Positions 1-53,814 of a DNA stretch of 53,814 nucleotides are shown one piece after another; the first letter of the stretch is position 1, and each line of letters opens with the position of its first letter. A program made the position numbers and the translations under genes. A model generated the notes under the pieces. The model did no database searches, had not been told where the DNA came from, and saw only the letters and a program-made list of their open reading frames with translations. This stretch comes from Boseongicola sp. SB0665_bin_10 (GTDB lineage Bacteria > Pseudomonadota > Alphaproteobacteria > Rhodobacterales > Rhodobacteraceae): positions 1-53,814 of the forward strand of contig VXSG01000031.1 in NCBI GenBank assembly GCA_009838075.1, in the 5' to 3' direction.

Positions 1-725
1 GGAAGCCGCCGAAAAAGGCCGAATCCGAGCTTGACTCGAAACATGGATGCTTTGGGGTTGCCGGTGGTGCCCGAAGTGTAGACCAGGAGCGCGACGTCTT
101 CGGGTCTCGAGCGTTCGATCTCGTCATCGAAGTCGCCCGGCTTGAGCGCCGCCTCCGCTCGCCCGGCGTCATAGAGATCTTCCAGGAACATCACCCTGTC
201 GTCCGCAAAGTCGCTCAGGCCGTCGGAGCGCAAGACGATGACCTTGGCCAGTCCCGGCATGTCGTCGCCCACCGACAGCCACTTGTCCAGCTGCTCGTCA
301 TCCCCGACGAACAGGAACCGGCTGTCGCTGTCATTGACGAGGTACGCGAGCTGGCGGGCGCTGTCCGTGCTGTAGACGCCGGACGGGATTCCGCCCATAG
401 CCTGGACGCCAAGATCGGCATAGATCCACTCCTTGGAATCCTCCGCCAGGATCGAGACGCATTCACCGCGCTTGAGCCCGAGCCTCCTGAGCCCCAGGCC
501 GATCCACATCGCACGTTCCCGGAAATCGGTCCACGAATGCGACTGCCAGATGCCGAATTCCTTCTCGCGATGCGCCGTGCGACCCGCGAGTTCCGTGCAG
601 CGTCGTGCCCAGAGCTTCACCAGCGTGTCGCAACCGTCAACGAAGTAGGGTCCGGTCGAAAGATCCGCATTGATCGAAATGCCAGCCGCGACGCGTTGCC
701 TCGGAATCGCCTTCTCTCCACCCAT
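1..725 (-). CDS. AMP-binding acyl-CoA synthetase, N-terminal part (cut by left edge)
   Basis: This is the first ~240 residues of an ATP-dependent acyl-CoA ligase of the AMP-binding (ANL) superfamily, which activates a carboxylic acid through an acyl-adenylate to its CoA thioester. Seen: an N-terminal region with the long-chain-type segment around WTDFRERAMWIGLGLRRLG, then the phosphate-binding loop YTSGTTGNPK at about 51-80. The ATG at 725 follows AGGAG with a 7-base spacer and lies 10 bases after the livF stop, so it belongs to the transporter operon. Such ligases are commonly linked to HAAT transporters that import aromatic or aliphatic acids; that link is inference. The last ~16 codons (positions 1-50) do not resemble the usual residues after GNPK, which may reflect divergence, a frameshift or an assembly edge. 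The substrate cannot be told. Confidence 0.85.
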   Translation of the reverse strand, partial: MGGEKAIPRQRVAAGISINADLSTGPYFVDGCDTLVKLWARRCTELAGRTAHREKEFGIWQSHSWTDFRERAMWIGLGLRRLGLKRGECVSILAEDSKEWIYADLGVQAMGGIPSGVYSTDSARQLAYLVNDSDSRFLFVGDDEQLDKWLSVGDDMPGLAKVIVLRSDGLSDFADDRVMFLEDLYDAGRAEAALKPGDFDDEIERSRPEDVALLVYTSGTTGNPKASMFRVKLGFGLFRRL

Positions 726-735
726 TCCAGGTCTC

Positions 736-1521
736 CTAGCGCCAGGTCTTGCGGCGCTTCCAGCGCCGCTGCCCGCGCTGGACGCCTTCCTTCACGCCCA
801 GATAGAACTCCTGGATGTCCGGCGAGGACAGAAGGCGACCGGAACTGCCTTCCATCACCACCCGGCCCAGTTCGAGCACGTAGCCGTAATCCGCCAGTTC
901 AAGTGCCGCACGGGCATTCTGCTCGACAAGCATCATCGTGACACCCTGCTCGACATTCACGCGACGGATGACAGAGAAAATCTCCTTGACCGCCAGCGGG
1001 CTGAGGCCAAGCGAGGGTTCGTCCAGGAGCATGATCCTCGGCCGTGCCATCATCCCCCGGGCAATGGCCAGCATCTGCTGCTGCCCGCCGGACAGGGTCC
1101 CGGCCATCTGCCCCGCCCGCTCCTTCAGGACCGGAAAGTACCCGAAGACCATCTCCAAGTCCTCGGCGATGCCGTCTGCAACCGGGCGGGTGTAGGCGCC
1201 AAGCCTCAGATTGTCCCTGACGGACAGCAACGGGAATATCTCGCGACCCTCGGGCACGTGAGCGACCCCCTTGCGCACAATGGCGGCGGGATCGTCCCCA
1301 CCGATCGCCTGTCCTTCAAGCATCACGGCACCCTTCTCCGGCTCCATGATGCCCGAGATCGTCTTCAGCAGCGTGGTCTTGCCCGCGCCGTTGGCGCCGA
1401 GGACGGCAACGATCTCCTGCCTGGGCACTTCGAGACTGATGCCCCGGATCGCGATGATCGGACCGTAGTAGCTTTCGATGTTGCTGACCGAAAGCATGGG
1501 CACTGCATCGCTTCGGCTCAA
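736..1521 (-). CDS. livF: HAAT-family ABC transporter ATP-binding protein LivF
   Basis: This is one of two ATPases that power a branched-chain amino acid type (HAAT) ABC importer at the cytoplasmic face of the inner membrane. The 261-residue protein shows Walker A GANGAGKTT (~43), the signature LSGGQQQ (~143) and Walker B IMLLDEP (~164), followed by the LivF-like C-terminus MLVEQNARAALELADYGYV. The chosen start is a TTG at 1521 because GGAGGG lies 6-7 bases before it; the next in-frame ATG (1497) has no ribosome site. Homology to LivF starts near MLSVSNIESYYG, so about eight residues precede it. It follows livG after a 124-base gap and precedes the acyl-CoA ligase. The family is certain. The substrate may be amino acids or, given the ligase, organic acids. 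Confidence 0.93.
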   Translation of the reverse strand: MSRSDAVPMLSVSNIESYYGPIIAIRGISLEVPRQEIVAVLGANGAGKTTLLKTISGIMEPEKGAVMLEGQAIGGDDPAAIVRKGVAHVPEGREIFPLLSVRDNLRLGAYTRPVADGIAEDLEMVFGYFPVLKERAGQMAGTLSGGQQQMLAIARGMMARPRIMLLDEPSLGLSPLAVKEIFSVIRRVNVEQGVTMMLVEQNARAALELADYGYVLELGRVVMEGSSGRLLSSPDIQEFYLGVKEGVQRGQRRWKRRKTWR

Positions 1522-1645
1522 GCTTTCCCTCCACCGGTGACTTGAAAGGGTGGAACCTCGTTGCCGACCGCGAACTCCATTCCACGTCTTCGAGCGACAC
1601 AGGCCCTGCCGATGGCCCGCATTCGGGTCGGTTCCGGCCTTGCCG

Positions 1646-2425
1646 TCATTCGCCCGCCCCGTCGTCGCCCAGACCGATATAGGCCTCGATCACGGCCGGG
1701 TCCGTCTGAACCTCCTGCGGCGTGCCGATCACGAGCGTCTTGCCGTCCGCAAGCGCCAGCACGCGATCGGACACCGAGTTCACGAGACCCATGTCGTGCT
1801 CGACCATCAGCACCGTGATGCCCATGACCTTCCTGATGTCCTCGATCCAGAAGGCGACATCGTCCGTCTCGTCTGCCGACAGTCCGGACGCCGGCTCGTC
1901 AAGCAGCAGGAGCTTCGGTTCCACGGCAAGCGCCCGTCCCAGTTCGACGACCTTGCGCACGCCATACGGCAGGCCCAGGATCAGGCTCTCGCGGTAAGGC
2001 TGCAGATCAAGGAAGTCGATGACCTTTTCCGCCGCCAGCCGGTGGCGGCGTTCCTCGGCGCGAACGCCGGGCAGGTGAAGGATCTCGGAAATCGCGTTCG
2101 AGCGCCGGTGCGTATGCCTCCCGATCAGCAGGTTCTGAAGGACCGTCGCATGCTCGAAGAGCTCGATGTTCTGAAACGTCCGTGCGATGCCAAGGCGGGG
2201 GATGTCATGCGGGGCGCATCCGAGTATCGACTTGCCTTCGAAGCGAATGTCGCCCCCGCTCGGGTTGCAGTAGCGCGAAACCAGGTTGAAGATCGTCGAC
2301 TTGCCCGCGCCGTTGGGGCCGACAAGGGCGAAGACCTCGCCGGGATTGACGGCGAAGGATGCGCCCTCGACAGCGGTCAGGCCCCCGAAGCTGATCGTGA
2401 CATTCTCGAGTTCCAAGAGGCTCAC
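1646..2425 (-). CDS. livG: HAAT-family ABC transporter ATP-binding protein LivG
   Basis: This is the second ATPase of the Liv-type importer. The 259 residues contain Walker A GPNGAGKST (~36) and Walker B LLLLDEPASGL (~160). The signature reads LPYGVRKVVELGRAL, where LSYGQQR is more usual; such degenerate signatures are normal in LivG. The long insertion between Walker A and signature (FEHATVLQNLLIGRHTH) is also LivG-like. Translation starts at a GTG whose last bases overlap the livM stop (GTGA), with GGAG upstream, so livM and livG are probably translationally coupled. It acts with LivF as a heterodimer under the LivH/LivM permeases. Confidence 0.93.
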   Translation of the reverse strand: MSLLELENVTISFGGLTAVEGASFAVNPGEVFALVGPNGAGKSTIFNLVSRYCNPSGGDIRFEGKSILGCAPHDIPRLGIARTFQNIELFEHATVLQNLLIGRHTHRRSNAISEILHLPGVRAEERRHRLAAEKVIDFLDLQPYRESLILGLPYGVRKVVELGRALAVEPKLLLLDEPASGLSADETDDVAFWIEDIRKVMGITVLMVEHDMGLVNSVSDRVLALADGKTLVIGTPQEVQTDPAVIEAYIGLGDDGAGE

Positions 2426-3522
2426 CGTATGCGCTCCGTCCTGAGATAGCCCCTTTGCCGCCGGAACATGTCACGCCGGCAGAAGGGAAAGAGCTCGAAA
2501 TAGGTGCGAATCTTGACCCAGCGCCCGTAGATTCCCATGGGCTCAAGAAGAATGAATGCAATCAGGATCGCCCCGAACGCCGCGGTCTCGATCCCGGGAG
2601 GCATGACCGACGCGGTGCCGAACCTCTCGTTCAGAAACTCCCGGACAATGGAAATTGCCAGCGGCAGGAACGTGATGACAATGGCGCCGAGGAACGCTCC
2701 GTGAATCGAGCCGAGGCCGCCAATGACGATCATCATCAGGAGCGTGATGGACAGGAAGATGGTGAAAGTCTCGTGATTGAAGACACCGGCAAAGTGGCCC
2801 ATCAGGGCGCCGGCCAGCCCCGTGACGCCGCAGGACAGCGCGAAGGAGACCGCCTTGGTCCGAGCCAGGTTGACGCCTGTCGCCTGGGCCGAAATCTCGC
2901 TGTCGCGCACGGCCACAAGGGATCGCCCGAGCGGCGAACGCAGGATGTTCCTGTAGCCGAGAACCACCAGGACAGCGACCCCAAGCGTCAGCCAGTAGAA
3001 GCCCGGAGCATTCACGTACCGGTTGAAGCCCACTCCGAAGATAGTGATGTCGGGCGCGAAAATGCCCGACACGCCGCCGGTCCAGGGCGCAAGCATGACA
3101 ATGCCGTCCTCGGCGAGAATCGAGACCGCGAGCGTGGCAATGGCGAGATAGATCCCGTGCAGTCTCGCGGTCGGCAGCGCCAAGAGAGCCCCGGCCAATG
3201 CCGCGGCGCAGCCTGACAGCGGGAAAGACACCAGGAACGGCCAGCCAAGCGAAGTCTGAAGGATGACATTCGTGTAGGCCCCCACGGCCATGAAGGCCGC
3301 GTGCCCCAGGCTTGGCTGCCCGGCATGGCCGACGAGAAGCATCAGGCCCATGCCGGCGATTGCCCAGATCAGCATCAGGGCGACTTCGCCAATCCAGAAG
3401 TCGTTCATCACGAATGGCAGGCCGATGGCGACAGCCAGGAGCAGGAAGTACCAGAACGCCTGGTATCGATGGACGAAGAGGCCGAGATCGGCGTCGTAAC
3501 TGGTCTTGAACACGGTTCGCAC
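2422..3522 (-). CDS. livM: HAAT-family ABC transporter permease LivM
   Basis: This is an inner-membrane permease subunit of the Liv-type importer. The 366 residues form about ten hydrophobic segments beginning near residue 25 (FWYFLLLAVAIGLPFVM). They include the conserved LLVGHAGQPSLGHAAFMAVGAY block and the cytoplasmic coupling motif SPLGRSLVAVRDSEISAQATG. The start is GTG at 3522, three bases after the livH stop, with AAGG upstream. The C-terminal ~25 residues are basic and Arg-rich (FCRRDMFRRQRGYLRTERIR), plausibly cytoplasmic. No periplasmic binding protein gene is visible on this side of the operon; it may lie left of the window beyond the ligase. Confidence 0.92.
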   Translation of the reverse strand: MRTVFKTSYDADLGLFVHRYQAFWYFLLLAVAIGLPFVMNDFWIGEVALMLIWAIAGMGLMLLVGHAGQPSLGHAAFMAVGAYTNVILQTSLGWPFLVSFPLSGCAAALAGALLALPTARLHGIYLAIATLAVSILAEDGIVMLAPWTGGVSGIFAPDITIFGVGFNRYVNAPGFYWLTLGVAVLVVLGYRNILRSPLGRSLVAVRDSEISAQATGVNLARTKAVSFALSCGVTGLAGALMGHFAGVFNHETFTIFLSITLLMMIVIGGLGSIHGAFLGAIVITFLPLAISIVREFLNERFGTASVMPPGIETAAFGAILIAFILLEPMGIYGRWVKIRTYFELFPFCRRDMFRRQRGYLRTERIR

Positions 3523-3525
3523 AGG

Positions 3526-4401
3526 CTAGACCTTCTTGTCCCGGACCTGGGACAGAATGCCCGACGGCCGGATGATCAGGACCAGCAGGAGCACCGCATA
3601 GGGCACGACCTGGCTGAACCCGGCGGCGACATGGCGGGCGGCGAAAGGCTCGATCACGCCGATGACGAGGCCGCCAAGAAGCGCGCCGGGAAGCGAGCCA
3701 AGACCGCCAATCACCGCCGCCGCAAAGGCCTTGATGCCCAGAAAGCCGGAATTGGGATCGATGGATCCCTTCGAGGCAAGAAGGATTCCCGCCGCTGTCG
3801 CGACGACCCCTGACAGGCACCAGATCAGCGCGCTCACGCGCTTGACCGGGATGCCCATGTAATAGGCCGCAAGCTGATTCTGGCTGGCTGCCTGCATCGC
3901 CAAGCCAAGCCTCGTGCGTGCAAAGCCCAGATAGAGCAGGCCGGTCAGAACGATGGTGACAAGGATCACCGCCACCTCGTCGAGCCCCAGGACGAGACCG
4001 GAAAACCGGACATTGACACCCGCAATCGGGCTCTCGAGGCTCTGCGGCTCGTGACCCCAGATCGCCCCGGCAAGGAAACGGATGATGAAGCCCAGCGCGA
4101 CCGTCAGGACCACCACGGCAATCTGGCTTTGGCCGGACATCCGCCTGAGAAGCGTTATCTCAAGGAGGTAGCCAAAGGCCCCCATAAGGAGGAGGGCGAT
4201 GGGAACGGAGACCCAGAAAGGCAGCGCCCAGTAGTGATCGTTGGTCAGCCCCAGCGTGACGAAAGCGCCAAGCATCATCATGTCGCCCTGGGCGAAGTTC
4301 AATGCCTCGGTCGCCTTGTAGATCAGCACGAAACCCAGCGCGATCAATCCATAGACGCAGCCATTCGCGAGGCCACTTACAAGAAGCTGCAGTGATTCCA
4401 A
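3526..4401 (-). CDS. livH: HAAT-family ABC transporter permease LivH
   Basis: This is the second permease subunit of the Liv-type importer, pairing with LivM. Typical LivH blocks are visible: LVSGLANGCVYGLIALGFVL at the N-terminus, LNFAQGDMMMLGAF, and the coupling region TRLGLAMQAASQNQLAAYYMG. I chose TTG at 4401 as start (291 residues, the usual LivH length) because AGGAGGGG sits 8 bases upstream. A longer frame opens at a GTG (4464) but has no ribosome site and adds a non-conserved Ala/Arg-rich leader. This is the first gene of the operon; its promoter should lie in 4402-4919. Confidence 0.91.
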   Translation of the reverse strand: MESLQLLVSGLANGCVYGLIALGFVLIYKATEALNFAQGDMMMLGAFVTLGLTNDHYWALPFWVSVPIALLLMGAFGYLLEITLLRRMSGQSQIAVVVLTVALGFIIRFLAGAIWGHEPQSLESPIAGVNVRFSGLVLGLDEVAVILVTIVLTGLLYLGFARTRLGLAMQAASQNQLAAYYMGIPVKRVSALIWCLSGVVATAAGILLASKGSIDPNSGFLGIKAFAAAVIGGLGSLPGALLGGLVIGVIEPFAARHVAAGFSQVVPYAVLLLVLIIRPSGILSQVRDKKV

Positions 4402-4919
4402 GTCCGACGCCCCTCCTTGGGCGGCCTGCCTGGCGCCGGCCAACGTGTCGATTGCCCTCGCCACACGGCATCATTGCGCCTCGCGACCCGAGCCGCGCGT
4501 CCTGCAGGCAGCTTGACGCTGTCTTCGCGCCTCCCGAACCGATGAGGTTTCCACGGGCGCTCATTCTCGCTCAACCGTCGCTGGAGTTCAAATTGGACGG
4601 GCCGCAGAGTCAAGCCCGGCTTGAACGGCGGTTCCGGACAGGCATGGGGAGGAACTGCAGCCGGGACAAGCGCGTCGCTCCCGTTGAAGCAAGGCGGCAT
4701 CGTGGCCGGTCCCGGCGGAGGGCCGGTGTCGCCATTTCAGAACCCGGGCCGAAACCGCCGCAGCCGACATTCGCCACGACAGCGGGTCGCGCGCCGGTTT
4801 CCGGCCTTGCGAAACCCGCACGGTCACCTCGTGCAGGTTCCGCAATCCGTCGCAGCCCGCGGGTTCTCCTTCGGATTGGCCGGCTGGTCGGGCATGAGTT
4901 CACGCCCGGAGACACGTCC
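4402..4919. other. Intergenic region between pgm and livH, with degenerate repeat
   Basis: There is no convincing gene in these ~520 bases. It must hold the livH promoter and the end of the glycogen operon. It contains one copy of a ~50-bp degenerate repeat (4566-4614) that reappears at 17521. The open frames here lack family resemblance and ribosome sites. Confidence 0.5.
4566..4614 (+). repeat. Dispersed ~50-bp degenerate repeat, copy 1
   Basis: The stretch contains CAACCGTCGCTGGAGTTCAA and then CCGCAGAG. A similar stretch at 17521-17570 has CAACCGCCGCTGGACTTCAA and then CCGCAGAG. About 80% of positions match by eye, in the same orientation. Both copies sit in intergenic DNA flanking the glycogen operon. 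Confidence 0.5.
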
Positions 4920-6554
<1,635 letters not shown>

Positions 6555-6649
6555 TCATCTCCTCGGCACGCTGGGGCCGAACTTTCCTCGATCTTCGTTC
6601 GTCACCTCGCCATGCGCCCTTGCAGTCTGGCCAGGCGCGGCGTCGTCCT

Positions 6650-8752
6650 TCATCCTGCGCCACCATCCGGCTCGCATGCAAAGGCGACGACGGAATGTGC
6701 AGCGACCGGCTCAGTCGCGGCTTCGACCTTGCCGCTGGCATCCTGCGCGGCCAGGCTGGTGTCGATGCCCCGCACCCAGTGCCATCCAGGCGTCGCGGTC
6801 GGCAATGTCACGTCCATTGCCTCCCCGGACCGATTGAATGCCGCGAACACGGCGTCGTTGTCGAAAGCGGACCGGGCGGTCTCGGCCGAACACCTGATGG
6901 TCAGGCAGAAATTCGACAGGCCGGGATCCCGCCAGTGAAGCGGGCCACCCGTGAAGTCGGTCCATTCCACGTCCGGCAGACCGTCGCTTGCCCGCGAGGC
7001 ACCATGCAAGAAGCGCGTTTGACGCAGGGATGGATGCGCACGCCGGAATGCCGAGAGCGCCACGACAAATTCCAGGAGGTCGGAATCGGCCCGTTCCCAG
7101 TTCACCCAACCGATCTCGTTGTCCTGGCAATAGGTGTTGTTGTTTCCGTCCTGCGAATTCCCGAATTCGTCGCCGGCCAGAAGCATCGGCGTTCCCTGCG
7201 ACAGGAACAGTGTTGCAAGCATGTTGCGGATGCGCCGGTCGCGCCGGGCCTGAATGTTCGGGTTGTCGGATTCGCCCTCGACGCCGAAATTGTCGCTGAA
7301 ATTGGCGTGATGGCCGTCCTTGTTGTTGCCGAGATTTGCCGTGTTGCGCTTTCCGGCGTAGCGTGTCGTGTCAGCCAGCGTGAAACCGTCATGCGCGGCG
7401 ACGAAGTTGATCGAAGACCTGCTGCTTCGTCCTGGCTGGCCGAACTTGTCGGCCGATCCCAGGAGCCTGCTGCCGAGTTCCTGGGCGCTGTGAGCATCGC
7501 CGCGCCAATAGCGCCGCACCGTGTCGCGATAGCTGTCGTTCCATTCCGAGAACTCGGCCGGGAATCCGCCCAGCTGATAGCCGCCAGGCCCCACGTCCCA
7601 AGGTTCCGCAATCATGCGCACCTGCGACAGGACGGGGTCCTGGCGCAACGCGTCGAAGAACCCGCCCCAAGGATCGAACCCGTGATCTTCACGCCCCAGG
7701 GTCGTGGCGAGGTCAAGGCGGAACCCGTCCACGCCCATGCATTCGACCCAGAATCGCAGACTGTCGAGCACCATGCGCAGCACGAACGGATGCGAGACAT
7801 TCAACGTGTTGCCGCAGCCGGTGTCATTGACATAGTAGCGCGGCTGTCCGGCGAGCAGCCTGTAGTAGGAGGCATTGTCCAGGCCGCGAAAGGACAGTGT
7901 CGGTCCGCGGTGATCACCCTCGGCCGTGTGATTGTAGACAACGTCCAGAATGACCTCGATGCCGGCTTCGCGGAACCGGTCCACCATGTGCCGAAAGCCC
8001 ACGAGGCCGTTGGGACCGAAATACCGTGGTTCGGCCACGAAGAACCCGATGGAGTTGTAGCCCCAGTAGTTCCTGAGGCCGCGCTCGAGGAGAAATGAAT
8101 CGTCGACAAACGCATGTACGGGCATCAGCTCGATTGCCCTTGCACCCAGCTTCTGCAAATGCTCAAGGACCGGTTCGGTGGCCAGGCCTTCATAGGTTCC
8201 GCGCAGGCCCTCAGGCACCAGCGGATGCCCCTGGGTCAGGCCTCTTACATGGGCCTCGTAGATCAGGTCGCTGCGGTTCTGCCGATGTCTGCCCTGCGTC
8301 AAGCCCTTGAAGAGCTGGGGATCCGGGACAACGGATCTTGGCACATGGGGCGCGCTGTCGGATCGATCAAGCGACAGATCTCCGCCGGGCGACGCCATGT
8401 CGTAGCCATAAGTGCCGGGATGGTTCGTCCACTGCCCGAAATACTCGCGCGTATAGGGATCGCTGAGGAGCTTGTTCGGGTTGAAGCGGTGCCCCGATTC
8501 CGGGGCGTAGCTGCCATGGGCGCGATAGCCGTACAGGCACCCGACCGGCAGGCCTTCAACATATCCGTGCCAAATTGATCCCGTGCGTTCCGGGAGCGCG
8601 AGGCGGGACGTTTCCCTTTTCCCGTCAGGCGAAAAGAGACAAAGCTCGATCTTCGTTGCGTGCTCGGAAAATACGGCAAAATTGACGCCGCCGCCGTCAT
8701 GGTTCGCGCCCAGGCGCTGGTGGTTTCCGGCGGATACGGGGAGTGACGTCAT
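6650..8752 (-). CDS. glgX: Glycogen debranching enzyme GlgX
   Basis: This GH13 isoamylase-type enzyme cuts alpha-1,6 branches of limit dextrins left by glycogen phosphorylase. The ~700 residues show an N-terminal CBM48-like domain (LGANHDGGGVNFAVFSEHAT), then the TIM-barrel motifs: DVVYNHTAEG, the nucleophile region GVDGFRLDLAT, the acid/base region MIAEPWDVG, and FVAAHDGFTLAD with the conserved HD. I place the start at ATG 8752 (MTSLPVSAGNHQ), 7 bases after the glgA stop. The frame stays open to 8833, but that part overlaps glgA and is not conserved. It is translated after glgA and before pgm. Confidence 0.94.
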   Translation of the reverse strand: MTSLPVSAGNHQRLGANHDGGGVNFAVFSEHATKIELCLFSPDGKRETSRLALPERTGSIWHGYVEGLPVGCLYGYRAHGSYAPESGHRFNPNKLLSDPYTREYFGQWTNHPGTYGYDMASPGGDLSLDRSDSAPHVPRSVVPDPQLFKGLTQGRHRQNRSDLIYEAHVRGLTQGHPLVPEGLRGTYEGLATEPVLEHLQKLGARAIELMPVHAFVDDSFLLERGLRNYWGYNSIGFFVAEPRYFGPNGLVGFRHMVDRFREAGIEVILDVVYNHTAEGDHRGPTLSFRGLDNASYYRLLAGQPRYYVNDTGCGNTLNVSHPFVLRMVLDSLRFWVECMGVDGFRLDLATTLGREDHGFDPWGGFFDALRQDPVLSQVRMIAEPWDVGPGGYQLGGFPAEFSEWNDSYRDTVRRYWRGDAHSAQELGSRLLGSADKFGQPGRSSRSSINFVAAHDGFTLADTTRYAGKRNTANLGNNKDGHHANFSDNFGVEGESDNPNIQARRDRRIRNMLATLFLSQGTPMLLAGDEFGNSQDGNNNTYCQDNEIGWVNWERADSDLLEFVVALSAFRRAHPSLRQTRFLHGASRASDGLPDVEWTDFTGGPLHWRDPGLSNFCLTIRCSAETARSAFDNDAVFAAFNRSGEAMDVTLPTATPGWHWVRGIDTSLAAQDASGKVEAATEPVAAHSVVAFACEPDGGAG

Positions 8753-8759
8753 CCTGGGG

Positions 8760-10208
8760 TCAGCCCCTGGCCCTGTCCGCGGCCAGGCCGCGGTAAGCCG
8801 CTTCGTAGGCAGCGGCCGAAGCGTCCCACCCAACGGGATGGCGCATGGCCCGTCGCATCATGGCCGACCAGGTCCTCGGCTGCCGATAGATCGCGCACGC
8901 CCGCGCGATTGCCAGTTCAAGCATCGTGGCGTTGATCGGGGCGAACTGAAACCCGGTCGCGCACCCCGCGGCGAGCGCCGCCTCGTTCGCGTCTATGATC
9001 GTGTCAGCCAAGCCGCCGGTCCGCGCGACAACGGGCAGCGTGCCGTAACGCAGCCCGTAGAGCTGGGTCAGGCCGCAAGGCTCAAACCGGGAAGGAACGA
9101 GAATGGCATCGCTTCCCCCTTGCAGGAGGTGCGACAGGGGTTCGTCAAATCCGATCGTCACGCCGACCTGATCGGGGTGACGGCTCGCCGCCTCCGCGAA
9201 TTGCCGTTCCAGCGCGCTGTCACCCGACCCGAGCAAGGCAAGGCTTGCGCCCTCGGCCACCAGACCAGGCAGGCATTCCAGCAGCATGTCCAGGCCCTTC
9301 TGCGACGTCAGACGGCTTACAACGCAAAAGAGTGGTCCGTCCCGCGGCAGCAATCCGAACCGCGCCTCGACTTCGCGCTTGTTTGCCGCCTTTCGCCTGA
9401 GTGAACGTGCGGAGTAGTTCTCAACCAGATGTGGATCGGATTCCGGGTCCCACGTCTCAAGATCGATGCCGTTCAGAATGCCGCTCAGATCGCTTCGGCG
9501 TTCTCGAAGAAGGCCGTCGAGGCCCATTCCGAATTCCGGCGTGAGCAATTCGCAGGCGTGGCCCGGGCTTACCGTGGTGATCCTGTCGGACAGCGCCAGA
9601 CCTGCCTTGAGAAAACCGATCTTGCCATGGTATTCGACCCCGTCCGGCGTGAACATCTCGCGTTTCAGCTTCAAGTTCGCCAGTTCAGACGCGTCGAAAA
9701 GGCCCTGGAACGCAATGTTGTGGACGGTCATGACCACGGGCGGCGAGCTTCGCCCGGATTGCGAAAGATACGCGGGCAGCAGGCCGGCCTGCCAATCATG
9801 TACATTCACGATGCCGGGCGTCCATCCATCGGCCCCGTCGATGGCCAACGCCGCTCCGGCGTAGCCAAGTGCGGCGAACCGCAAGTGATTGTCGGACCAG
9901 TCCTTTCCGTCAGGCCCCAGGTAGATGTTGCCGTCCCGGTCATAGAGATGCGGCGCCACCAGCAACAGAACGTCCAGCCCTTCGGCATTGACGGCCTTGA
10001 CCTCGGCCGCGCCGCCAAACAGGTCGTCAAGGAGCTTGACCGTCCGGCCACTGTCGGCGAGGCCATGCAGCGCCGGGTAGGCCGGGATGAGCACCTTGAC
10101 ATCCGTCCCTGCCGCGGCAAGCGCCTTGGGCACCGCGCCAATCACGTCGGCCAGGCCGCCGGTCTTTATGAACGGCGCGCATTCCGAGGCGACGAACAGG
10201 ACGTTCAC
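8760..10208 (-). CDS. glgA: Glycogen synthase, ADP-glucose specific (GlgA)
   Basis: This GT5 family synthase transfers glucose from ADP-glucose to the non-reducing end of a glycogen primer. The 482 residues match the usual length. Seen: the N-terminal ADP-glucose site KTGGLADVIGAVPKAL at ~16, VNVHDWQAGLLPAYL, and the C-terminal catalytic segment PSRFEPCGLTQLYGLRYG followed by VARTGGLADTI. The start is GTG at 10208, one base after the glgC stop, with GGAG 7 bases upstream inside the end of glgC. Translation is therefore likely coupled to GlgC, which makes its substrate. Confidence 0.95.
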   Translation of the reverse strand: MNVLFVASECAPFIKTGGLADVIGAVPKALAAAGTDVKVLIPAYPALHGLADSGRTVKLLDDLFGGAAEVKAVNAEGLDVLLLVAPHLYDRDGNIYLGPDGKDWSDNHLRFAALGYAGAALAIDGADGWTPGIVNVHDWQAGLLPAYLSQSGRSSPPVVMTVHNIAFQGLFDASELANLKLKREMFTPDGVEYHGKIGFLKAGLALSDRITTVSPGHACELLTPEFGMGLDGLLRERRSDLSGILNGIDLETWDPESDPHLVENYSARSLRRKAANKREVEARFGLLPRDGPLFCVVSRLTSQKGLDMLLECLPGLVAEGASLALLGSGDSALERQFAEAASRHPDQVGVTIGFDEPLSHLLQGGSDAILVPSRFEPCGLTQLYGLRYGTLPVVARTGGLADTIIDANEAALAAGCATGFQFAPINATMLELAIARACAIYRQPRTWSAMMRRAMRHPVGWDASAAAYEAAYRGLAADRARG

Positions 10209-10209
10209 G

Positions 10210-11469
10210 TCAGCGCTCCAGTCGATTGATCATTGGCTGCGTGATCAGGCAGATCCCGTCTTCGGTGCGCCGGAACCGCTTGGCATCCAGCTCGGCGTCT
10301 TCGCCGACGACAAGTCCTTTCGGAATGACAACGCCGCGATCGATCACCGTGTCCTTGAGACGCGCATTCCGGTTGATTTCGACATATGGCATTGCGACCA
10401 CGCCCTCGAGTTGCGAGTAGGAATGCGTCTTGACCCCGGTGAACATCAGGCAGCGCTCCAGGCTGGAGCCTGAAATGATGCACCCGCCCGAGACGATCGA
10501 GGAAATCGCGTGTCCGCGCCGACCGTCCTCGTTGTGGATGAACTTCGCCGGGGGCGTCAGCTCGGAATACGTCCAGATGGGCCAGGACTGGTCGTACAGA
10601 TCGAGTTCCGGCTGGAAATCGGTCAGGTCGATATTGGCCTGCCAAAAGGCGTCAACGGTACCCACGTCGCGCCAGTAGGCCTTCTCCTCCATGGATGACC
10701 GAATGCAGGACCGGCTGAAGGCGTGCGCAATCGCCTTGCCTTCCTTGACGACCTTCGGGATCAAGTCGCCGCCGAAATCGTGACCGTAGCCCGGTTCCTC
10801 CCGCAGCTCGTCAAACAGTTTCAGCAGGTACTCGGTCTCGAACACGTAGATGCCCATGCTGGCCAGCGCCATGTCAGGGTGCCCCGGCATGGCGGGCGGA
10901 TCCGTCGGTTTCTCGACGAACTCGAGAATGCGGTCTTCGGTATCGACCTTCATCACTCCGAATCCCGTCGCGTCCATGCGCGGCACTTCGATGCAGCCGA
11001 CGGTGACGTCCGCGCCGCTGTCGACGTGATGCGCGATCATCACCGCGTAATCCTGCTTGTAGATGTGGTCGCCCGCGAGGATCACGATGTACTTCGGTCC
11101 ATAGCTGCGGACGATCTCGGCGTTCTGCGACACCGCGTCCGCCGTTCCCTTGTACCAGTTCTCGTTGTTGAGCTGTTGCGAGGCAGGGAGAATGTCCAGC
11201 GATTCGTTCCGCTCGGCGCGAAAGAAGCTCCAGCCGCGCTGCAGGTGCCGGATGAGCGAATGCGCCTTGTACTGGGTGGCGACGCCGATGCGCCGAATTC
11301 CGGAATTCACGGCATTCGAGAGCGGGAAGTCGATGATCCGGCTCTTGCCGGCGAAAAACATGGCCGGCTTGGCCCGGCGGTCGGTCAGTTCATGCAATCT
11401 GCTGCCACGCCCGCCCGCGAGCACGAAGGCCATGGATTGCTGAGCCAGTCTGTGAGCCTCTCGATCCAT
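10210..11469 (-). CDS. glgC: Glucose-1-phosphate adenylyltransferase (GlgC)
   Basis: This enzyme makes ADP-glucose from ATP and glucose-1-phosphate, the committed and usually allosterically controlled step of glycogen synthesis. The 419 residues contain the nucleotide loop [15 protein letters not shown], the basic segment [32 protein letters not shown], the sugar-phosphate site FVEKPTDPP, and a left-handed beta-helix C-terminal domain ([17 protein letters not shown]). I start at ATG 11469 because GAAGGAGG lies 7 bases upstream. The longer frame to 11496 begins with a GTG whose codons encode that same ribosome site. It follows glgB after 33 bases. Confidence 0.95.
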
Positions 11470-11502
11470 TTTCTTCCCTCCTTCTGAATTGGACACGGCT
11501 CC

Positions 11503-13743
11503 TCAGGAACCGCCCTCCAGCTCAAAAAACAGCGTGGAGAGCGGCGGCAGGGCCAGGCACAAGGAGTGCCCGAATCCCGATGCCGCGATCGCTTCACTGT
11601 GGACACCGCCCAGGTTGCCGCGTCCTCCCCCCCCGTAGATTTCCGCATCGGTATTCAGGCGCTCGACCCAGCGGCCCGGATCAGGAACGCCGATGCGCCG
11701 GTCCCGCCGCTCCACCGGAGTGAAATTGCAGACGACCAGCACAGGGGCGCTGCCATCCTCGCCGCGCCGGATCCAGGCGAAAACCGATTCTTCGCCGGCA
11801 CCGTCCTCAACCCATTGAAACCCGCCAGGCATGCAATCGAGCTGATGGAGGCTTGGCGAGCGCCGGTAGAGCCCGTTCAAGTCCCGAACCAGGTTCTGCA
11901 CACCGCCATGAAGGTCGTTGTCGAGCAGATGCCAGTCGAGCGAAGCGTCGTGGTTCCACTCCCGCCCCTGCGCGAACTCGCAGCCCATGAAAAGCAGCTT
12001 CTTTCCCGGGTGCCCCCACATGAAACCATAGTAGGCACGCAGGCTGGCGAACCTGTCGAGCCCGCAGCCGGACATCTTGTCGAGCATCGACCCCTTGCCG
12101 TGGACCACCTCGTCATGGCTGATCGGCAAGATGAAATTCTCCGAGAAGGCATAGCCGATCCCGAAAGTCATCTTGTGATGGTGGTACTTTCGGTGAACCG
12201 GATCCTCGCCCATGAAAGACAGCGTGTCATTCATCCAGCCCATGTTCCACTTGAACCCGAAGCCGAGCCCGCCCTGGTCCACCGGGCCGCAGACGCCTGG
12301 AAAGGCCGTGCTTTCCTCGGCAACCATCATGATTCCGGGCATGTCGCCATATGCGGCGGCATTGGTCCGCTGCAAGAGGGAAATGGCTTCCAGGTTCTCT
12401 CGGCCGCCATGCTTGTTCGGGATCCACTCGCCTTCCTTCCGCGAGTAGTCACGATAGAGCATCGATGCCACTGCATCGACCCGCAGGCCATCCACGTGAT
12501 GTTCCTTCAGCCAGTAGAGCGCGTTGGCGACAAGGTAGTTCGACACTTCGGGCCGGCCAAAGTTGTAAATGAAAGTGTTCCAGTCAGGGTGAAAGCCCTC
12601 GCGGCGATCCGCGTGCTCGTACAGCGCCGTGCCGTCGAACCGGCCCAGGCCGTGCCTGTCCTCGGGGAAATGGCCCGGAACCCAGTCCAGAATGAGACCT
12701 ATCCCGGCCGCGTGGCAGGCATCGACAAGGTGGCGGAACTCGTCCGGCGCTCCGTAGCGAACCGTGGGCGCATAGAGCCCGATCGGCTGGTAGCCCCAGG
12801 ATCCGTCGAACGGAAACTCCGAAACCGGCATCAGCTCAAGATGCGTGAAGCCCATGCCCTTGGCATAGTCCACGAGCCGTGTCGCGTGTTCCACGTACGA
12901 CAAGGGCCGGTTGCCTTCGTCCGGAACGCGCCGCCACGACCCCAGATGGACCTCGTAGATGGAGATCGGCTGGTCGATGCGCTGCCGCGCCTCGCGCGTC
13001 GAAATCCACGCCTCGTCCGTCCACGCGTGAACGTCCAGGCACCGCACCACGGACGCGGTCCCGGGCGGGTGTTCGGCGCCCAGTCCGAATGGATCGGCCT
13101 TTTGCGGCAAGAGATGACCGTCCGGGCCAAGCAATTCGTACCTGTAGGCCACGCCCTCCCCGACACCGGGAAGGAAGATCTCCCAAACACCGGTCTGGCC
13201 CCGCTGGCGCATTGCGTGAATCCGACCGTCCCAACCGTTGAAGTCTCCCACGACCGACGCGCGACTCGCATTAGGCGCCCAGACAGCGAAATGCGTGCCA
13301 TCTGCACCCTCATGCCGCATGACATGGGCGCCAAGCGCGTTCCAAAGGTTCAGGTGCGCGCCCTCGCCGATCAGGTGCTCGTCCAGTTCGCCAAGAACCG
13401 GCCCGAATCTGTACGGGTCCTCGGCGACCCATTGATCCTCGCCCTTGGTGATGCGCAGGAGATAGGCGAACGCTTCCTTGCGCCGGGCCACCCGGCCAAC
13501 GAAGATGCCCGGCACGTCCGGCAGTTGCCTGAGGGTCGCGACCATGCGCCCGGTGGCTGCGTCGAGCACTTCGATTCCAGTCGCGCCGGGCATGAAGGCC
13601 CGAATCGTCTGCCTGCCATCAACGGCGTGCTGGCCCAGGACCGAGAACGGGTCCGCATGCGTGCCCGCCGCGATTCTCCGGGCGTCTTCAGGTGGCATCA
13701 TGTCTTCTAGCCCTGTTTGGCGCATCTTCCCGCAGAAATTCAC
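11503..13743 (-). CDS. glgB: 1,4-alpha-glucan branching enzyme GlgB
   Basis: This GH13 branching enzyme forms alpha-1,6 links in glycogen. The 746 residues show the N-terminal GlgB domain (AAGTHADPFSVLG), the CBM48-type FAVWAPNASRASVVGDFNGW, then barrel motifs DWVPGHFPEDRHGLGRFDG, the nucleophile region DGLRVDAVASMLYRDY, the acid MMVAEESTAFPGV and the HD motif LPISHDEVVHGKGSM. The frame opens at a GTG that overlaps the glgP stop (GTGA). No strong ribosome site is seen there, and starts at internal ATGs (13725 or 13701) would give 740 or 732 residues, closer to the family norm, so the exact start is uncertain. Confidence 0.93.
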   Translation of the reverse strand: MNFCGKMRQTGLEDMMPPEDARRIAAGTHADPFSVLGQHAVDGRQTIRAFMPGATGIEVLDAATGRMVATLRQLPDVPGIFVGRVARRKEAFAYLLRITKGEDQWVAEDPYRFGPVLGELDEHLIGEGAHLNLWNALGAHVMRHEGADGTHFAVWAPNASRASVVGDFNGWDGRIHAMRQRGQTGVWEIFLPGVGEGVAYRYELLGPDGHLLPQKADPFGLGAEHPPGTASVVRCLDVHAWTDEAWISTREARQRIDQPISIYEVHLGSWRRVPDEGNRPLSYVEHATRLVDYAKGMGFTHLELMPVSEFPFDGSWGYQPIGLYAPTVRYGAPDEFRHLVDACHAAGIGLILDWVPGHFPEDRHGLGRFDGTALYEHADRREGFHPDWNTFIYNFGRPEVSNYLVANALYWLKEHHVDGLRVDAVASMLYRDYSRKEGEWIPNKHGGRENLEAISLLQRTNAAAYGDMPGIMMVAEESTAFPGVCGPVDQGGLGFGFKWNMGWMNDTLSFMGEDPVHRKYHHHKMTFGIGYAFSENFILPISHDEVVHGKGSMLDKMSGCGLDRFASLRAYYGFMWGHPGKKLLFMGCEFAQGREWNHDASLDWHLLDNDLHGGVQNLVRDLNGLYRRSPSLHQLDCMPGGFQWVEDGAGEESVFAWIRRGEDGSAPVLVVCNFTPVERRDRRIGVPDPGRWVERLNTDAEIYGGGGRGNLGGVHSEAIAASGFGHSLCLALPPLSTLFFELEGGS

Positions 13744-16133
13744 GCCAGTGAAGACGCGCCCCAGATATCCCTTGCATATCCTCGTACCGTCCGGTCGGAC
13801 GAGAACCAGCCCATACCAGCGGTGTTCAGCGCGGCAATTCGCGTCCAGTTGTCCGCGTCCTGGTAAACGACATCGATCTTGCGCTGCGTCTCGAAATAGC
13901 TTTCGAAGTCGCAGGTCACCATATAGCGGTCGTGGTCGAGGAGGTTCTGCAGCAGGTCCCGGAATCGCTCCGTGTCACCTCCTGAAAACACGCCGGAGGC
14001 TATTTGGCCGAGCGCGCGACCCAGGCGCGGGCTGGCACTGATTGCCTCTTGTGCAAACCCGGACGCCGTCCGGCGCTCCACGACCCCCGCTGCTGAAAGA
14101 CCGAACAGAAAGAAGTTCTCGGCGCCGACATGCTCGCGAATTTCGACGTTTGCACCGTCCAGCGTGCCAATCGTCGGGCTGCCGTTCAACGCAAGCTTCA
14201 TGTTTCCCGTTCCCGACGCCTCCATCCCTGCCGTCGAAATTTGTTCGGACAGGTCGGCGGCAGGGATCAGGAGCTCCGCCATCGAGACGTTGTAGTTCGC
14301 GGGATAGGCGACCTGCAGCAGGTCGCGGGTGGCCTTGTCGCTGTTGATCGTGGCCGCGACGTCATTGACGAGATGGATGATCGACTTGGCCATGACGTAG
14401 CCGGGAGCCGCCTTTCCTCCGAACAACTTGACGCGCGGCGTCCAGTCACCGTTGGGCGCGTCCCTGATCTCGTTCCAAAGCGCAATGGTTTCCAGTATGT
14501 TCATGAGCTGGCGCTTGTACTCATGGATCCGCTTGACCTGAACATCGAACATGGCGTCCGGATCGATCGACACGTCGTCCCGGTCCTTCAACCACCTTGC
14601 AAGGCGCATCTTGTTTTGCTTCTTGGCGGCGCGGAACCTGTCCCGAAAGCTGGCGTCCTCCGCATGCGCGCGCAGCCCGGACAGCCGCTGGAGATCATCC
14701 GCCCAGCCGGTCCCGATAGTTTCGTCGATCAGGTCGCGCAACGGCGCGTTGCAGGAATTGAGCCAGCGTCGGGGCGTGATGCCGTTGGTCTGGTTCATGA
14801 CGCGTTCGGGATAGGCGGCGTGCAGCTCCGCGAAGACCGTCTGCCTGACCAGGGCCGAATGGAGCGCGGACACGCCGTTCACCCGATGCGCCATCACGAA
14901 GGCCAGTTCACCCATTTTCACTTCGCCGTTCTCGATGATGCGGACATCGCTGCCGCTGCGACGCAAGTGTTCCTCCTCTACGAACCGGACTATCTCGTGG
15001 TGTCGCGGCAGAATCCTTGCGAACAGGCCTTCAGACCATCGCTCCAGCGCCTCGGGAAGAAGCGTGTGGTTCGTGAAGGCCAGGCATGCGCGCGCCGTCT
15101 CCATGGCCTGGCGCTGCTCCATGCCATGTTCGTCAACGAGCAGGCGAATGAGTTCCGGACCCGCAATCGCGGGGTGCGTGTCGTTGAGCTGGATCGCCAC
15201 GTGATCCGGAAGACTGTCAAGCGAAAGGCCTTCCGAGAGCAATCTACGAAGAACATCCTGGATCGAGGCGGACGTGAAGAAATGTTCCTGCCTGAGACGC
15301 AACTCCTTGCCCAGGTCCGTCGTGTCATCCGGATAGAGAACCCGCGAAATCGTCCGCGCGAGACTCTCGGGCGCGCTAGCAGCCAAGTAGTCGCCGCGGT
15401 TGAAGCTCTCGAGATCAAGGAGCTTCGTGGGCTTGGCCGCCCATAGCCGCAGGGTGTTGGCCCACTTTCCCTTCCAGCCGACCACCGGCGTGTCGTACGC
15501 CATGGCGGTGACGGTCTCTTCCGGCCGCCATGTCGCCTTGCCGTCCCGCTCCGAAACGCTGCCGCCGAACTGGATCGGGTAGGAAACTTCCGGTCGCTCG
15601 AATTCCCATGCATGGCGCCGAGCCAGCCAGGTCTCGGCAGTCTCGATCTGCGCGCCGCCGTCGAAGTGCTGCTTGAACAGGCCCTGTTCGTAGCGGATGC
15701 CATAGCCGTAGGCAGGAATCGCCAACGATGCGAGGCTGTCCATGAAACACGCCGCAAGCCGTCCCAGCCCGCCGTTTCCAAGCGCGGCGTCCGGCTCGTC
15801 GGCGACCACGGTGGCATAGTCCTGGCCCAGCGTCTCCATCGCCTCTCGCGCCACAGTTTCGACGCCGAGGTTCATGGTCACGTCCTCGATCAACCGGCCG
15901 ACCAGAAACTCCATTGACAGGTAGTAGACGCGCTTGGCCTTGGCCCTGTGGGTTTTTCGGGTCGAGGCAAACCAGGGTTCCACGACCAGGTCGCGCAACG
16001 TCAACGATAGCGCCATTCGCCAATCATGGAGCGTGGCGTGTTTGGGGTCCTTTCCCAGCGATGCCCGAAGGTGCCGGGCAATCCCGTCGCGGAAGGAATC
16101 CGTGTCCGCTGGGTTGATGCTGTCTCTCGGCAT
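13740..16133 (-). CDS. glgP: Glycogen/starch/alpha-glucan phosphorylase GlgP
   Basis: This GT35 phosphorylase releases glucose-1-phosphate from glycogen ends using phosphate and a pyridoxal-phosphate cofactor. The ~797 residues match the family. Seen: KRVYYLSMEFLVGRLI, NGGLGRLAACFMDSLA, LNDTHPAIAGPELIRLLVDE, QVKRIHEYKRQLMN, and the PLP-lysine region GTGNMKLALNGSPTIGTLDG. I use the ATG at 16133 as start. A TTG at 16154 is in frame but has no better ribosome site. It lies 119 bases after the fructokinase gene on the same strand, so it could be in that transcript or have its own promoter in the gap. Confidence 0.94.
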   Translation of the reverse strand: MPRDSINPADTDSFRDGIARHLRASLGKDPKHATLHDWRMALSLTLRDLVVEPWFASTRKTHRAKAKRVYYLSMEFLVGRLIEDVTMNLGVETVAREAMETLGQDYATVVADEPDAALGNGGLGRLAACFMDSLASLAIPAYGYGIRYEQGLFKQHFDGGAQIETAETWLARRHAWEFERPEVSYPIQFGGSVSERDGKATWRPEETVTAMAYDTPVVGWKGKWANTLRLWAAKPTKLLDLESFNRGDYLAASAPESLARTISRVLYPDDTTDLGKELRLRQEHFFTSASIQDVLRRLLSEGLSLDSLPDHVAIQLNDTHPAIAGPELIRLLVDEHGMEQRQAMETARACLAFTNHTLLPEALERWSEGLFARILPRHHEIVRFVEEEHLRRSGSDVRIIENGEVKMGELAFVMAHRVNGVSALHSALVRQTVFAELHAAYPERVMNQTNGITPRRWLNSCNAPLRDLIDETIGTGWADDLQRLSGLRAHAEDASFRDRFRAAKKQNKMRLARWLKDRDDVSIDPDAMFDVQVKRIHEYKRQLMNILETIALWNEIRDAPNGDWTPRVKLFGGKAAPGYVMAKSIIHLVNDVAATINSDKATRDLLQVAYPANYNVSMAELLIPAADLSEQISTAGMEASGTGNMKLALNGSPTIGTLDGANVEIREHVGAENFFLFGLSAAGVVERRTASGFAQEAISASPRLGRALGQIASGVFSGGDTERFRDLLQNLLDHDRYMVTCDFESYFETQRKIDVVYQDADNWTRIAALNTAGMGWFSSDRTVRGYARDIWGASSLA

Positions 16134-16252
16134 GGCACTCGTCTCGTTCTTCAATCACGGTTCAATTTGATCGTCCGGTCCGCAGCGCCCCTTTTCCGGC
16201 GGCCATTCGCTCCGCTGCCAATGGCACATCTGCGTGTCCGACATGCGCGCGC

Positions 16253-17182
16253 CTAGACCAGCTCCCTGTTCCAGGGCGGGTTGGCCCCCGCCCTGGACAC
16301 TGTCACCGCCGCGGCGGCACTGCCCAGGCCGAGCGCAGACTCGAGTTCGGCGTCGGACAGCTCTTCAATGCCGGATCGCGACAGCTTGTTCTGGCGGGAT
16401 AGCCCTGCAAGGAATCCCGCGTTGAACGTGTCGCCGGCACCAACGGTATCCACGACGTCGGCGTTCACTGCCGGAGTTTCGACATCGATGCCGGCAGACG
16501 ACATCGCAATCGCGCCTGCACTTCCCATTGTGGCGACAACGAGCGACGGGCCAAGTCCGAGAATCGATTGAAGCTGCTCCCGGATCGTTTGAGGTCGAGG
16601 CACAAGCCAGTCCAGGTCCTCGTCAGAAACTTTCACGATGTCGCATTTTTCCATCATGCGCTTGATGCGACCGCGAAACCGGCCTTCATCCGCGATGAAG
16701 GATGGCCGGATGTTCGGATCGAGCATTGCCAGCCGGGTCTCGCCTTCGCGCGCCAGAAGCCTGGCGAACGTGTCGGCACAGGGTTCGCTGGCAAGGCTGA
16801 TCCCTCCGAAGAACAGGCAGTCGATCTCGGGATCAAGCGCCGGAATCTCTTCGTCGCTCAACATGCGCAACGCCGAATTCTCGTCAAAGAAGCTGTAGGA
16901 CGCCTGACCGTCCTGCAACGCCACGAAGGCCAGGGTTGTCGGACGTTCGGTTGAAACCGCATGCCTTGTGTCGACATGGCTGCATTTCAAGGACCGGCGG
17001 AGCTGCAGACCGAACAGATCGGACGAAAGCCCGGTCAGCAAGCCCGCATCGACGCCCAGACGGCCCAAGGCGATCGCGGTGTTGAAGACAGCGCCGCCCG
17101 GGTGCGGCACAAAGCAGGATTGTCCATCTGCCGTTTGCGACGGAAGCATGTCTATGAGCGCTTCGCCACAGCATAGAATCAT
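16253..17182 (-). CDS. PfkB-family carbohydrate kinase, probable fructokinase
   Basis: This is a ribokinase/PfkB-family sugar kinase of 309 residues. Seen: the N-terminal sugar-binding block ILCCGEALIDMLP followed by HPGGAVFNTAIALGRLG, DPNIRPSFI in the middle, and the C-terminal signature DTVGAGDTFNAGFLAGL with the catalytic Asp. Fructokinase is the likeliest activity (fructose to fructose-6-phosphate) because of the GEALID start and the neighbouring glycogen genes, but other hexoses cannot be excluded. The ATG at 17182 has GGGAG 8 bases upstream. The frame continues to 17257 without homology. It would feed hexose phosphate toward glgC via Pgm. Confidence 0.88.
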   Translation of the reverse strand: MILCCGEALIDMLPSQTADGQSCFVPHPGGAVFNTAIALGRLGVDAGLLTGLSSDLFGLQLRRSLKCSHVDTRHAVSTERPTTLAFVALQDGQASYSFFDENSALRMLSDEEIPALDPEIDCLFFGGISLASEPCADTFARLLAREGETRLAMLDPNIRPSFIADEGRFRGRIKRMMEKCDIVKVSDEDLDWLVPRPQTIREQLQSILGLGPSLVVATMGSAGAIAMSSAGIDVETPAVNADVVDTVGAGDTFNAGFLAGLSRQNKLSRSGIEELSDAELESALGLGSAAAAVTVSRAGANPPWNRELV

Positions 17183-17650
17183 GATGGAATCTCCCGAAAC
17201 GAACCGCGCCCAGTCAACCGACGCGAGGATACTGGTCAAGTGCCGCTGTTGTACCATCCGACCAGATCACGCCAAGCCACTTTTCAAGGGCTCCGACAAT
17301 CCTGGGTCCTTCCACAAGCGAGCGGCAGATGTCTCGCCGCTCCAGCCGATCGCGTGGGCAACGTCGCCTGCCGGGTGCCGGCGGGAATGCCCAGCGCCCA
17401 GGCCCGGAGCCGGTTCGGGCGCTTGCCGTTGCCGGTGTCGGGCGCAAGCGCGAAGCCGACGCTGTCCGCCACCGCCGGCTCTTTCGGGCTGGTCACGAAG
17501 GACGCCGCCACGGTCGCGCGTTCGCTCTCAACCGCCGCTGGACTTCAAGTTGCCAGACCGCAGAGCAAGGCATGCTGGATCGAAGGATCAGGCAAAGGCG
17601 CTGGATCCCGTCGGGGCCAAGCCGCACTCGCCATCCGTGCGGATTCGCCA
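17183..17650. other. Intergenic region upstream of fructokinase
   Basis: There is no supported gene. It holds the upstream region of the fructokinase gene and the second copy of the ~50-bp degenerate repeat (17521-17570). Frames here are Arg/Ala/Pro-rich shadows of high GC. Confidence 0.45.
17521..17570 (+). repeat. Dispersed ~50-bp degenerate repeat, copy 2
   Basis: This is the partner of the stretch at 4566-4614, in the same orientation. The shared core reads CAACCGCCGCTGGACTTCAA here, followed in both copies by CCGCAGAG. Confidence 0.5.
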
Positions 17651-17989
17651 TCACCAACTGTTGGCGTCAATCCATTTCGCAAGCAATTCGCGGCTCTTGT
17701 AGCATTCTTCCGGAATGTTGCGCTTTCGGCCACGGGCGATGCGCTCGGCCCACGCAATCTGTCTTGCGGTCGGAAGTTTGTCCGCAACGCGTTTCGAATG
17801 CGCGATGCGATGCCGGTTTGCCTCGATCCAGCGAGAAAGGCCGGCGCGGTCCAGTTGGACGTCCTTGGGCAGTGCGATCCCGGCTGAGGCAGCAATTTTC
17901 CCGGCATATTGCAACTGGCGGTCGCTGGGCCGGAGCGGAGGAAGGCTGGCATAGTCCGGTCGCTCTGCAGGTCGGATGGTCTGGTGCAT
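17651..17989 (-). CDS. Small protein with two QLxYAxxIA...LxxWIxAN repeats
   Basis: This is a 112-residue protein with two copies of a short helical repeat: DRQLQYAGKIAASAGIALP then LSRWIEANR, and ARQIAWAERIARGRKRNIP then LAKWIDANSW. Such repeats are known to me from small alphaproteobacterial proteins and from C-terminal tails of some plasmid topoisomerases, where they may contact DNA or partner proteins; that link is from memory of the pattern. The start is taken at ATG 17989 (MHQTIRPAERPDY) with GGGGAG 11 bases upstream. No catalytic residues are evident. It lies alone downstream of an AT-richer promoter-like region. Confidence 0.7.
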   Translation of the reverse strand: MHQTIRPAERPDYASLPPLRPSDRQLQYAGKIAASAGIALPKDVQLDRAGLSRWIEANRHRIAHSKRVADKLPTARQIAWAERIARGRKRNIPEECYKSRELLAKWIDANSW

Positions 17990-18205
17990 GGTCAGGTCGA
18001 CTCCCCGAACAGGGCTGCGATGTGCCAAGCATAGAACATTGAATGAACAAGATCAAGAGAGAATCAACATATTGTGAACGCTCTCGGCACAGTGTCTATA
18101 TATCGACCCAAACTGCGTCAAACATGACGTCGCACCCTTCAATCGACACCGGCCATCATCCCGGCGGACATGTTGACGACCTGTCATGGAAGCCGACCCG
18201 TCCGG

Positions 18206-18598
18206 TCAAGGCAGTGTTCGGGGACCGCCGCCCCTAGAGGAACCGTGAGGAACCGCCATGAATTCGACCGGAACCGGTCTCGAAAGCCACCGATCCGGGG
18301 TGTTCGCCGGTTGCATCGCCATCAGGGCAGGGCCCAGCGACGGAACGACTGCCAAGTGATCCGTCGTGAACGTGGCACCGATCATTGTGCCGAACACCGC
18401 GACGGAAGTCGTGCGCAGCAATGGCGGGAACCGCGCTTCGCGCGCGCCCTTCAAGGATCGGAAAATCGTGAAGGTCGCGACGATGGCCAGGCTTGCCATC
18501 AAGTATGGCATCGACAACCCGATCCGACGAACCGGCGAACCGCCAATGGCCAGAATGCCAGCGGTCCGGACCAAGGGGAGGCTTCGCGCAGCCATCAT
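18206..18598 (-). pseudogene. AbrB-family membrane protein fragment
   Basis: The frame encodes a stretch resembling the AbrB (formerly 'ammonia monooxygenase') family of integral membrane proteins. LAIGGSPVRRIGLSMPYLMA, a hydrophobic helix, then VAVFGTMIGATFTTDHLA follow the typical order of one half-repeat. Full AbrB proteins are about 350 residues with two such halves; only ~85 residues are recognisable here, and the tail after LGPALMAM is Pro/Arg-rich and unlike the family. It is most likely a truncated, dead copy. The family call is tentative. Confidence 0.45.
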
Positions 18599-18744
18599 GG
18601 ACGCAAGACCCTCTCATCTTGCAGACAGGTTCAAAGCAAGAACAAGACCCGTGCGGTTGACTTTGTCAGTCCTGTCGCCAACCGCTTGCCGCCTCCCGGG
18701 TCCCTGCAAGGCATGGATCCGCGATCGATGGCGCGCAGATCAGG

Positions 18745-19674
18745 TCATTTGAGGCCCTTGAGCCTTTCGACGACTTTGTGCGCCCTGGGTTCGCCGCTGC
18801 ATACGAGTTCCTCGACGATCTGCTCTCTCAAGCGTGCGTGCTTCATGGCGCATCGGCCGAGTCGCGTGATGATGTCGTCATCAACCATGCCTGCCAGTGC
18901 CGTCACGATTTCACTGGTCGGACCTTTCTCAAGTTCCGCCAGCAATCCCGGTTTTGCGCCTTCATGACCAAATAGTCCCATCGTTGTCAGGCAAGCTCGC
19001 CGAACCGATCCTTCCGGGTCATGGAGACCTTTCTCCAGCTCGTACTTCGGCACTGCTGGAGTGCAGTTCCTGGCAAGCACGAACGCGCATGCCCGCACCG
19101 CCGAACGACTGTCTTCCAGCCAGCACGTGACGCGTTGTCCGGACAGCGCCAGATTTGCCTCCGTTGCGCATTCCAGCGCGAGGGGCAGGAGCACGTCAAT
19201 CAAGTCCGGAGAATCAATGATCCTGGCGAGCGCCTGCCTGGAAGATTGGGTTCCGACCTTCGCCAAGGTATTGAGGGCACAACGTTGCTCACGCAACGGT
19301 CCGCTGATGCCGAATCCGAAGAACCGCTTCCAGAGGGCTTCGAGGGCAGGAACGGCATCGTCGCCGATGCCGCGTGCCAGCACCTGATCGCACAAGACCT
19401 GAACTTGAGCGACACTCGCCGAAGGGATTCGTGCGACGATTTCCTGATCATCCAGCCCTTCCACGTCAGGCACGGGCGGATGGCGCCCGATTGAACTCCG
19501 GGTCGGAATCCGTTCTTCAAACAGGTCCGGTTGCCGCGGTTCGCGAGGAGTGCGAGGCGTTTTCCTTGACAAGGCCTTGTTCAGATCCCGGCCGACGATC
19601 GGACTCGCAACCCCTGGCTTGTTCCAAGGCTGCCGAAAGGAACCGCGCCGGCAAGTCCGCCGGACAGGATCCAT
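18745..19674 (-). CDS. HEAT-repeat protein of unknown role
   Basis: The C-terminal ~200 residues consist of HEAT/PBS-lyase-like helical repeats: VPALEALWKRFFG, LREQRCALNTLAKVGTQSS, SAVRACAFVLARN, GSVRRACLTTMGLFGHEGAKPGL and IVTALAGMVDDDIITRLGRCA. They form a solenoid typical of protein-protein scaffolds. A middle segment (SRKTPRTPREPRQPDLFEE) is basic and disordered-looking. The start is uncertain: the frame is open to 19893, but the first ~100 residues look non-coding, and no ATG has a good ribosome site. I give the ATG at 19674, and the true start may be a GTG or TTG nearer 19580. No neighbour suggests a function. Confidence 0.6.
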   Translation of the reverse strand: MDPVRRTCRRGSFRQPWNKPGVASPIVGRDLNKALSRKTPRTPREPRQPDLFEERIPTRSSIGRHPPVPDVEGLDDQEIVARIPSASVAQVQVLCDQVLARGIGDDAVPALEALWKRFFGFGISGPLREQRCALNTLAKVGTQSSRQALARIIDSPDLIDVLLPLALECATEANLALSGQRVTCWLEDSRSAVRACAFVLARNCTPAVPKYELEKGLHDPEGSVRRACLTTMGLFGHEGAKPGLLAELEKGPTSEIVTALAGMVDDDIITRLGRCAMKHARLREQIVEELVCSGEPRAHKVVERLKGLK

Positions 19675-20169
19675 GCAGGAACGGCGCAGGGTCTCAAGGC
19701 TTCGCCCTGCCCCGTTGTGACAGGGGGGTGCAAGCTGCACATCGACGCCGCACCACAAGACATTTCGGCCAGACGCGCCCATGCGACGGAGCGTTTGGGT
19801 ACGGCAACCATAGCTCTCTCCACTTGTTGTTGCATTGAGATCATTTGGAATGGCGTGATTCGAGTTGTCAATCGGTGCGATCAGGACCGCCATTGAACAG
19901 GCGCCTCATGTGCTCAAATGGCACTGTCAATGACATTTGGAAGTGTCCGGTTCAGGTAACAAGCGAACTGTCCGGTGTGGCGTGTCCTCTTCAGGCACGA
20001 AGGAGCAAAGGACGCTGGCGCGTGACCTGCCACCAAGGCTGAAGACCGGGTCCGACCCGGGAACGGGGGTTTCGTGTCTCCGGTTCGCCTCGAGGGAGGC
20101 GTTTTCGCCTGGTCCGGGGGTGGGTCGGATTTCAACGCGATTTCGAGGGAGCCGAGTGGAAGGGCCGGG
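19675..20169. other. Intergenic region, no gene seen
   Basis: About 500 bases without a supported gene. It includes an AT-richer patch (19810-19940) that could carry the promoter of the HEAT-repeat gene. The motif GTGTCCGG recurs near 19943 and 19972, which may be a vestige of a mobile-element end. Confidence 0.4.
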
Positions 20170-20921
20170 TCAACCCCGCGACCGGAGCCACGCGCAGGGC
20201 TTGCCCGAGCATGGCGTCGTTCGGCGCAAACCAGGTTCCCGCCCCGCGCTTCGCGATTGCCAGTCCCGCCCTTTCGTCTGGTTCGAGAAGGTCGCCCAGA
20301 TCGAGCGTTTCGACCCTTTGAGTGCGCTTGCGCGAAACTGCTCCAGAATATGGCTTGGCGGGATCTCCTGCCCGTCGTCGTTCTCCCACCGAAACATGTC
20401 CTTCAATGTCTGGGATGCATGGACCCGCTCCATGCTGGTCCCAATCGCTGCTGCCCAATGATCGGATTGTGGTTCATGTGGAATTCCACATGAGCCACAC
20501 TTCGAGCAGAGGCCCGCAGACATCCGTTCCTGGTTAAGGCGGCGACGTCTCTCGCGCTGGTATCGCTTTTCCCGCGAGCGGTCGCGCCTGGGCAGCCCCT
20601 CCGCGCGGAGCCTGGCGTCCCTGGCACGGCTTGCTGCATTGTCTCGCGCCGCACAGGAGGAACAGGTCGAGCGACCCGGCTCCGGAGCGTGCCTGCCACA
20701 TCGGACACACATCCCGGCTGCGAGCCTGGCGGCCGTACGCTTGTGGAGCCTTTCGCGATCCGCCCTTTCTCGAGGCAAGGCTCGCACCGGGTCCGGTTCG
20801 GTGCAGGTTCCCGCCTGCCGCATCCTTCGCAAGGCCCGGCAGCGCGCCGAGCCCCGACGCGCTTGCGCCATCTCTCAAGGTCGCGCGCACGCCGCGCCTT
20901 GATGTCCTCCTGCTCGCACAT
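20170..20921 (-). pseudogene. Cys-rich zinc-ribbon-repeat protein, frameshifted
   Basis: An ATG at 20921 with a strong AGGAGG 7 bases upstream opens a frame (MCEQEDIKARR) encoding a repeat of the form AAGxCxxCGRxxPxxxRxxCxxC in a very basic, Arg-rich context. After CLEK (~20765) the repeat pattern continues in another frame (ERLHKRTAARLAAGMCVRCG, then CSSC), so a one-base change in the AAAGGG run near 20761-20772 splits it. A third unit begins GLCSKCGS and is then lost where a 30-bp palindrome (20469-20498) sits. Each unit carries a CxxC pair on either side of a turn, consistent with a treble-clef or ribbon-type zinc site. Function unknown; nucleic-acid binding is plausible from charge. It could be a pseudogene, a sequencing error, or a programmed frameshift. 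Confidence 0.6.
20469..20498. repeat. 30-bp near-perfect palindrome
   Basis: The two 15-base arms are complementary at all but one position, centred on GGAATTCC, with TTCATGTGG on one side and CCACATGAG on the other. It lies inside the third unit of the Cys-ribbon gene, replacing its second half. It could be an insertion scar, a mobile-element end or a protein-binding site. Confidence 0.7.
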
Positions 20922-21518
20922 TGGAGATCCTCCTTGCCGTGGGGTGGAATCCGAAGTGACGGCGCCCGGCAGGCGCTGGACCGGCCGGACGTCCTGAAGG
21001 GTCTCTGTCAGCCCTTCTGGTGGTAGTTGCACAGAAGCCCCATTGCGAGCGAACCCCCACGCCTGGATGCCGCCGCGGGTGCAAAGCCCGGTCGCGATGA
21101 TGATCTCCGTCCGGTCCGGGCGCGTCGCCTCCGCCTCGCTGCGGGAGACCACGGTGCGCCCCGCCGTCCGCCGGCCGTTCGCCTTCGGGTCGTGGGGCGG
21201 GACCGGGCGGATCTTGCCGCTCCCGAGGGCGCGGAACCGCTCGACGACGAAGCGGTCGTCGCCGTCCAGGCCGCCACCGAAGTGGTGGGTGAGGTAGGTG
21301 CATGCCGTGTTGCCGGGCATTGCCATTGCTGCGCTCATGACGCCTGTTGCGGGGGTCGGGGCTTTCGTGCGATTGAGCGGCTGCGTTGTCAGGTCGTTGG
21401 ATCTGTCGCCGGTGCCTTGCATGGCCGGACGGGCAGGAGAATTCCCGGCATTGTCAGACGTTCCCGGGGAATGCCGCACGGACCGGCGCTCCCCTCAGTG
21501 CCCTGAAAGGAGGCGGTC
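20922..21518. other. Region between Cys-ribbon gene and cold-shock gene
   Basis: On the minus strand a frame is open through the whole region, in register with the Cys-ribbon ATG. A stretch such as FGGGLDGDDRFVVERFRALGSGK (near 21200) looks moderately protein-like, but no start with a ribosome site and no family were recognised. The 5' untranslated leader of the cold-shock gene lies at the right end. Confidence 0.35.
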
Positions 21519-21728
21519 ATGTCCAGAGGAACGGTGAAGTGGTTCAACCAGGCGAAGGGATACGGGTTCATCCAGCCCGAGGACGGATCGGGGGACGCGT
21601 TTGTCCACATCAGCGCCGTAGAGAGGTCCGGCCTCACGACGTTGAACGACGGACAGAAGGTGACGTTCGAGCTCGTGTCCGGACGGAACGGAAGGATGGC
21701 CGCCGAAAACATCAAGCCGGCCGGATGA
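21519..21728 (+). CDS. Cold-shock protein (CspA family)
   Basis: This is a 69-residue single-domain nucleic-acid chaperone with the OB-fold cold-shock domain. RNP1 is KGYGFIQP and RNP2 is DAFVHIS, preceded by TVKWFNQA. It binds single-stranded RNA or DNA and melts secondary structure. The ATG at 21519 follows AAAGGAGG with a 5-base spacer. The gene is monocistronic, facing the SulP gene convergently. Whether it is cold induced cannot be read from the leader. Confidence 0.95.
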   Translation: MSRGTVKWFNQAKGYGFIQPEDGSGDAFVHISAVERSGLTTLNDGQKVTFELVSGRNGRMAAENIKPAG

Positions 21729-21937
21729 CGTCATCGCCCCTGTCCGGCTGAAGGGATGCCGGGAGCCGGCACCCTGATGCACCGGCGCAATGACGGTCGC
21801 GATGGCGACATGTCGGTTCTGCCGGATCGACAGGACGTCCGAAGTCCGGCACCGCCGAGCCTGCCCGGAAGCCAGGCCCGGCCGTTCGGCCCGGACCCAT
21901 GGACGAACCAGCCGCCATCCCGGATTCCGGCATGGGT

Positions 21938-23593
21938 TCAGGACGACGCCTGCGACTGGTTCGAGGCGGCGGCACCGGTTTCGAGCGCATCCCATGCAGC
22001 GCGTCGGGCCTCGTCGAACGTGTCGACGATCCGGTCGGTCGGCACGTTTTCGAGGATGTCGAGGCTGTGCAGGGTCTCGGCCACGTCGCCGCCGAGGCCG
22101 GTGACGATGCATTCCGTCCCCGAACCGGCCGCGAGTTCCAGGAGCCGCCCGATCACCATGGCGGTGCTGTCGTCGACATACAGGGTGTCCGAGAAGTCGA
22201 AGATGACGACCTCGTGCTCCTTGATGTCCAGGCCGATCACGCTGACCAGCCTGTGGGACGAGGCGACGCTCAGCGTTCCCCTCAGCGCCACCATGCCGAC
22301 CCGGGCCGCGAACGGGTCGGCTTCGGCCAGCGTCTCGTCGCCCTCGAAGAGCTTCGCGTCCAGCAGCGGCACCGACACCACGCTGTCGAGCTCCAGCTGC
22401 TCCAGACGGCGGGCGTGCACCATGCCGCCGGCGATCAGCCCGATGGCGACCGCCGTGATGAGGTCGACGAACACCGTGAGGCAGAGCGTGGCCAGCATCA
22501 CGAAGAGGTGCTCGCGCCTGAGCCGGCGAAGCCTCCCGATCATGCGCCAGTCGATGATGTCCCAGCCGACCTTGACCAGCACGCCTGCCAGCGCAGCGAG
22601 AGGGATCGGCTCGACATGCCGTCCGAGGCCCAGCACCAGGGCAAGCAGGAGAAGCGCACGCACGACGCCCGACACCGGCGTCGATCCTCCGGAACGGATG
22701 TTGACGACCGTGCCCATCGTGGCCCCGGCACCGGGGAGCGCGCCGATCAGTCCCGCGACCATGTTCCCGATGCCCTGGCCGACAAGCTCCCTGTCCGGGT
22801 CGTGACGGCTGCCGGTGATGGCGTCCGCCACGAGGGAGGTCAGCAGGCTGTCGACCGAGCCCAGCAGCGCGAGGATGATGGCCGGCGGCAACGCGTGCAG
22901 CAGGAATCCGGCTTGCGGCAGGGCGATCTGCAGGGCCGGCAGTCCGGTCGGGACCGGACCGATGACCGGAGCCTCGGTGAACCACAGCACGCCCAAGGCC
23001 GTCCCTGCGGCGAGCGCCACGAGCGGCCCCGGCGCGAACCGCGACAGCTTGTGCGGCCAGAGGAACCCCACGGCAAGCGTTGTCGCGCCGATGGCGAAGG
23101 CGCCGGCGTCGACGCCGCCAACGGCGGCCGGGAGCGCGCGTGCGGCGCCCATCGGTCCCCCCGTCGCGCCGGAGGCGCCGAGCAGCGGCAGCGACTGCAT
23201 CAGGATGATGATGATCCCGATGCCGGACATGAAGCCGGACACGACGACGTGAGGCGTGTAGGCCACGAAGCGGCCGATCTTCGAGACGCCGAGAAGGACC
23301 TGCAGCAGGCCTGCGAGAACGACGACGGTCAGGGCCTCGGCGAGGCTGGATGCATGGCTGGTGAGCACCACCGCCATCGCGACGGTCATGGGAGCGGTCG
23401 GACCGGATATCTGGGAACGCGTGCCGCCGAACACCGACGCGAAGAAGCCGACCGCGATCGCGCCGTAGAGACCGGCAGCCGCGCCCATCCCGGAAGCGAT
23501 GCCGAAGCCGAGGGCGACCGGCAGCGCCACCACCATGGATGTGACGCCTCCGAAAAGGTCGCCGCGCAGCGTGTCGAGGTCGTAGCGGCCCAT
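21938..23593 (-). CDS. SulP-family inorganic anion transporter with STAS domain
   Basis: This is an inner-membrane SLC26/SulP transporter of ~551 residues. The start region YDLDTLRGDLFGGVTSMVVA and the block LPVALGFGIASGMGAAAGLYGAI are typical, as are SQISGPTAPMTVAMAVVL (anion-binding region) and about 12-14 hydrophobic segments. A C-terminal STAS domain (VGMVALRGTLSVASSHRL then DFSDTLYVDDSTAMVIGRLL) lies at ~430-540. I chose ATG 23593 because family homology starts there; the frame continues to a TTG at 23692 without homology. Sulfate, bicarbonate and other anions are transported by members. The substrate here is unknown; no carbonic anhydrase or sulfate gene is adjacent. Confidence 0.9.
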   Translation of the reverse strand: MGRYDLDTLRGDLFGGVTSMVVALPVALGFGIASGMGAAAGLYGAIAVGFFASVFGGTRSQISGPTAPMTVAMAVVLTSHASSLAEALTVVVLAGLLQVLLGVSKIGRFVAYTPHVVVSGFMSGIGIIIILMQSLPLLGASGATGGPMGAARALPAAVGGVDAGAFAIGATTLAVGFLWPHKLSRFAPGPLVALAAGTALGVLWFTEAPVIGPVPTGLPALQIALPQAGFLLHALPPAIILALLGSVDSLLTSLVADAITGSRHDPDRELVGQGIGNMVAGLIGALPGAGATMGTVVNIRSGGSTPVSGVVRALLLLALVLGLGRHVEPIPLAALAGVLVKVGWDIIDWRMIGRLRRLRREHLFVMLATLCLTVFVDLITAVAIGLIAGGMVHARRLEQLELDSVVSVPLLDAKLFEGDETLAEADPFAARVGMVALRGTLSVASSHRLVSVIGLDIKEHEVVIFDFSDTLYVDDSTAMVIGRLLELAAGSGTECIVTGLGGDVAETLHSLDILENVPTDRIVDTFDEARRAAWDALETGAAASNQSQASS

Positions 23594-23792
23594 CCTGTCA
23601 GGCCTGGGCCCGCATCGCGGGGCGCGGGCATGGTCCGCGACGGAAACCGCGTCCGCCGGGCGACAGCGTGGACCGGTGACGGCGAGGGCCAATGCCGGGA
23701 GAGGCTGCGTTCCGCCAAAGCGGTGATCGGCGTGCCGGAACGGCAGGCATCTTGGCGCCTGGGGACGGTCCGGCCATTCGCTTGGTCTCCCT

Positions 23793-24263
23793 TTACAGGC
23801 CGATTTCCGTGAACGGCCCGAACTTGCCGCCGGGGCGGGCTGAGGTCAAGACGCGGACCTGGCCGCCGGGAGGCCGCGCCCATCCCAGCGGGTGATGCGC
23901 CTCCATCATCGCCTCCCACAAGCGGCGGTCGTCGGCGTCGCCCGTCGCGTCGAGCGAGACGGGGCCAAGATCTTCCAGTGCTCAGGCCAGCCTGGTGTCG
24001 GGAACGTCACGGGCCGGGACGGCGGGAGCGACGGCCGGATCCGGCATGTCGCGGGCGGGCGGAAGCTCGATCCCGATGCGCTCCGCGAGCGCTGGCAGCG
24101 CCGCCGCCGCCGCCGACAGACACCGGCGGCCGAGGGCGTTGAGCCAGCCGGTGCGCTCGCACAGCTCGCGGGCCAGCGAATGCCGCGTGTGCTCCCCTGA
24201 GCGCAAGGCAACGGCGAGCCAGTCAAGCGTGCGCGAATCGAAGTGGCGGAGACCGACCTGCAT
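23793..24263 (-). pseudogene. DUF4338-type protein remnant (mobile-element associated)
   Basis: The frame starting at ATG 24263 (MQVGLRHFDSRTLDWLAVAL) has the N-terminal pattern of DUF4338/transposase-associated proteins: LARELCERTGWLNALGR. An in-frame TGA at 23982-23984 interrupts it. The same frame then continues with the next conserved block (LEDLGPVSLDATGDADDRRL, WEAMMEAHHPLGW, GGQVRVLTSARPGGKFG) until a TAA at 23793. The family's C-terminal half is missing. So this is a truncated gene with one nonsense mutation. DUF4338 occurs in IS-linked proteins and in the Druantia defence system; the length and context here point to an IS remnant. Confidence 0.6.
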
Positions 24264-25026
24264 GCCTGCGCCATGCAGGAACCCGATCACCTGCATAAGC
24301 ATGGGACTTTGAAAGGTTGGACGTGAGGTGGAGACCAGGGCGTATCGATGCGATTGCGGCGTTGGGTGCGCCAATTGCAAGGGTCGCGGAAAGTTCAAGG
24401 AATGCGGGGCTTGGATTGCCACGACCAAGGCGATCTGGCACCGAAATCACGAAACCGGAAACAACGCAACTGCAAGACAATGGAGAGGAGGAAGCGCGCT
24501 GTCGCGGAAATCGTGCCGGTTCGGCGAAGTGCTGTTCGCAAACTGCCTTGACGCTCGTGAGTTCGGCGACATTCCGAACATGTTGCTGAAAGTCCGCGAA
24601 AGAAGGATGGCTGCTGCCTGCGCGAAGACATCCACGGCGAAGCCACGCGTCGCTGCATGAGCTGACCAGCCTTTCCGGCGACCGCCATCCGGCGCGAGAT
24701 CGAGAGTGCGTTGCCCACGGGTTGCCTGATCCCGCTGTCGAGGGGTGCCCGGTGATGGAGGAGGCGTACGAAGGAGGCGTCGAGGCAGTTCCTGCGCGTG
24801 GCGGCGCGTGCCCGCCGAAGGAACGGGCAGCGGGGTCATCCGGAACCGCGGCCCATTTCATGCGCAAGCGATCGATGAGGAAGGGGCGTGAGAGACGCCG
24901 CTGTGAGAGACCCCGCGCGCCAGGCGGTCTCGCGGACCTGACCGCGATGGTCGATGAGGCCAGGGCCAAGGCCCGCACCGGGACGTCCGATCGCGGCCAG
25001 GTTCGCCAGGAACTTGCGGCCGGCCT
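24264..25026. other. Intergenic region, no supported gene
   Basis: About 760 bases without a convincing gene. A plus-strand frame (24328-24660) starts with several Cys residues (CDCGVGCANCKG) but has no ribosome site and no family resemblance beyond that. It is noted only as a weak possibility. Confidence 0.4.
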
Positions 25027-25701
25027 TCAGGCCGTCGATCGGACGCTCCGGTCGACGAGTCTGGCCACCGCCTCTTCGGTCTGGGTGAAGTGCCTGTCCT
25101 GGAGAGCGATTGCGGCAGGAAGGTCGCGGGCGATGACCGCGTGCATGATCTCCTCATGTTCCCTGTTGAAGTCGTGAACCACCGCGGGTCCGGCGCCGGC
25201 ATGAACCAGCAGCAGCTTGCGGTAGCGCCCCGCCTGGTCGGCCAGCGTGTCCCAGAACCGCAGAAGCCAGGGAGAGCCGCAGGCGGCGAACACCGCGCAG
25301 TGGAACTCGCGGTGGAGCCGCTCCCAGGTGACGGTCTTCTCCGCCGCGTCCGAGAAATCGGGAAACGGCGTCCGCTTCAGCAGGTGAAACGACCGCATCA
25401 TTTCCGCTTCCCAGGCCGCGTCGCCCAGCTCGATGGCCCGGGCCAGGCACAACCGCCCGATTTCCCTTCGGGTTCGAATGATGTCGCGAAAGTCCTCGAC
25501 ATCGATCGGGGCCACGCGTCCGCCGCGATGGCTCTTCCAGGCGACCAGGCCCTCGCTCGCCAGCCGCATGAGGGCCTCGCGGGTCGGCGTCAGGCCGAGC
25601 CGATAGCGTTCGTTGAGTTCGGATATCCGCAGCCGGTCGCCCGGCATGAGCGGGCCATGCAGGATTTCGTGACGAAGCAACTGATAAGCGTCTGTACCCA
25701 T
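25027..25701 (-). CDS. GntR-family transcriptional regulator, FCD (FadR) type
   Basis: This is a DNA-binding repressor or activator of 224 residues. The N-terminal winged helix (residues ~5-65) contains GPLMPGDRLRISELNERYRLG then TPTREALMRLASEGLV. The C-terminal helical FCD ligand-binding domain shows the metal-ligand pattern: D/E in WERLHREFH, and H in HDFNREHEEIMHAVIARD. The start is taken at ATG 25701 (MGTDAYQLLRHEIL) because GGAG lies 6 bases before it; a GTG at 25722 is also in frame. It is divergent from the MocR gene across a ~420-bp region with an AT-rich patch, so it may regulate that gene or itself. The ligand is probably an organic acid. Confidence 0.9.
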   Translation of the reverse strand: MGTDAYQLLRHEILHGPLMPGDRLRISELNERYRLGLTPTREALMRLASEGLVAWKSHRGGRVAPIDVEDFRDIIRTRREIGRLCLARAIELGDAAWEAEMMRSFHLLKRTPFPDFSDAAEKTVTWERLHREFHCAVFAACGSPWLLRFWDTLADQAGRYRKLLLVHAGAGPAVVHDFNREHEEIMHAVIARDLPAAIALQDRHFTQTEEAVARLVDRSVRSTA

Positions 25702-26121
25702 GTGCTTCTCCATCGTTCTCACGGATAAATGATATGTAGTAACTTTTTTTCGTTTGCCAAGCTGATTTTATATGAAGAATATAGAAATATACCAAAAGTG
25801 ATTGAATGTGTGAAAGATGCCTATTTCCGCGAAACCTCTTGAACACGTGTTCAGCAGTCGGCCGGCGCCGTGCGACGAAATGCCCGTAAGCCGCTCGAAC
25901 GGTCGGTCGCGCCCTGAAGATCCGCATGCGAGGCCCGCACCGACACCGAATCCCGCCCAGTCACGCCTCCCGACCCTCCGCTCCTTTTGCGGGGCGCGGG
26001 GGCTCCGACCGTCCCGCGACGCAGCGCGAATGCGCCGCGCCCGGATGGCGCTTCCCGGACGCGCCTGCCGCGTCAGCAACGGCCGTTGGCGCCTGAACGT
26101 CACGACGCGAGGGGACCCGTC
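25702..26121. promoter_or_regulatory. Divergent promoter region between GntR and MocR regulators
   Basis: The segment 25725-25800 is strikingly AT-rich for this genome (runs such as AACTTTTTTTCG and TTTTATATGAAGAATATAG) and sits directly upstream of the GntR gene. It likely holds the GntR promoter and operators. The rest, 25810-26121, is GC-rich with no gene and precedes the MocR ribosome site GAGGGG. Confidence 0.5.
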
Positions 26122-27618
26122 ATGCTGATTCGTCTTGATTCGTCGCAGCGCACGCCGCTGACCGAGCAGATCGTCAAGGGGGTCGCACGCCTGATCCAGG
26201 ACCGTGTGCTTCGGCCCGGCGCCCGCCTGCCGTCCATCCGCCATTTCGCTGCCACCCACAATGTCAGCAAGTTCACGGTCGTGAACGCCTACGACCAGCT
26301 TGTCGTGTCGGGCTGTGTCCGGTCGCGGCCCGGTGCCGGCTTCTACGTCAGCAGGCCGTGCCAGCTGGAGGAGACGGCCGAGACGGAACCGCAGGCAGAC
26401 GGGGCCAGGGACGTGCTCTGGCTCATGCGGAGGCAGACGAACCAGAAGTGCTTCCGGCACCGGCCCGGCAGCGGGTGGCTGCCGCAATCATGGCACGAGG
26501 AGAACGGGCTGGATCGGGCGATGCGCGAACTGGCGCGCCGGAAGGTCGACGGCCTGGACAGCGGCTATGGCGATCCGCTGGGCTATGCCCCGTTGCGCAC
26601 GCATGTCTGTCGCCTGCTTGCCGAACATGGCATCGAGGCGTGTCCGAAACAGATTCTGCTGACCGGCGGTGTCGCCGGCGGCGTGGACCTTGTGGCCCGT
26701 CACCTCGTCCGGCCGGACGACGCCGTCCTGGTCGACGATCCCGGCTTCTACCAGTGGTTCGGGCACATGCGCGCCCTTGGGGCCGTCGTCCACGGGGTGC
26801 CGTGGACAGGGGAAGGACCCGACCTGGAACGGCTTGAGGAGCTTGCGAAAGCGCACCGTCCCCGCCTGTTCATCACCACCCCGGTCGTCCAGAACCCGAC
26901 CGGCGCCAGCATCTCCCCGGGAAACGCGTTCAAGCTCCTGAAGCTTGCGGAACGCTACGACTTCCGCATCGTCGAGGACGCCATCTTCGCCCTGTGCCAT
27001 CCGGACGCTCCGCCGCGCCTCGCCGGGCTCGATCAGCTGGATCGGGTGATCTTCGTGACCAGCTTCTCGAAGATCCTGTCGCCGCGCCTTCGCGTCGGGA
27101 TGCTCGCCGGCCACAAGGACCTCGTCGGTGACCTGGCCGACCTGAAGCTCCTGACCCAGTCGGCAAGTTCCGAATATGCCGAGCGGCTGGTCTGCGAGGT
27201 CATCGACCAGGGGAGCTACCGGAAGCTTCGCGGCAGGCTCGTTGCCAGGGTCCAGAAAGCCCGCGTCGCCGCGATCCAGCGCCTGGAGGCGTTCGGCCTC
27301 GGCCCGGCCGACGACGGGACGCACGGGCTGTTCGCCTGGCTGGACGTTCCCGGGCACGCCGACACGACGCCCCTTGCCGAGGCCGCGATAGAGCGCAGCA
27401 TGCTGCTGGCGCCCGGGGCCCTGTTCCAGCCCGACATGGAGCCCTCGCCAAAGATGCGCTTCAATGTCGCCTACTGCCAGGACGACAGCATGTTTCGCGA
27501 ACTCGATCTCCTCCTCAATGCCACCGCCCGTGGTGGCAGCCGGCAATGGGCCGGGGCGGGACGACCGAGGCGGGAGGCGCGTCATCCGGTGCCGGCGGCG
27601 ACCGGCCACCATCCCTGA
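26122..27618 (+). CDS. MocR-type (PdxR-like) PLP-dependent transcriptional regulator
   Basis: This regulator of ~498 residues fuses a GntR-type winged helix (residues 1-70: TPLTEQIVKGVARLIQDRVL, RLPSIRHFAATHNVSKFTV) to a fold-type I aminotransferase domain (~100-480). In the latter I see LLTGGVAGGVDLVARHLV, the Asn/Pro segment TPVVQNPTGASIS, and the PLP-lysine region TSFSKILSPRLRVGMLAG. MocR proteins sense PLP, amines or amino acids and often control a neighbouring catabolic or transport gene; none is adjacent here apart from the divergent GntR. The start is ATG 26122 after GAGGGG. The frame opens earlier without homology. Confidence 0.9.
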   Translation: MLIRLDSSQRTPLTEQIVKGVARLIQDRVLRPGARLPSIRHFAATHNVSKFTVVNAYDQLVVSGCVRSRPGAGFYVSRPCQLEETAETEPQADGARDVLWLMRRQTNQKCFRHRPGSGWLPQSWHEENGLDRAMRELARRKVDGLDSGYGDPLGYAPLRTHVCRLLAEHGIEACPKQILLTGGVAGGVDLVARHLVRPDDAVLVDDPGFYQWFGHMRALGAVVHGVPWTGEGPDLERLEELAKAHRPRLFITTPVVQNPTGASISPGNAFKLLKLAERYDFRIVEDAIFALCHPDAPPRLAGLDQLDRVIFVTSFSKILSPRLRVGMLAGHKDLVGDLADLKLLTQSASSEYAERLVCEVIDQGSYRKLRGRLVARVQKARVAAIQRLEAFGLGPADDGTHGLFAWLDVPGHADTTPLAEAAIERSMLLAPGALFQPDMEPSPKMRFNVAYCQDDSMFRELDLLLNATARGGSRQWAGAGRPRREARHPVPAATGHHP

Positions 27619-28577
27619 ACGGGATTGAACGAACCCGCTGTCGCGGGATCGGCATCGATCCGGCTTCCCGAGCGTACAGTCCCGAAGGGGAACCGCGGCA
27701 GCTCCCGCCGTGAGGGCTGGCGGCCCACGGCCGGGAACGACAGCCTGCCGCAAGCGTGGAGGCCCGGCAAGCATGGGATTTCGGCGCGGCGACGGACCGT
27801 GAGGGACTCGCGCTTGAAGACAGGCGCCACGGCGCTCGGCCAAAACCACGAAAGCCGGTCAGGAAACCGGGAACCGGCGCAGGGGCAGGTGAACCGATCG
27901 ACCCGTTCAGCGCATGTTCGCGCGTCCGGTCGCGGCTTGCATCGGCAGACCCGCAAGAGGTGTCGCTCCGCCAGTCCGGATGCCTGACCAGGTAGGCGCC
28001 GGCACGGTTCCTGCCGCCCCGACCTGGCCGGTGCAATGTCAAAACCCGGCGGCGCCTGTCATCGTCAACTTAAAGCCGCTCACTTTTTGTCAAAGCATTA
28101 TTGCACACTTTTTCAGGAAGAGCGGCCCGGATTTGGGAGCATGCTTCCCAGGTGTTTCTCCGCGCTGCGCGCCGGACGCAGGGGGCGAAGCGACACCGGA
28201 GGCCGGCGGTCCCAATGCCCGGGACCAGCGACACCCAACGCGGCAATTCCCTCATCCGCCCCGGTCCGTTGCGGCCGCGAGCGTCCGCAACGGACCGATG
28301 GATCCGGCAGGCCCTGTACCGGTCGGATCGCCGGAACAGTGCCTGCGGGAACACGGAACCAGGACCAGCGGGACTGACAGGACTGTGAAAGCGGGAACAC
28401 GGATCCAGGACCGGCGGGATTGACGGGACCGTGATTGCGGGACCGAAGGCACTGTCTTTCGAAAAGCAAGCAAACCGTGCCTGCCAATTACCTGATTCCA
28501 TTCGCATTTTTCCGACGTCCATCCGGAAAGCGGGACCAGCAGTCCCGTTCAACTGACCAAGGAAAAGGAATCGGGAA
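27619..28577. other. Intergenic region with AT patch and tandem repeat
   Basis: About 960 bases without a supported gene lie before the giant surface-protein gene. An AT-richer island (28065-28115) may be its promoter. A 46-bp tandem duplication lies at 28345-28436. Frames in the first half are high-GC noise. Confidence 0.45.
28345..28436 (+). repeat. 46-bp tandem duplication (two units)
   Basis: Units at 28345-28390 and 28391-28436 both begin GCGGGAACACGGA and share CCAGGACC and GCGGGA in the same register, with a few substitutions. A third partial unit starts GCGGGACCG at 28437. The repeat lies ~140 bp upstream of the surface-protein start codon, in what should be its leader. Confidence 0.75.
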
Positions 28578-31500
28578 ATGCACGCAATCTTCCATAAGAT
28601 CTTCGCCGTCGAACTGGGGTCGACCAGTTTCGAGGCGGAAACGAAACCTCTTTCGGCCGGCGGTTCCGTCCGGCCCGGCCTGGGCGCCCGCGCGCGTCTT
28701 CGCGTCTTGGCAGCGGTGCTGCTGGCGCTTCTGTCGGCCGTGCTGGCGGGAGCGCTGCCGGCGCAGGCCCAGTCGCCGTCGGCAGACGGTCCGTCCGCTC
28801 CCCGACAGCTCGCCGCCGCGACGGAAGACGGGGGGATCGTCCTGAACTGGTCCGCGCCGGCCGACAACGGCGCCTCCGGCATCCGGCACTACCAGATGCG
28901 AAACGCGGAAGGCGCCTCGATACCCTCCGACACGCCCTGGATTTCGGTGGGGTCCCAGACTTCGGGCGCCTTCCGGCAGCTGACGAACGGCACGCTCTAC
29001 ACCTTCGAGGTGCGCGCGGTGAACGACCATGGCCACGGACCCGCGGCCTCGATCCAGGCCATCCCGAACATTCCCACGACGGTTTCGGTGAGCCCCGTGC
29101 AGGCGACCGTGACCGAAGGCGCCGACGCGGTGTTCCGCTTCAGCAGGGTCGGACGCACGGCGGAGAGCCTCTCCGTGAGCTTCAACGTTTCCGGCCACTG
29201 GAAAATCATGAGCCCCCTCACGCGGCTGCTGACGTTCAGCAGCGGGCAGTCGCAGAACACGACGGTCACGTTCGCGCCAGGCGAGACGGAAGCGACAGTG
29301 GCGCTCGCCTCGGAAGCCGACAGCGAGAACGAGGGCGACGGCGAGATCTCGGTCACGATTCGGAACGCGCTGGAGCATGACGTCGGAAGCGCCGGCACGG
29401 CTACGGTCCTGGTCGAGGACGACGACATTCCGGCGGTCTCGATCCGGTGGATCTCGCCGCCGATGACGGTCCAGGGCAACACCTGGGTCGGATCGATGGT
29501 AGAAGGGGAAGACATCGAATACGAGATCGAATGCACGGGAGGCACGCTCGCGCCCTACGGAGAACGCTTGAGAATTCCCGTGCACGTCCGGGAAGAGCTG
29601 AACCATCCCGTGTTCACGAGCTACGGCCGCGACTACAAGGTCCGGCAGCCCTGTTCGGACCAGCCGGAGGAAGGATTCCTGCAGAGCTACGGTTACGGGC
29701 GCCAGCGGTATGTCGGTCCCGACAACGGCCGCATCAGGATCGACATCCTGCCGCAAGTCCGCAACATGTATGATTATCCAGGGTATGTCCTGCCTGCCAG
29801 CCCTGTATGCTACGGATCTCCCGACGACGTCAGGTTCTGTCCGAAATTCACCTTCGGTTCGGTCACGTCGGTCGACATCGAGGTCCTCAACCGAAACCCG
29901 ACCATCACCGTCGAAGCCGTTGACGAGGAAGTGAACGAAGGCGAACCTGCCCGTTTCAGGCTGACCCGCATCTGGACATCGGACTGGCTGAACCCGGACG
30001 GCCTGCTCGGAGCTTCGACAGACGTCGACTTCGCGATATCCTCGGTCGGCGGATACGTTTCGTCACCCCAGAACGGGCAGGAGACGTTCGGCGCCTCCGA
30101 GACCGAGATCATCGTCGAAGTCCCCACGGAAAGCGACGGCGTGTCGGGCAATGACGGCCAGGTGACGTTCGAGATCCTTGCCGGATCCGCAGAGACGCAG
30201 GCCGGCAATATCGGCGGTCACTACGAAGTCTACGACCATATCGACGGCATCACCCCGCCAGGCGGCAATTCCCGCATGGCCTCCGTGCGGATCCTGAACA
30301 GGGACGCCCCCGGCGTCGAGATATCGGAAACGGCGCTGAAGGTGCCGGAAGGGGAGAGCCGGACCTACACGGCGAGGCTCGCCTCGCAGCCGACGGGACC
30401 GGTGACGGTGACCCTCTCGGCGGCCGGCGACCCGGACGTCACGGTCCGGCCCGCCACGCTGACCTTCACCCCCTCGACCTGGAACGCGGCGCAGACCGTG
30501 ACGGTGTCGGCGGCCCATGACGGCGACGCGGCGGACGACGCGGCGACGGTGTCGCATGCGCCATCCGGCGGTGGCTACGACGCGGTGACGGTGGCCGACG
30601 TCGCGGTGACGGTCGAGGACGACGACGCGGCGTCGAGCGCCGTGGCGCTGTCGGTCCTGCCGGGGACGGTCGACGAGGATGCCGGCGCGACCGCCGTCGA
30701 GGTGACGGCCACGCTGGACGCGGCGCCAAGGACATCGGACACCGACGTGTCGGTGACGGTGTCGGCGGGGACGGCCGCGGCCGATGACTTCGCGGCGGTT
30801 CCGGGCTTCACGCTGACGATCCCGGCGGGCGAGACCGAGGGGACGGCGAGCTTCAGCCTGGCGCCGGTCGACGACGCCATCGACGAGGAGGCCGAGACGG
30901 TCTCGGTCGACGGCGCGGTCCAGGGCCTGACGGTGACCTCCGCGGCCGTGACGATCGCGGACGACGACGAGCGCGGCGTGGACGTGTCGGCTTCGTCGCT
31001 GACGGTGCCGGAAGGGGGCGGCGGAGCCTACACGGCGAGGCTCGCCTCGCAGCCGACGGGACCGGTGACGGTGACCCTCTCGGCGGCCGGCGACCCGGAC
31101 GTCACGGTCCGGCCCGCCACGCTGACCTTCACCCCCTCGACCTGGAACGCGGCGCAGACCGTGACGGTGTCGGCGGCCCATGACGGCGACGCGGCGGACG
31201 ACGCGGCGACGGTGTCGCATGCGCCATCCGGCGGTGGCTACGACGCGGTGACGGTGGCCGACGTCGCGGTGACGGTCGAGGATGACGACGCGGCGCTGCA
31301 GGCGCCGGAACTCACCGTGGCGTGGCCCGGCTTCGAGCAGGTGCGGCTAGCGTGGACGGCGCCGACCAATGGCCAGCGTTCGATCACGGGCTACGAGGTC
31401 CACGTCGAGCGCGTGGACGACGGCAGCGTGGTTCACGACTGGGAGCCGGCCGGAGCCACGCTCGAACACACGGTGACCGGGCTCGAGAACGAGGTGGAGT

Positions 31501-31970
31501 ACCGCTTCCGTGTGCGGGCGGTGCAACAGTCCGGGCCGGGCGCGCCTTCGAACGCGCTGACCGCGGCCCCGGTGCCGCTCGTTCTCACGATCGTGCCGTA
31601 CAACGACACGGACACGATTGTCGAGGGTGAGCTTGCCCGGTTCGAGATCCTGCTCTCCGGCCCGCTCACTCACTGGATCGAGTTGGACGTCCGCTACACG
31701 TATACGGGGGAGATGATGCTGGATCCCATATCGAGAGACACGACGCAGTATGGACCGCGCCCGCAAGAGAGCATCTTGCCGCGCGTGGTTGCGACGCTGG
31801 ATGACAGCGCCATCGAGCCCGACGGCTCGGTGACGCTCAGCCTCCTGCCGGGGACGGCTACGGGATCGGAGAGCTGTCGTCGGCGACGATACGTGTTCTC
31901 GACAACGACGGGGGCCGGGCGCCGACGGCGCCAGCGGCACCGACGGTGGGCACGCTTTCTCCGACCGTGA
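28578..31970 (+). CDS. Giant FN3/Calx-beta surface protein, N-terminal part (frameshift at 3' end)
   Basis: This is the N-terminal ~1,100 residues of a secreted modular adhesin-like protein. A long signal sequence ends near residue 65 (hydrophobic run VLAAVLLALLSAVLAGALPA, cut after AQA). Then come an FN3 domain (~70-165), Calx-beta-like domains with acidic EDDD ends (~168-275 and ~425-570), two nearly identical ~90-residue modules (~595-685 and ~816-906) separated by a Calx-beta domain, another FN3 (~905-1000) and the start of a further Calx-beta. At the G-run 31850-31853 the reading frame slips: Calx-beta homology continues in the frame of the next entry, and the last ~40 codons here are nonsense. 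AAGGA lies 8 bases before the ATG. Calx-beta modules bind calcium in known members; calcium-dependent adhesion is inference. Confidence 0.85.
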   Translation: MHAIFHKIFAVELGSTSFEAETKPLSAGGSVRPGLGARARLRVLAAVLLALLSAVLAGALPAQAQSPSADGPSAPRQLAAATEDGGIVLNWSAPADNGASGIRHYQMRNAEGASIPSDTPWISVGSQTSGAFRQLTNGTLYTFEVRAVNDHGHGPAASIQAIPNIPTTVSVSPVQATVTEGADAVFRFSRVGRTAESLSVSFNVSGHWKIMSPLTRLLTFSSGQSQNTTVTFAPGETEATVALASEADSENEGDGEISVTIRNALEHDVGSAGTATVLVEDDDIPAVSIRWISPPMTVQGNTWVGSMVEGEDIEYEIECTGGTLAPYGERLRIPVHVREELNHPVFTSYGRDYKVRQPCSDQPEEGFLQSYGYGRQRYVGPDNGRIRIDILPQVRNMYDYPGYVLPASPVCYGSPDDVRFCPKFTFGSVTSVDIEVLNRNPTITVEAVDEEVNEGEPARFRLTRIWTSDWLNPDGLLGASTDVDFAISSVGGYVSSPQNGQETFGASETEIIVEVPTESDGVSGNDGQVTFEILAGSAETQAGNIGGHYEVYDHIDGITPPGGNSRMASVRILNRDAPGVEISETALKVPEGESRTYTARLASQPTGPVTVTLSAAGDPDVTVRPATLTFTPSTWNAAQTVTVSAAHDGDAADDAATVSHAPSGGGYDAVTVADVAVTVEDDDAASSAVALSVLPGTVDEDAGATAVEVTATLDAAPRTSDTDVSVTVSAGTAAADDFAAVPGFTLTIPAGETEGTASFSLAPVDDAIDEEAETVSVDGAVQGLTVTSAAVTIADDDERGVDVSASSLTVPEGGGGAYTARLASQPTGPVTVTLSAAGDPDVTVRPATLTFTPSTWNAAQTVTVSAAHDGDAADDAATVSHAPSGGGYDAVTVADVAVTVEDDDAALQAPELTVAWPGFEQVRLAWTAPTNGQRSITGYEVHVERVDDGSVVHDWEPAGATLEHTVTGLENEVEYRFRVRAVQQSGPGAPSNALTAAPVPLVLTIVPYNDTDTIVEGELARFEILLSGPLTHWIELDVRYTYTGEMMLDPISRDTTQYGPRPQESILPRVVATLDDSAIEPDGSVTLSLLPGTATGSESCRRRRYVFSTTTGAGRRRRQRHRRWARFLRP
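30364..30632 (+). repeat. 269-bp intragenic duplication, copy 1
   Basis: This copy encodes the module beginning YTARLASQPTGPVTVTLSAA and ending VEDDDAA. It is essentially identical at DNA level to 31027-31295 (one difference noted, GAC versus GAT near the end), at an offset of 663 bases (221 codons, in frame). Confidence 0.93.
31027..31295 (+). repeat. 269-bp intragenic duplication, copy 2
   Basis: This is the second copy of the module at 30364-30632. Because the copies are in frame and nearly identical, recombination between them would remove or add exactly 221 residues without breaking the frame. Confidence 0.93.
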
Positions 31971-34900
31971 TCGAAGCGACCTGGCATCCGCCGTCAGACC
32001 CGGGCAACCCCGGCTCCATCGATAGCTACGACGTGCAGTACCGCAAGTCGGACGCGACCGGTTGGCTGGACGGACCCGTCGGTGTTGTCGACACGCGGGC
32101 CGTGCTTGAGGGGCTTGAGGCAGGCACGTCCTACGAGGTGCGGGTGCTCGCGCGCAACGCGCGCAATCCCCGCAACCCGGACAGCGTGCATGCGGAAAAC
32201 TGGTCCGGGCCGGGAACCGGAAGCACCGCGCCGTCGTCGGCGGTGACGGTGTCGGTGGCGGAACCGTCCGGATCGCCCCAGGCAACGGAAGGCGACGTGC
32301 TTGCGTTCATCGTGACCGCGGACCCCCCTCCGGCCTCGGACCTGCGCGTGGCAGTCGCGGTAAGCGAGTCGGGGGCCATGCTCCTGGCGCCCTTGCCGTC
32401 GGAGGTCACGATCGCGGCGGGGACAGGCGAGGCGGTGCTCGATGTGGCGACGGTGGACGACGCCGTCCACGAGACGGCAAGCCAGGTGTTCGTCGCCATC
32501 GCGCCAGGTTCCGGCTACGATCGGGGTGAGGCGGTGGCAAGTCGGCACGTGTCCGACAACGACCCGTCCGGTCCGGACGGAGCCCCGGGCAAGCCCCTCA
32601 ACCCGCACGCGGAGCCGATGAGCGATACCGAGCTCAGGCTGACGTGGGACTGGCCGCAGGACATCGCGCGCGACCAGGTCACGAGCTGGGTCGTCATGTG
32701 GACGGTCGAGCCCTGCGGGCAGGCGTCGCCGTCTTGGGCGGCTGCGCAGTCCCTGCCGGCGGGCGACGGCGATCCGACGGAGTTCGTGCTGACGCCCGGC
32801 CGGGCGGCGGCGGCGCACTTCCGGGTGGCGGCGCTGCTTGCCGACGCACATCTCGGACCCTGGTCCGAGGCTGTGTGCGCGGACACCACGGCGAACAGTC
32901 CGTTCGAGGTCGAGGGCGCACGCGTGGTCAACGACCCCGGCAGCAACGGGACCTGGGACGCGGGCGAGACGGTGGAAGCCGAAATCGTCTTCAACCGCCC
33001 CGTGTGGGTGGACGACTCGAACGGACGGCCGTCGCTCGCAATCGTTCTCGACGGCGCGCGGCGCGAGGCGCCATGGGTCGGCGGCGGGGGCACTCCGACG
33101 CTCCGCTTCGCCTATCCGGTCACGGCGAACGAAGCCGGCGCGAGGGTCGCACGCGTGCTCCCGAACGGACTGTCCCTCAACGGCGCGACGATTCTCGACG
33201 CCGAGGGGCGCCGACCGCCCGACCGCTTCGACGTGACTCCGGTCGTGACCGCGGTCACCGTGGAAGCCGAGGCGGACGGGCTCTGGAGTCCGGGGGACGC
33301 GGTGCACGTTCACGTGGCCTTCAACGAGCGCGTGACGGTCGACACGCAAGGCGGATGGCCGTCGCTCGGCGTCGTTGCCGGCGCCGCGCCGGAAGCCCGC
33401 GCGGTCTATGCGGGCGGCTCGGGGACGCGGACGCTCCTGTTCGCTCACGCCGTGCCGGAAGCGGCCGCGCCGGCTTCGAGCGTGGTGGTGCTCGCCAACT
33501 CGCTGGCGCTCGAGGGCGGCGTCATTCACCGCGGGGGTGTCGCGGCGGACCTGCGCCATCCGTGGGCGCATCTCGACGCGACGTCGTCCGGGGCGGTGCC
33601 TGCGCTTTCTGTGGCCGACGCGTCGGCTGCCGAGGGCGGACGTCTCGCCTTCGCCGTGACCCTAGATCCCGCGTCGCTGGAGACGGTGACGGTGACGGTG
33701 ACGGTGGCCTACGCGACGTCTGACGGGAGCGCCAGCGCCGGGACGGACTATGCGCGGGCTGCCGGACGGCTGACCTTCGCGCCGGGCCAGACCCAGGCGC
33801 TGGCCGAGGTGGCGGTGCATGCCGACAGCATCGACGAGGGTGTCGAGACCCTGACCTTCACGCTCTCCGGCCCGTCCGGGGCGGAGATCGCGAAGGCGCA
33901 GGCGACGGGCCGTGTCGTGGATGCGTCTGCGCTGACGGCGTCGTTCGAGGACGCGCCGGAGGAGCATGGCGGATCGAACGTGTTCGGGTTCCGGCTCGTG
34001 TTCAGCGAGCCGGTGTTCAACGGCAACGAGCCGTTCGACAAGAACCGGGCGATCCGGGACGCTCTCCGGGTGAGCGGCGGCACGGTCAGGGGCGGACGCC
34101 GGGTGAACCCCGGTGCCTTCGACCAGTGGATCCTGTGGATCAGGCCTTCCGGCCACGGCGACGTGACCGTCAGCCTGCCTGCGACCACTGGCGGTTGCGA
34201 CATCGCGGGGGCGATCTGCACGCCCGACGGCAGGGCGCTCGCGAACGCGCCGGCCGTCACGATCCGGGGCTTGCCCGGACTCTCGGTGGCGGACGTCGCG
34301 GTCCAGGAAGGGCCCGGCGCGGCGCTGGCCTTCCCGGTGACGCTCTCCCGGGCGTCCTCCGGGCAGGTGACGGTGGACTACGCGACCGCCGACGGCAGCG
34401 CGACGGCAGGCTCGGACTACGTCGCGACCAACGGCACGCTCACCTTCGAGGCGGGCGAGACGGTGAAGACCGTCGCCGTCCCGGTGCTGGACGATGCCAT
34501 CGACGAGGGCTCGGAGAACCTGACTCTCACCCTTTCGAACCCGTCCGGCAACGCCCGGCTCGCCGATGCCACGGCGACCGGCACGATCCGCAACTCCGAT
34601 CTCATGCCCCAGGCATGGCTGACGCGGTTCGGGGGCACCGTCGCCGAGCAGGTTCTCGACGCGGTGCAGGGCCGGCTGCAGGGACCGCCGGCCGTCGGCG
34701 TGCAGGTGACGCTGGCCGGCGAGCGGGTCGTTTCGCCGGCTGCATCGGGCGGCGAGGAACCCGGATCGGGGTCCATGGCAGGGTCGGAACGCCGCGACGG
34801 CTACCGGCCGGTCCCGCCCCACGAGTTGCTGACGGGCTCGTCCTTCCAGTTCACCAGCAGGGCCGACGGCGCCGACGGCGACCTGGTCTCCATCTGGGGA

Positions 34901-36043
34901 CGGGGCGCCCGGAGCAGCTTCGACGGACGCGAGGGCGACCTCTCCCTCTCGGGCGAGGTGACCAGCGCGCTCGTCGGCGCCGACTGGAGCAGTGACAGGT
35001 GGACCGCAGGCGTGTTGCTGTCCCACGCTCTTGGCGAAGGCAGCTACCGGGGGGCGTCGTTCGGCAAGGTGGAGAGCGCCTTGACCGGGCTGTATCCCTA
35101 CGGGCGCTACGAGCTCACCGACCGGGTGACCGCTTGGGGCACGGCAGGCTACGGCGCGGGCACGCTCACGCTTAGGCCGGAAGAGCGCGAATCGGGAGAT
35201 GGCGCAGCGATGCGGACCGACATGGACCTCATGATGGCGGCCGCAGGGCTGCGCGGGGTGGTGGTCCGGGCACCGGCCGAGGGCGGCCCGGAGGTGTCGG
35301 TCGAGACCGACGCGCTCGCGGTGCGCACCCGTTCCGGAGCGCTCGGCACCCACACCGGCAACCTGGCCGCGGCGACCGGCGACGCAACCCGGCTGCGCTT
35401 CGGCCTGGAAGGGACCTGGCATGGCCTTTCGGTTGCGGGTGGCAAGCTGAAGCCGAGGCTCGAGTTCGGCATCCGCCATGACGGCGGCGACGCCGAGACC
35501 GGCTTCGCGCTCGACGCCGGCGCCGGACTCGCCTGGTCGCGACCGGAGAACGGCCTTCGGCTGCAGCTCGCGGGGCGGGGCCTCCTGGACCTCGAATCGA
35601 AGGGCTTCCGGGAGAAGGGCGTGGCGGGTTCGCTCGCCTGGCAGCCGGACGGCGAGGGCGGGCGCGGCCCGAGTCTCGCCGTGACCCGGACCCTGGGCGG
35701 GGCGTCCTCGGGCGGCGTTGACGCGCTGCTCGGACGACGCACCCTGGCGGGGCTCGCCGTGGGCAACGACGGCGACCCGCTGGAGAGCCGGAGTTCCGAG
35801 GTCCGCTTCGGCTACGGCTTCGCGGCGCTCGGCGGTGGGTTCACCTCGACCCCGGAGCTTGGCTTCGGCATGTCGAACGGCCGCCGGGAATACAGCCTGG
35901 GCTGGCGGCTCAACCGCGACGGGCGCGGCGATGCCGGGTCGGTCGAGTTCGCCATCGAGGCAACCCGCCGGGAATCCGCGGATGACCACGCGGGCGCGAC
36001 GCCCGAGCACAAGGCCGGGTTCCGCTTCACGGCGCGTTGGTGA
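31946..36043 (+). CDS. Giant surface protein, C-terminal part with outer-membrane barrel
   Basis: This is the continuation of the preceding gene in the +1-shifted frame. Homology extends back to ~31854 (GDGYGIGELSSATIRVLDND), so the given GTG start is only where an independent frame could begin. It has an FN3 domain (~1-90), a Calx-beta (~100-200), an FN3-like domain, two copies of a domain with the pattern DGxWxxGDxVxxxVxFNxxVxVD (~325-525), more Calx-beta domains with VTVDYATADGSATAGSDY, and one domain beginning LTASFEDAPEEHGG. The last ~400 residues form a predicted beta-barrel introduced by WLTRFGGTVAEQVLDAVQGR. It shows repeated amphipathic strands and ends in an aromatic residue (FTARW), as outer-membrane barrels do. 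This resembles an autotransporter-like layout with passenger N-terminal to the barrel. Confidence 0.85.
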   Translation: MGTLSPTVIEATWHPPSDPGNPGSIDSYDVQYRKSDATGWLDGPVGVVDTRAVLEGLEAGTSYEVRVLARNARNPRNPDSVHAENWSGPGTGSTAPSSAVTVSVAEPSGSPQATEGDVLAFIVTADPPPASDLRVAVAVSESGAMLLAPLPSEVTIAAGTGEAVLDVATVDDAVHETASQVFVAIAPGSGYDRGEAVASRHVSDNDPSGPDGAPGKPLNPHAEPMSDTELRLTWDWPQDIARDQVTSWVVMWTVEPCGQASPSWAAAQSLPAGDGDPTEFVLTPGRAAAAHFRVAALLADAHLGPWSEAVCADTTANSPFEVEGARVVNDPGSNGTWDAGETVEAEIVFNRPVWVDDSNGRPSLAIVLDGARREAPWVGGGGTPTLRFAYPVTANEAGARVARVLPNGLSLNGATILDAEGRRPPDRFDVTPVVTAVTVEAEADGLWSPGDAVHVHVAFNERVTVDTQGGWPSLGVVAGAAPEARAVYAGGSGTRTLLFAHAVPEAAAPASSVVVLANSLALEGGVIHRGGVAADLRHPWAHLDATSSGAVPALSVADASAAEGGRLAFAVTLDPASLETVTVTVTVAYATSDGSASAGTDYARAAGRLTFAPGQTQALAEVAVHADSIDEGVETLTFTLSGPSGAEIAKAQATGRVVDASALTASFEDAPEEHGGSNVFGFRLVFSEPVFNGNEPFDKNRAIRDALRVSGGTVRGGRRVNPGAFDQWILWIRPSGHGDVTVSLPATTGGCDIAGAICTPDGRALANAPAVTIRGLPGLSVADVAVQEGPGAALAFPVTLSRASSGQVTVDYATADGSATAGSDYVATNGTLTFEAGETVKTVAVPVLDDAIDEGSENLTLTLSNPSGNARLADATATGTIRNSDLMPQAWLTRFGGTVAEQVLDAVQGRLQGPPAVGVQVTLAGERVVSPAASGGEEPGSGSMAGSERRDGYRPVPPHELLTGSSFQFTSRADGADGDLVSIWGRGARSSFDGREGDLSLSGEVTSALVGADWSSDRWTAGVLLSHALGEGSYRGASFGKVESALTGLYPYGRYELTDRVTAWGTAGYGAGTLTLRPEERESGDGAAMRTDMDLMMAAAGLRGVVVRAPAEGGPEVSVETDALAVRTRSGALGTHTGNLAAATGDATRLRFGLEGTWHGLSVAGGKLKPRLEFGIRHDGGDAETGFALDAGAGLAWSRPENGLRLQLAGRGLLDLESKGFREKGVAGSLAWQPDGEGGRGPSLAVTRTLGGASSGGVDALLGRRTLAGLAVGNDGDPLESRSSEVRFGYGFAALGGGFTSTPELGFGMSNGRREYSLGWRLNRDGRGDAGSVEFAIEATRRESADDHAGATPEHKAGFRFTARW

Positions 36044-37119
36044 GGCGGCAAAGGTCCGGGCGCCCGCCAGGCGTGCGCCCGGACGATGCGAGCGATCGGA
36101 AGGGCCCGGGGACAGCCCCGGGCCCGATCCGCGGCCGGAGGCGCCGGCGGAAGACCGGAAGAAGAGGCAGCCGGCGTTGCGTGCCGAGATTCCGGAATCG
36201 CCCCAAGCCGACTCGAATCTCGCCACATTCCCGACAGATTGGAATCGACGGATGTGCCCCCCGAGAGGCGCATCCGGCAGTCGCTCCGGGGCATTTCGCA
36301 CGTGTGTGACGACAATCGAGCTTTGTGCAAGGAACAGGCGGGATCAGGGGCGGTCGGGCGTTGTCTCAAGGTTGCCCGGGCGTCAGAGCTTCGGCTTGAC
36401 CGCGGTCAATTCCGTTCCGCTTCGGGTGCCTGCCTTGAGAAAGATCGGCCGGACGCCCTGAGCGACGTTCGATGGTCGCCCCTGCGGAGTTCCGCACACG
36501 GAGCTTGCCTGGCACCTCGCCGGCGATCCGGCCCTGTTGGCCTCGCCAATAAAGTGCGGATCCGCACGCGTCTCGCCAATCCAATGTGTGCAATTCCTCG
36601 TTGACAAAAGTGGGAGTCTCAAGATTGCCAGCAACAGCGTCGGCCACGGCGCCCGGACATCCAAAAAATCGCCTTGACGATTTCGACCGGGCTAAGCACT
36701 TGGCGCGGCGTTTATGTGGAAGTCAGTTCGAGCGAGGAAGGGCACATGTTCCTATCCAGGACCGAGGGACCCGTTCGGGTTCGTCGTCCTTTCCTCAACC
36801 TCCGAAATTGCTGAAGCGCCCGGACGGGCCTGCCCGTCCCGAAGGCCCCTGCCTTCTCTGGCGGACCCCGCGAGACACGGCTTGGAAGTCGCGCGATGCC
36901 GATACGACTACGGCGAAATTGGGGCCGGGTGCGCGAATTTGCCGAAGGGCCAGCGCATGCGGAGTTTGGATACCATCTTTGAGGTGAACCGGCGGCAAGA
37001 TCACGAAACCGGAAAGACGAGCGTGGGAGTGATCCGATTGCTTCTCGGCCAACACGTTCGGCAAAGACGTGGAGATTCCTTGCCGATGAGGAAGTCAGTG
37101 GCAGAGCGCTTCCCGACAT
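36044..37119. other. Intergenic region after the surface-protein gene
   Basis: Over 1 kb without a supported gene. It holds a strong hairpin (36102-36125). The 16-base string ATCACGAAACCGGAAA near 37005 also occurs near 24443. All frames here look like noise. Confidence 0.4.
36102..36125 (+). terminator. Hairpin downstream of the surface-protein gene
   Basis: A perfect 10-bp stem GGGCCCGGGG / CCCCGGGCCC with an ACAG loop lies 60 bases after the stop codon. No T-run follows, so it may be a transcript-stabilising hairpin or a Rho-assisted stop, not a classic intrinsic terminator. Confidence 0.6.
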
Positions 37120-38480
37120 CTAGCAACCTGGGCGAGGATCAAGGCCTTTGCCAAGCGCAGGCCATGTCATGACGGATACCAGGAACACGCCAGCCGCCGA
37201 CACGTAGAACGGGAGAGCTATCGCCAGACTCCTCCCTACGGAATCTTCGGCGACCCTCACGATCAATCCGCACCCGAGCATGCCCACCGGCATGAGGGCC
37301 CATGCCGTAAGCCGGTACTGGCTGTTGATGCGCCCTCGCATCCAGTCTGGCAAGGCGCGCTGCCGAAACGAGACCGATACCGTGTTTCACACCGTGCCGC
37401 TGAAGTTGAACAGGAAATACACTAGCGCAAGACTCCATGTGTCTGGTGCGACAGCCATGCAGAGGAAGCTCGGCGTGGAGAACAGCAGGGCATACTGCGC
37501 GGTTCGTCCCGGTCCCAGCGTTGCAACGATCCTGTTGCCGAACCAGCCGCCGACCGCGCCGCCCAAGGCGCCGACCGCGAGCACGGAACTGTAGTCGAAC
37601 GACGATCCACCCAGGTTTTCCTGAACGTGAAGGATCAAGGCCGTCAGCGCCATCAGGAAGAAGAGGTTCCACGCCCCGGCCACCGCCGCCAGCTTCAGAA
37701 GGAAGTCGTGCGAAAGCAGGAATCCGGCAGCCTCCCGGATGTCCTGCCACCACGTGGATTGACGCTTCCTCAACGTGAAGGCGCCGCGAACCCTGAGGAA
37801 CGCCGCCGCTCCAAAGGCGTAAAGGAGGCCCGCGACGGCAAAGGGCATGCAGGGAGCCCAAAGAAGCATGGCGCCGCCCAGCATCGGCCCGACAAGCGAG
37901 TTGCAAAGCAGTTTCGCGGCCCAGTTCCGGCCGTTGGCCTTCTCCAGCGAACTGGCTTGCACGATCGAGGGCAGGATCGTCTGCATGGAATTGTCGCGGA
38001 CGATCTCCAGCATTCCGCGACAAGGGCGGAGATGACCAGCGCGGAATGGACCGGCACCGAGCTGACGCCGGAAACTGCCGGGGGCCCGAACGGGACCTTC
38101 AGGCAAACCAGTCCGGAAAATGCGGCCAGAAGAAGAATCCGTGAGATGTCGGCAGCCATGATCAGGCGCTTGCGGTTGAAGCGGTCCGCGATCACGCCCG
38201 CGAAGACAGCGAAGCCCAGCCAGCCGAGACGGACCGTGAACGGCACTGCTGCAATGAGAATGGCATCCCGGGTGAGCAGTGACGCGGTCCAGGCCCAGCA
38301 AACCAGAAGAATGCCGTCGCCAACGTTGGTCGACGCGGTCGAGACCAGGGAACGCCTGAATGCCGCCGGCAGGATGTCATCACTGTTTCGCGTCGGCGTT
38401 ACGAGCGGTTGTGGCTGCCTTGGAATCACGCACTGCCTGTTCCCGTTGCCGAAGTCCCCGGCCGGCCGGCACGGAACCAT
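37120..38480 (-). pseudogene. MFS exporter pseudogene (one frameshift, one nonsense mutation)
   Basis: This was a major facilitator superfamily permease of the EntS/DHA3-like type. The first part (TNVGDGILLVCWAWTASLLT, ending at VIADRFNRKRLIMAADISR) is in one frame. Near 38015-38022 one base is missing, and homology continues in the next frame (GMLEIVRDNSMQTILPSIVQ, then helices to VYFLFNFSGTV). There a TGA at 37387-37389 replaces the usual Trp, and the same frame goes on with NTVSVSFRQRALPDWMRGRI and two more helices to 37120. With both lesions repaired the protein would be ~430 residues with 12 helices. The start is not certain. The substrate is unknown; relatives export siderophores or drugs. 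Confidence 0.75.
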
Positions 38481-39292
38481 GAGTTGTTCGCTCGCTGCCC
38501 GAAGTCAAGAGATTCCCTTCATCCGGCGAGCATGGCGGCGAGAAGGCAAAGTGCTGCATCGATCAGGACATTGGCAAGGACGTACGGAGGTGTCGTGCGC
38601 AGGAACTCGAATGTCCTCAACCTCGCTTCCAGCATTCAATTCCTCGGCTGAACTGAGCAACGGGAACAAGGCGGACATCGAGGCTACCAAGCACGGGATT
38701 CTCCCGGAAGGGACTTGTTCATCACACTGTCAACACCTCTGGTTCAATGGATGTGCCGTGCAGGGGCGCACCGGACTTCGAGATTTGGCAGTCGCCGACA
38801 GACACGTTCGGAGGTGACCCTTTGGCAAGCACCAGGCACGATGGCAAGGGGTTGCCAGACACTGTCGCGATGCGAGGGGCCAAGAAACTTCCAGTTCAAT
38901 CAGCGTTCCAATTTGCCATCGTTTCAGCTTTCCAAGTTTCGTCTTGCATCGGTTGAAGCCAACGCCGATGGCACAACTCGCCGATGTCGGGAGGGATCGT
39001 GTGTCCGAACGCGCCCGGCAATGACTTGTCTTGGCCAGTGCCTTGAAGGGGAAACCCGGACGACCCGAGGGAGTGCCGGATCGGCCGTGCCTTGACGGGA
39101 GGGAAGAGGGAACCCACCGGTCTTCCGGGCTCGTCGCCAAAAGGTCTGCCATTGCGAGGGCGACAGGGTTGTCCAGGTCTGCGCCGTACGCTGTCATTCA
39201 GGTGCGGGGACAGGGAACAGGTTGTCAGCGTGAAGTCCGGCACGAGTCCGGGCAGGATCCCGGACAAGGCAGGGAGCAGTGGAGGAAGACGG
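38481..39292. other. Intergenic region with one dispersed-repeat copy
   Basis: About 810 bases with no supported gene. It carries one copy of the CTTCCAGTT dispersed repeat (38884-38909) and probably decayed mobile DNA. Confidence 0.4.
38884..38909 (+). repeat. Dispersed repeat (GAAACTTCCAGTT family), copy 1
   Basis: It begins GAAACTTCCAGTT and ends GCGTTCC, the most divergent of four copies in the same orientation (others at 40549, 43706 and 45779). Confidence 0.5.
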
Positions 39293-39691
39293 ATGGATCG
39301 ACCGGACGCGCCGGTGGCCGGGCGGAAAGGCCGGGACGTGGCGATCGAACTTTGGCGCTGCTTCGACGAGAGGCGGTTCCGGGATGCCTTTCCGCTGCTG
39401 TCCGAGGACTTCGAGGCTCATTGGCCGAACACCCGGGAGCGCATCCGCGGCCCCGGGAACTTCATCGATCTCAACGAAAGCTATCCGGGCGACTGGCGCT
39501 GCACGGTCCGGCGAATCGACGAGTGCGGCGACACCGTGGTGACCGTGACGGAAATCAGCGACGGCGAGACCTCCCTGTTCGCGGTGTCGTTCCTTGAAGT
39601 GCGGGACGGCCGGATTGCCAGGGCGGAGGAGTATTTCGCGGAGAACGGCCCACCGCCGTTTGATCGCTCGGGTTTCGCCGAGCGCTACTGA
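39293..39691 (+). CDS. SnoaL/NTF2-like small protein
   Basis: This 132-residue protein has the NTF2-like cone fold pattern: an N-terminal helix (VAIELWRCFDERRFRDAFPL), a DFEAHWPNTRERIRGPGNFI segment that lines the pocket in the family, then strands ending VSFLEVRDGRIARAEEYF and FAENGPPPF. Members include isomerases, cyclases and simple ligand-binding proteins, and no specific catalytic residues can be named here. The ATG at 39293 follows GGAGG with a 7-base spacer, which sets the start; the frame upstream is open but not conserved. It is a single gene without operon partners and is intact, unlike most of its surroundings. Confidence 0.85.
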   Translation: MDRPDAPVAGRKGRDVAIELWRCFDERRFRDAFPLLSEDFEAHWPNTRERIRGPGNFIDLNESYPGDWRCTVRRIDECGDTVVTVTEISDGETSLFAVSFLEVRDGRIARAEEYFAENGPPPFDRSGFAERY

Positions 39692-40098
39692 TCGGCGATG
39701 CGCCTCCGTGGCTCGCCCTGCGTTGCATCGATCCACTCCCCGCGACCGGGCGGTGCGGTGCCGAAGTCGCCAAAGCGAGAATAAGGTCACCCATGTACGT
39801 GTCCGGCGTTGGCGGGCACCGAAGCCCTGGAGACCGGCCGTGCAAGCGGGAAGGGCGGAAACCGCCTGCCGGGTGCGGGCGGACGCGGGTGCACGGGGCC
39901 TCAATCCGGCAGGCATTTCCAGGGCTGTCACCAGGATCCCGTTCCGCCTGGCGGCGCTTTCAGCCGGACGCGCCACGCTTCGTCCCGAGGTCACCCGTGC
40001 GCTCTCACCTTGCCATGCCGCCTGCGCCCTGTCATCCGTTTCCTGCGGCCGGCTCCGGAAGTTGCGGGCGGCTGAATGCGACAAGGGAGGAATCCGGG
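39692..40098. other. Intergenic region, no gene seen
   Basis: About 400 bases; only the leader of the following small gene is identifiable. Confidence 0.4.
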
Positions 40099-40284
40099 AT
40101 GACAGGAACGAGCGAGGGACGAATCGCCGAGGCGCTGGAGCGCATCGACGGCAACCTGGGACGCATTGCGGACGTCCTTGAGGAGGGCGGGTTGAACGAC
40201 ATTGCCGACGCGTTCACGATCATCGCCATGGCGATCACGGGCATGGAGCCCGAACTCGAGGACGAGGACCTGCCGGAGCACTGA
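40099..40284 (+). CDS. Small acidic helical protein, unknown function
   Basis: This is a 61-residue protein, MTGTSEGRIAEALERIDGNL and so on, with heptad-like spacing of Ile/Leu in the first half (IAEALERIDGNLGRIADVLEE), a short hydrophobic stretch (IADAFTIIAMAITGM) and a strongly acidic tail (EPELEDEDLPEH). The ATG follows GGGAGG with an 8-base spacer. Short coiled-coil oligomerisation is plausible. No family or neighbour gives a function. Confidence 0.7.
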   Translation: MTGTSEGRIAEALERIDGNLGRIADVLEEGGLNDIADAFTIIAMAITGMEPELEDEDLPEH

Positions 40285-40689
40285 GGGCGCGGATTGCCGG
40301 TCGGACAGGTTCGGGCCGCCGGACGCAGAACCATTCGTGACGGGTCGTGTTGACCATGCGGGCACGCTCGGAAACGGGCCGCGTGTCCTCACCATTTCAA
40401 CACGCCGAAAGTGGCCGGCAGGCCACGCAGGGACGCTTCCGACCACGTCTCCGAGCGCCTCCGATGAGGATTGGCGACAAGCGTCATCGTGGCGCGGGAC
40501 AGAGCGGAACGTGCGGGGCCGGGCAACGCACCGAGGACACCTCGCCATGAAACTTCCAGTTTGAACAGCATTCAAATCCGCTCGCCAATGATTGAAAAGT
40601 TGCGCGACTTTGGGGACGGAGGCTCCATGAGGCATGCAGAACCGGGTGCGCGCCAAACACATGTGCGGGAGACACGATCTCACAGTCGT
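40285..40689. other. Intergenic region with dispersed-repeat copy
   Basis: No supported gene. It contains the copy of the dispersed repeat at 40549-40573 just beyond the IS5 remnant. Confidence 0.4.
40549..40573 (+). repeat. Dispersed repeat (GAAACTTCCAGTT family), copy 2
   Basis: It contains GAAACTTCCAGTTTGAACAG and then CATTC, the clearest copy. It lies just downstream (in minus-strand sense) of the IS5 transposase remnant. Confidence 0.55.
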
Positions 40690-40921
40690 TCGCTGGCGCC
40701 CTGCGGCGGACGCGCTTGCACACCGCCCTCCAGTCGTCGAAGAGTTCGGGAAGGTCGTGCCATCCCGTACGTAGCCGCCAGAATTCCACCGCGCGGAATT
40801 TCAGGTTGCCCATTGCAGTCACATAGCGGGGTGGCGCGTTGCCAAGCGGCTTTGGCGCGACCAGCGGCCAAATGGCTTCGATCCCCTTCAGGTCTGAACT
40901 CACTTTGGGAACCGTCAGCAC
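40690..40921 (-). pseudogene. IS5-family transposase N-terminal remnant (DUF4096)
   Basis: The minus-strand frame encodes FRAVEFWRLRTGWHDLPELF followed by DDWRAVCKRVRRRAP. This matches the DUF4096 N-terminal block of IS5-family transposases (pattern WxLRTGxxWRDLPExFxxWxxVxxRFRRW), preceded by an IW.L..P region as expected. The DDE catalytic domain is absent, and the frame runs into unrelated sequence by ~40690. It is a short fossil of an insertion sequence. Confidence 0.55.
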
Positions 40922-41502
40922 TGCCCTTGCAACCGTTCTGGCGCAGCAGGCATCGATCCGCCCGAATTACTGCTCGCAAGAAAACGTGCGGCAACTCTTC
41001 TCAGACGTGCCCTCTCGATTGCGATCGCGGTCGCAGGACCGCGCGTGACCCACTTGCCGATGACGGCCAGCGGCGTGAACTTCGCGTAAGCCCGGCAGAG
41101 TGCGGCGTGGGGCCGCCGAGGCCCTTGCCGCTGTACCGCTTCGCATGGTTTCAGAGGATCTGGGCATCAACGCCGGCATCGCCGACGTTCCCGGTCAGGG
41201 ATGGCTGGCCCTCGATCACCAGGCCTCTTCCTCCACCCGGGTCGTGCCCTCGCTCAGGGATGGCCGCTGCTGCACTTCGGCGTGAAAATGGGGTGGGTCA
41301 AGCGCTGTGGGACATTGCGGATTGGCATGAGAACCGCTGTCGTTCCGGGCACCGGTCCTTGCCCGGAACATGGGCCGCTCACAACTCGCGGCCTCTCTCT
41401 TGCGGGAACACAGGACCCGACCGAAAGGCCGGCCCCCAAAAGGTGACCCCGCATGCAACATGGCATCGTGGCCACCTCGGGACAGGGAGGCCGAACAAGA
41501 AG
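40922..41502. other. Intergenic region, no supported gene
   Basis: High-GC DNA with only noise frames, ending at the terminator of the RiPP precursor gene. Confidence 0.4.
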
Positions 41503-41538
41503 CCGCACCGGGGCCGACCTGTGGCGGCCCCGGTGCGG
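41503..41538 (-). terminator. Intrinsic terminator of the NHLP precursor gene
   Basis: A perfect 13-bp stem (CCGCACCGGGGCC with its complement, 10-base loop) begins 10 bases after the precursor stop codon. In minus-strand sense it is followed by the pyrimidine-rich CTTCTTGTTC. This is the strongest terminator-like structure noticed in the window. Confidence 0.75.
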
Positions 41539-41548
41539 TGAACCCGGA

Positions 41549-41803
41549 TCAAATGCAGCTGCCGTCGAGTGCCACGGCGACCGCCTCGAGCTGTTCTTCG
41601 CTGAGGTCGGAACTGGGCGGCAACGCCAGGTATATGGTGTTCATGTCGCTTTCCTGCACCTTGATGTCGATGCTGTCGGGAATCGTGATCCCGAACTCCT
41701 CGCCAATGACGTCCTTGGGGTCGGCCAGAAGCCGAGCCCGGAATTCGGGGCTCTCCACCGCCTTGGCCGTGACATGGGCACAGATTTCCTCTGCGGCGTG
41801 CAT
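41549..41803 (-). CDS. NHLP-type RiPP precursor peptide (orphan)
   Basis: This 84-residue peptide has the nitrile hydratase-like leader peptide (NHLP) pattern known from ribosomal natural-product precursors: VTAKAVESPEFRARLLADPK, then IGEEFGITIPDSIDIKV, NTIYLALPPS and the leader end LSEEQLEAVA. The remaining residues, VALDGSCI, would be an unusually short core with one Ser and one Cys. The ATG at 41803 follows GGGG with 6 bases; an in-frame start at 41839 is less likely. A candidate promoter (41872-41901) and a strong terminator make it a single-gene unit. No cyclodehydratase, lanthipeptide synthetase, radical SAM or peptidase gene is in the window, so any maturation enzyme is elsewhere. It could also be a stray relative of the nitrile hydratase alpha N-terminus. 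Confidence 0.85.
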   Translation of the reverse strand: MHAAEEICAHVTAKAVESPEFRARLLADPKDVIGEEFGITIPDSIDIKVQESDMNTIYLALPPSSDLSEEQLEAVAVALDGSCI

Positions 41804-42159
41804 CGCGTTCCCCTTCGCAGTCGAATCGGGCGCACACAAGCACCAGCTTCACCAACAAATAGAAGGTCTTGTGTAAATTGTGTGTTTCGATTTCGAGACA
41901 ATTGATATTTTTTTGATAAAGACTCGGCGCGGCAGGGCATGATCCCGGGCTTTGGCGTGACATTCCATCTGAAGCGGAATCTCCAGCCTGCGAATCGCCG
42001 TCCTTTCGTCCAGCGCGCTGAAACGCAATGGCTGCCCGCCGCAGACGCGGCGCCACGGCTGGAATCCTGATGAAAGGACCACGGTGACGCGCGTGGCGGC
42101 AGGGCGGCGGCCCTGCCTGACGAGGTCGGGCCATTCTCCGGCCGGTTCTCCAGGCACGT
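41804..42159. other. Upstream region of the NHLP precursor gene
   Basis: It includes an unusually AT-rich stretch (41850-41925) that probably holds the precursor promoter. The rest has no supported gene. Confidence 0.45.
41872..41901 (-). promoter_or_regulatory. Candidate sigma-70-like promoter of the NHLP precursor
   Basis: In minus-strand sense TTGTCT and TTTACA are separated by 18 bases, placing a transcription start about 60 bases before the ATG at 41803. The surrounding AT-rich DNA supports it. The match to consensus is only moderate. Confidence 0.35.
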
Positions 42160-42486
42160 TCCCGCCCGCTGCGCGTGCTGACGCATCCGGCCCTCCTGGT
42201 GGTCGACGAAATCGGCTACCTGCCGGTCAGCCAGGACGGTGCCGTGCTGTTCTTCCAGCTCGTCAACGCCCGGCACGAAAGGGCGTCAACGGTCCTGACG
42301 TCGAACAAGGGCTTCGAGGACTGGGGCCGCGTGCTCGGCGACGAGGTCATGGCTGCAGCCCTGATCGACCGGCTGGTCCATCGCTGCCACATCGTCAACA
42401 TCCGGGGGAACAGCTACAGGATGCGGGATCACCAGAACCTGACGCGTTCCGGCACGGACCGGCGCCGCAGGAAGGACGGATCATGA
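42160..42486 (+). pseudogene. IS21-family helper ATPase IstB, C-terminal fragment
   Basis: The frame encodes the C-terminal half of IstB, the AAA+ target-selection ATPase of IS21 elements: LTHPALLVVDEIGYLPVSQD (Walker B with VVDEIGY), FFQLVNARHERASTVLTSNK (sensor region), FEDWGRVLGDEVMAAALIDR and the C-terminal HRCHIVNIRGNSYRMRDH. The N-terminal half with Walker A and the whole IstA transposase are missing, so the element is dead. It ends at 42486 and is followed by end-like repeats at 42614-42673. Confidence 0.85.
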
Positions 42487-42613
42487 TCGGCGAAGACGGC
42501 AAGGACGGCTTCGGTGCGGGCCGGTTGCCCAAAGCCCTGCCGGATCCAGCACCCAGGCACCCTGTCTGCGGGCATGAACTCGCACCAGAACTGTTGCATT
42601 TTCATTTGCCAGA

Positions 42614-42673
42614 TGGAGTGCGCCCCTGCGGTTGGACAATTTGTGGAGTGCGCCCTTTCGGTAGGACAGTTCA
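42614..42673 (+). repeat. Two direct 30-bp repeats at probable IS21 end
   Basis: Both units (42614-42643 and 42644-42673) start TGGAGTGCGCCC and continue with CGGT and GGACA at matching positions. IS21-family elements carry multiple direct repeats near their ends as transposase sites, so this is probably the element's right end, inserted into the integrase gene. Confidence 0.65.
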
Positions 42674-42680
42674 GCCTGCA

Positions 42681-43544
42681 CTATTTGACCCATCCAGGGC
42701 GTTCGGTGACGTCGTTGTGGCGGGCATGGTTGATTAGGCGTTTCGTCAGCGAGGGCGGCAGCATCAGTTCGCGCTCCGCGACGGTGATGAAGCAGTTGCA
42801 CAGGCAGCGGAACCAAGACTTCGCGCCGCCGGCCTTGCTGATGTGGCCGTAGAAGTGGTACGGGTCTTGGGCATGGCCGGTGGCGCTGGTTAGCTAGGGA
42901 AACACCCAATCCCGGATGGCCGCGGGATGATTGCCGAGAGCGCCCTCTCGCCGCGCGAGAATCGTGGCGAGCTGATTGGTGACGGGAACCTCCAGGGGCA
43001 CGCCGGTCTTGGTCTCCTCGACGCGGAAGGTGAGGGCGTTCAAGTCGACCCGCTCGACGTCGCTGCGGTCGAACTCGTCAAGGGAACGGTCAAGACAGTC
43101 GCCGAGATCCCTGTGAACGGTGCGGCGATAGCTGGCGACGGTGCTGTCCCTGCGCCTGGGTCCGACGGCAAGCCAGTTCTCGAAGGCCTTGCGCAGGGTC
43201 GGGGTGGAACGGGTGCGCGCCCGGTCCGCGAGCGGGTCCTCGCCCAGGGCGACGCGGCCGAGCATCTCCCGGGCGCGGCGCGCCCGGTCGGCGGTGACGA
43301 GGCCGTGACGGCCGATGACGATCCTACGGTTCGGCGCCTTCCGGCCGTGATCGCCGGCACGGTAGCTTACGAGGTACGAGCGCAGGCCGGACGGGTGAAC
43401 GCGGACGCCGAATCCGGTGAGCCTGTCGTCCCATGCGATGTAGGGTCTGTCCCCGGGCCGGAGCGTGTCGACGGTCCGCGCCGTGAGCGTCATCCTGAGG
43501 TGCGCGGCGAGTTTCGCGGACGGAACGGCTGAGTTGCCGGACAT
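42681..43544 (-). pseudogene. Tyrosine recombinase (integrase) pseudogene
   Basis: This is a phage/ICE-type integrase. The N-terminal arm-binding DUF4102-like domain is present (LTARTVDTLRPGDRPYIAWD, LTGFGVRVHPSGLRSYLVSY), then the core-binding region. The text jumps from RSLDEFDRSDVE directly to RVDLNALTFRVEETKTG, so the part of the catalytic domain with the first Arg is deleted. A TAG at 42894-42896 follows RDWVFP, after which the same frame resumes with LTSATGHAQDPYHFYGHISK and CFITVAERELMLPPSLTKRL. The end (GWVK) departs from the family at the IS21 end, so the final residues were lost by insertion. At least three lesions make it inactive. Confidence 0.75.
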
Positions 43545-43945
43545 GCACCAGTTGACACGGAATCGCAGCCCAATGTCAACGCGTCGAGCTCGACAGGTGC
43601 GCCCCTCCGATATGCTCTGTTGAGCTCTGATGACATGGGCACTCTTGACAACGGACAGATGTGGTCACAGGGGGTCACGCAGCACCCTGAAAGAGATATA
43701 ACGTTGAAACTTCCAGTTTTAACCGCCTTCAATCTGTATTCCACATTGGGACCGGATCGTCGTCGCATTTGTCGCGCGCCACGGGGTCATGGACTTGCCT
43801 GCGTGAGTTGTTGGCCAGCAAGCTCTGACGGAAGGCTCCGAAAGAGGGGAATTGCGGGCCAAAGTCCTTCACGTTGCGTGATCGGCACATCGATTTGCGT
43901 GCAGAAGCTCAAGGGGAATCACCCGTCGTCGCAAGAGCGGTTCCT
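43545..43945. other. Intergenic region with dispersed-repeat copy
   Basis: No supported gene. It holds the integrase upstream region and the repeat copy at 43706-43730. Confidence 0.4.
43706..43730 (+). repeat. Dispersed repeat (GAAACTTCCAGTT family), copy 3
   Basis: It contains GAAACTTCCAGTTTTAACCG and then CCTTC, in the same orientation as the other copies, just after an AT-rich string GATATAACG. Confidence 0.5.
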
Positions 43946-44809
43946 TCATTCGGCGGCAAGGAACTCCAGGATCGCGGCGTTCACCGCCTCGACCTGCTGC
44001 CAATGCGCGAAATGGCTCGCATTGCCGAGCAGGAGCAGCCGCGAGTCCGGAATGAGCTCCGCCATGCGCTTCGTGTGCGCTTCGTCGATAGCCTCCTCGT
44101 AGACCCCGGCGGCAATCACGAAGGGAACCGCGATGCCTTCCAGCTGCGCGTCCGTGTATGCGGGCTGTTCGCTCCACATCGCGAACACCTTGCCGGAAAA
44201 GCTTTCCCACGCGTCCGGTGTCGGCGAGATCCTCGCGTACTGCGCGGCCGCGTGGCCGACATAGGCGCCGACCAGCGCATCGGAAAAGGCGGAAGGGCGA
44301 AGGGCGTCCGTCCTGTAGTTCGCCCCGAGCGCGAACACCCTGGTCAGCCGGTCGGGATTGTGGATCGCCAAGTCGAGGCCGATGTTGCCGCCGTCGCTCC
44401 AGCCCACCACGGCGGCCTTGTCGATGCCCAGGCTGTCCATGACTCCCATCACGTCACTTGCCATGAGGTGGTAGCCATACGGCTGGTCGTCGTCCGTCGA
44501 GCGGCCATGGCCGCGGCTGTCTATGGCGACCACCTTGTAGCGTTCGGAGAGGGCGTCGACCTGGCCGCCGAAATCCTCCGCCGCGCCCAGGCCGCCGTGC
44601 AGCAACAGGACCGCATCCCGATTGCCGGAGCCGTAGAGCGCGTAATGAATGACGGCGCCGTTGACCTGGACGGAGTCCGTCGCTTCCGGCGCTGGCAGGG
44701 GCCGGGGCGGCGTCAGCGTCCTCCAGCCGTCACCTGCCGCCACATTGCCTGTCGTGGCAAGCAGCCAGACCATCCCGATGGTCAGCAATTTCGACGTCGT
44801 GCGTTTCAT
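43946..44809 (-). CDS. Secreted alpha/beta-fold hydrolase
   Basis: This is a 287-residue protein with a signal peptide (MKRTTSKLLTIGMVWLLATT, probable cut near VAAG) and an alpha/beta hydrolase domain. The oxyanion segment is LLLHGGLGAAEDF, followed by IDSRGHGRSTDDD; the nucleophile elbow is VVGWSDGGNIG (Ser), and the catalytic His lies in LLLGNASHFAHWQ near the end. The probable acid Asp/Glu precedes it after IAAGVYEE. The ATG at 44809 has GGAGG 6 bases upstream, which favours it over the frame's start at 44824. It is predicted periplasmic. The substrate (ester, lactone or similar) is unknown. It is intact within a decayed neighbourhood. Confidence 0.88.
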   Translation of the reverse strand: MKRTTSKLLTIGMVWLLATTGNVAAGDGWRTLTPPRPLPAPEATDSVQVNGAVIHYALYGSGNRDAVLLLHGGLGAAEDFGGQVDALSERYKVVAIDSRGHGRSTDDDQPYGYHLMASDVMGVMDSLGIDKAAVVGWSDGGNIGLDLAIHNPDRLTRVFALGANYRTDALRPSAFSDALVGAYVGHAAAQYARISPTPDAWESFSGKVFAMWSEQPAYTDAQLEGIAVPFVIAAGVYEEAIDEAHTKRMAELIPDSRLLLLGNASHFAHWQQVEAVNAAILEFLAAE

Positions 44810-45733
44810 GACCGTTTCCTCCATAGAGCGCGCATCCTGCGGCCTCCAGCATGGCGCGGTTGAGTGAATGCCGGTTCCTGTCCGGGACGCCGGCCATCTT
44901 GACTCTAGCCGGATCGTGAACGTGGATCAATCAGGCTCGCACAGGCACTGGGGACCAGACCTGGAGCGGTTGGACGTTTCCCGCTTCCGCGGAAAGGCCG
45001 GGCACAAGGTCGCTCGTGCCGACCGGTCCGGCGACACGCCTGAAGCCCCACAATGACCCGGCGAGGGCCCGGAAGGCCCGAGATGGGAGGAACCCGCAAC
45101 GACGCTCGGCGAGGGCACGGTCCGCTGGCAGCACTGCCGCAGCGCCCGGCGAGACCGCGGCGGAGCATCGCAGTTTTCTCTTGGATCTCGCGCCTCCGCG
45201 GCGTTTCCCGTCCGGGAATCTTCGCTTTCAGCGTTCGCCACGAAGCGGAATTTTCGCGGCGGGATTCCGATGGCGGATGTTTCCCTGGCTGCAACGGGCC
45301 ATGCCGCAGCCAGGCATGGAGAACAAGCTGCTGCGACCGATGGCGCGACCTCGGCGAGCGATCCGGGTACGATCCACCGCGTTCGTTTGCGGCATCGCTG
45401 CCATGGCGCGTCGGTCACCGAAGTGGCGCAGGCCGCCTGTTGACGACAGAATGCTGGCCTGGAGTGCTTGCCAATGGTCTGCCGCAGTGCCGCCAGGGCA
45501 CTGAGCCGCGGAAATAGTGGAAGAAACGAGTGCCTTGCGCCATTGCGACTTTCTGTGGTGATCCGTGAACGACTCGAACCCGCAACCCGCTGACCAGGAT
45601 TCAGCCGGTGTCGTGCGGGCTGGCGCGGCAACGACCTGAGTTGCGAAACCATGCCACGCCACGCCGCGCGATCTTGGCAACGAGGCGCTCTAGCGGGGCC
45701 GGACGTGGCGGTGCATGAATCGTTGCCAGGGAA
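44810..45733. other. Intergenic region, no supported gene
   Basis: About 920 bases of GC-rich DNA with noise frames. A tRNA-3'-end-like string near 45555-45590 is discussed under rejected items. If the TnpB remnant kept its guide RNA, it would be expected near 45500-45800, but no structure was recognised. Confidence 0.4.
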
Positions 45734-46795
45734 TCACGGATCGGTTGCGGGCGGTCCGGAATCCGCGGAACCCGAGCAAGACCTCCAGTTTGAACGGCAT
45801 TCCGTTTCCGTTGAGGCTCGGCCGTCGAGTTCGCCTTCAGAAAGGTCTGATGACATTTCGTCCTGCCCAACCGTGACGATTCGCAACTGAGCGCAGATGA
45901 ACCACCGCCCCCGCTCAAGCACTATCGTCGCCAATTTCTTCCACGCCTCGTCGGGCATGGGTTCCGCCAGGCCGAAGTTCCGGTCGACGAACGCGCCTGG
46001 CATCTTCTGGACCATCATCCTCTGCCGCACGTGCTTGCGGCTCCGGAAATCAAGACGGGCTTTCCGGCCCGCCTTCCGTTTGCGAATGACCGCGTCCCGT
46101 GTCCTGAAGGCTGCGTTCACCGCCTCGTCGCAGTCGGCCGAGCGGAACGTGCCGCCACGTTCGCCAACTTCGTCACGGACGCAGTCCCGGATCGTGGCGC
46201 GGAGCGCGGTCCGCTTCAGGTCCGGCCCCTTCGGGTCCACGAGGCCCGCGTCGGCCTCCCGGAAGCAGGCGACGGCAAGGTTGTGGGCGCGGCGCTGCTG
46301 GCGGACAAGCTCGTGCAGCAGGTCAGGGTCCTTCGGGTAGGCCCTGATCTTCCTCGTGGCCTTGACCAGGACGCTTGCCGTGACGGAAGTCCCGGGAGGA
46401 AGCGAGATCCGCAGCGAGGCGGCGGACGCCGGACCGGACGGAATGATCGCCCGCTTCCAGAAGCTCGATGCTTCCTCCCGAAAGTTCGATGACGTGCCCG
46501 ACGGTCGGGCTGCCCGACCGGGTGATGCGGTCCGGTGCGGCAGCCACCACATGGACGGCCTCTCCGCGCATAGCCCGTTCCAGTAGGGCGACAGGGCCTC
46601 GTCGCCTGAAATCGACTCCGGATCCAGCTTCACGGACAACGTGTCCGTCGGGATGCCGATCGCGCAAGAGTCGCTCCCGGGCGTCAAGGGATGACTCCTG
46701 CTTCGCGCCGGACACGCGGGCGTGGAGGATGGCGTCGGGACCGACAGGAACCCGGACCCTGCAATGCCCTCCGGGTGTCCGCTCATGTCGTTCAT
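45734..46795 (-). pseudogene. TnpB-like protein remnant lacking the RuvC domain
   Basis: The frame from ATG 46795 (AAGGA 8 bases upstream) encodes the N-terminal half of a TnpB/OrfB protein of the IS605/IS607 type. It has a LSPYWNGLCAERPSMWWLPH region, then KIRAYPKDPDLLHELVRQQR and AHNLAVACFREADAG, the FRSADCDEAVNAAFRTRDAV helix and KARLDFRSRKHVRQRM, then LERGRWFICAQLRI. In intact TnpB the RuvC Asp motif follows within ~20 residues. Here unrelated sequence begins after CAQLRI (~45890) and stops at 45734. The RuvC and zinc-finger parts are absent, so nuclease activity is not expected. The copy of the dispersed repeat (45779) lies in the replaced tail. Confidence 0.65.
45779..45803 (+). repeat. 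Dispersed repeat (GAAACTTCCAGTT family), copy 4
   Basis: It contains ACCTCCAGTTTGAACGG and then CATTCC, close to copy 2, at the point where the TnpB remnant loses homology. Confidence 0.5.
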
Positions 46796-47145
46796 GGCGT
46801 CTTCCTTGCATCCCGGGTCATGTCGTTTCCGCCGTGACCGCCCTGCGTCTCGGCAGATGCCGTCACCGTCCACGATGCGCGACTTGCCATATGTTCCTGT
46901 ATTGTTCAAGAGAGGACACCTGAAATGTTGCCTTCGTTGCTTGACAATGAAGCAGCGGCGACCTTGCGTGAATTGAATTTGGTCTATGGCGCATGCGATG
47001 CTCAATGACGAATCCCACGAACAATGACATCCGCCGGTGCTCTGTGGCGGATGTCACTGCCAGGCTTCCTCGCCGCACCTCCATGGCCAAGGCCCCTGAA
47101 TCAAGAGACCCCACCACGCTTCATCTCGTGTTTCCAAAGTGCAGG
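46796..47145. other. Region between tRNA-Ser and the TnpB remnant
   Basis: No supported gene. An AT-richer stretch (46880-47000) may be the promoter region of the TnpB-like gene. Confidence 0.4.
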
Positions 47146-47235
47146 TGGCGGAGAGACAGGGATTCGAACCCTGGAGACGGTTTCCCGCCTACACGCGTTC
47201 CAGGCGTGCGCCTTCGACCACTCGGCCACCTCTCC
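47146..47235 (-). tRNA. tRNA-Ser (anticodon GGA)
   Basis: This is a complete 90-base class II tRNA with encoded CCA. The acceptor stem GGAGAGG pairs with CTCTCC at the 3' side, and the D-arm is GCCGAGTGG. The anticodon stem-loop is CACGC-CTGGAAC-GCGTG with GGA at 47199-47201. The variable arm is long and serine-type, and the T-arm is CAGGGTTCGAATCCCTG. It reads UCC and UCU serine codons. tRNA-Ser genes are common integration sites, and a dead integrase lies ~4 kb away. Confidence 0.98.
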
Positions 47236-47504
47236 GGCGCATGTTCCTTAGCCGCTTCAACGCATGGCATGCAAGTGCAGACGGAAGGGCAAGAACCAGG
47301 AGGTCTTCGAATATCAGGCGTCGGACAGGTTTCTGGCCCGCCGCAATCATCCCCTCCGAATGGTTTCGGGCATGAGTCCAATGATCGCTGGCGGGTCAAG
47401 CCGCGATTTTGCCAGCCCATCCATGAACCGGAAATTCGGATCGCTCAGCCACAACCACCGGGATCGCCGCGCGAGCGGCCAGGTTGGCAGAAATGCAGCG
47501 TTGG

Positions 47505-48218
47505 TCAGGAATCAAGGTGCACGTAGACACGCCGGTTGCGGGCGCCCTTCTTCTCGACCTTGCCCAGGCGGATTCGCCCGATTTCACCAGTTCTCGCCAC
47601 GTGGGTCCCGCCGCAGGGTTGCAGATCGACCTGCCCGTCACCGATGCCGATCCTGACCAGCCGAACGCGGCCGGCTCCACGTGGCGGTTGCACCGACATC
47701 GTCTTCACGAGCCCTGGGTTTGCGTCGAGATGTTCCTCCGTGATCCAGTCTTCGCCGACCTCGAGGTCGCGTGCGACGAGCGCGTTCATCTCGTCTGCCA
47801 ACGCCTCCTTGTCCTCCGGAGGGTCGGCCATGTCAAAGTCAAGCCGCCCCCTTTCCGGGGAAATCGAACCACCGGTCACGGGAAGGGGAATCACGACGGA
47901 CAGCAGGTGCAAGGCCGTGTGCACCCGCATGTGCCCATAGCGGCGGTCCCAGTCGAGAACCTGCTGAACCTCCGTGCCCGGCGCGGGCAGAGATGCGCCC
48001 TCTTCCGGCACCAGGACCGGATGGCCCGCATCCCTGACTGTCGCGGCAATGCGCGCTTCCCCTCCCTCCCAGCGCAGCAATCCGCAGTCACCGGGCTGGC
48101 CACCGCCAGTGGGATAGAACACGCAAGCATCCAGAACGATGCCGCCACGTTCGTTGATCGTGTCCACTTGACCGGTTGCCTCGCGAAGGTAGGCATCGCG
48201 GTAGAGAGCGTCTGTCAT
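47505..48218 (-). CDS. Alanyl-tRNA editing protein AlaX
   Basis: This free-standing editing enzyme (~237 residues) hydrolyses Ser- or Gly-mischarged tRNA-Ala. Seen: FYPTGGGQPGDCGLL at the N-terminal beta-barrel-like part, the zinc-binding HxxxH in MRVHTALHLLS (~98), and the third and fourth ligands in LQPCGGTHVARTGEIG (~203). Length and the N-terminal domain suit the AlaX-M type. The ATG at 48218 overlaps the stop of the upstream channel gene (ATGA), indicating translational coupling; the frame upstream is not conserved. A serine tRNA lies just downstream. Confidence 0.9.
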   Translation of the reverse strand: MTDALYRDAYLREATGQVDTINERGGIVLDACVFYPTGGGQPGDCGLLRWEGGEARIAATVRDAGHPVLVPEEGASLPAPGTEVQQVLDWDRRYGHMRVHTALHLLSVVIPLPVTGGSISPERGRLDFDMADPPEDKEALADEMNALVARDLEVGEDWITEEHLDANPGLVKTMSVQPPRGAGRVRLVRIGIGDGQVDLQPCGGTHVARTGEIGRIRLGKVEKKGARNRRVYVHLDS

Positions 48219-50584
48219 TCCGCTTCCCGACTTGATCCGGGCTCCTGTGCTCCGATGTCGTCCGGCTGCGTGACGCATCGCTGCGACGTCAATGATTCGG
48301 GGTTTCTCAACCAGACATCCCGCTGCGCAAACGGAATCTCGATATCCTCTGCGGCAAAGCGCCGGACGATCTCATGGTTGATGTCAGACCGCACGGCCAA
48401 CCCGTAGTTTATGTCATCCAGTATGGCCCGGATCTCGAAGTCCATGCTGTCAGCGCCGAACCCCCTGAAGATCACCGATGGTGGAGGATCCTTGGAGATT
48501 GCCGGCTGTGTCTCTGCAATCTCGCGCAGGATCCTCTCGACCTTTGCCGAATCCGTGCCATAGGCCACTCCCACAGGAACAATGACCCGTCCGGTCAGGT
48601 TGCCGCGGGTCCAGTTCGTGACGGTGCCGGAAATCAGGTCCCCGTTGGGCACGATCACGTCCGTGCGGTCGAAGGTCTCGATCCGGGTCGAGCGCACGCT
48701 GATCCGCCTCACGATGCCCATCTGCCCGCCAACCTCGACCCAGTCGCCTTCGCTGATCGGCCGCTCGATCAACAGGATGATGCCCGAAACGAAATTGTTG
48801 ATGATGTTTTGAAGTCCGAATCCGATGCCCACGCCCAAGGCACCGATGACGATCGCAAGCGAGGACAGATCAATGCCGGCAGCGCTGACCCCTGCCACGG
48901 CAGCAACCGCGATTCCGACATACCCGGCACCGGAAACAATCGCGTTTCGCCCTCCCGCGTCAATTCGGGTTCTCGGCAGGACGCTGGACCGCAACGTTCC
49001 CTGCACGAGCCGCGTCACCACGAAACCGACCGCGAAAACGAACGCGAACGTGAGAAGATCGGTGGGCGAAATCAGCGAGTCGCCCAATGCAACACCGGTC
49101 CTGAACCTTGTCCACGCATCAGCAAGATCCGAGCTCCGCGCGCCCCAGATCAGTGCAAGCACCGGGATTGCGGCCAACGCGATGGACAGGCTTGCAAGCA
49201 CCGGGACCAAGGCCTGCCGTGCCTCGACAGCGTCAAGACCGCGAAGCAGACCGTAGGCCGATCTCAGGGCATGATGGATGCTGACCAGCAAGGCCAGAAG
49301 CCCGAGGCTCAGCACCGACGGCAGCAGGATCCCGCTTGCCAAGCCCTGAAAGCCGAAGGCCGCCAGAGCCGGACCAGCAAGTGCCACGGCCTGCACCGCG
49401 CGCCAAAGAAGCTGCACCGAGCCGCGGCCGAACGCCGGATCCGCGCCTTCCGGCGTGCGGCCGACAGCGCTCGCAATACGCCCGAGCCGCCACATCACAA
49501 CGCCGGCCAGGAGAAGAACCGGAAATGCCAGGACGCCGGAGATGTCATCATCGATCTCCGCGGCCGACGAAACAAGATCGTGCAATATCAGGAGCCCGGC
49601 CAGAAGACCCAGCAACGATGCCAGGGTCCGGGCTCGGGCACGCTGCTCCTCTCCTAGCGCCAGTCCAGCCCCTTCCGGCTCATGCTTCGGGAAGATCTGG
49701 CGACCCAGCCAATGCCCGATCACGGCGGTCCCGACCACCGCGCTCACCCCTGCGGCCAATGCACGACCGGTCAGGCCGAACATGCCGGTCGAGATCAGCG
49801 CCCCGTTCAGGAGCGACACGCCGACCAAAACCATCAGCACGGTGCCGAACGAAAGGAGGTAGTCGGACAACAGCCGTACGTGCTCGGCCGACGCAGCCGC
49901 AACGCGTGGGTGCAGCCCCGCGGCCATGCGCTCTCCACGCGATGCCAGGACGGCGGCGGCGATCAGGAACAGGGAGGCGATCACGATGCGTTGCCAGAAT
50001 GCCACATGAGCAAGCGTTCCCGGGCGACTTGCCGCGATTTCCGCCTGCGTCTCCACCACCACGTCGGCAATCGCCGCCACGGCTCCGGCCCAGAGTCTCG
50101 GGTCCAGTGGCGTTCGTGAAAGGTCGAACAGTCTGCCAGTCTGCCGTGCACGGAGCTTCGAATCGACCTGCCGAATCAGGGCGTCCGCCCGGGCATGGGC
50201 TTCATCCGCCCGGAGCCGCGGAGCCAGTGCTTCGCGCAATGCCGCTTCCAGAACGGTTCGCCGTTCGGTCACCGAGGCGGCTTCGGCCCCGCCGTCTGCG
50301 GGCGGCGGGCCCAGCGCGTCGATCTGGGCTTGCAGCGCCTCCACTTCGACCGCGTTCGCGTCCCTGGCGCTCACGAACTCGTCTCTCCATTCAGCCAAGG
50401 CGTTCCTGAGACTCTGGAGTCCGCTGTCGGGAAGCCGGTCCTTGCCCAGGCTCGTCTCAACTGCGCCTGCAAACTGGTCAAAGCGCTCAAATTCCGGTGC
50501 AACCTGCGCAACCGCGAGGGACGTCAACAAGGTCCAGAAAGCCAGGACCATCCAGAACGCAATGCGATTCGCGCGCATACTCAT
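48215..50584 (-). CDS. Large MscS-family mechanosensitive channel with DUF3772
   Basis: This 789-residue inner-membrane protein has a signal sequence (FWMVLAFWTLLTSLAVAQ) and a periplasmic helical domain (~28-170, DUF3772-like, with RDEFVSARDANAVEVEALQA). About ten membrane helices follow, then a C-terminal MscS core with pore helix LGVGIGFGLQNIINNFVSG, the segment ERPISEGDWVEVGGQMGIV and TRIETFDRTDVIVPN. Such channels release osmolytes under hypo-osmotic shock. The ATG overlaps the cysK stop (ATGA), and its own stop overlaps the alaX start, so three genes are translated in tandem. Confidence 0.92.
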   Translation of the reverse strand: MSMRANRIAFWMVLAFWTLLTSLAVAQVAPEFERFDQFAGAVETSLGKDRLPDSGLQSLRNALAEWRDEFVSARDANAVEVEALQAQIDALGPPPADGGAEAASVTERRTVLEAALREALAPRLRADEAHARADALIRQVDSKLRARQTGRLFDLSRTPLDPRLWAGAVAAIADVVVETQAEIAASRPGTLAHVAFWQRIVIASLFLIAAAVLASRGERMAAGLHPRVAAASAEHVRLLSDYLLSFGTVLMVLVGVSLLNGALISTGMFGLTGRALAAGVSAVVGTAVIGHWLGRQIFPKHEPEGAGLALGEEQRARARTLASLLGLLAGLLILHDLVSSAAEIDDDISGVLAFPVLLLAGVVMWRLGRIASAVGRTPEGADPAFGRGSVQLLWRAVQAVALAGPALAAFGFQGLASGILLPSVLSLGLLALLVSIHHALRSAYGLLRGLDAVEARQALVPVLASLSIALAAIPVLALIWGARSSDLADAWTRFRTGVALGDSLISPTDLLTFAFVFAVGFVVTRLVQGTLRSSVLPRTRIDAGGRNAIVSGAGYVGIAVAAVAGVSAAGIDLSSLAIVIGALGVGIGFGLQNIINNFVSGIILLIERPISEGDWVEVGGQMGIVRRISVRSTRIETFDRTDVIVPNGDLISGTVTNWTRGNLTGRVIVPVGVAYGTDSAKVERILREIAETQPAISKDPPPSVIFRGFGADSMDFEIRAILDDINYGLAVRSDINHEIVRRFAAEDIEIPFAQRDVWLRNPESLTSQRCVTQPDDIGAQEPGSSREAE

Positions 50585-51609
50585 TCTTCAAACACCTTCG
50601 GAAGTATTCGCTCGTCGCGCCCGATCCACGACGGCACCGGCAATCCCCGTTCGCGCAGGAATGCCGGGTTGAAGAGCTTCGATTGGTATCGGTTCCCGTA
50701 GTCGCATAGAATGGTCACGATCGTGTGTCCTGGGCCCATCTCCTGCGCAAGGCGTATCGCGCCGGCAACGTTGATGCCGGTCGACCCCCCAAGGCAAAGG
50801 CCTTCCTTCTCAAGGAGGCCAAAAACGACCGGCAAGGCCTCGCTGTCCGGCACCTTGTACACGAAGTCCGGCACATAGTCTTCCAGATTGGCCGTGATTC
50901 GACTCTGCCCGATCCCCTCGGTGATCGAATCGCCCTCGGGCGGATCCCGATCCGTGTAGAGCTTGTAGAGACCCGAGCCGTCCGGGTCGGTGAGACCAAC
51001 CTTCACCCCCCTTGGCTGCAGCGCCTGAGCAACGCCGGCAAGCGTCCCGCCCGTACCGACCGAGCAAGTGAACCCGTCAACCTTGCCGCCGGTCTGCTCC
51101 CAGATTTCCGGGCCAGTGGTTTCCACATGCGCTTGCCGGTTCGCCACGTTGTCGAACTGGTTCGCCCAAATCGCGCCATTGGGTTCGGTTCCGGCCAGGC
51201 GCTCGGCCAGGCGCTCGGAATACTTGACGTAGTTGTTCGGGTTCCTGTACGGAACGGCCGGAACCTGGACCAGTTCCGCCCCGCAGAGCTGGATCATGTC
51301 CTTCTTTTCCTGGCTTTGGGTTTCCGGAATCACGATGACCGTCCGGAACCCCATCGAGGCGCCCACGAGCGCGAGCCCGATGCCAGTGTTTCCGGCCGTA
51401 CCCTCCACGATCGTGCCTTCGGCGTTCAACGCACCCTTCGCGACCGCATCTCGAATGATGTACAACGCGGCGCGGTCCTTGACGGACTGACCCGGATTCA
51501 GGAACTCGGCCTTTCCGAGAATCTCGCAGCCCGTGGCGTCGGACGGCCCGTTCAGCCGGATCAGCGGCGTGTTTCCCACGGTCTCGGCAAGATCGCTGCG
51601 AACGGTCAT
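50581..51609 (-). CDS. cysK: Cysteine synthase A (O-acetylserine sulfhydrylase)
   Basis: This PLP-dependent enzyme makes cysteine from O-acetylserine and sulfide. The ~342 residues show the N-terminal ETVGNTPLIRL, the PLP-lysine motif NPGQSVKDRAALYI, the substrate loop EGTAGNTGIGLAL and the phosphate-binding GTGGTLAGVAQAL, and end with a CysK-like tail (ILCDYGNRYQSKLFNPAFL). The start is ATG 51609 with AAGGGG upstream; the frame is open to 51684 without homology. At ~342 residues it is longer than the ~310-residue enteric CysK, as in related alphaproteobacterial forms. It is followed immediately by the channel gene. A cystathionine beta-synthase-like activity cannot be excluded. Confidence 0.9.
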   Translation of the reverse strand: MTVRSDLAETVGNTPLIRLNGPSDATGCEILGKAEFLNPGQSVKDRAALYIIRDAVAKGALNAEGTIVEGTAGNTGIGLALVGASMGFRTVIVIPETQSQEKKDMIQLCGAELVQVPAVPYRNPNNYVKYSERLAERLAGTEPNGAIWANQFDNVANRQAHVETTGPEIWEQTGGKVDGFTCSVGTGGTLAGVAQALQPRGVKVGLTDPDGSGLYKLYTDRDPPEGDSITEGIGQSRITANLEDYVPDFVYKVPDSEALPVVFGLLEKEGLCLGGSTGINVAGAIRLAQEMGPGHTIVTILCDYGNRYQSKLFNPAFLRERGLPVPSWIGRDERILPKVFEE

Positions 51610-51722
51610 CGGCATCCCCTTGTGTCTCGCACCCGTCCTAGTGGCGCGGGACGCCGGATACAATCGGGCCGACGCATTTTCCATGTGCCAGGATCATGAT
51701 CGCATCGGCCCGGCGCCCGGCA

Positions 51723-53411
51723 TCAGGCAAGCTGTCGGAACACCTTGGGCAATTCCTCCGGCATATCCTCGGCAACCAGCCCGGGCCCGAACGAAAGCGC
51801 GCATTCGGTATGCATCCAAGCCGCGGCCTCGGCCGCCTCCAAGGGCGCAAGTCTGCGCGCAATGAGGCCGGTGATGAATCCCGCCAGCACGTCGCCCGAG
51901 CCGGCAGTGGCGAGCCAGGGCGCATCCCGCTCCCGAACGCTCGCGTTCAGCACGCAACGACCGCCGGAATCCGAAATCACCGTATCCGGGCCCTTGAAGA
52001 GTATCGTGCATCCCGCACGGCAGGCCGCTTCGCGGGTCGCGTCAATCTTGGAATAGGCCGGCCCGGCGGTTGCAGGAACCGCGAGGCGGTCCGCAATGTC
52101 GGGGAACAGGCGCCCGAACTCACCCTCGTGCGGCGTGAGAACACAGTCCTCATGCAGCGCATCGAACAGGGTCTCGGGATCCTCCTTGAAACAGGTCAGC
52201 GCATCGGCGTCGAGGACGACCGGTCGGCCTCTCTTTCGATCATCCTCCGGCCTGAATGCGCCGCTGTTCGGCCGCGCGCCTCCGCCATTCCGCACGGCTT
52301 GTGATCGAGGCGCGGCGAGGGCCGTCATGACAAAGTCCCGCGCCTCCCTTCCGACGCCAAGTCCGGGTCCAAGACAAAGCGCCGCAAGCCTGTCGTCCTC
52401 AAGGGCTTCGCGAAGACCGACCGCATCATCCAGCACGCGGCACATGACGGCGGTTGTCTGGCACGCCACCTCTGCGAGCGCCGTTTCCGGGCAGGCAATC
52501 GTGACGAGGCCTGCGCCGATTCTAAGCGCGCCACGCGCCGCAAGCCGAGCGGCACCGGTCCGGCCTGGCCCGCCCGACACTACCAGGACATGCCCATGAT
52601 CATACTTGTGGCCACGGACCTTCCTCAGCCAGCCCGGGCCGGTACCGGCGCCTGCCAGGCTGACTCCCGTTTCAGGGTCGGGAGCGGCGTTCGCTCCGCC
52701 CATCCGGGAACGGTCATCAATGCCCAGGGAAACCACCTCCAGCATGCCGCACAGGTCCATGCCCCGATCCAGGAAGTGACCGCGCTTGGGCGCATGAAAC
52801 GTTACCGTCAGGTCAGCCCGAATGCTCGCCCCGAGGACACGCCCGCTGTCGGAGCAAAGCCCGCTCGGGATGTCCACCGAAACGACCCGGAAGGGCCGCT
52901 GCCGGCTTGGCGCATCGCGAATGCCTTCTTCTGCGGGGAAACCGCCCCAGCGTTTCAGCTCTTCGCTGAAAGGCGTCCCGAGCGGGCGGCACAGGCCCGT
53001 TCCGAAGAGCGCGTCCACCAGCAGGTCCGGAGGCGCTTCGGCCGCGAGGGAAGCGTCGGCGTTGCCTTTGCGCAAGTCGGGCTCGGTTCCGGCGAGCTGG
53101 CGCCACTTCTCGAAATTCACCTTTGCGTCGGGCGGCAACTTCCCGGGAGCGCCCAGGAGCGAAACCTCAACCTCCCAGCCCCATTCCTTCAGCAGCCGTG
53201 CCACGACATATCCGTCGCCACCGTTGTTTCCGGGGCCGCAGAGCACGCGTGCGCAATGCGACGAACGGGCAAGATCCGGCCATCTCTCGAAGATCGCATC
53301 CACCACGCCCCTGCCTGCCCGCTCCATGAGCTCAAGCCCCGTGACCCCTCCGCTCGACATGGCGGACAGCTCGACGGCACGCATTTCTGCGGCGGTCAGG
53401 ATGACGGTCAT
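51723..53411 (-). CDS. nnr: Bifunctional NAD(P)H-hydrate epimerase / ADP-dependent NAD(P)H-hydrate dehydratase
   Basis: This repair enzyme restores hydrated NAD(P)H. The N-terminal YjeF epimerase domain (~1-225) starts ILTAAEMRAVELSAM and has LCGPGNNGGDGYVVARLL and VDALFGTGLCRP. The C-terminal ribokinase-like dehydratase (~260-560) has RGHKYDHGHVLVVSGGPGRT, GALRIGAGLVTIACP, VLTPHEGEFGRLFP and TAGSGDVLAGFITGLIA. An insertion of Gly/Arg-rich residues (SQAVRNGGGARPNSGAF, around residue 375) interrupts the dehydratase before VVLDADALTCF. The start is taken at ATG 53411; the ribosome site is weak and a TTG at 53426 is possible. It lies 113 bases upstream of cysK on the same strand. Confidence 0.92.
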   Translation of the reverse strand: MTVILTAAEMRAVELSAMSSGGVTGLELMERAGRGVVDAIFERWPDLARSSHCARVLCGPGNNGGDGYVVARLLKEWGWEVEVSLLGAPGKLPPDAKVNFEKWRQLAGTEPDLRKGNADASLAAEAPPDLLVDALFGTGLCRPLGTPFSEELKRWGGFPAEEGIRDAPSRQRPFRVVSVDIPSGLCSDSGRVLGASIRADLTVTFHAPKRGHFLDRGMDLCGMLEVVSLGIDDRSRMGGANAAPDPETGVSLAGAGTGPGWLRKVRGHKYDHGHVLVVSGGPGRTGAARLAARGALRIGAGLVTIACPETALAEVACQTTAVMCRVLDDAVGLREALEDDRLAALCLGPGLGVGREARDFVMTALAAPRSQAVRNGGGARPNSGAFRPEDDRKRGRPVVLDADALTCFKEDPETLFDALHEDCVLTPHEGEFGRLFPDIADRLAVPATAGPAYSKIDATREAACRAGCTILFKGPDTVISDSGGRCVLNASVRERDAPWLATAGSGDVLAGFITGLIARRLAPLEAAEAAAWMHTECALSFGPGLVAEDMPEELPKVFRQLA

Positions 53412-53695
53412 GGCCGCACCGCGCAAATCGTCGGATTCATCGCCCCTGGACGTTCAAGCTCAGGCATTGCCTCGCTCCGGCAGACTCTCAGGCCCATACT
53501 GATTGAGTTGAACTCGCTTGAACAGACGCGTCTTGGGCTCCACCGTTGCATCGCGAGTGAATTGACCGATGCGTTCCGGGAAACCGTGCGACCCGATCCG
53601 GGCACATCTCTTGCTCCAGGCTTGATCTCTGCAGGCCGGTGGCCGTCGCTCTTCATCCATGCCATGCGCTGACGGTCGCCGCCTTCGCCCCCGGA

Positions 53696-53814
53696 ACGGG
53701 ACTCTCATCCAGATTGTCGCGCTAGAACAAGGCCTTCGCCGCATTCTTCCGCCGCGTGAAGGCGGGCGAGACCCCGGGCTTTCCGCGCTTCCACAGCGCC
53801 GACTTCCGCGTCGG
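53696..53814 (+). pseudogene. TnpB transposon-nuclease fragment at right edge
   Basis: The last codons encode NKAFAAFFRRVKAGETPGFP followed by RFHSADFRV. This is the well-conserved TnpB/OrfB segment normally ~90 residues from the N-terminus. It is preceded in frame by GLSSRLSR and a TAG (53723-53725) where a Leu would be expected, and no upstream part of the gene is found. It is therefore a broken copy, unless it continues differently beyond the edge. It is in the opposite orientation to the remnant at 45734-46795 and a different TnpB subtype by sequence. Confidence 0.65.

Follow-up and report, generated by a model that had tools for sequence, protein, structure and literature searches.

A locally solitary SrpE-like proteusin precursor gene with a rewritten putative core in a Boseongicola genome

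We analysed a stretch of 53,814 nucleotides from Boseongicola sp. SB0665_bin_10, referred to here as the window. It is contig C74 of a 4.80 Mb genome in 124 contigs (98.6% complete, 3.5% contaminated). A small precursor gene lies on its minus strand, with the following features in and around it.

41503..41538, minus strand: intrinsic terminator hairpin (14 pairs; fold energy)
41549..41803, minus strand: coding sequence of an SrpE-like NHLP (proteusin) precursor, 84 aa, stop included (TIGR03793; 63% identity to L080)
41552..41569, minus strand: putative core L79-D-G-S-C-I84, six residues, equal in length to LCCCGI of relatives (boundary inferred from alignment)
41570..41575, minus strand: leader/core boundary residues V77-A78, which are A-G in 87 of 90 parsed peptides
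41588..41605, minus strand: LX4L docking motif, L67-SEEQ-L72 (from the sequence; role of the motif as described in PMC10858898 and PMC12455567)
41804..41940, minus strand: AT-rich upstream region, presumed promoter (GC 0.474)
41809..41815, minus strand: possible ribosome-binding stretch AAGGGGA, purine-rich, preceding the ATG
41020..42173, no strand assigned: repeated block carrying the twin gene, equivalent to C73:1988-3130 (96.8% identity)
42175..42486, plus strand: IstB (IS21) C-terminal remnant, 5' of the gene (PF01695 positions 151-236 of 238)
42894..43544, minus strand: integrase remnant, with the arm-binding domain the only one recognised (Pfam)
19930..47050, no strand assigned: variable segment beside tRNA-Ser(GGA) at 47146-47235, absent from four aligned sibling loci

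The gene at 41549-41803 (minus strand) encodes an 84-aa peptide, MHAAEEICAHVTAKAVESPEFRARLLADPKDVIGEEFGITIPDSIDIKVQESDMNTIYLALPPSSDLSEEQLEAVAVALDGSCI, whose translation ends in LSEEQLEAVA-VALDGSCI. A sequence-only reading had described it as an NHLP precursor of 84 residues with a leader ending LSEEQLEAVA, and reading frame, length and tail all agree. The NHLP model TIGR03793 scores the peptide at 64.7 bits (E 5e-18), exceeding the curated cut-off of 50.9. We found 63% identity to L080 over residues 1-79 (E 2e-30) and 47% identity to the LCCCW peptide of G007 (E 5e-21). The leader is 44-64% identical to the SrpE-like peptides collected and retains the LX4L motif. The gene is almost certainly an srp-type NHLP precursor. 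A profile of the relatives scores it at 134.9 bits, partly by construction because the window peptide is itself a row of the profile alignment. In a profile comparison, the relatives match nitrile hydratases (up to 4.8e-14) as well as the NHLP leader of known structure 8tb1 (E 8.9e-12), and we infer that the window leader adopts the NHLP leader fold.

The earlier reading had also raised the case of a truncated nitrile hydratase alpha subunit. PF02979 does match above its cut-off (37 bits, cut-off 27.2), but the match covers only positions 113-173 of 184, and TIGR01323 reaches 32.3 bits against a cut-off of 249.85, compared with 64.7 against 50.9 for NHLP. Moreover, the gene has its own start and terminator, and the hydratase-like two-piece match of this genome sits elsewhere, on C17. 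This origin is excluded in practice and has next to no credence.

The 137 bp upstream of the gene have a GC content of 0.474, compared with 0.61-0.68 in the coding sequence, downstream and in both flanks. The candidate promoter proposed for this region was not confirmed: although the region is AT-rich, no sigma-70-like site passed the consensus scan. The region showed no similarity to, and no motif in common with, the upstream regions of seven srp precursors. Downstream, the hairpin at 41538-41503 has 14 pairs, 13 of them G-C, and a folding energy of -38.5 kcal/mol (z -4.8), beating 200 of 200 shuffles. None of the other 14 terminator-like sites (15 were reported in all) exceeds 7 pairs, so the hairpin is indeed the strongest terminator in the window. 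The proposal of a self-contained transcription unit is thus supported at its terminator and not at its promoter.

When the 53.8 kb were searched by tblastn with 12 proteins of srp type, no gene for maturation or export came up besides the precursor. The only exporter-type matches were ABC ATPase matches of 23-27% identity, at 0.8-2.4 kb. This agrees with the earlier statement that no such gene is nearby. The gene was also correctly described as intact among dead mobile elements, with a truncated IstB and an integrase fragment among its neighbours. In the siblings G001, G003, G005 and G007, window-matching sequence runs to 19.7-19.9 kb and resumes at 47.05-47.15 kb, at tRNA-Ser, with 1.5-6.2 kb of other DNA between the two parts. 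The ~27 kb with the window gene has no match in the corresponding stretches of these 4/4 aligned siblings (G002, G004 and G006 were left out of this comparison). Since this tRNA-Ser segment is missing from the aligned siblings, the gene is accessory and was probably acquired.

An att repeat of the tRNA-Ser was sought within the window, and the single 12-base repeat, at 36067, was taken as chance. A phage origin was rejected, with no phage match and no relative on viral contigs. A plasmid origin was rejected as well: at the protein level there was no match of at least 60% identity in 56 plasmid records, and at the DNA level 241 plasmid records match, with 20/20 among the matches listed lying at the IstB remnant. 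The window also holds a 61-aa ORF at 40099-40284 (plus strand), MTGTSEGRIAEALERIDGNLGRIADVLEE..., with a good coding score and no Pfam match. Two very large adjacent ORFs of 1130 and 1365 aa lie at 28578-36043 (plus strand) within the variable segment, the second with Calx-beta and fibronectin type III domains.

A twin of the window gene, 98% identical, was found on contig C73. The stretch 42699-43403, which overlaps the integrase remnant, is also repeated near the C73 twin, at 95%. The copies differ at 12 of 137 upstream positions, the upstream regions matching along their entire length, at 3 of 255 coding positions, all in codons 4-23 (A4V, S18N and one silent change), and at 2 of 529 positions after the stop (10 plus 36 of the hairpin plus 483 downstream). 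The twin is, on its sequence, a recent duplication or conversion. We ruled it out as evidence of selection on the tail; the identical tails are uninformative on this point because identity is no lower in the DNA that follows the stop. A lack of orthologues with a conserved tail, which had been named as grounds for doubt, was borne out in part, in that the tail was found again only in this recent duplicate within the genome.

When named genomes were first scanned with the window protein alone, no relatives were found. Later, 220 relatives were gathered in named genomes, of which 80 loci were kept, all of them MAGs from several phyla; these over-represent canonical tails because the search relied in part on a pattern that includes the tail. 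Most of their bins are presumably sponge-derived, judging by the bin names and one title that says 'sponge'. Since the relatives appear to come from sponges, the window organism is probably a marine-sponge bacterium. The srp system was reportedly first described in 2021, and we know of no established function for its product. Clusters of this kind have been reported from sponges (PMC9426513). SrpE is described as having the core LCCCW, in which the YcaO enzyme SrpC makes three thiazolines and SrpI brominates Trp (PMC10858898, PMC10286304).

All seven same-genus genomes searched (G004 is 65% complete) have a peptide ending SAG-LCCCW, and the LDGSCI-tail form was not found in any of them. The SAG-LCCCW precursor of G002 adjoins a Trp-halogenase-like gene, a YcaO gene, a desaturase-GlnE fusion and exporter genes. 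The same genome has, at L045:16942-18243, an NHLP domain (42.7 bits, below the cut-off of 50.9) at the N-terminus of a ~430-aa protein with no other Pfam match. This type of fusion recurs in many srp loci, and by eye its sequence resembles terpene-cyclase/prenyltransferase repeats.

The A-G boundary and a (C/S)CC core, with its three adjacent heterocyclisable residues, are kept in 87 of the 90 distinct SrpE-like peptides parsed, a set that includes the window pair and leaves out 5 of 95 rows, all from G558, that misfit the motif. The three exceptions are the window pair (AVA-LDGSCI) and a G660 peptide ending GGGSAGCM, at L219:5697-5966 (contig C54), with no YcaO match in the 16 kb of that locus covered. 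Whole-genome profile searches are less tail-biased than the pattern search, though the profiles include the tail. Outside the window's own genome they gave 31 SrpE-like places, 30 of them canonical and one GGGSAGCM; this count leaves out matches of other NHLP types, such as G558, G332 and the G002:C42 type. Neither these searches nor the named-genome relatives yielded an independent orthologue with the LDGSCI tail.

The window peptide and L080 both have 84 aa and align without gaps (EAISAGLCCCGL and EAVAVALDGSCI, respectively). Because of this gapless alignment, the putative core comprises six residues, LDGSCI, with L first, an aliphatic residue last and one Cys. In-frame substitutions, with no indel, separate it from LCCCG[ILF]-like cores, and the boundary is changed from AG to VA. 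Alignment with relatives therefore gives six residues instead of the eight once proposed. Nor is a very short core unusual in this family, since the srp-family cores collected have 4-6 residues (RCCC, LCCCW, LCCCGI, RCCCCC); the unusual feature is that both the Cys triplet and the AG motif have been lost. In the tree, the window pair sits on a long branch (1.0) with the LCCCG[ILF] and RCCC types, apart from the 64-row LCCCW group, with weak split support (67/86). The literature searched, with most subscription papers and the original srp report outside its scope, contained no mention of non-CCC srp cores, and a literature search for orphan precursors returned nothing.

In the whole genome, the NHLP cut-off was passed at five places (C74, C73, C103 twice and C87). 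Five matches fell below it: two hydratase-like pieces on C17, a degenerate fragment on C1, C120 (E 0.16) and C81 (E 0.7). The gene had been called an orphan, which is true locally in the window and fails genome-wide, because C103 carries an NHLP/YcaO cluster. This cluster has two precursors ending AAG-RCCC, NHLM-type ABC exporters (one with a C39 domain), HlyD, a desaturase-GlnE fusion, a cyclopropane-synthase-like methyltransferase, a YcaO/SagD cyclodehydratase and an MpaB-like oxygenase. The YcaO/SagD protein scores 281.9 bits with TIGR03604 and 133.2 bits with TIGR03882, both over cut-off, and its gene is the one YcaO in the entire genome. For the exporter proteins, NHLM models are the best NCBIfam matches and stay below their curated cut-offs (NHLM ABC1, ABC2 and HlyD; 661 of 709, 816 of 853 and 87 of 156 bits). 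The fusion (L040:9626-12046, 806 aa) joins a fatty-acid-desaturase domain to a GlnE-like adenylyltransferase domain, and has homologues in many srp loci.

Three C39 domains were found in the genome, at C29, C103 and C87, and one Trp-halogenase-like gene, ~9.5 kb from the C87 precursor. Lanthipeptide maturation was rejected, the domain search finding no LANC-like domain in the genome. The C87 precursor (L042, L226, L227) is of a second NHLP type ending GGWAPTSSSY, with a C39 domain ~0.7 kb away; in G006, a precursor of this kind on C98 (L052) is followed by exporter-like genes. At C1:149-280 we found a decaying srp precursor of the LCCCW type that has lost its N-terminus and stop and has the core CCRW. 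It adjoins an RND-like gene. In the sibling G006 (L054), homologues (by eye) of this RND-like gene and of the first C103 gene (C103:124-552) lie on either side of the intact precursor. Since that precursor is flanked by homologues of genes from both contigs, C1 and C103 may be neighbours in the genome, where an LCCCW cluster may have been replaced by an RCCC cluster.

For most of its evolution, the window leader has been subject to purifying constraint. Compared with L080 (64% identical), leader codons 1-76 give pN 0.204 and pS 0.493, with a corrected dN/dS of ~0.3. Seven canonical control pairs give pN 0.12-0.35 and pS 0.48-0.86, and the window-L080 leader pair lies within this spread. The tail behaves differently. 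In comparisons with all seven other relatives of 84 aa, differences fall at 7-10 of the final 10 residues and at 25-39 of the first 74. The respective counts are 9 and 25 for L080 (Fisher 0.001), 9 and 28 for L081 (0.004), 8 and 30 for L083 (0.04), 10 and 30 for L147 (0.0003), 9 and 39 for L150 (0.04), 7 and 31 for L082 (0.17) and 7 and 37 for L094 (0.32); as the window peptide takes part in every comparison, they are not independent. In six canonical pairs, only 1-2 of 10 tail residues differ, with 18-27 of 71-74 in the leader. The excess in the tail is partly a matter of how it is aligned, since aligning the tail with gaps in the full alignment gives p 0.02-0.49 in six comparisons.

A leader that is kept while the core is rewritten argues against simple neutral decay, although the constraint could predate a recent death. 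The gene might be a decaying duplicate, an srp precursor carried off by mobile elements whose core and cleavage site are dead and whose leader has not eroded yet. This account is possible but falls short of even chances. IS and integrase remnants adjoin the gene, which lies within the variable tRNA-Ser segment, core and boundary are both altered, and the C1 precursor is clearly decaying in the same genome. On the other hand, the frame is intact in both copies, with A4V and S18N outside the (nearly) invariant columns of the relatives' alignment. Leader constraint is like that of the canonical pairs, with the same reservation about its age. The tail matches LCCCGI in length and end residues without an indel, the terminator is intact, and neutral loss would be expected to strike the tail no harder than the leader.

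The kept leader beside a changed core and cleavage site could also indicate a leader with a new role, an NHLP docking module for a YcaO or exporter (decoy, competitor or adaptor) in which the tail is irrelevant. NHLP domains appear to be used without a core, as many srp loci fuse one to a ~430-aa protein like that at L045:16942-18243. We consider this role improbable, given that the tail keeps the exact LCCCGI length and one Cys, and that G660 likewise has a tail with one Cys, GGGSAGCM, in a peptide encoded beside exporter genes.

Our preferred explanation, to which we give about an even chance, is that the window gene is an active accessory SrpE-type proteusin precursor, an outlying srp member whose six-residue core is new and which may be matured in trans. 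Its leader would still dock on the C103 YcaO, the only one in the genome, by means of its fold and L67-SEEQ-L72; this is reasonable because the LX4L motif is kept. The C103 YcaO could then close C83, and perhaps S82, to azoline, and an NHLM-type exporter would release a short peptide. Of these steps the last is the least certain, since the usual AG motif has been lost, and its replacement by VA makes C39 cleavage doubtful. The earlier suggestion of maturation in trans is plausible, since the same genome holds YcaO, C39-ABC, ABC and HlyD genes on C103. The LX4L motif of NHLP leaders is reported to be needed by the brominase SrpI (PMC10858898) and the YcaO MprC (PMC12455567), and MprC is described as also modifying a designed core with a single Cys that was joined to an NHLP leader (PMC12455567). 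SrpC, however, is described as poorly active and strictly substrate-selective (PMC10286304), which counts against trans maturation. The idea is weakened by this selectivity, by the loss of AG, by the lack of an upstream motif in common with the C103 precursors and by the failure to find an independent orthologue with the LDGSCI tail.

A further reading is that an srp leader, mobile and standing alone, is no longer tied to the tri-thiazoline product. It would either carry a new single-Cys core (LDGSCI) whose processing does not use the AG site, or dock, independently of any core, on srp enzymes provided in trans. We hold this to be unlikely; if true, the window and G660 peptides would be two srp-type precursors seen outside the CCC core.

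The srp cores collected are nearly invariant across several bacterial phyla, and the window copy changes every interior core residue while keeping the leader. It is thus a natural test of what the leader does by itself, of the selectivity of SrpC-type YcaO enzymes, and of the idea that RiPP precursors spread as mobile units in their own right. The case also shows that a precursor should be called an 'orphan' only after its entire genome has been considered.

Compared with SrpE, the window peptide has a homologous leader, the LX4L motif and an ultra-short core, and its genome has a YcaO and an exporter of the same kind. It differs in having no Cys triplet or terminal Trp, and in having VA in place of AG. 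While srp precursors adjoin YcaO and NHLM exporter genes, the window precursor has none beside it and C103 has them. This adjacency is not universal. In G683, a lone canonical-core precursor lies on a 50.5-kb contig, and YcaO, halogenase, fusion and exporter genes lie on another; on the precursor contig, tblastn gave weak ABC matches (26-35% identity) and nothing for YcaO, fusion or halogenase. G683 is therefore a precedent for a precursor apart from its maturation genes.

The TIGR03793 family (Haft, Basu and Mitchell 2010, PMC2887384) includes the window peptide by its curated cut-off, although the Gly-Gly-type cleavage motif is missing, a lack that concerns its processing rather more than its homology, and NHLP precursors far from their enzymes are described in that work. 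MprE is likewise an NHLP-leader precursor, recognised by a YcaO (MprC) that accepts a designed single-Cys core. Unlike the window peptide, MprE leaders are reported to end in a double Gly and to yield two to six azolines, with ten of ten precursors modified by one enzyme (PMC12455567). The G660:C54 peptide shares an SrpE-like leader, one Cys second to last and no Cys triplet with the window peptide, but it has Gly-Gly and adjoins NHLM-type exporter and methyltransferase-like genes.
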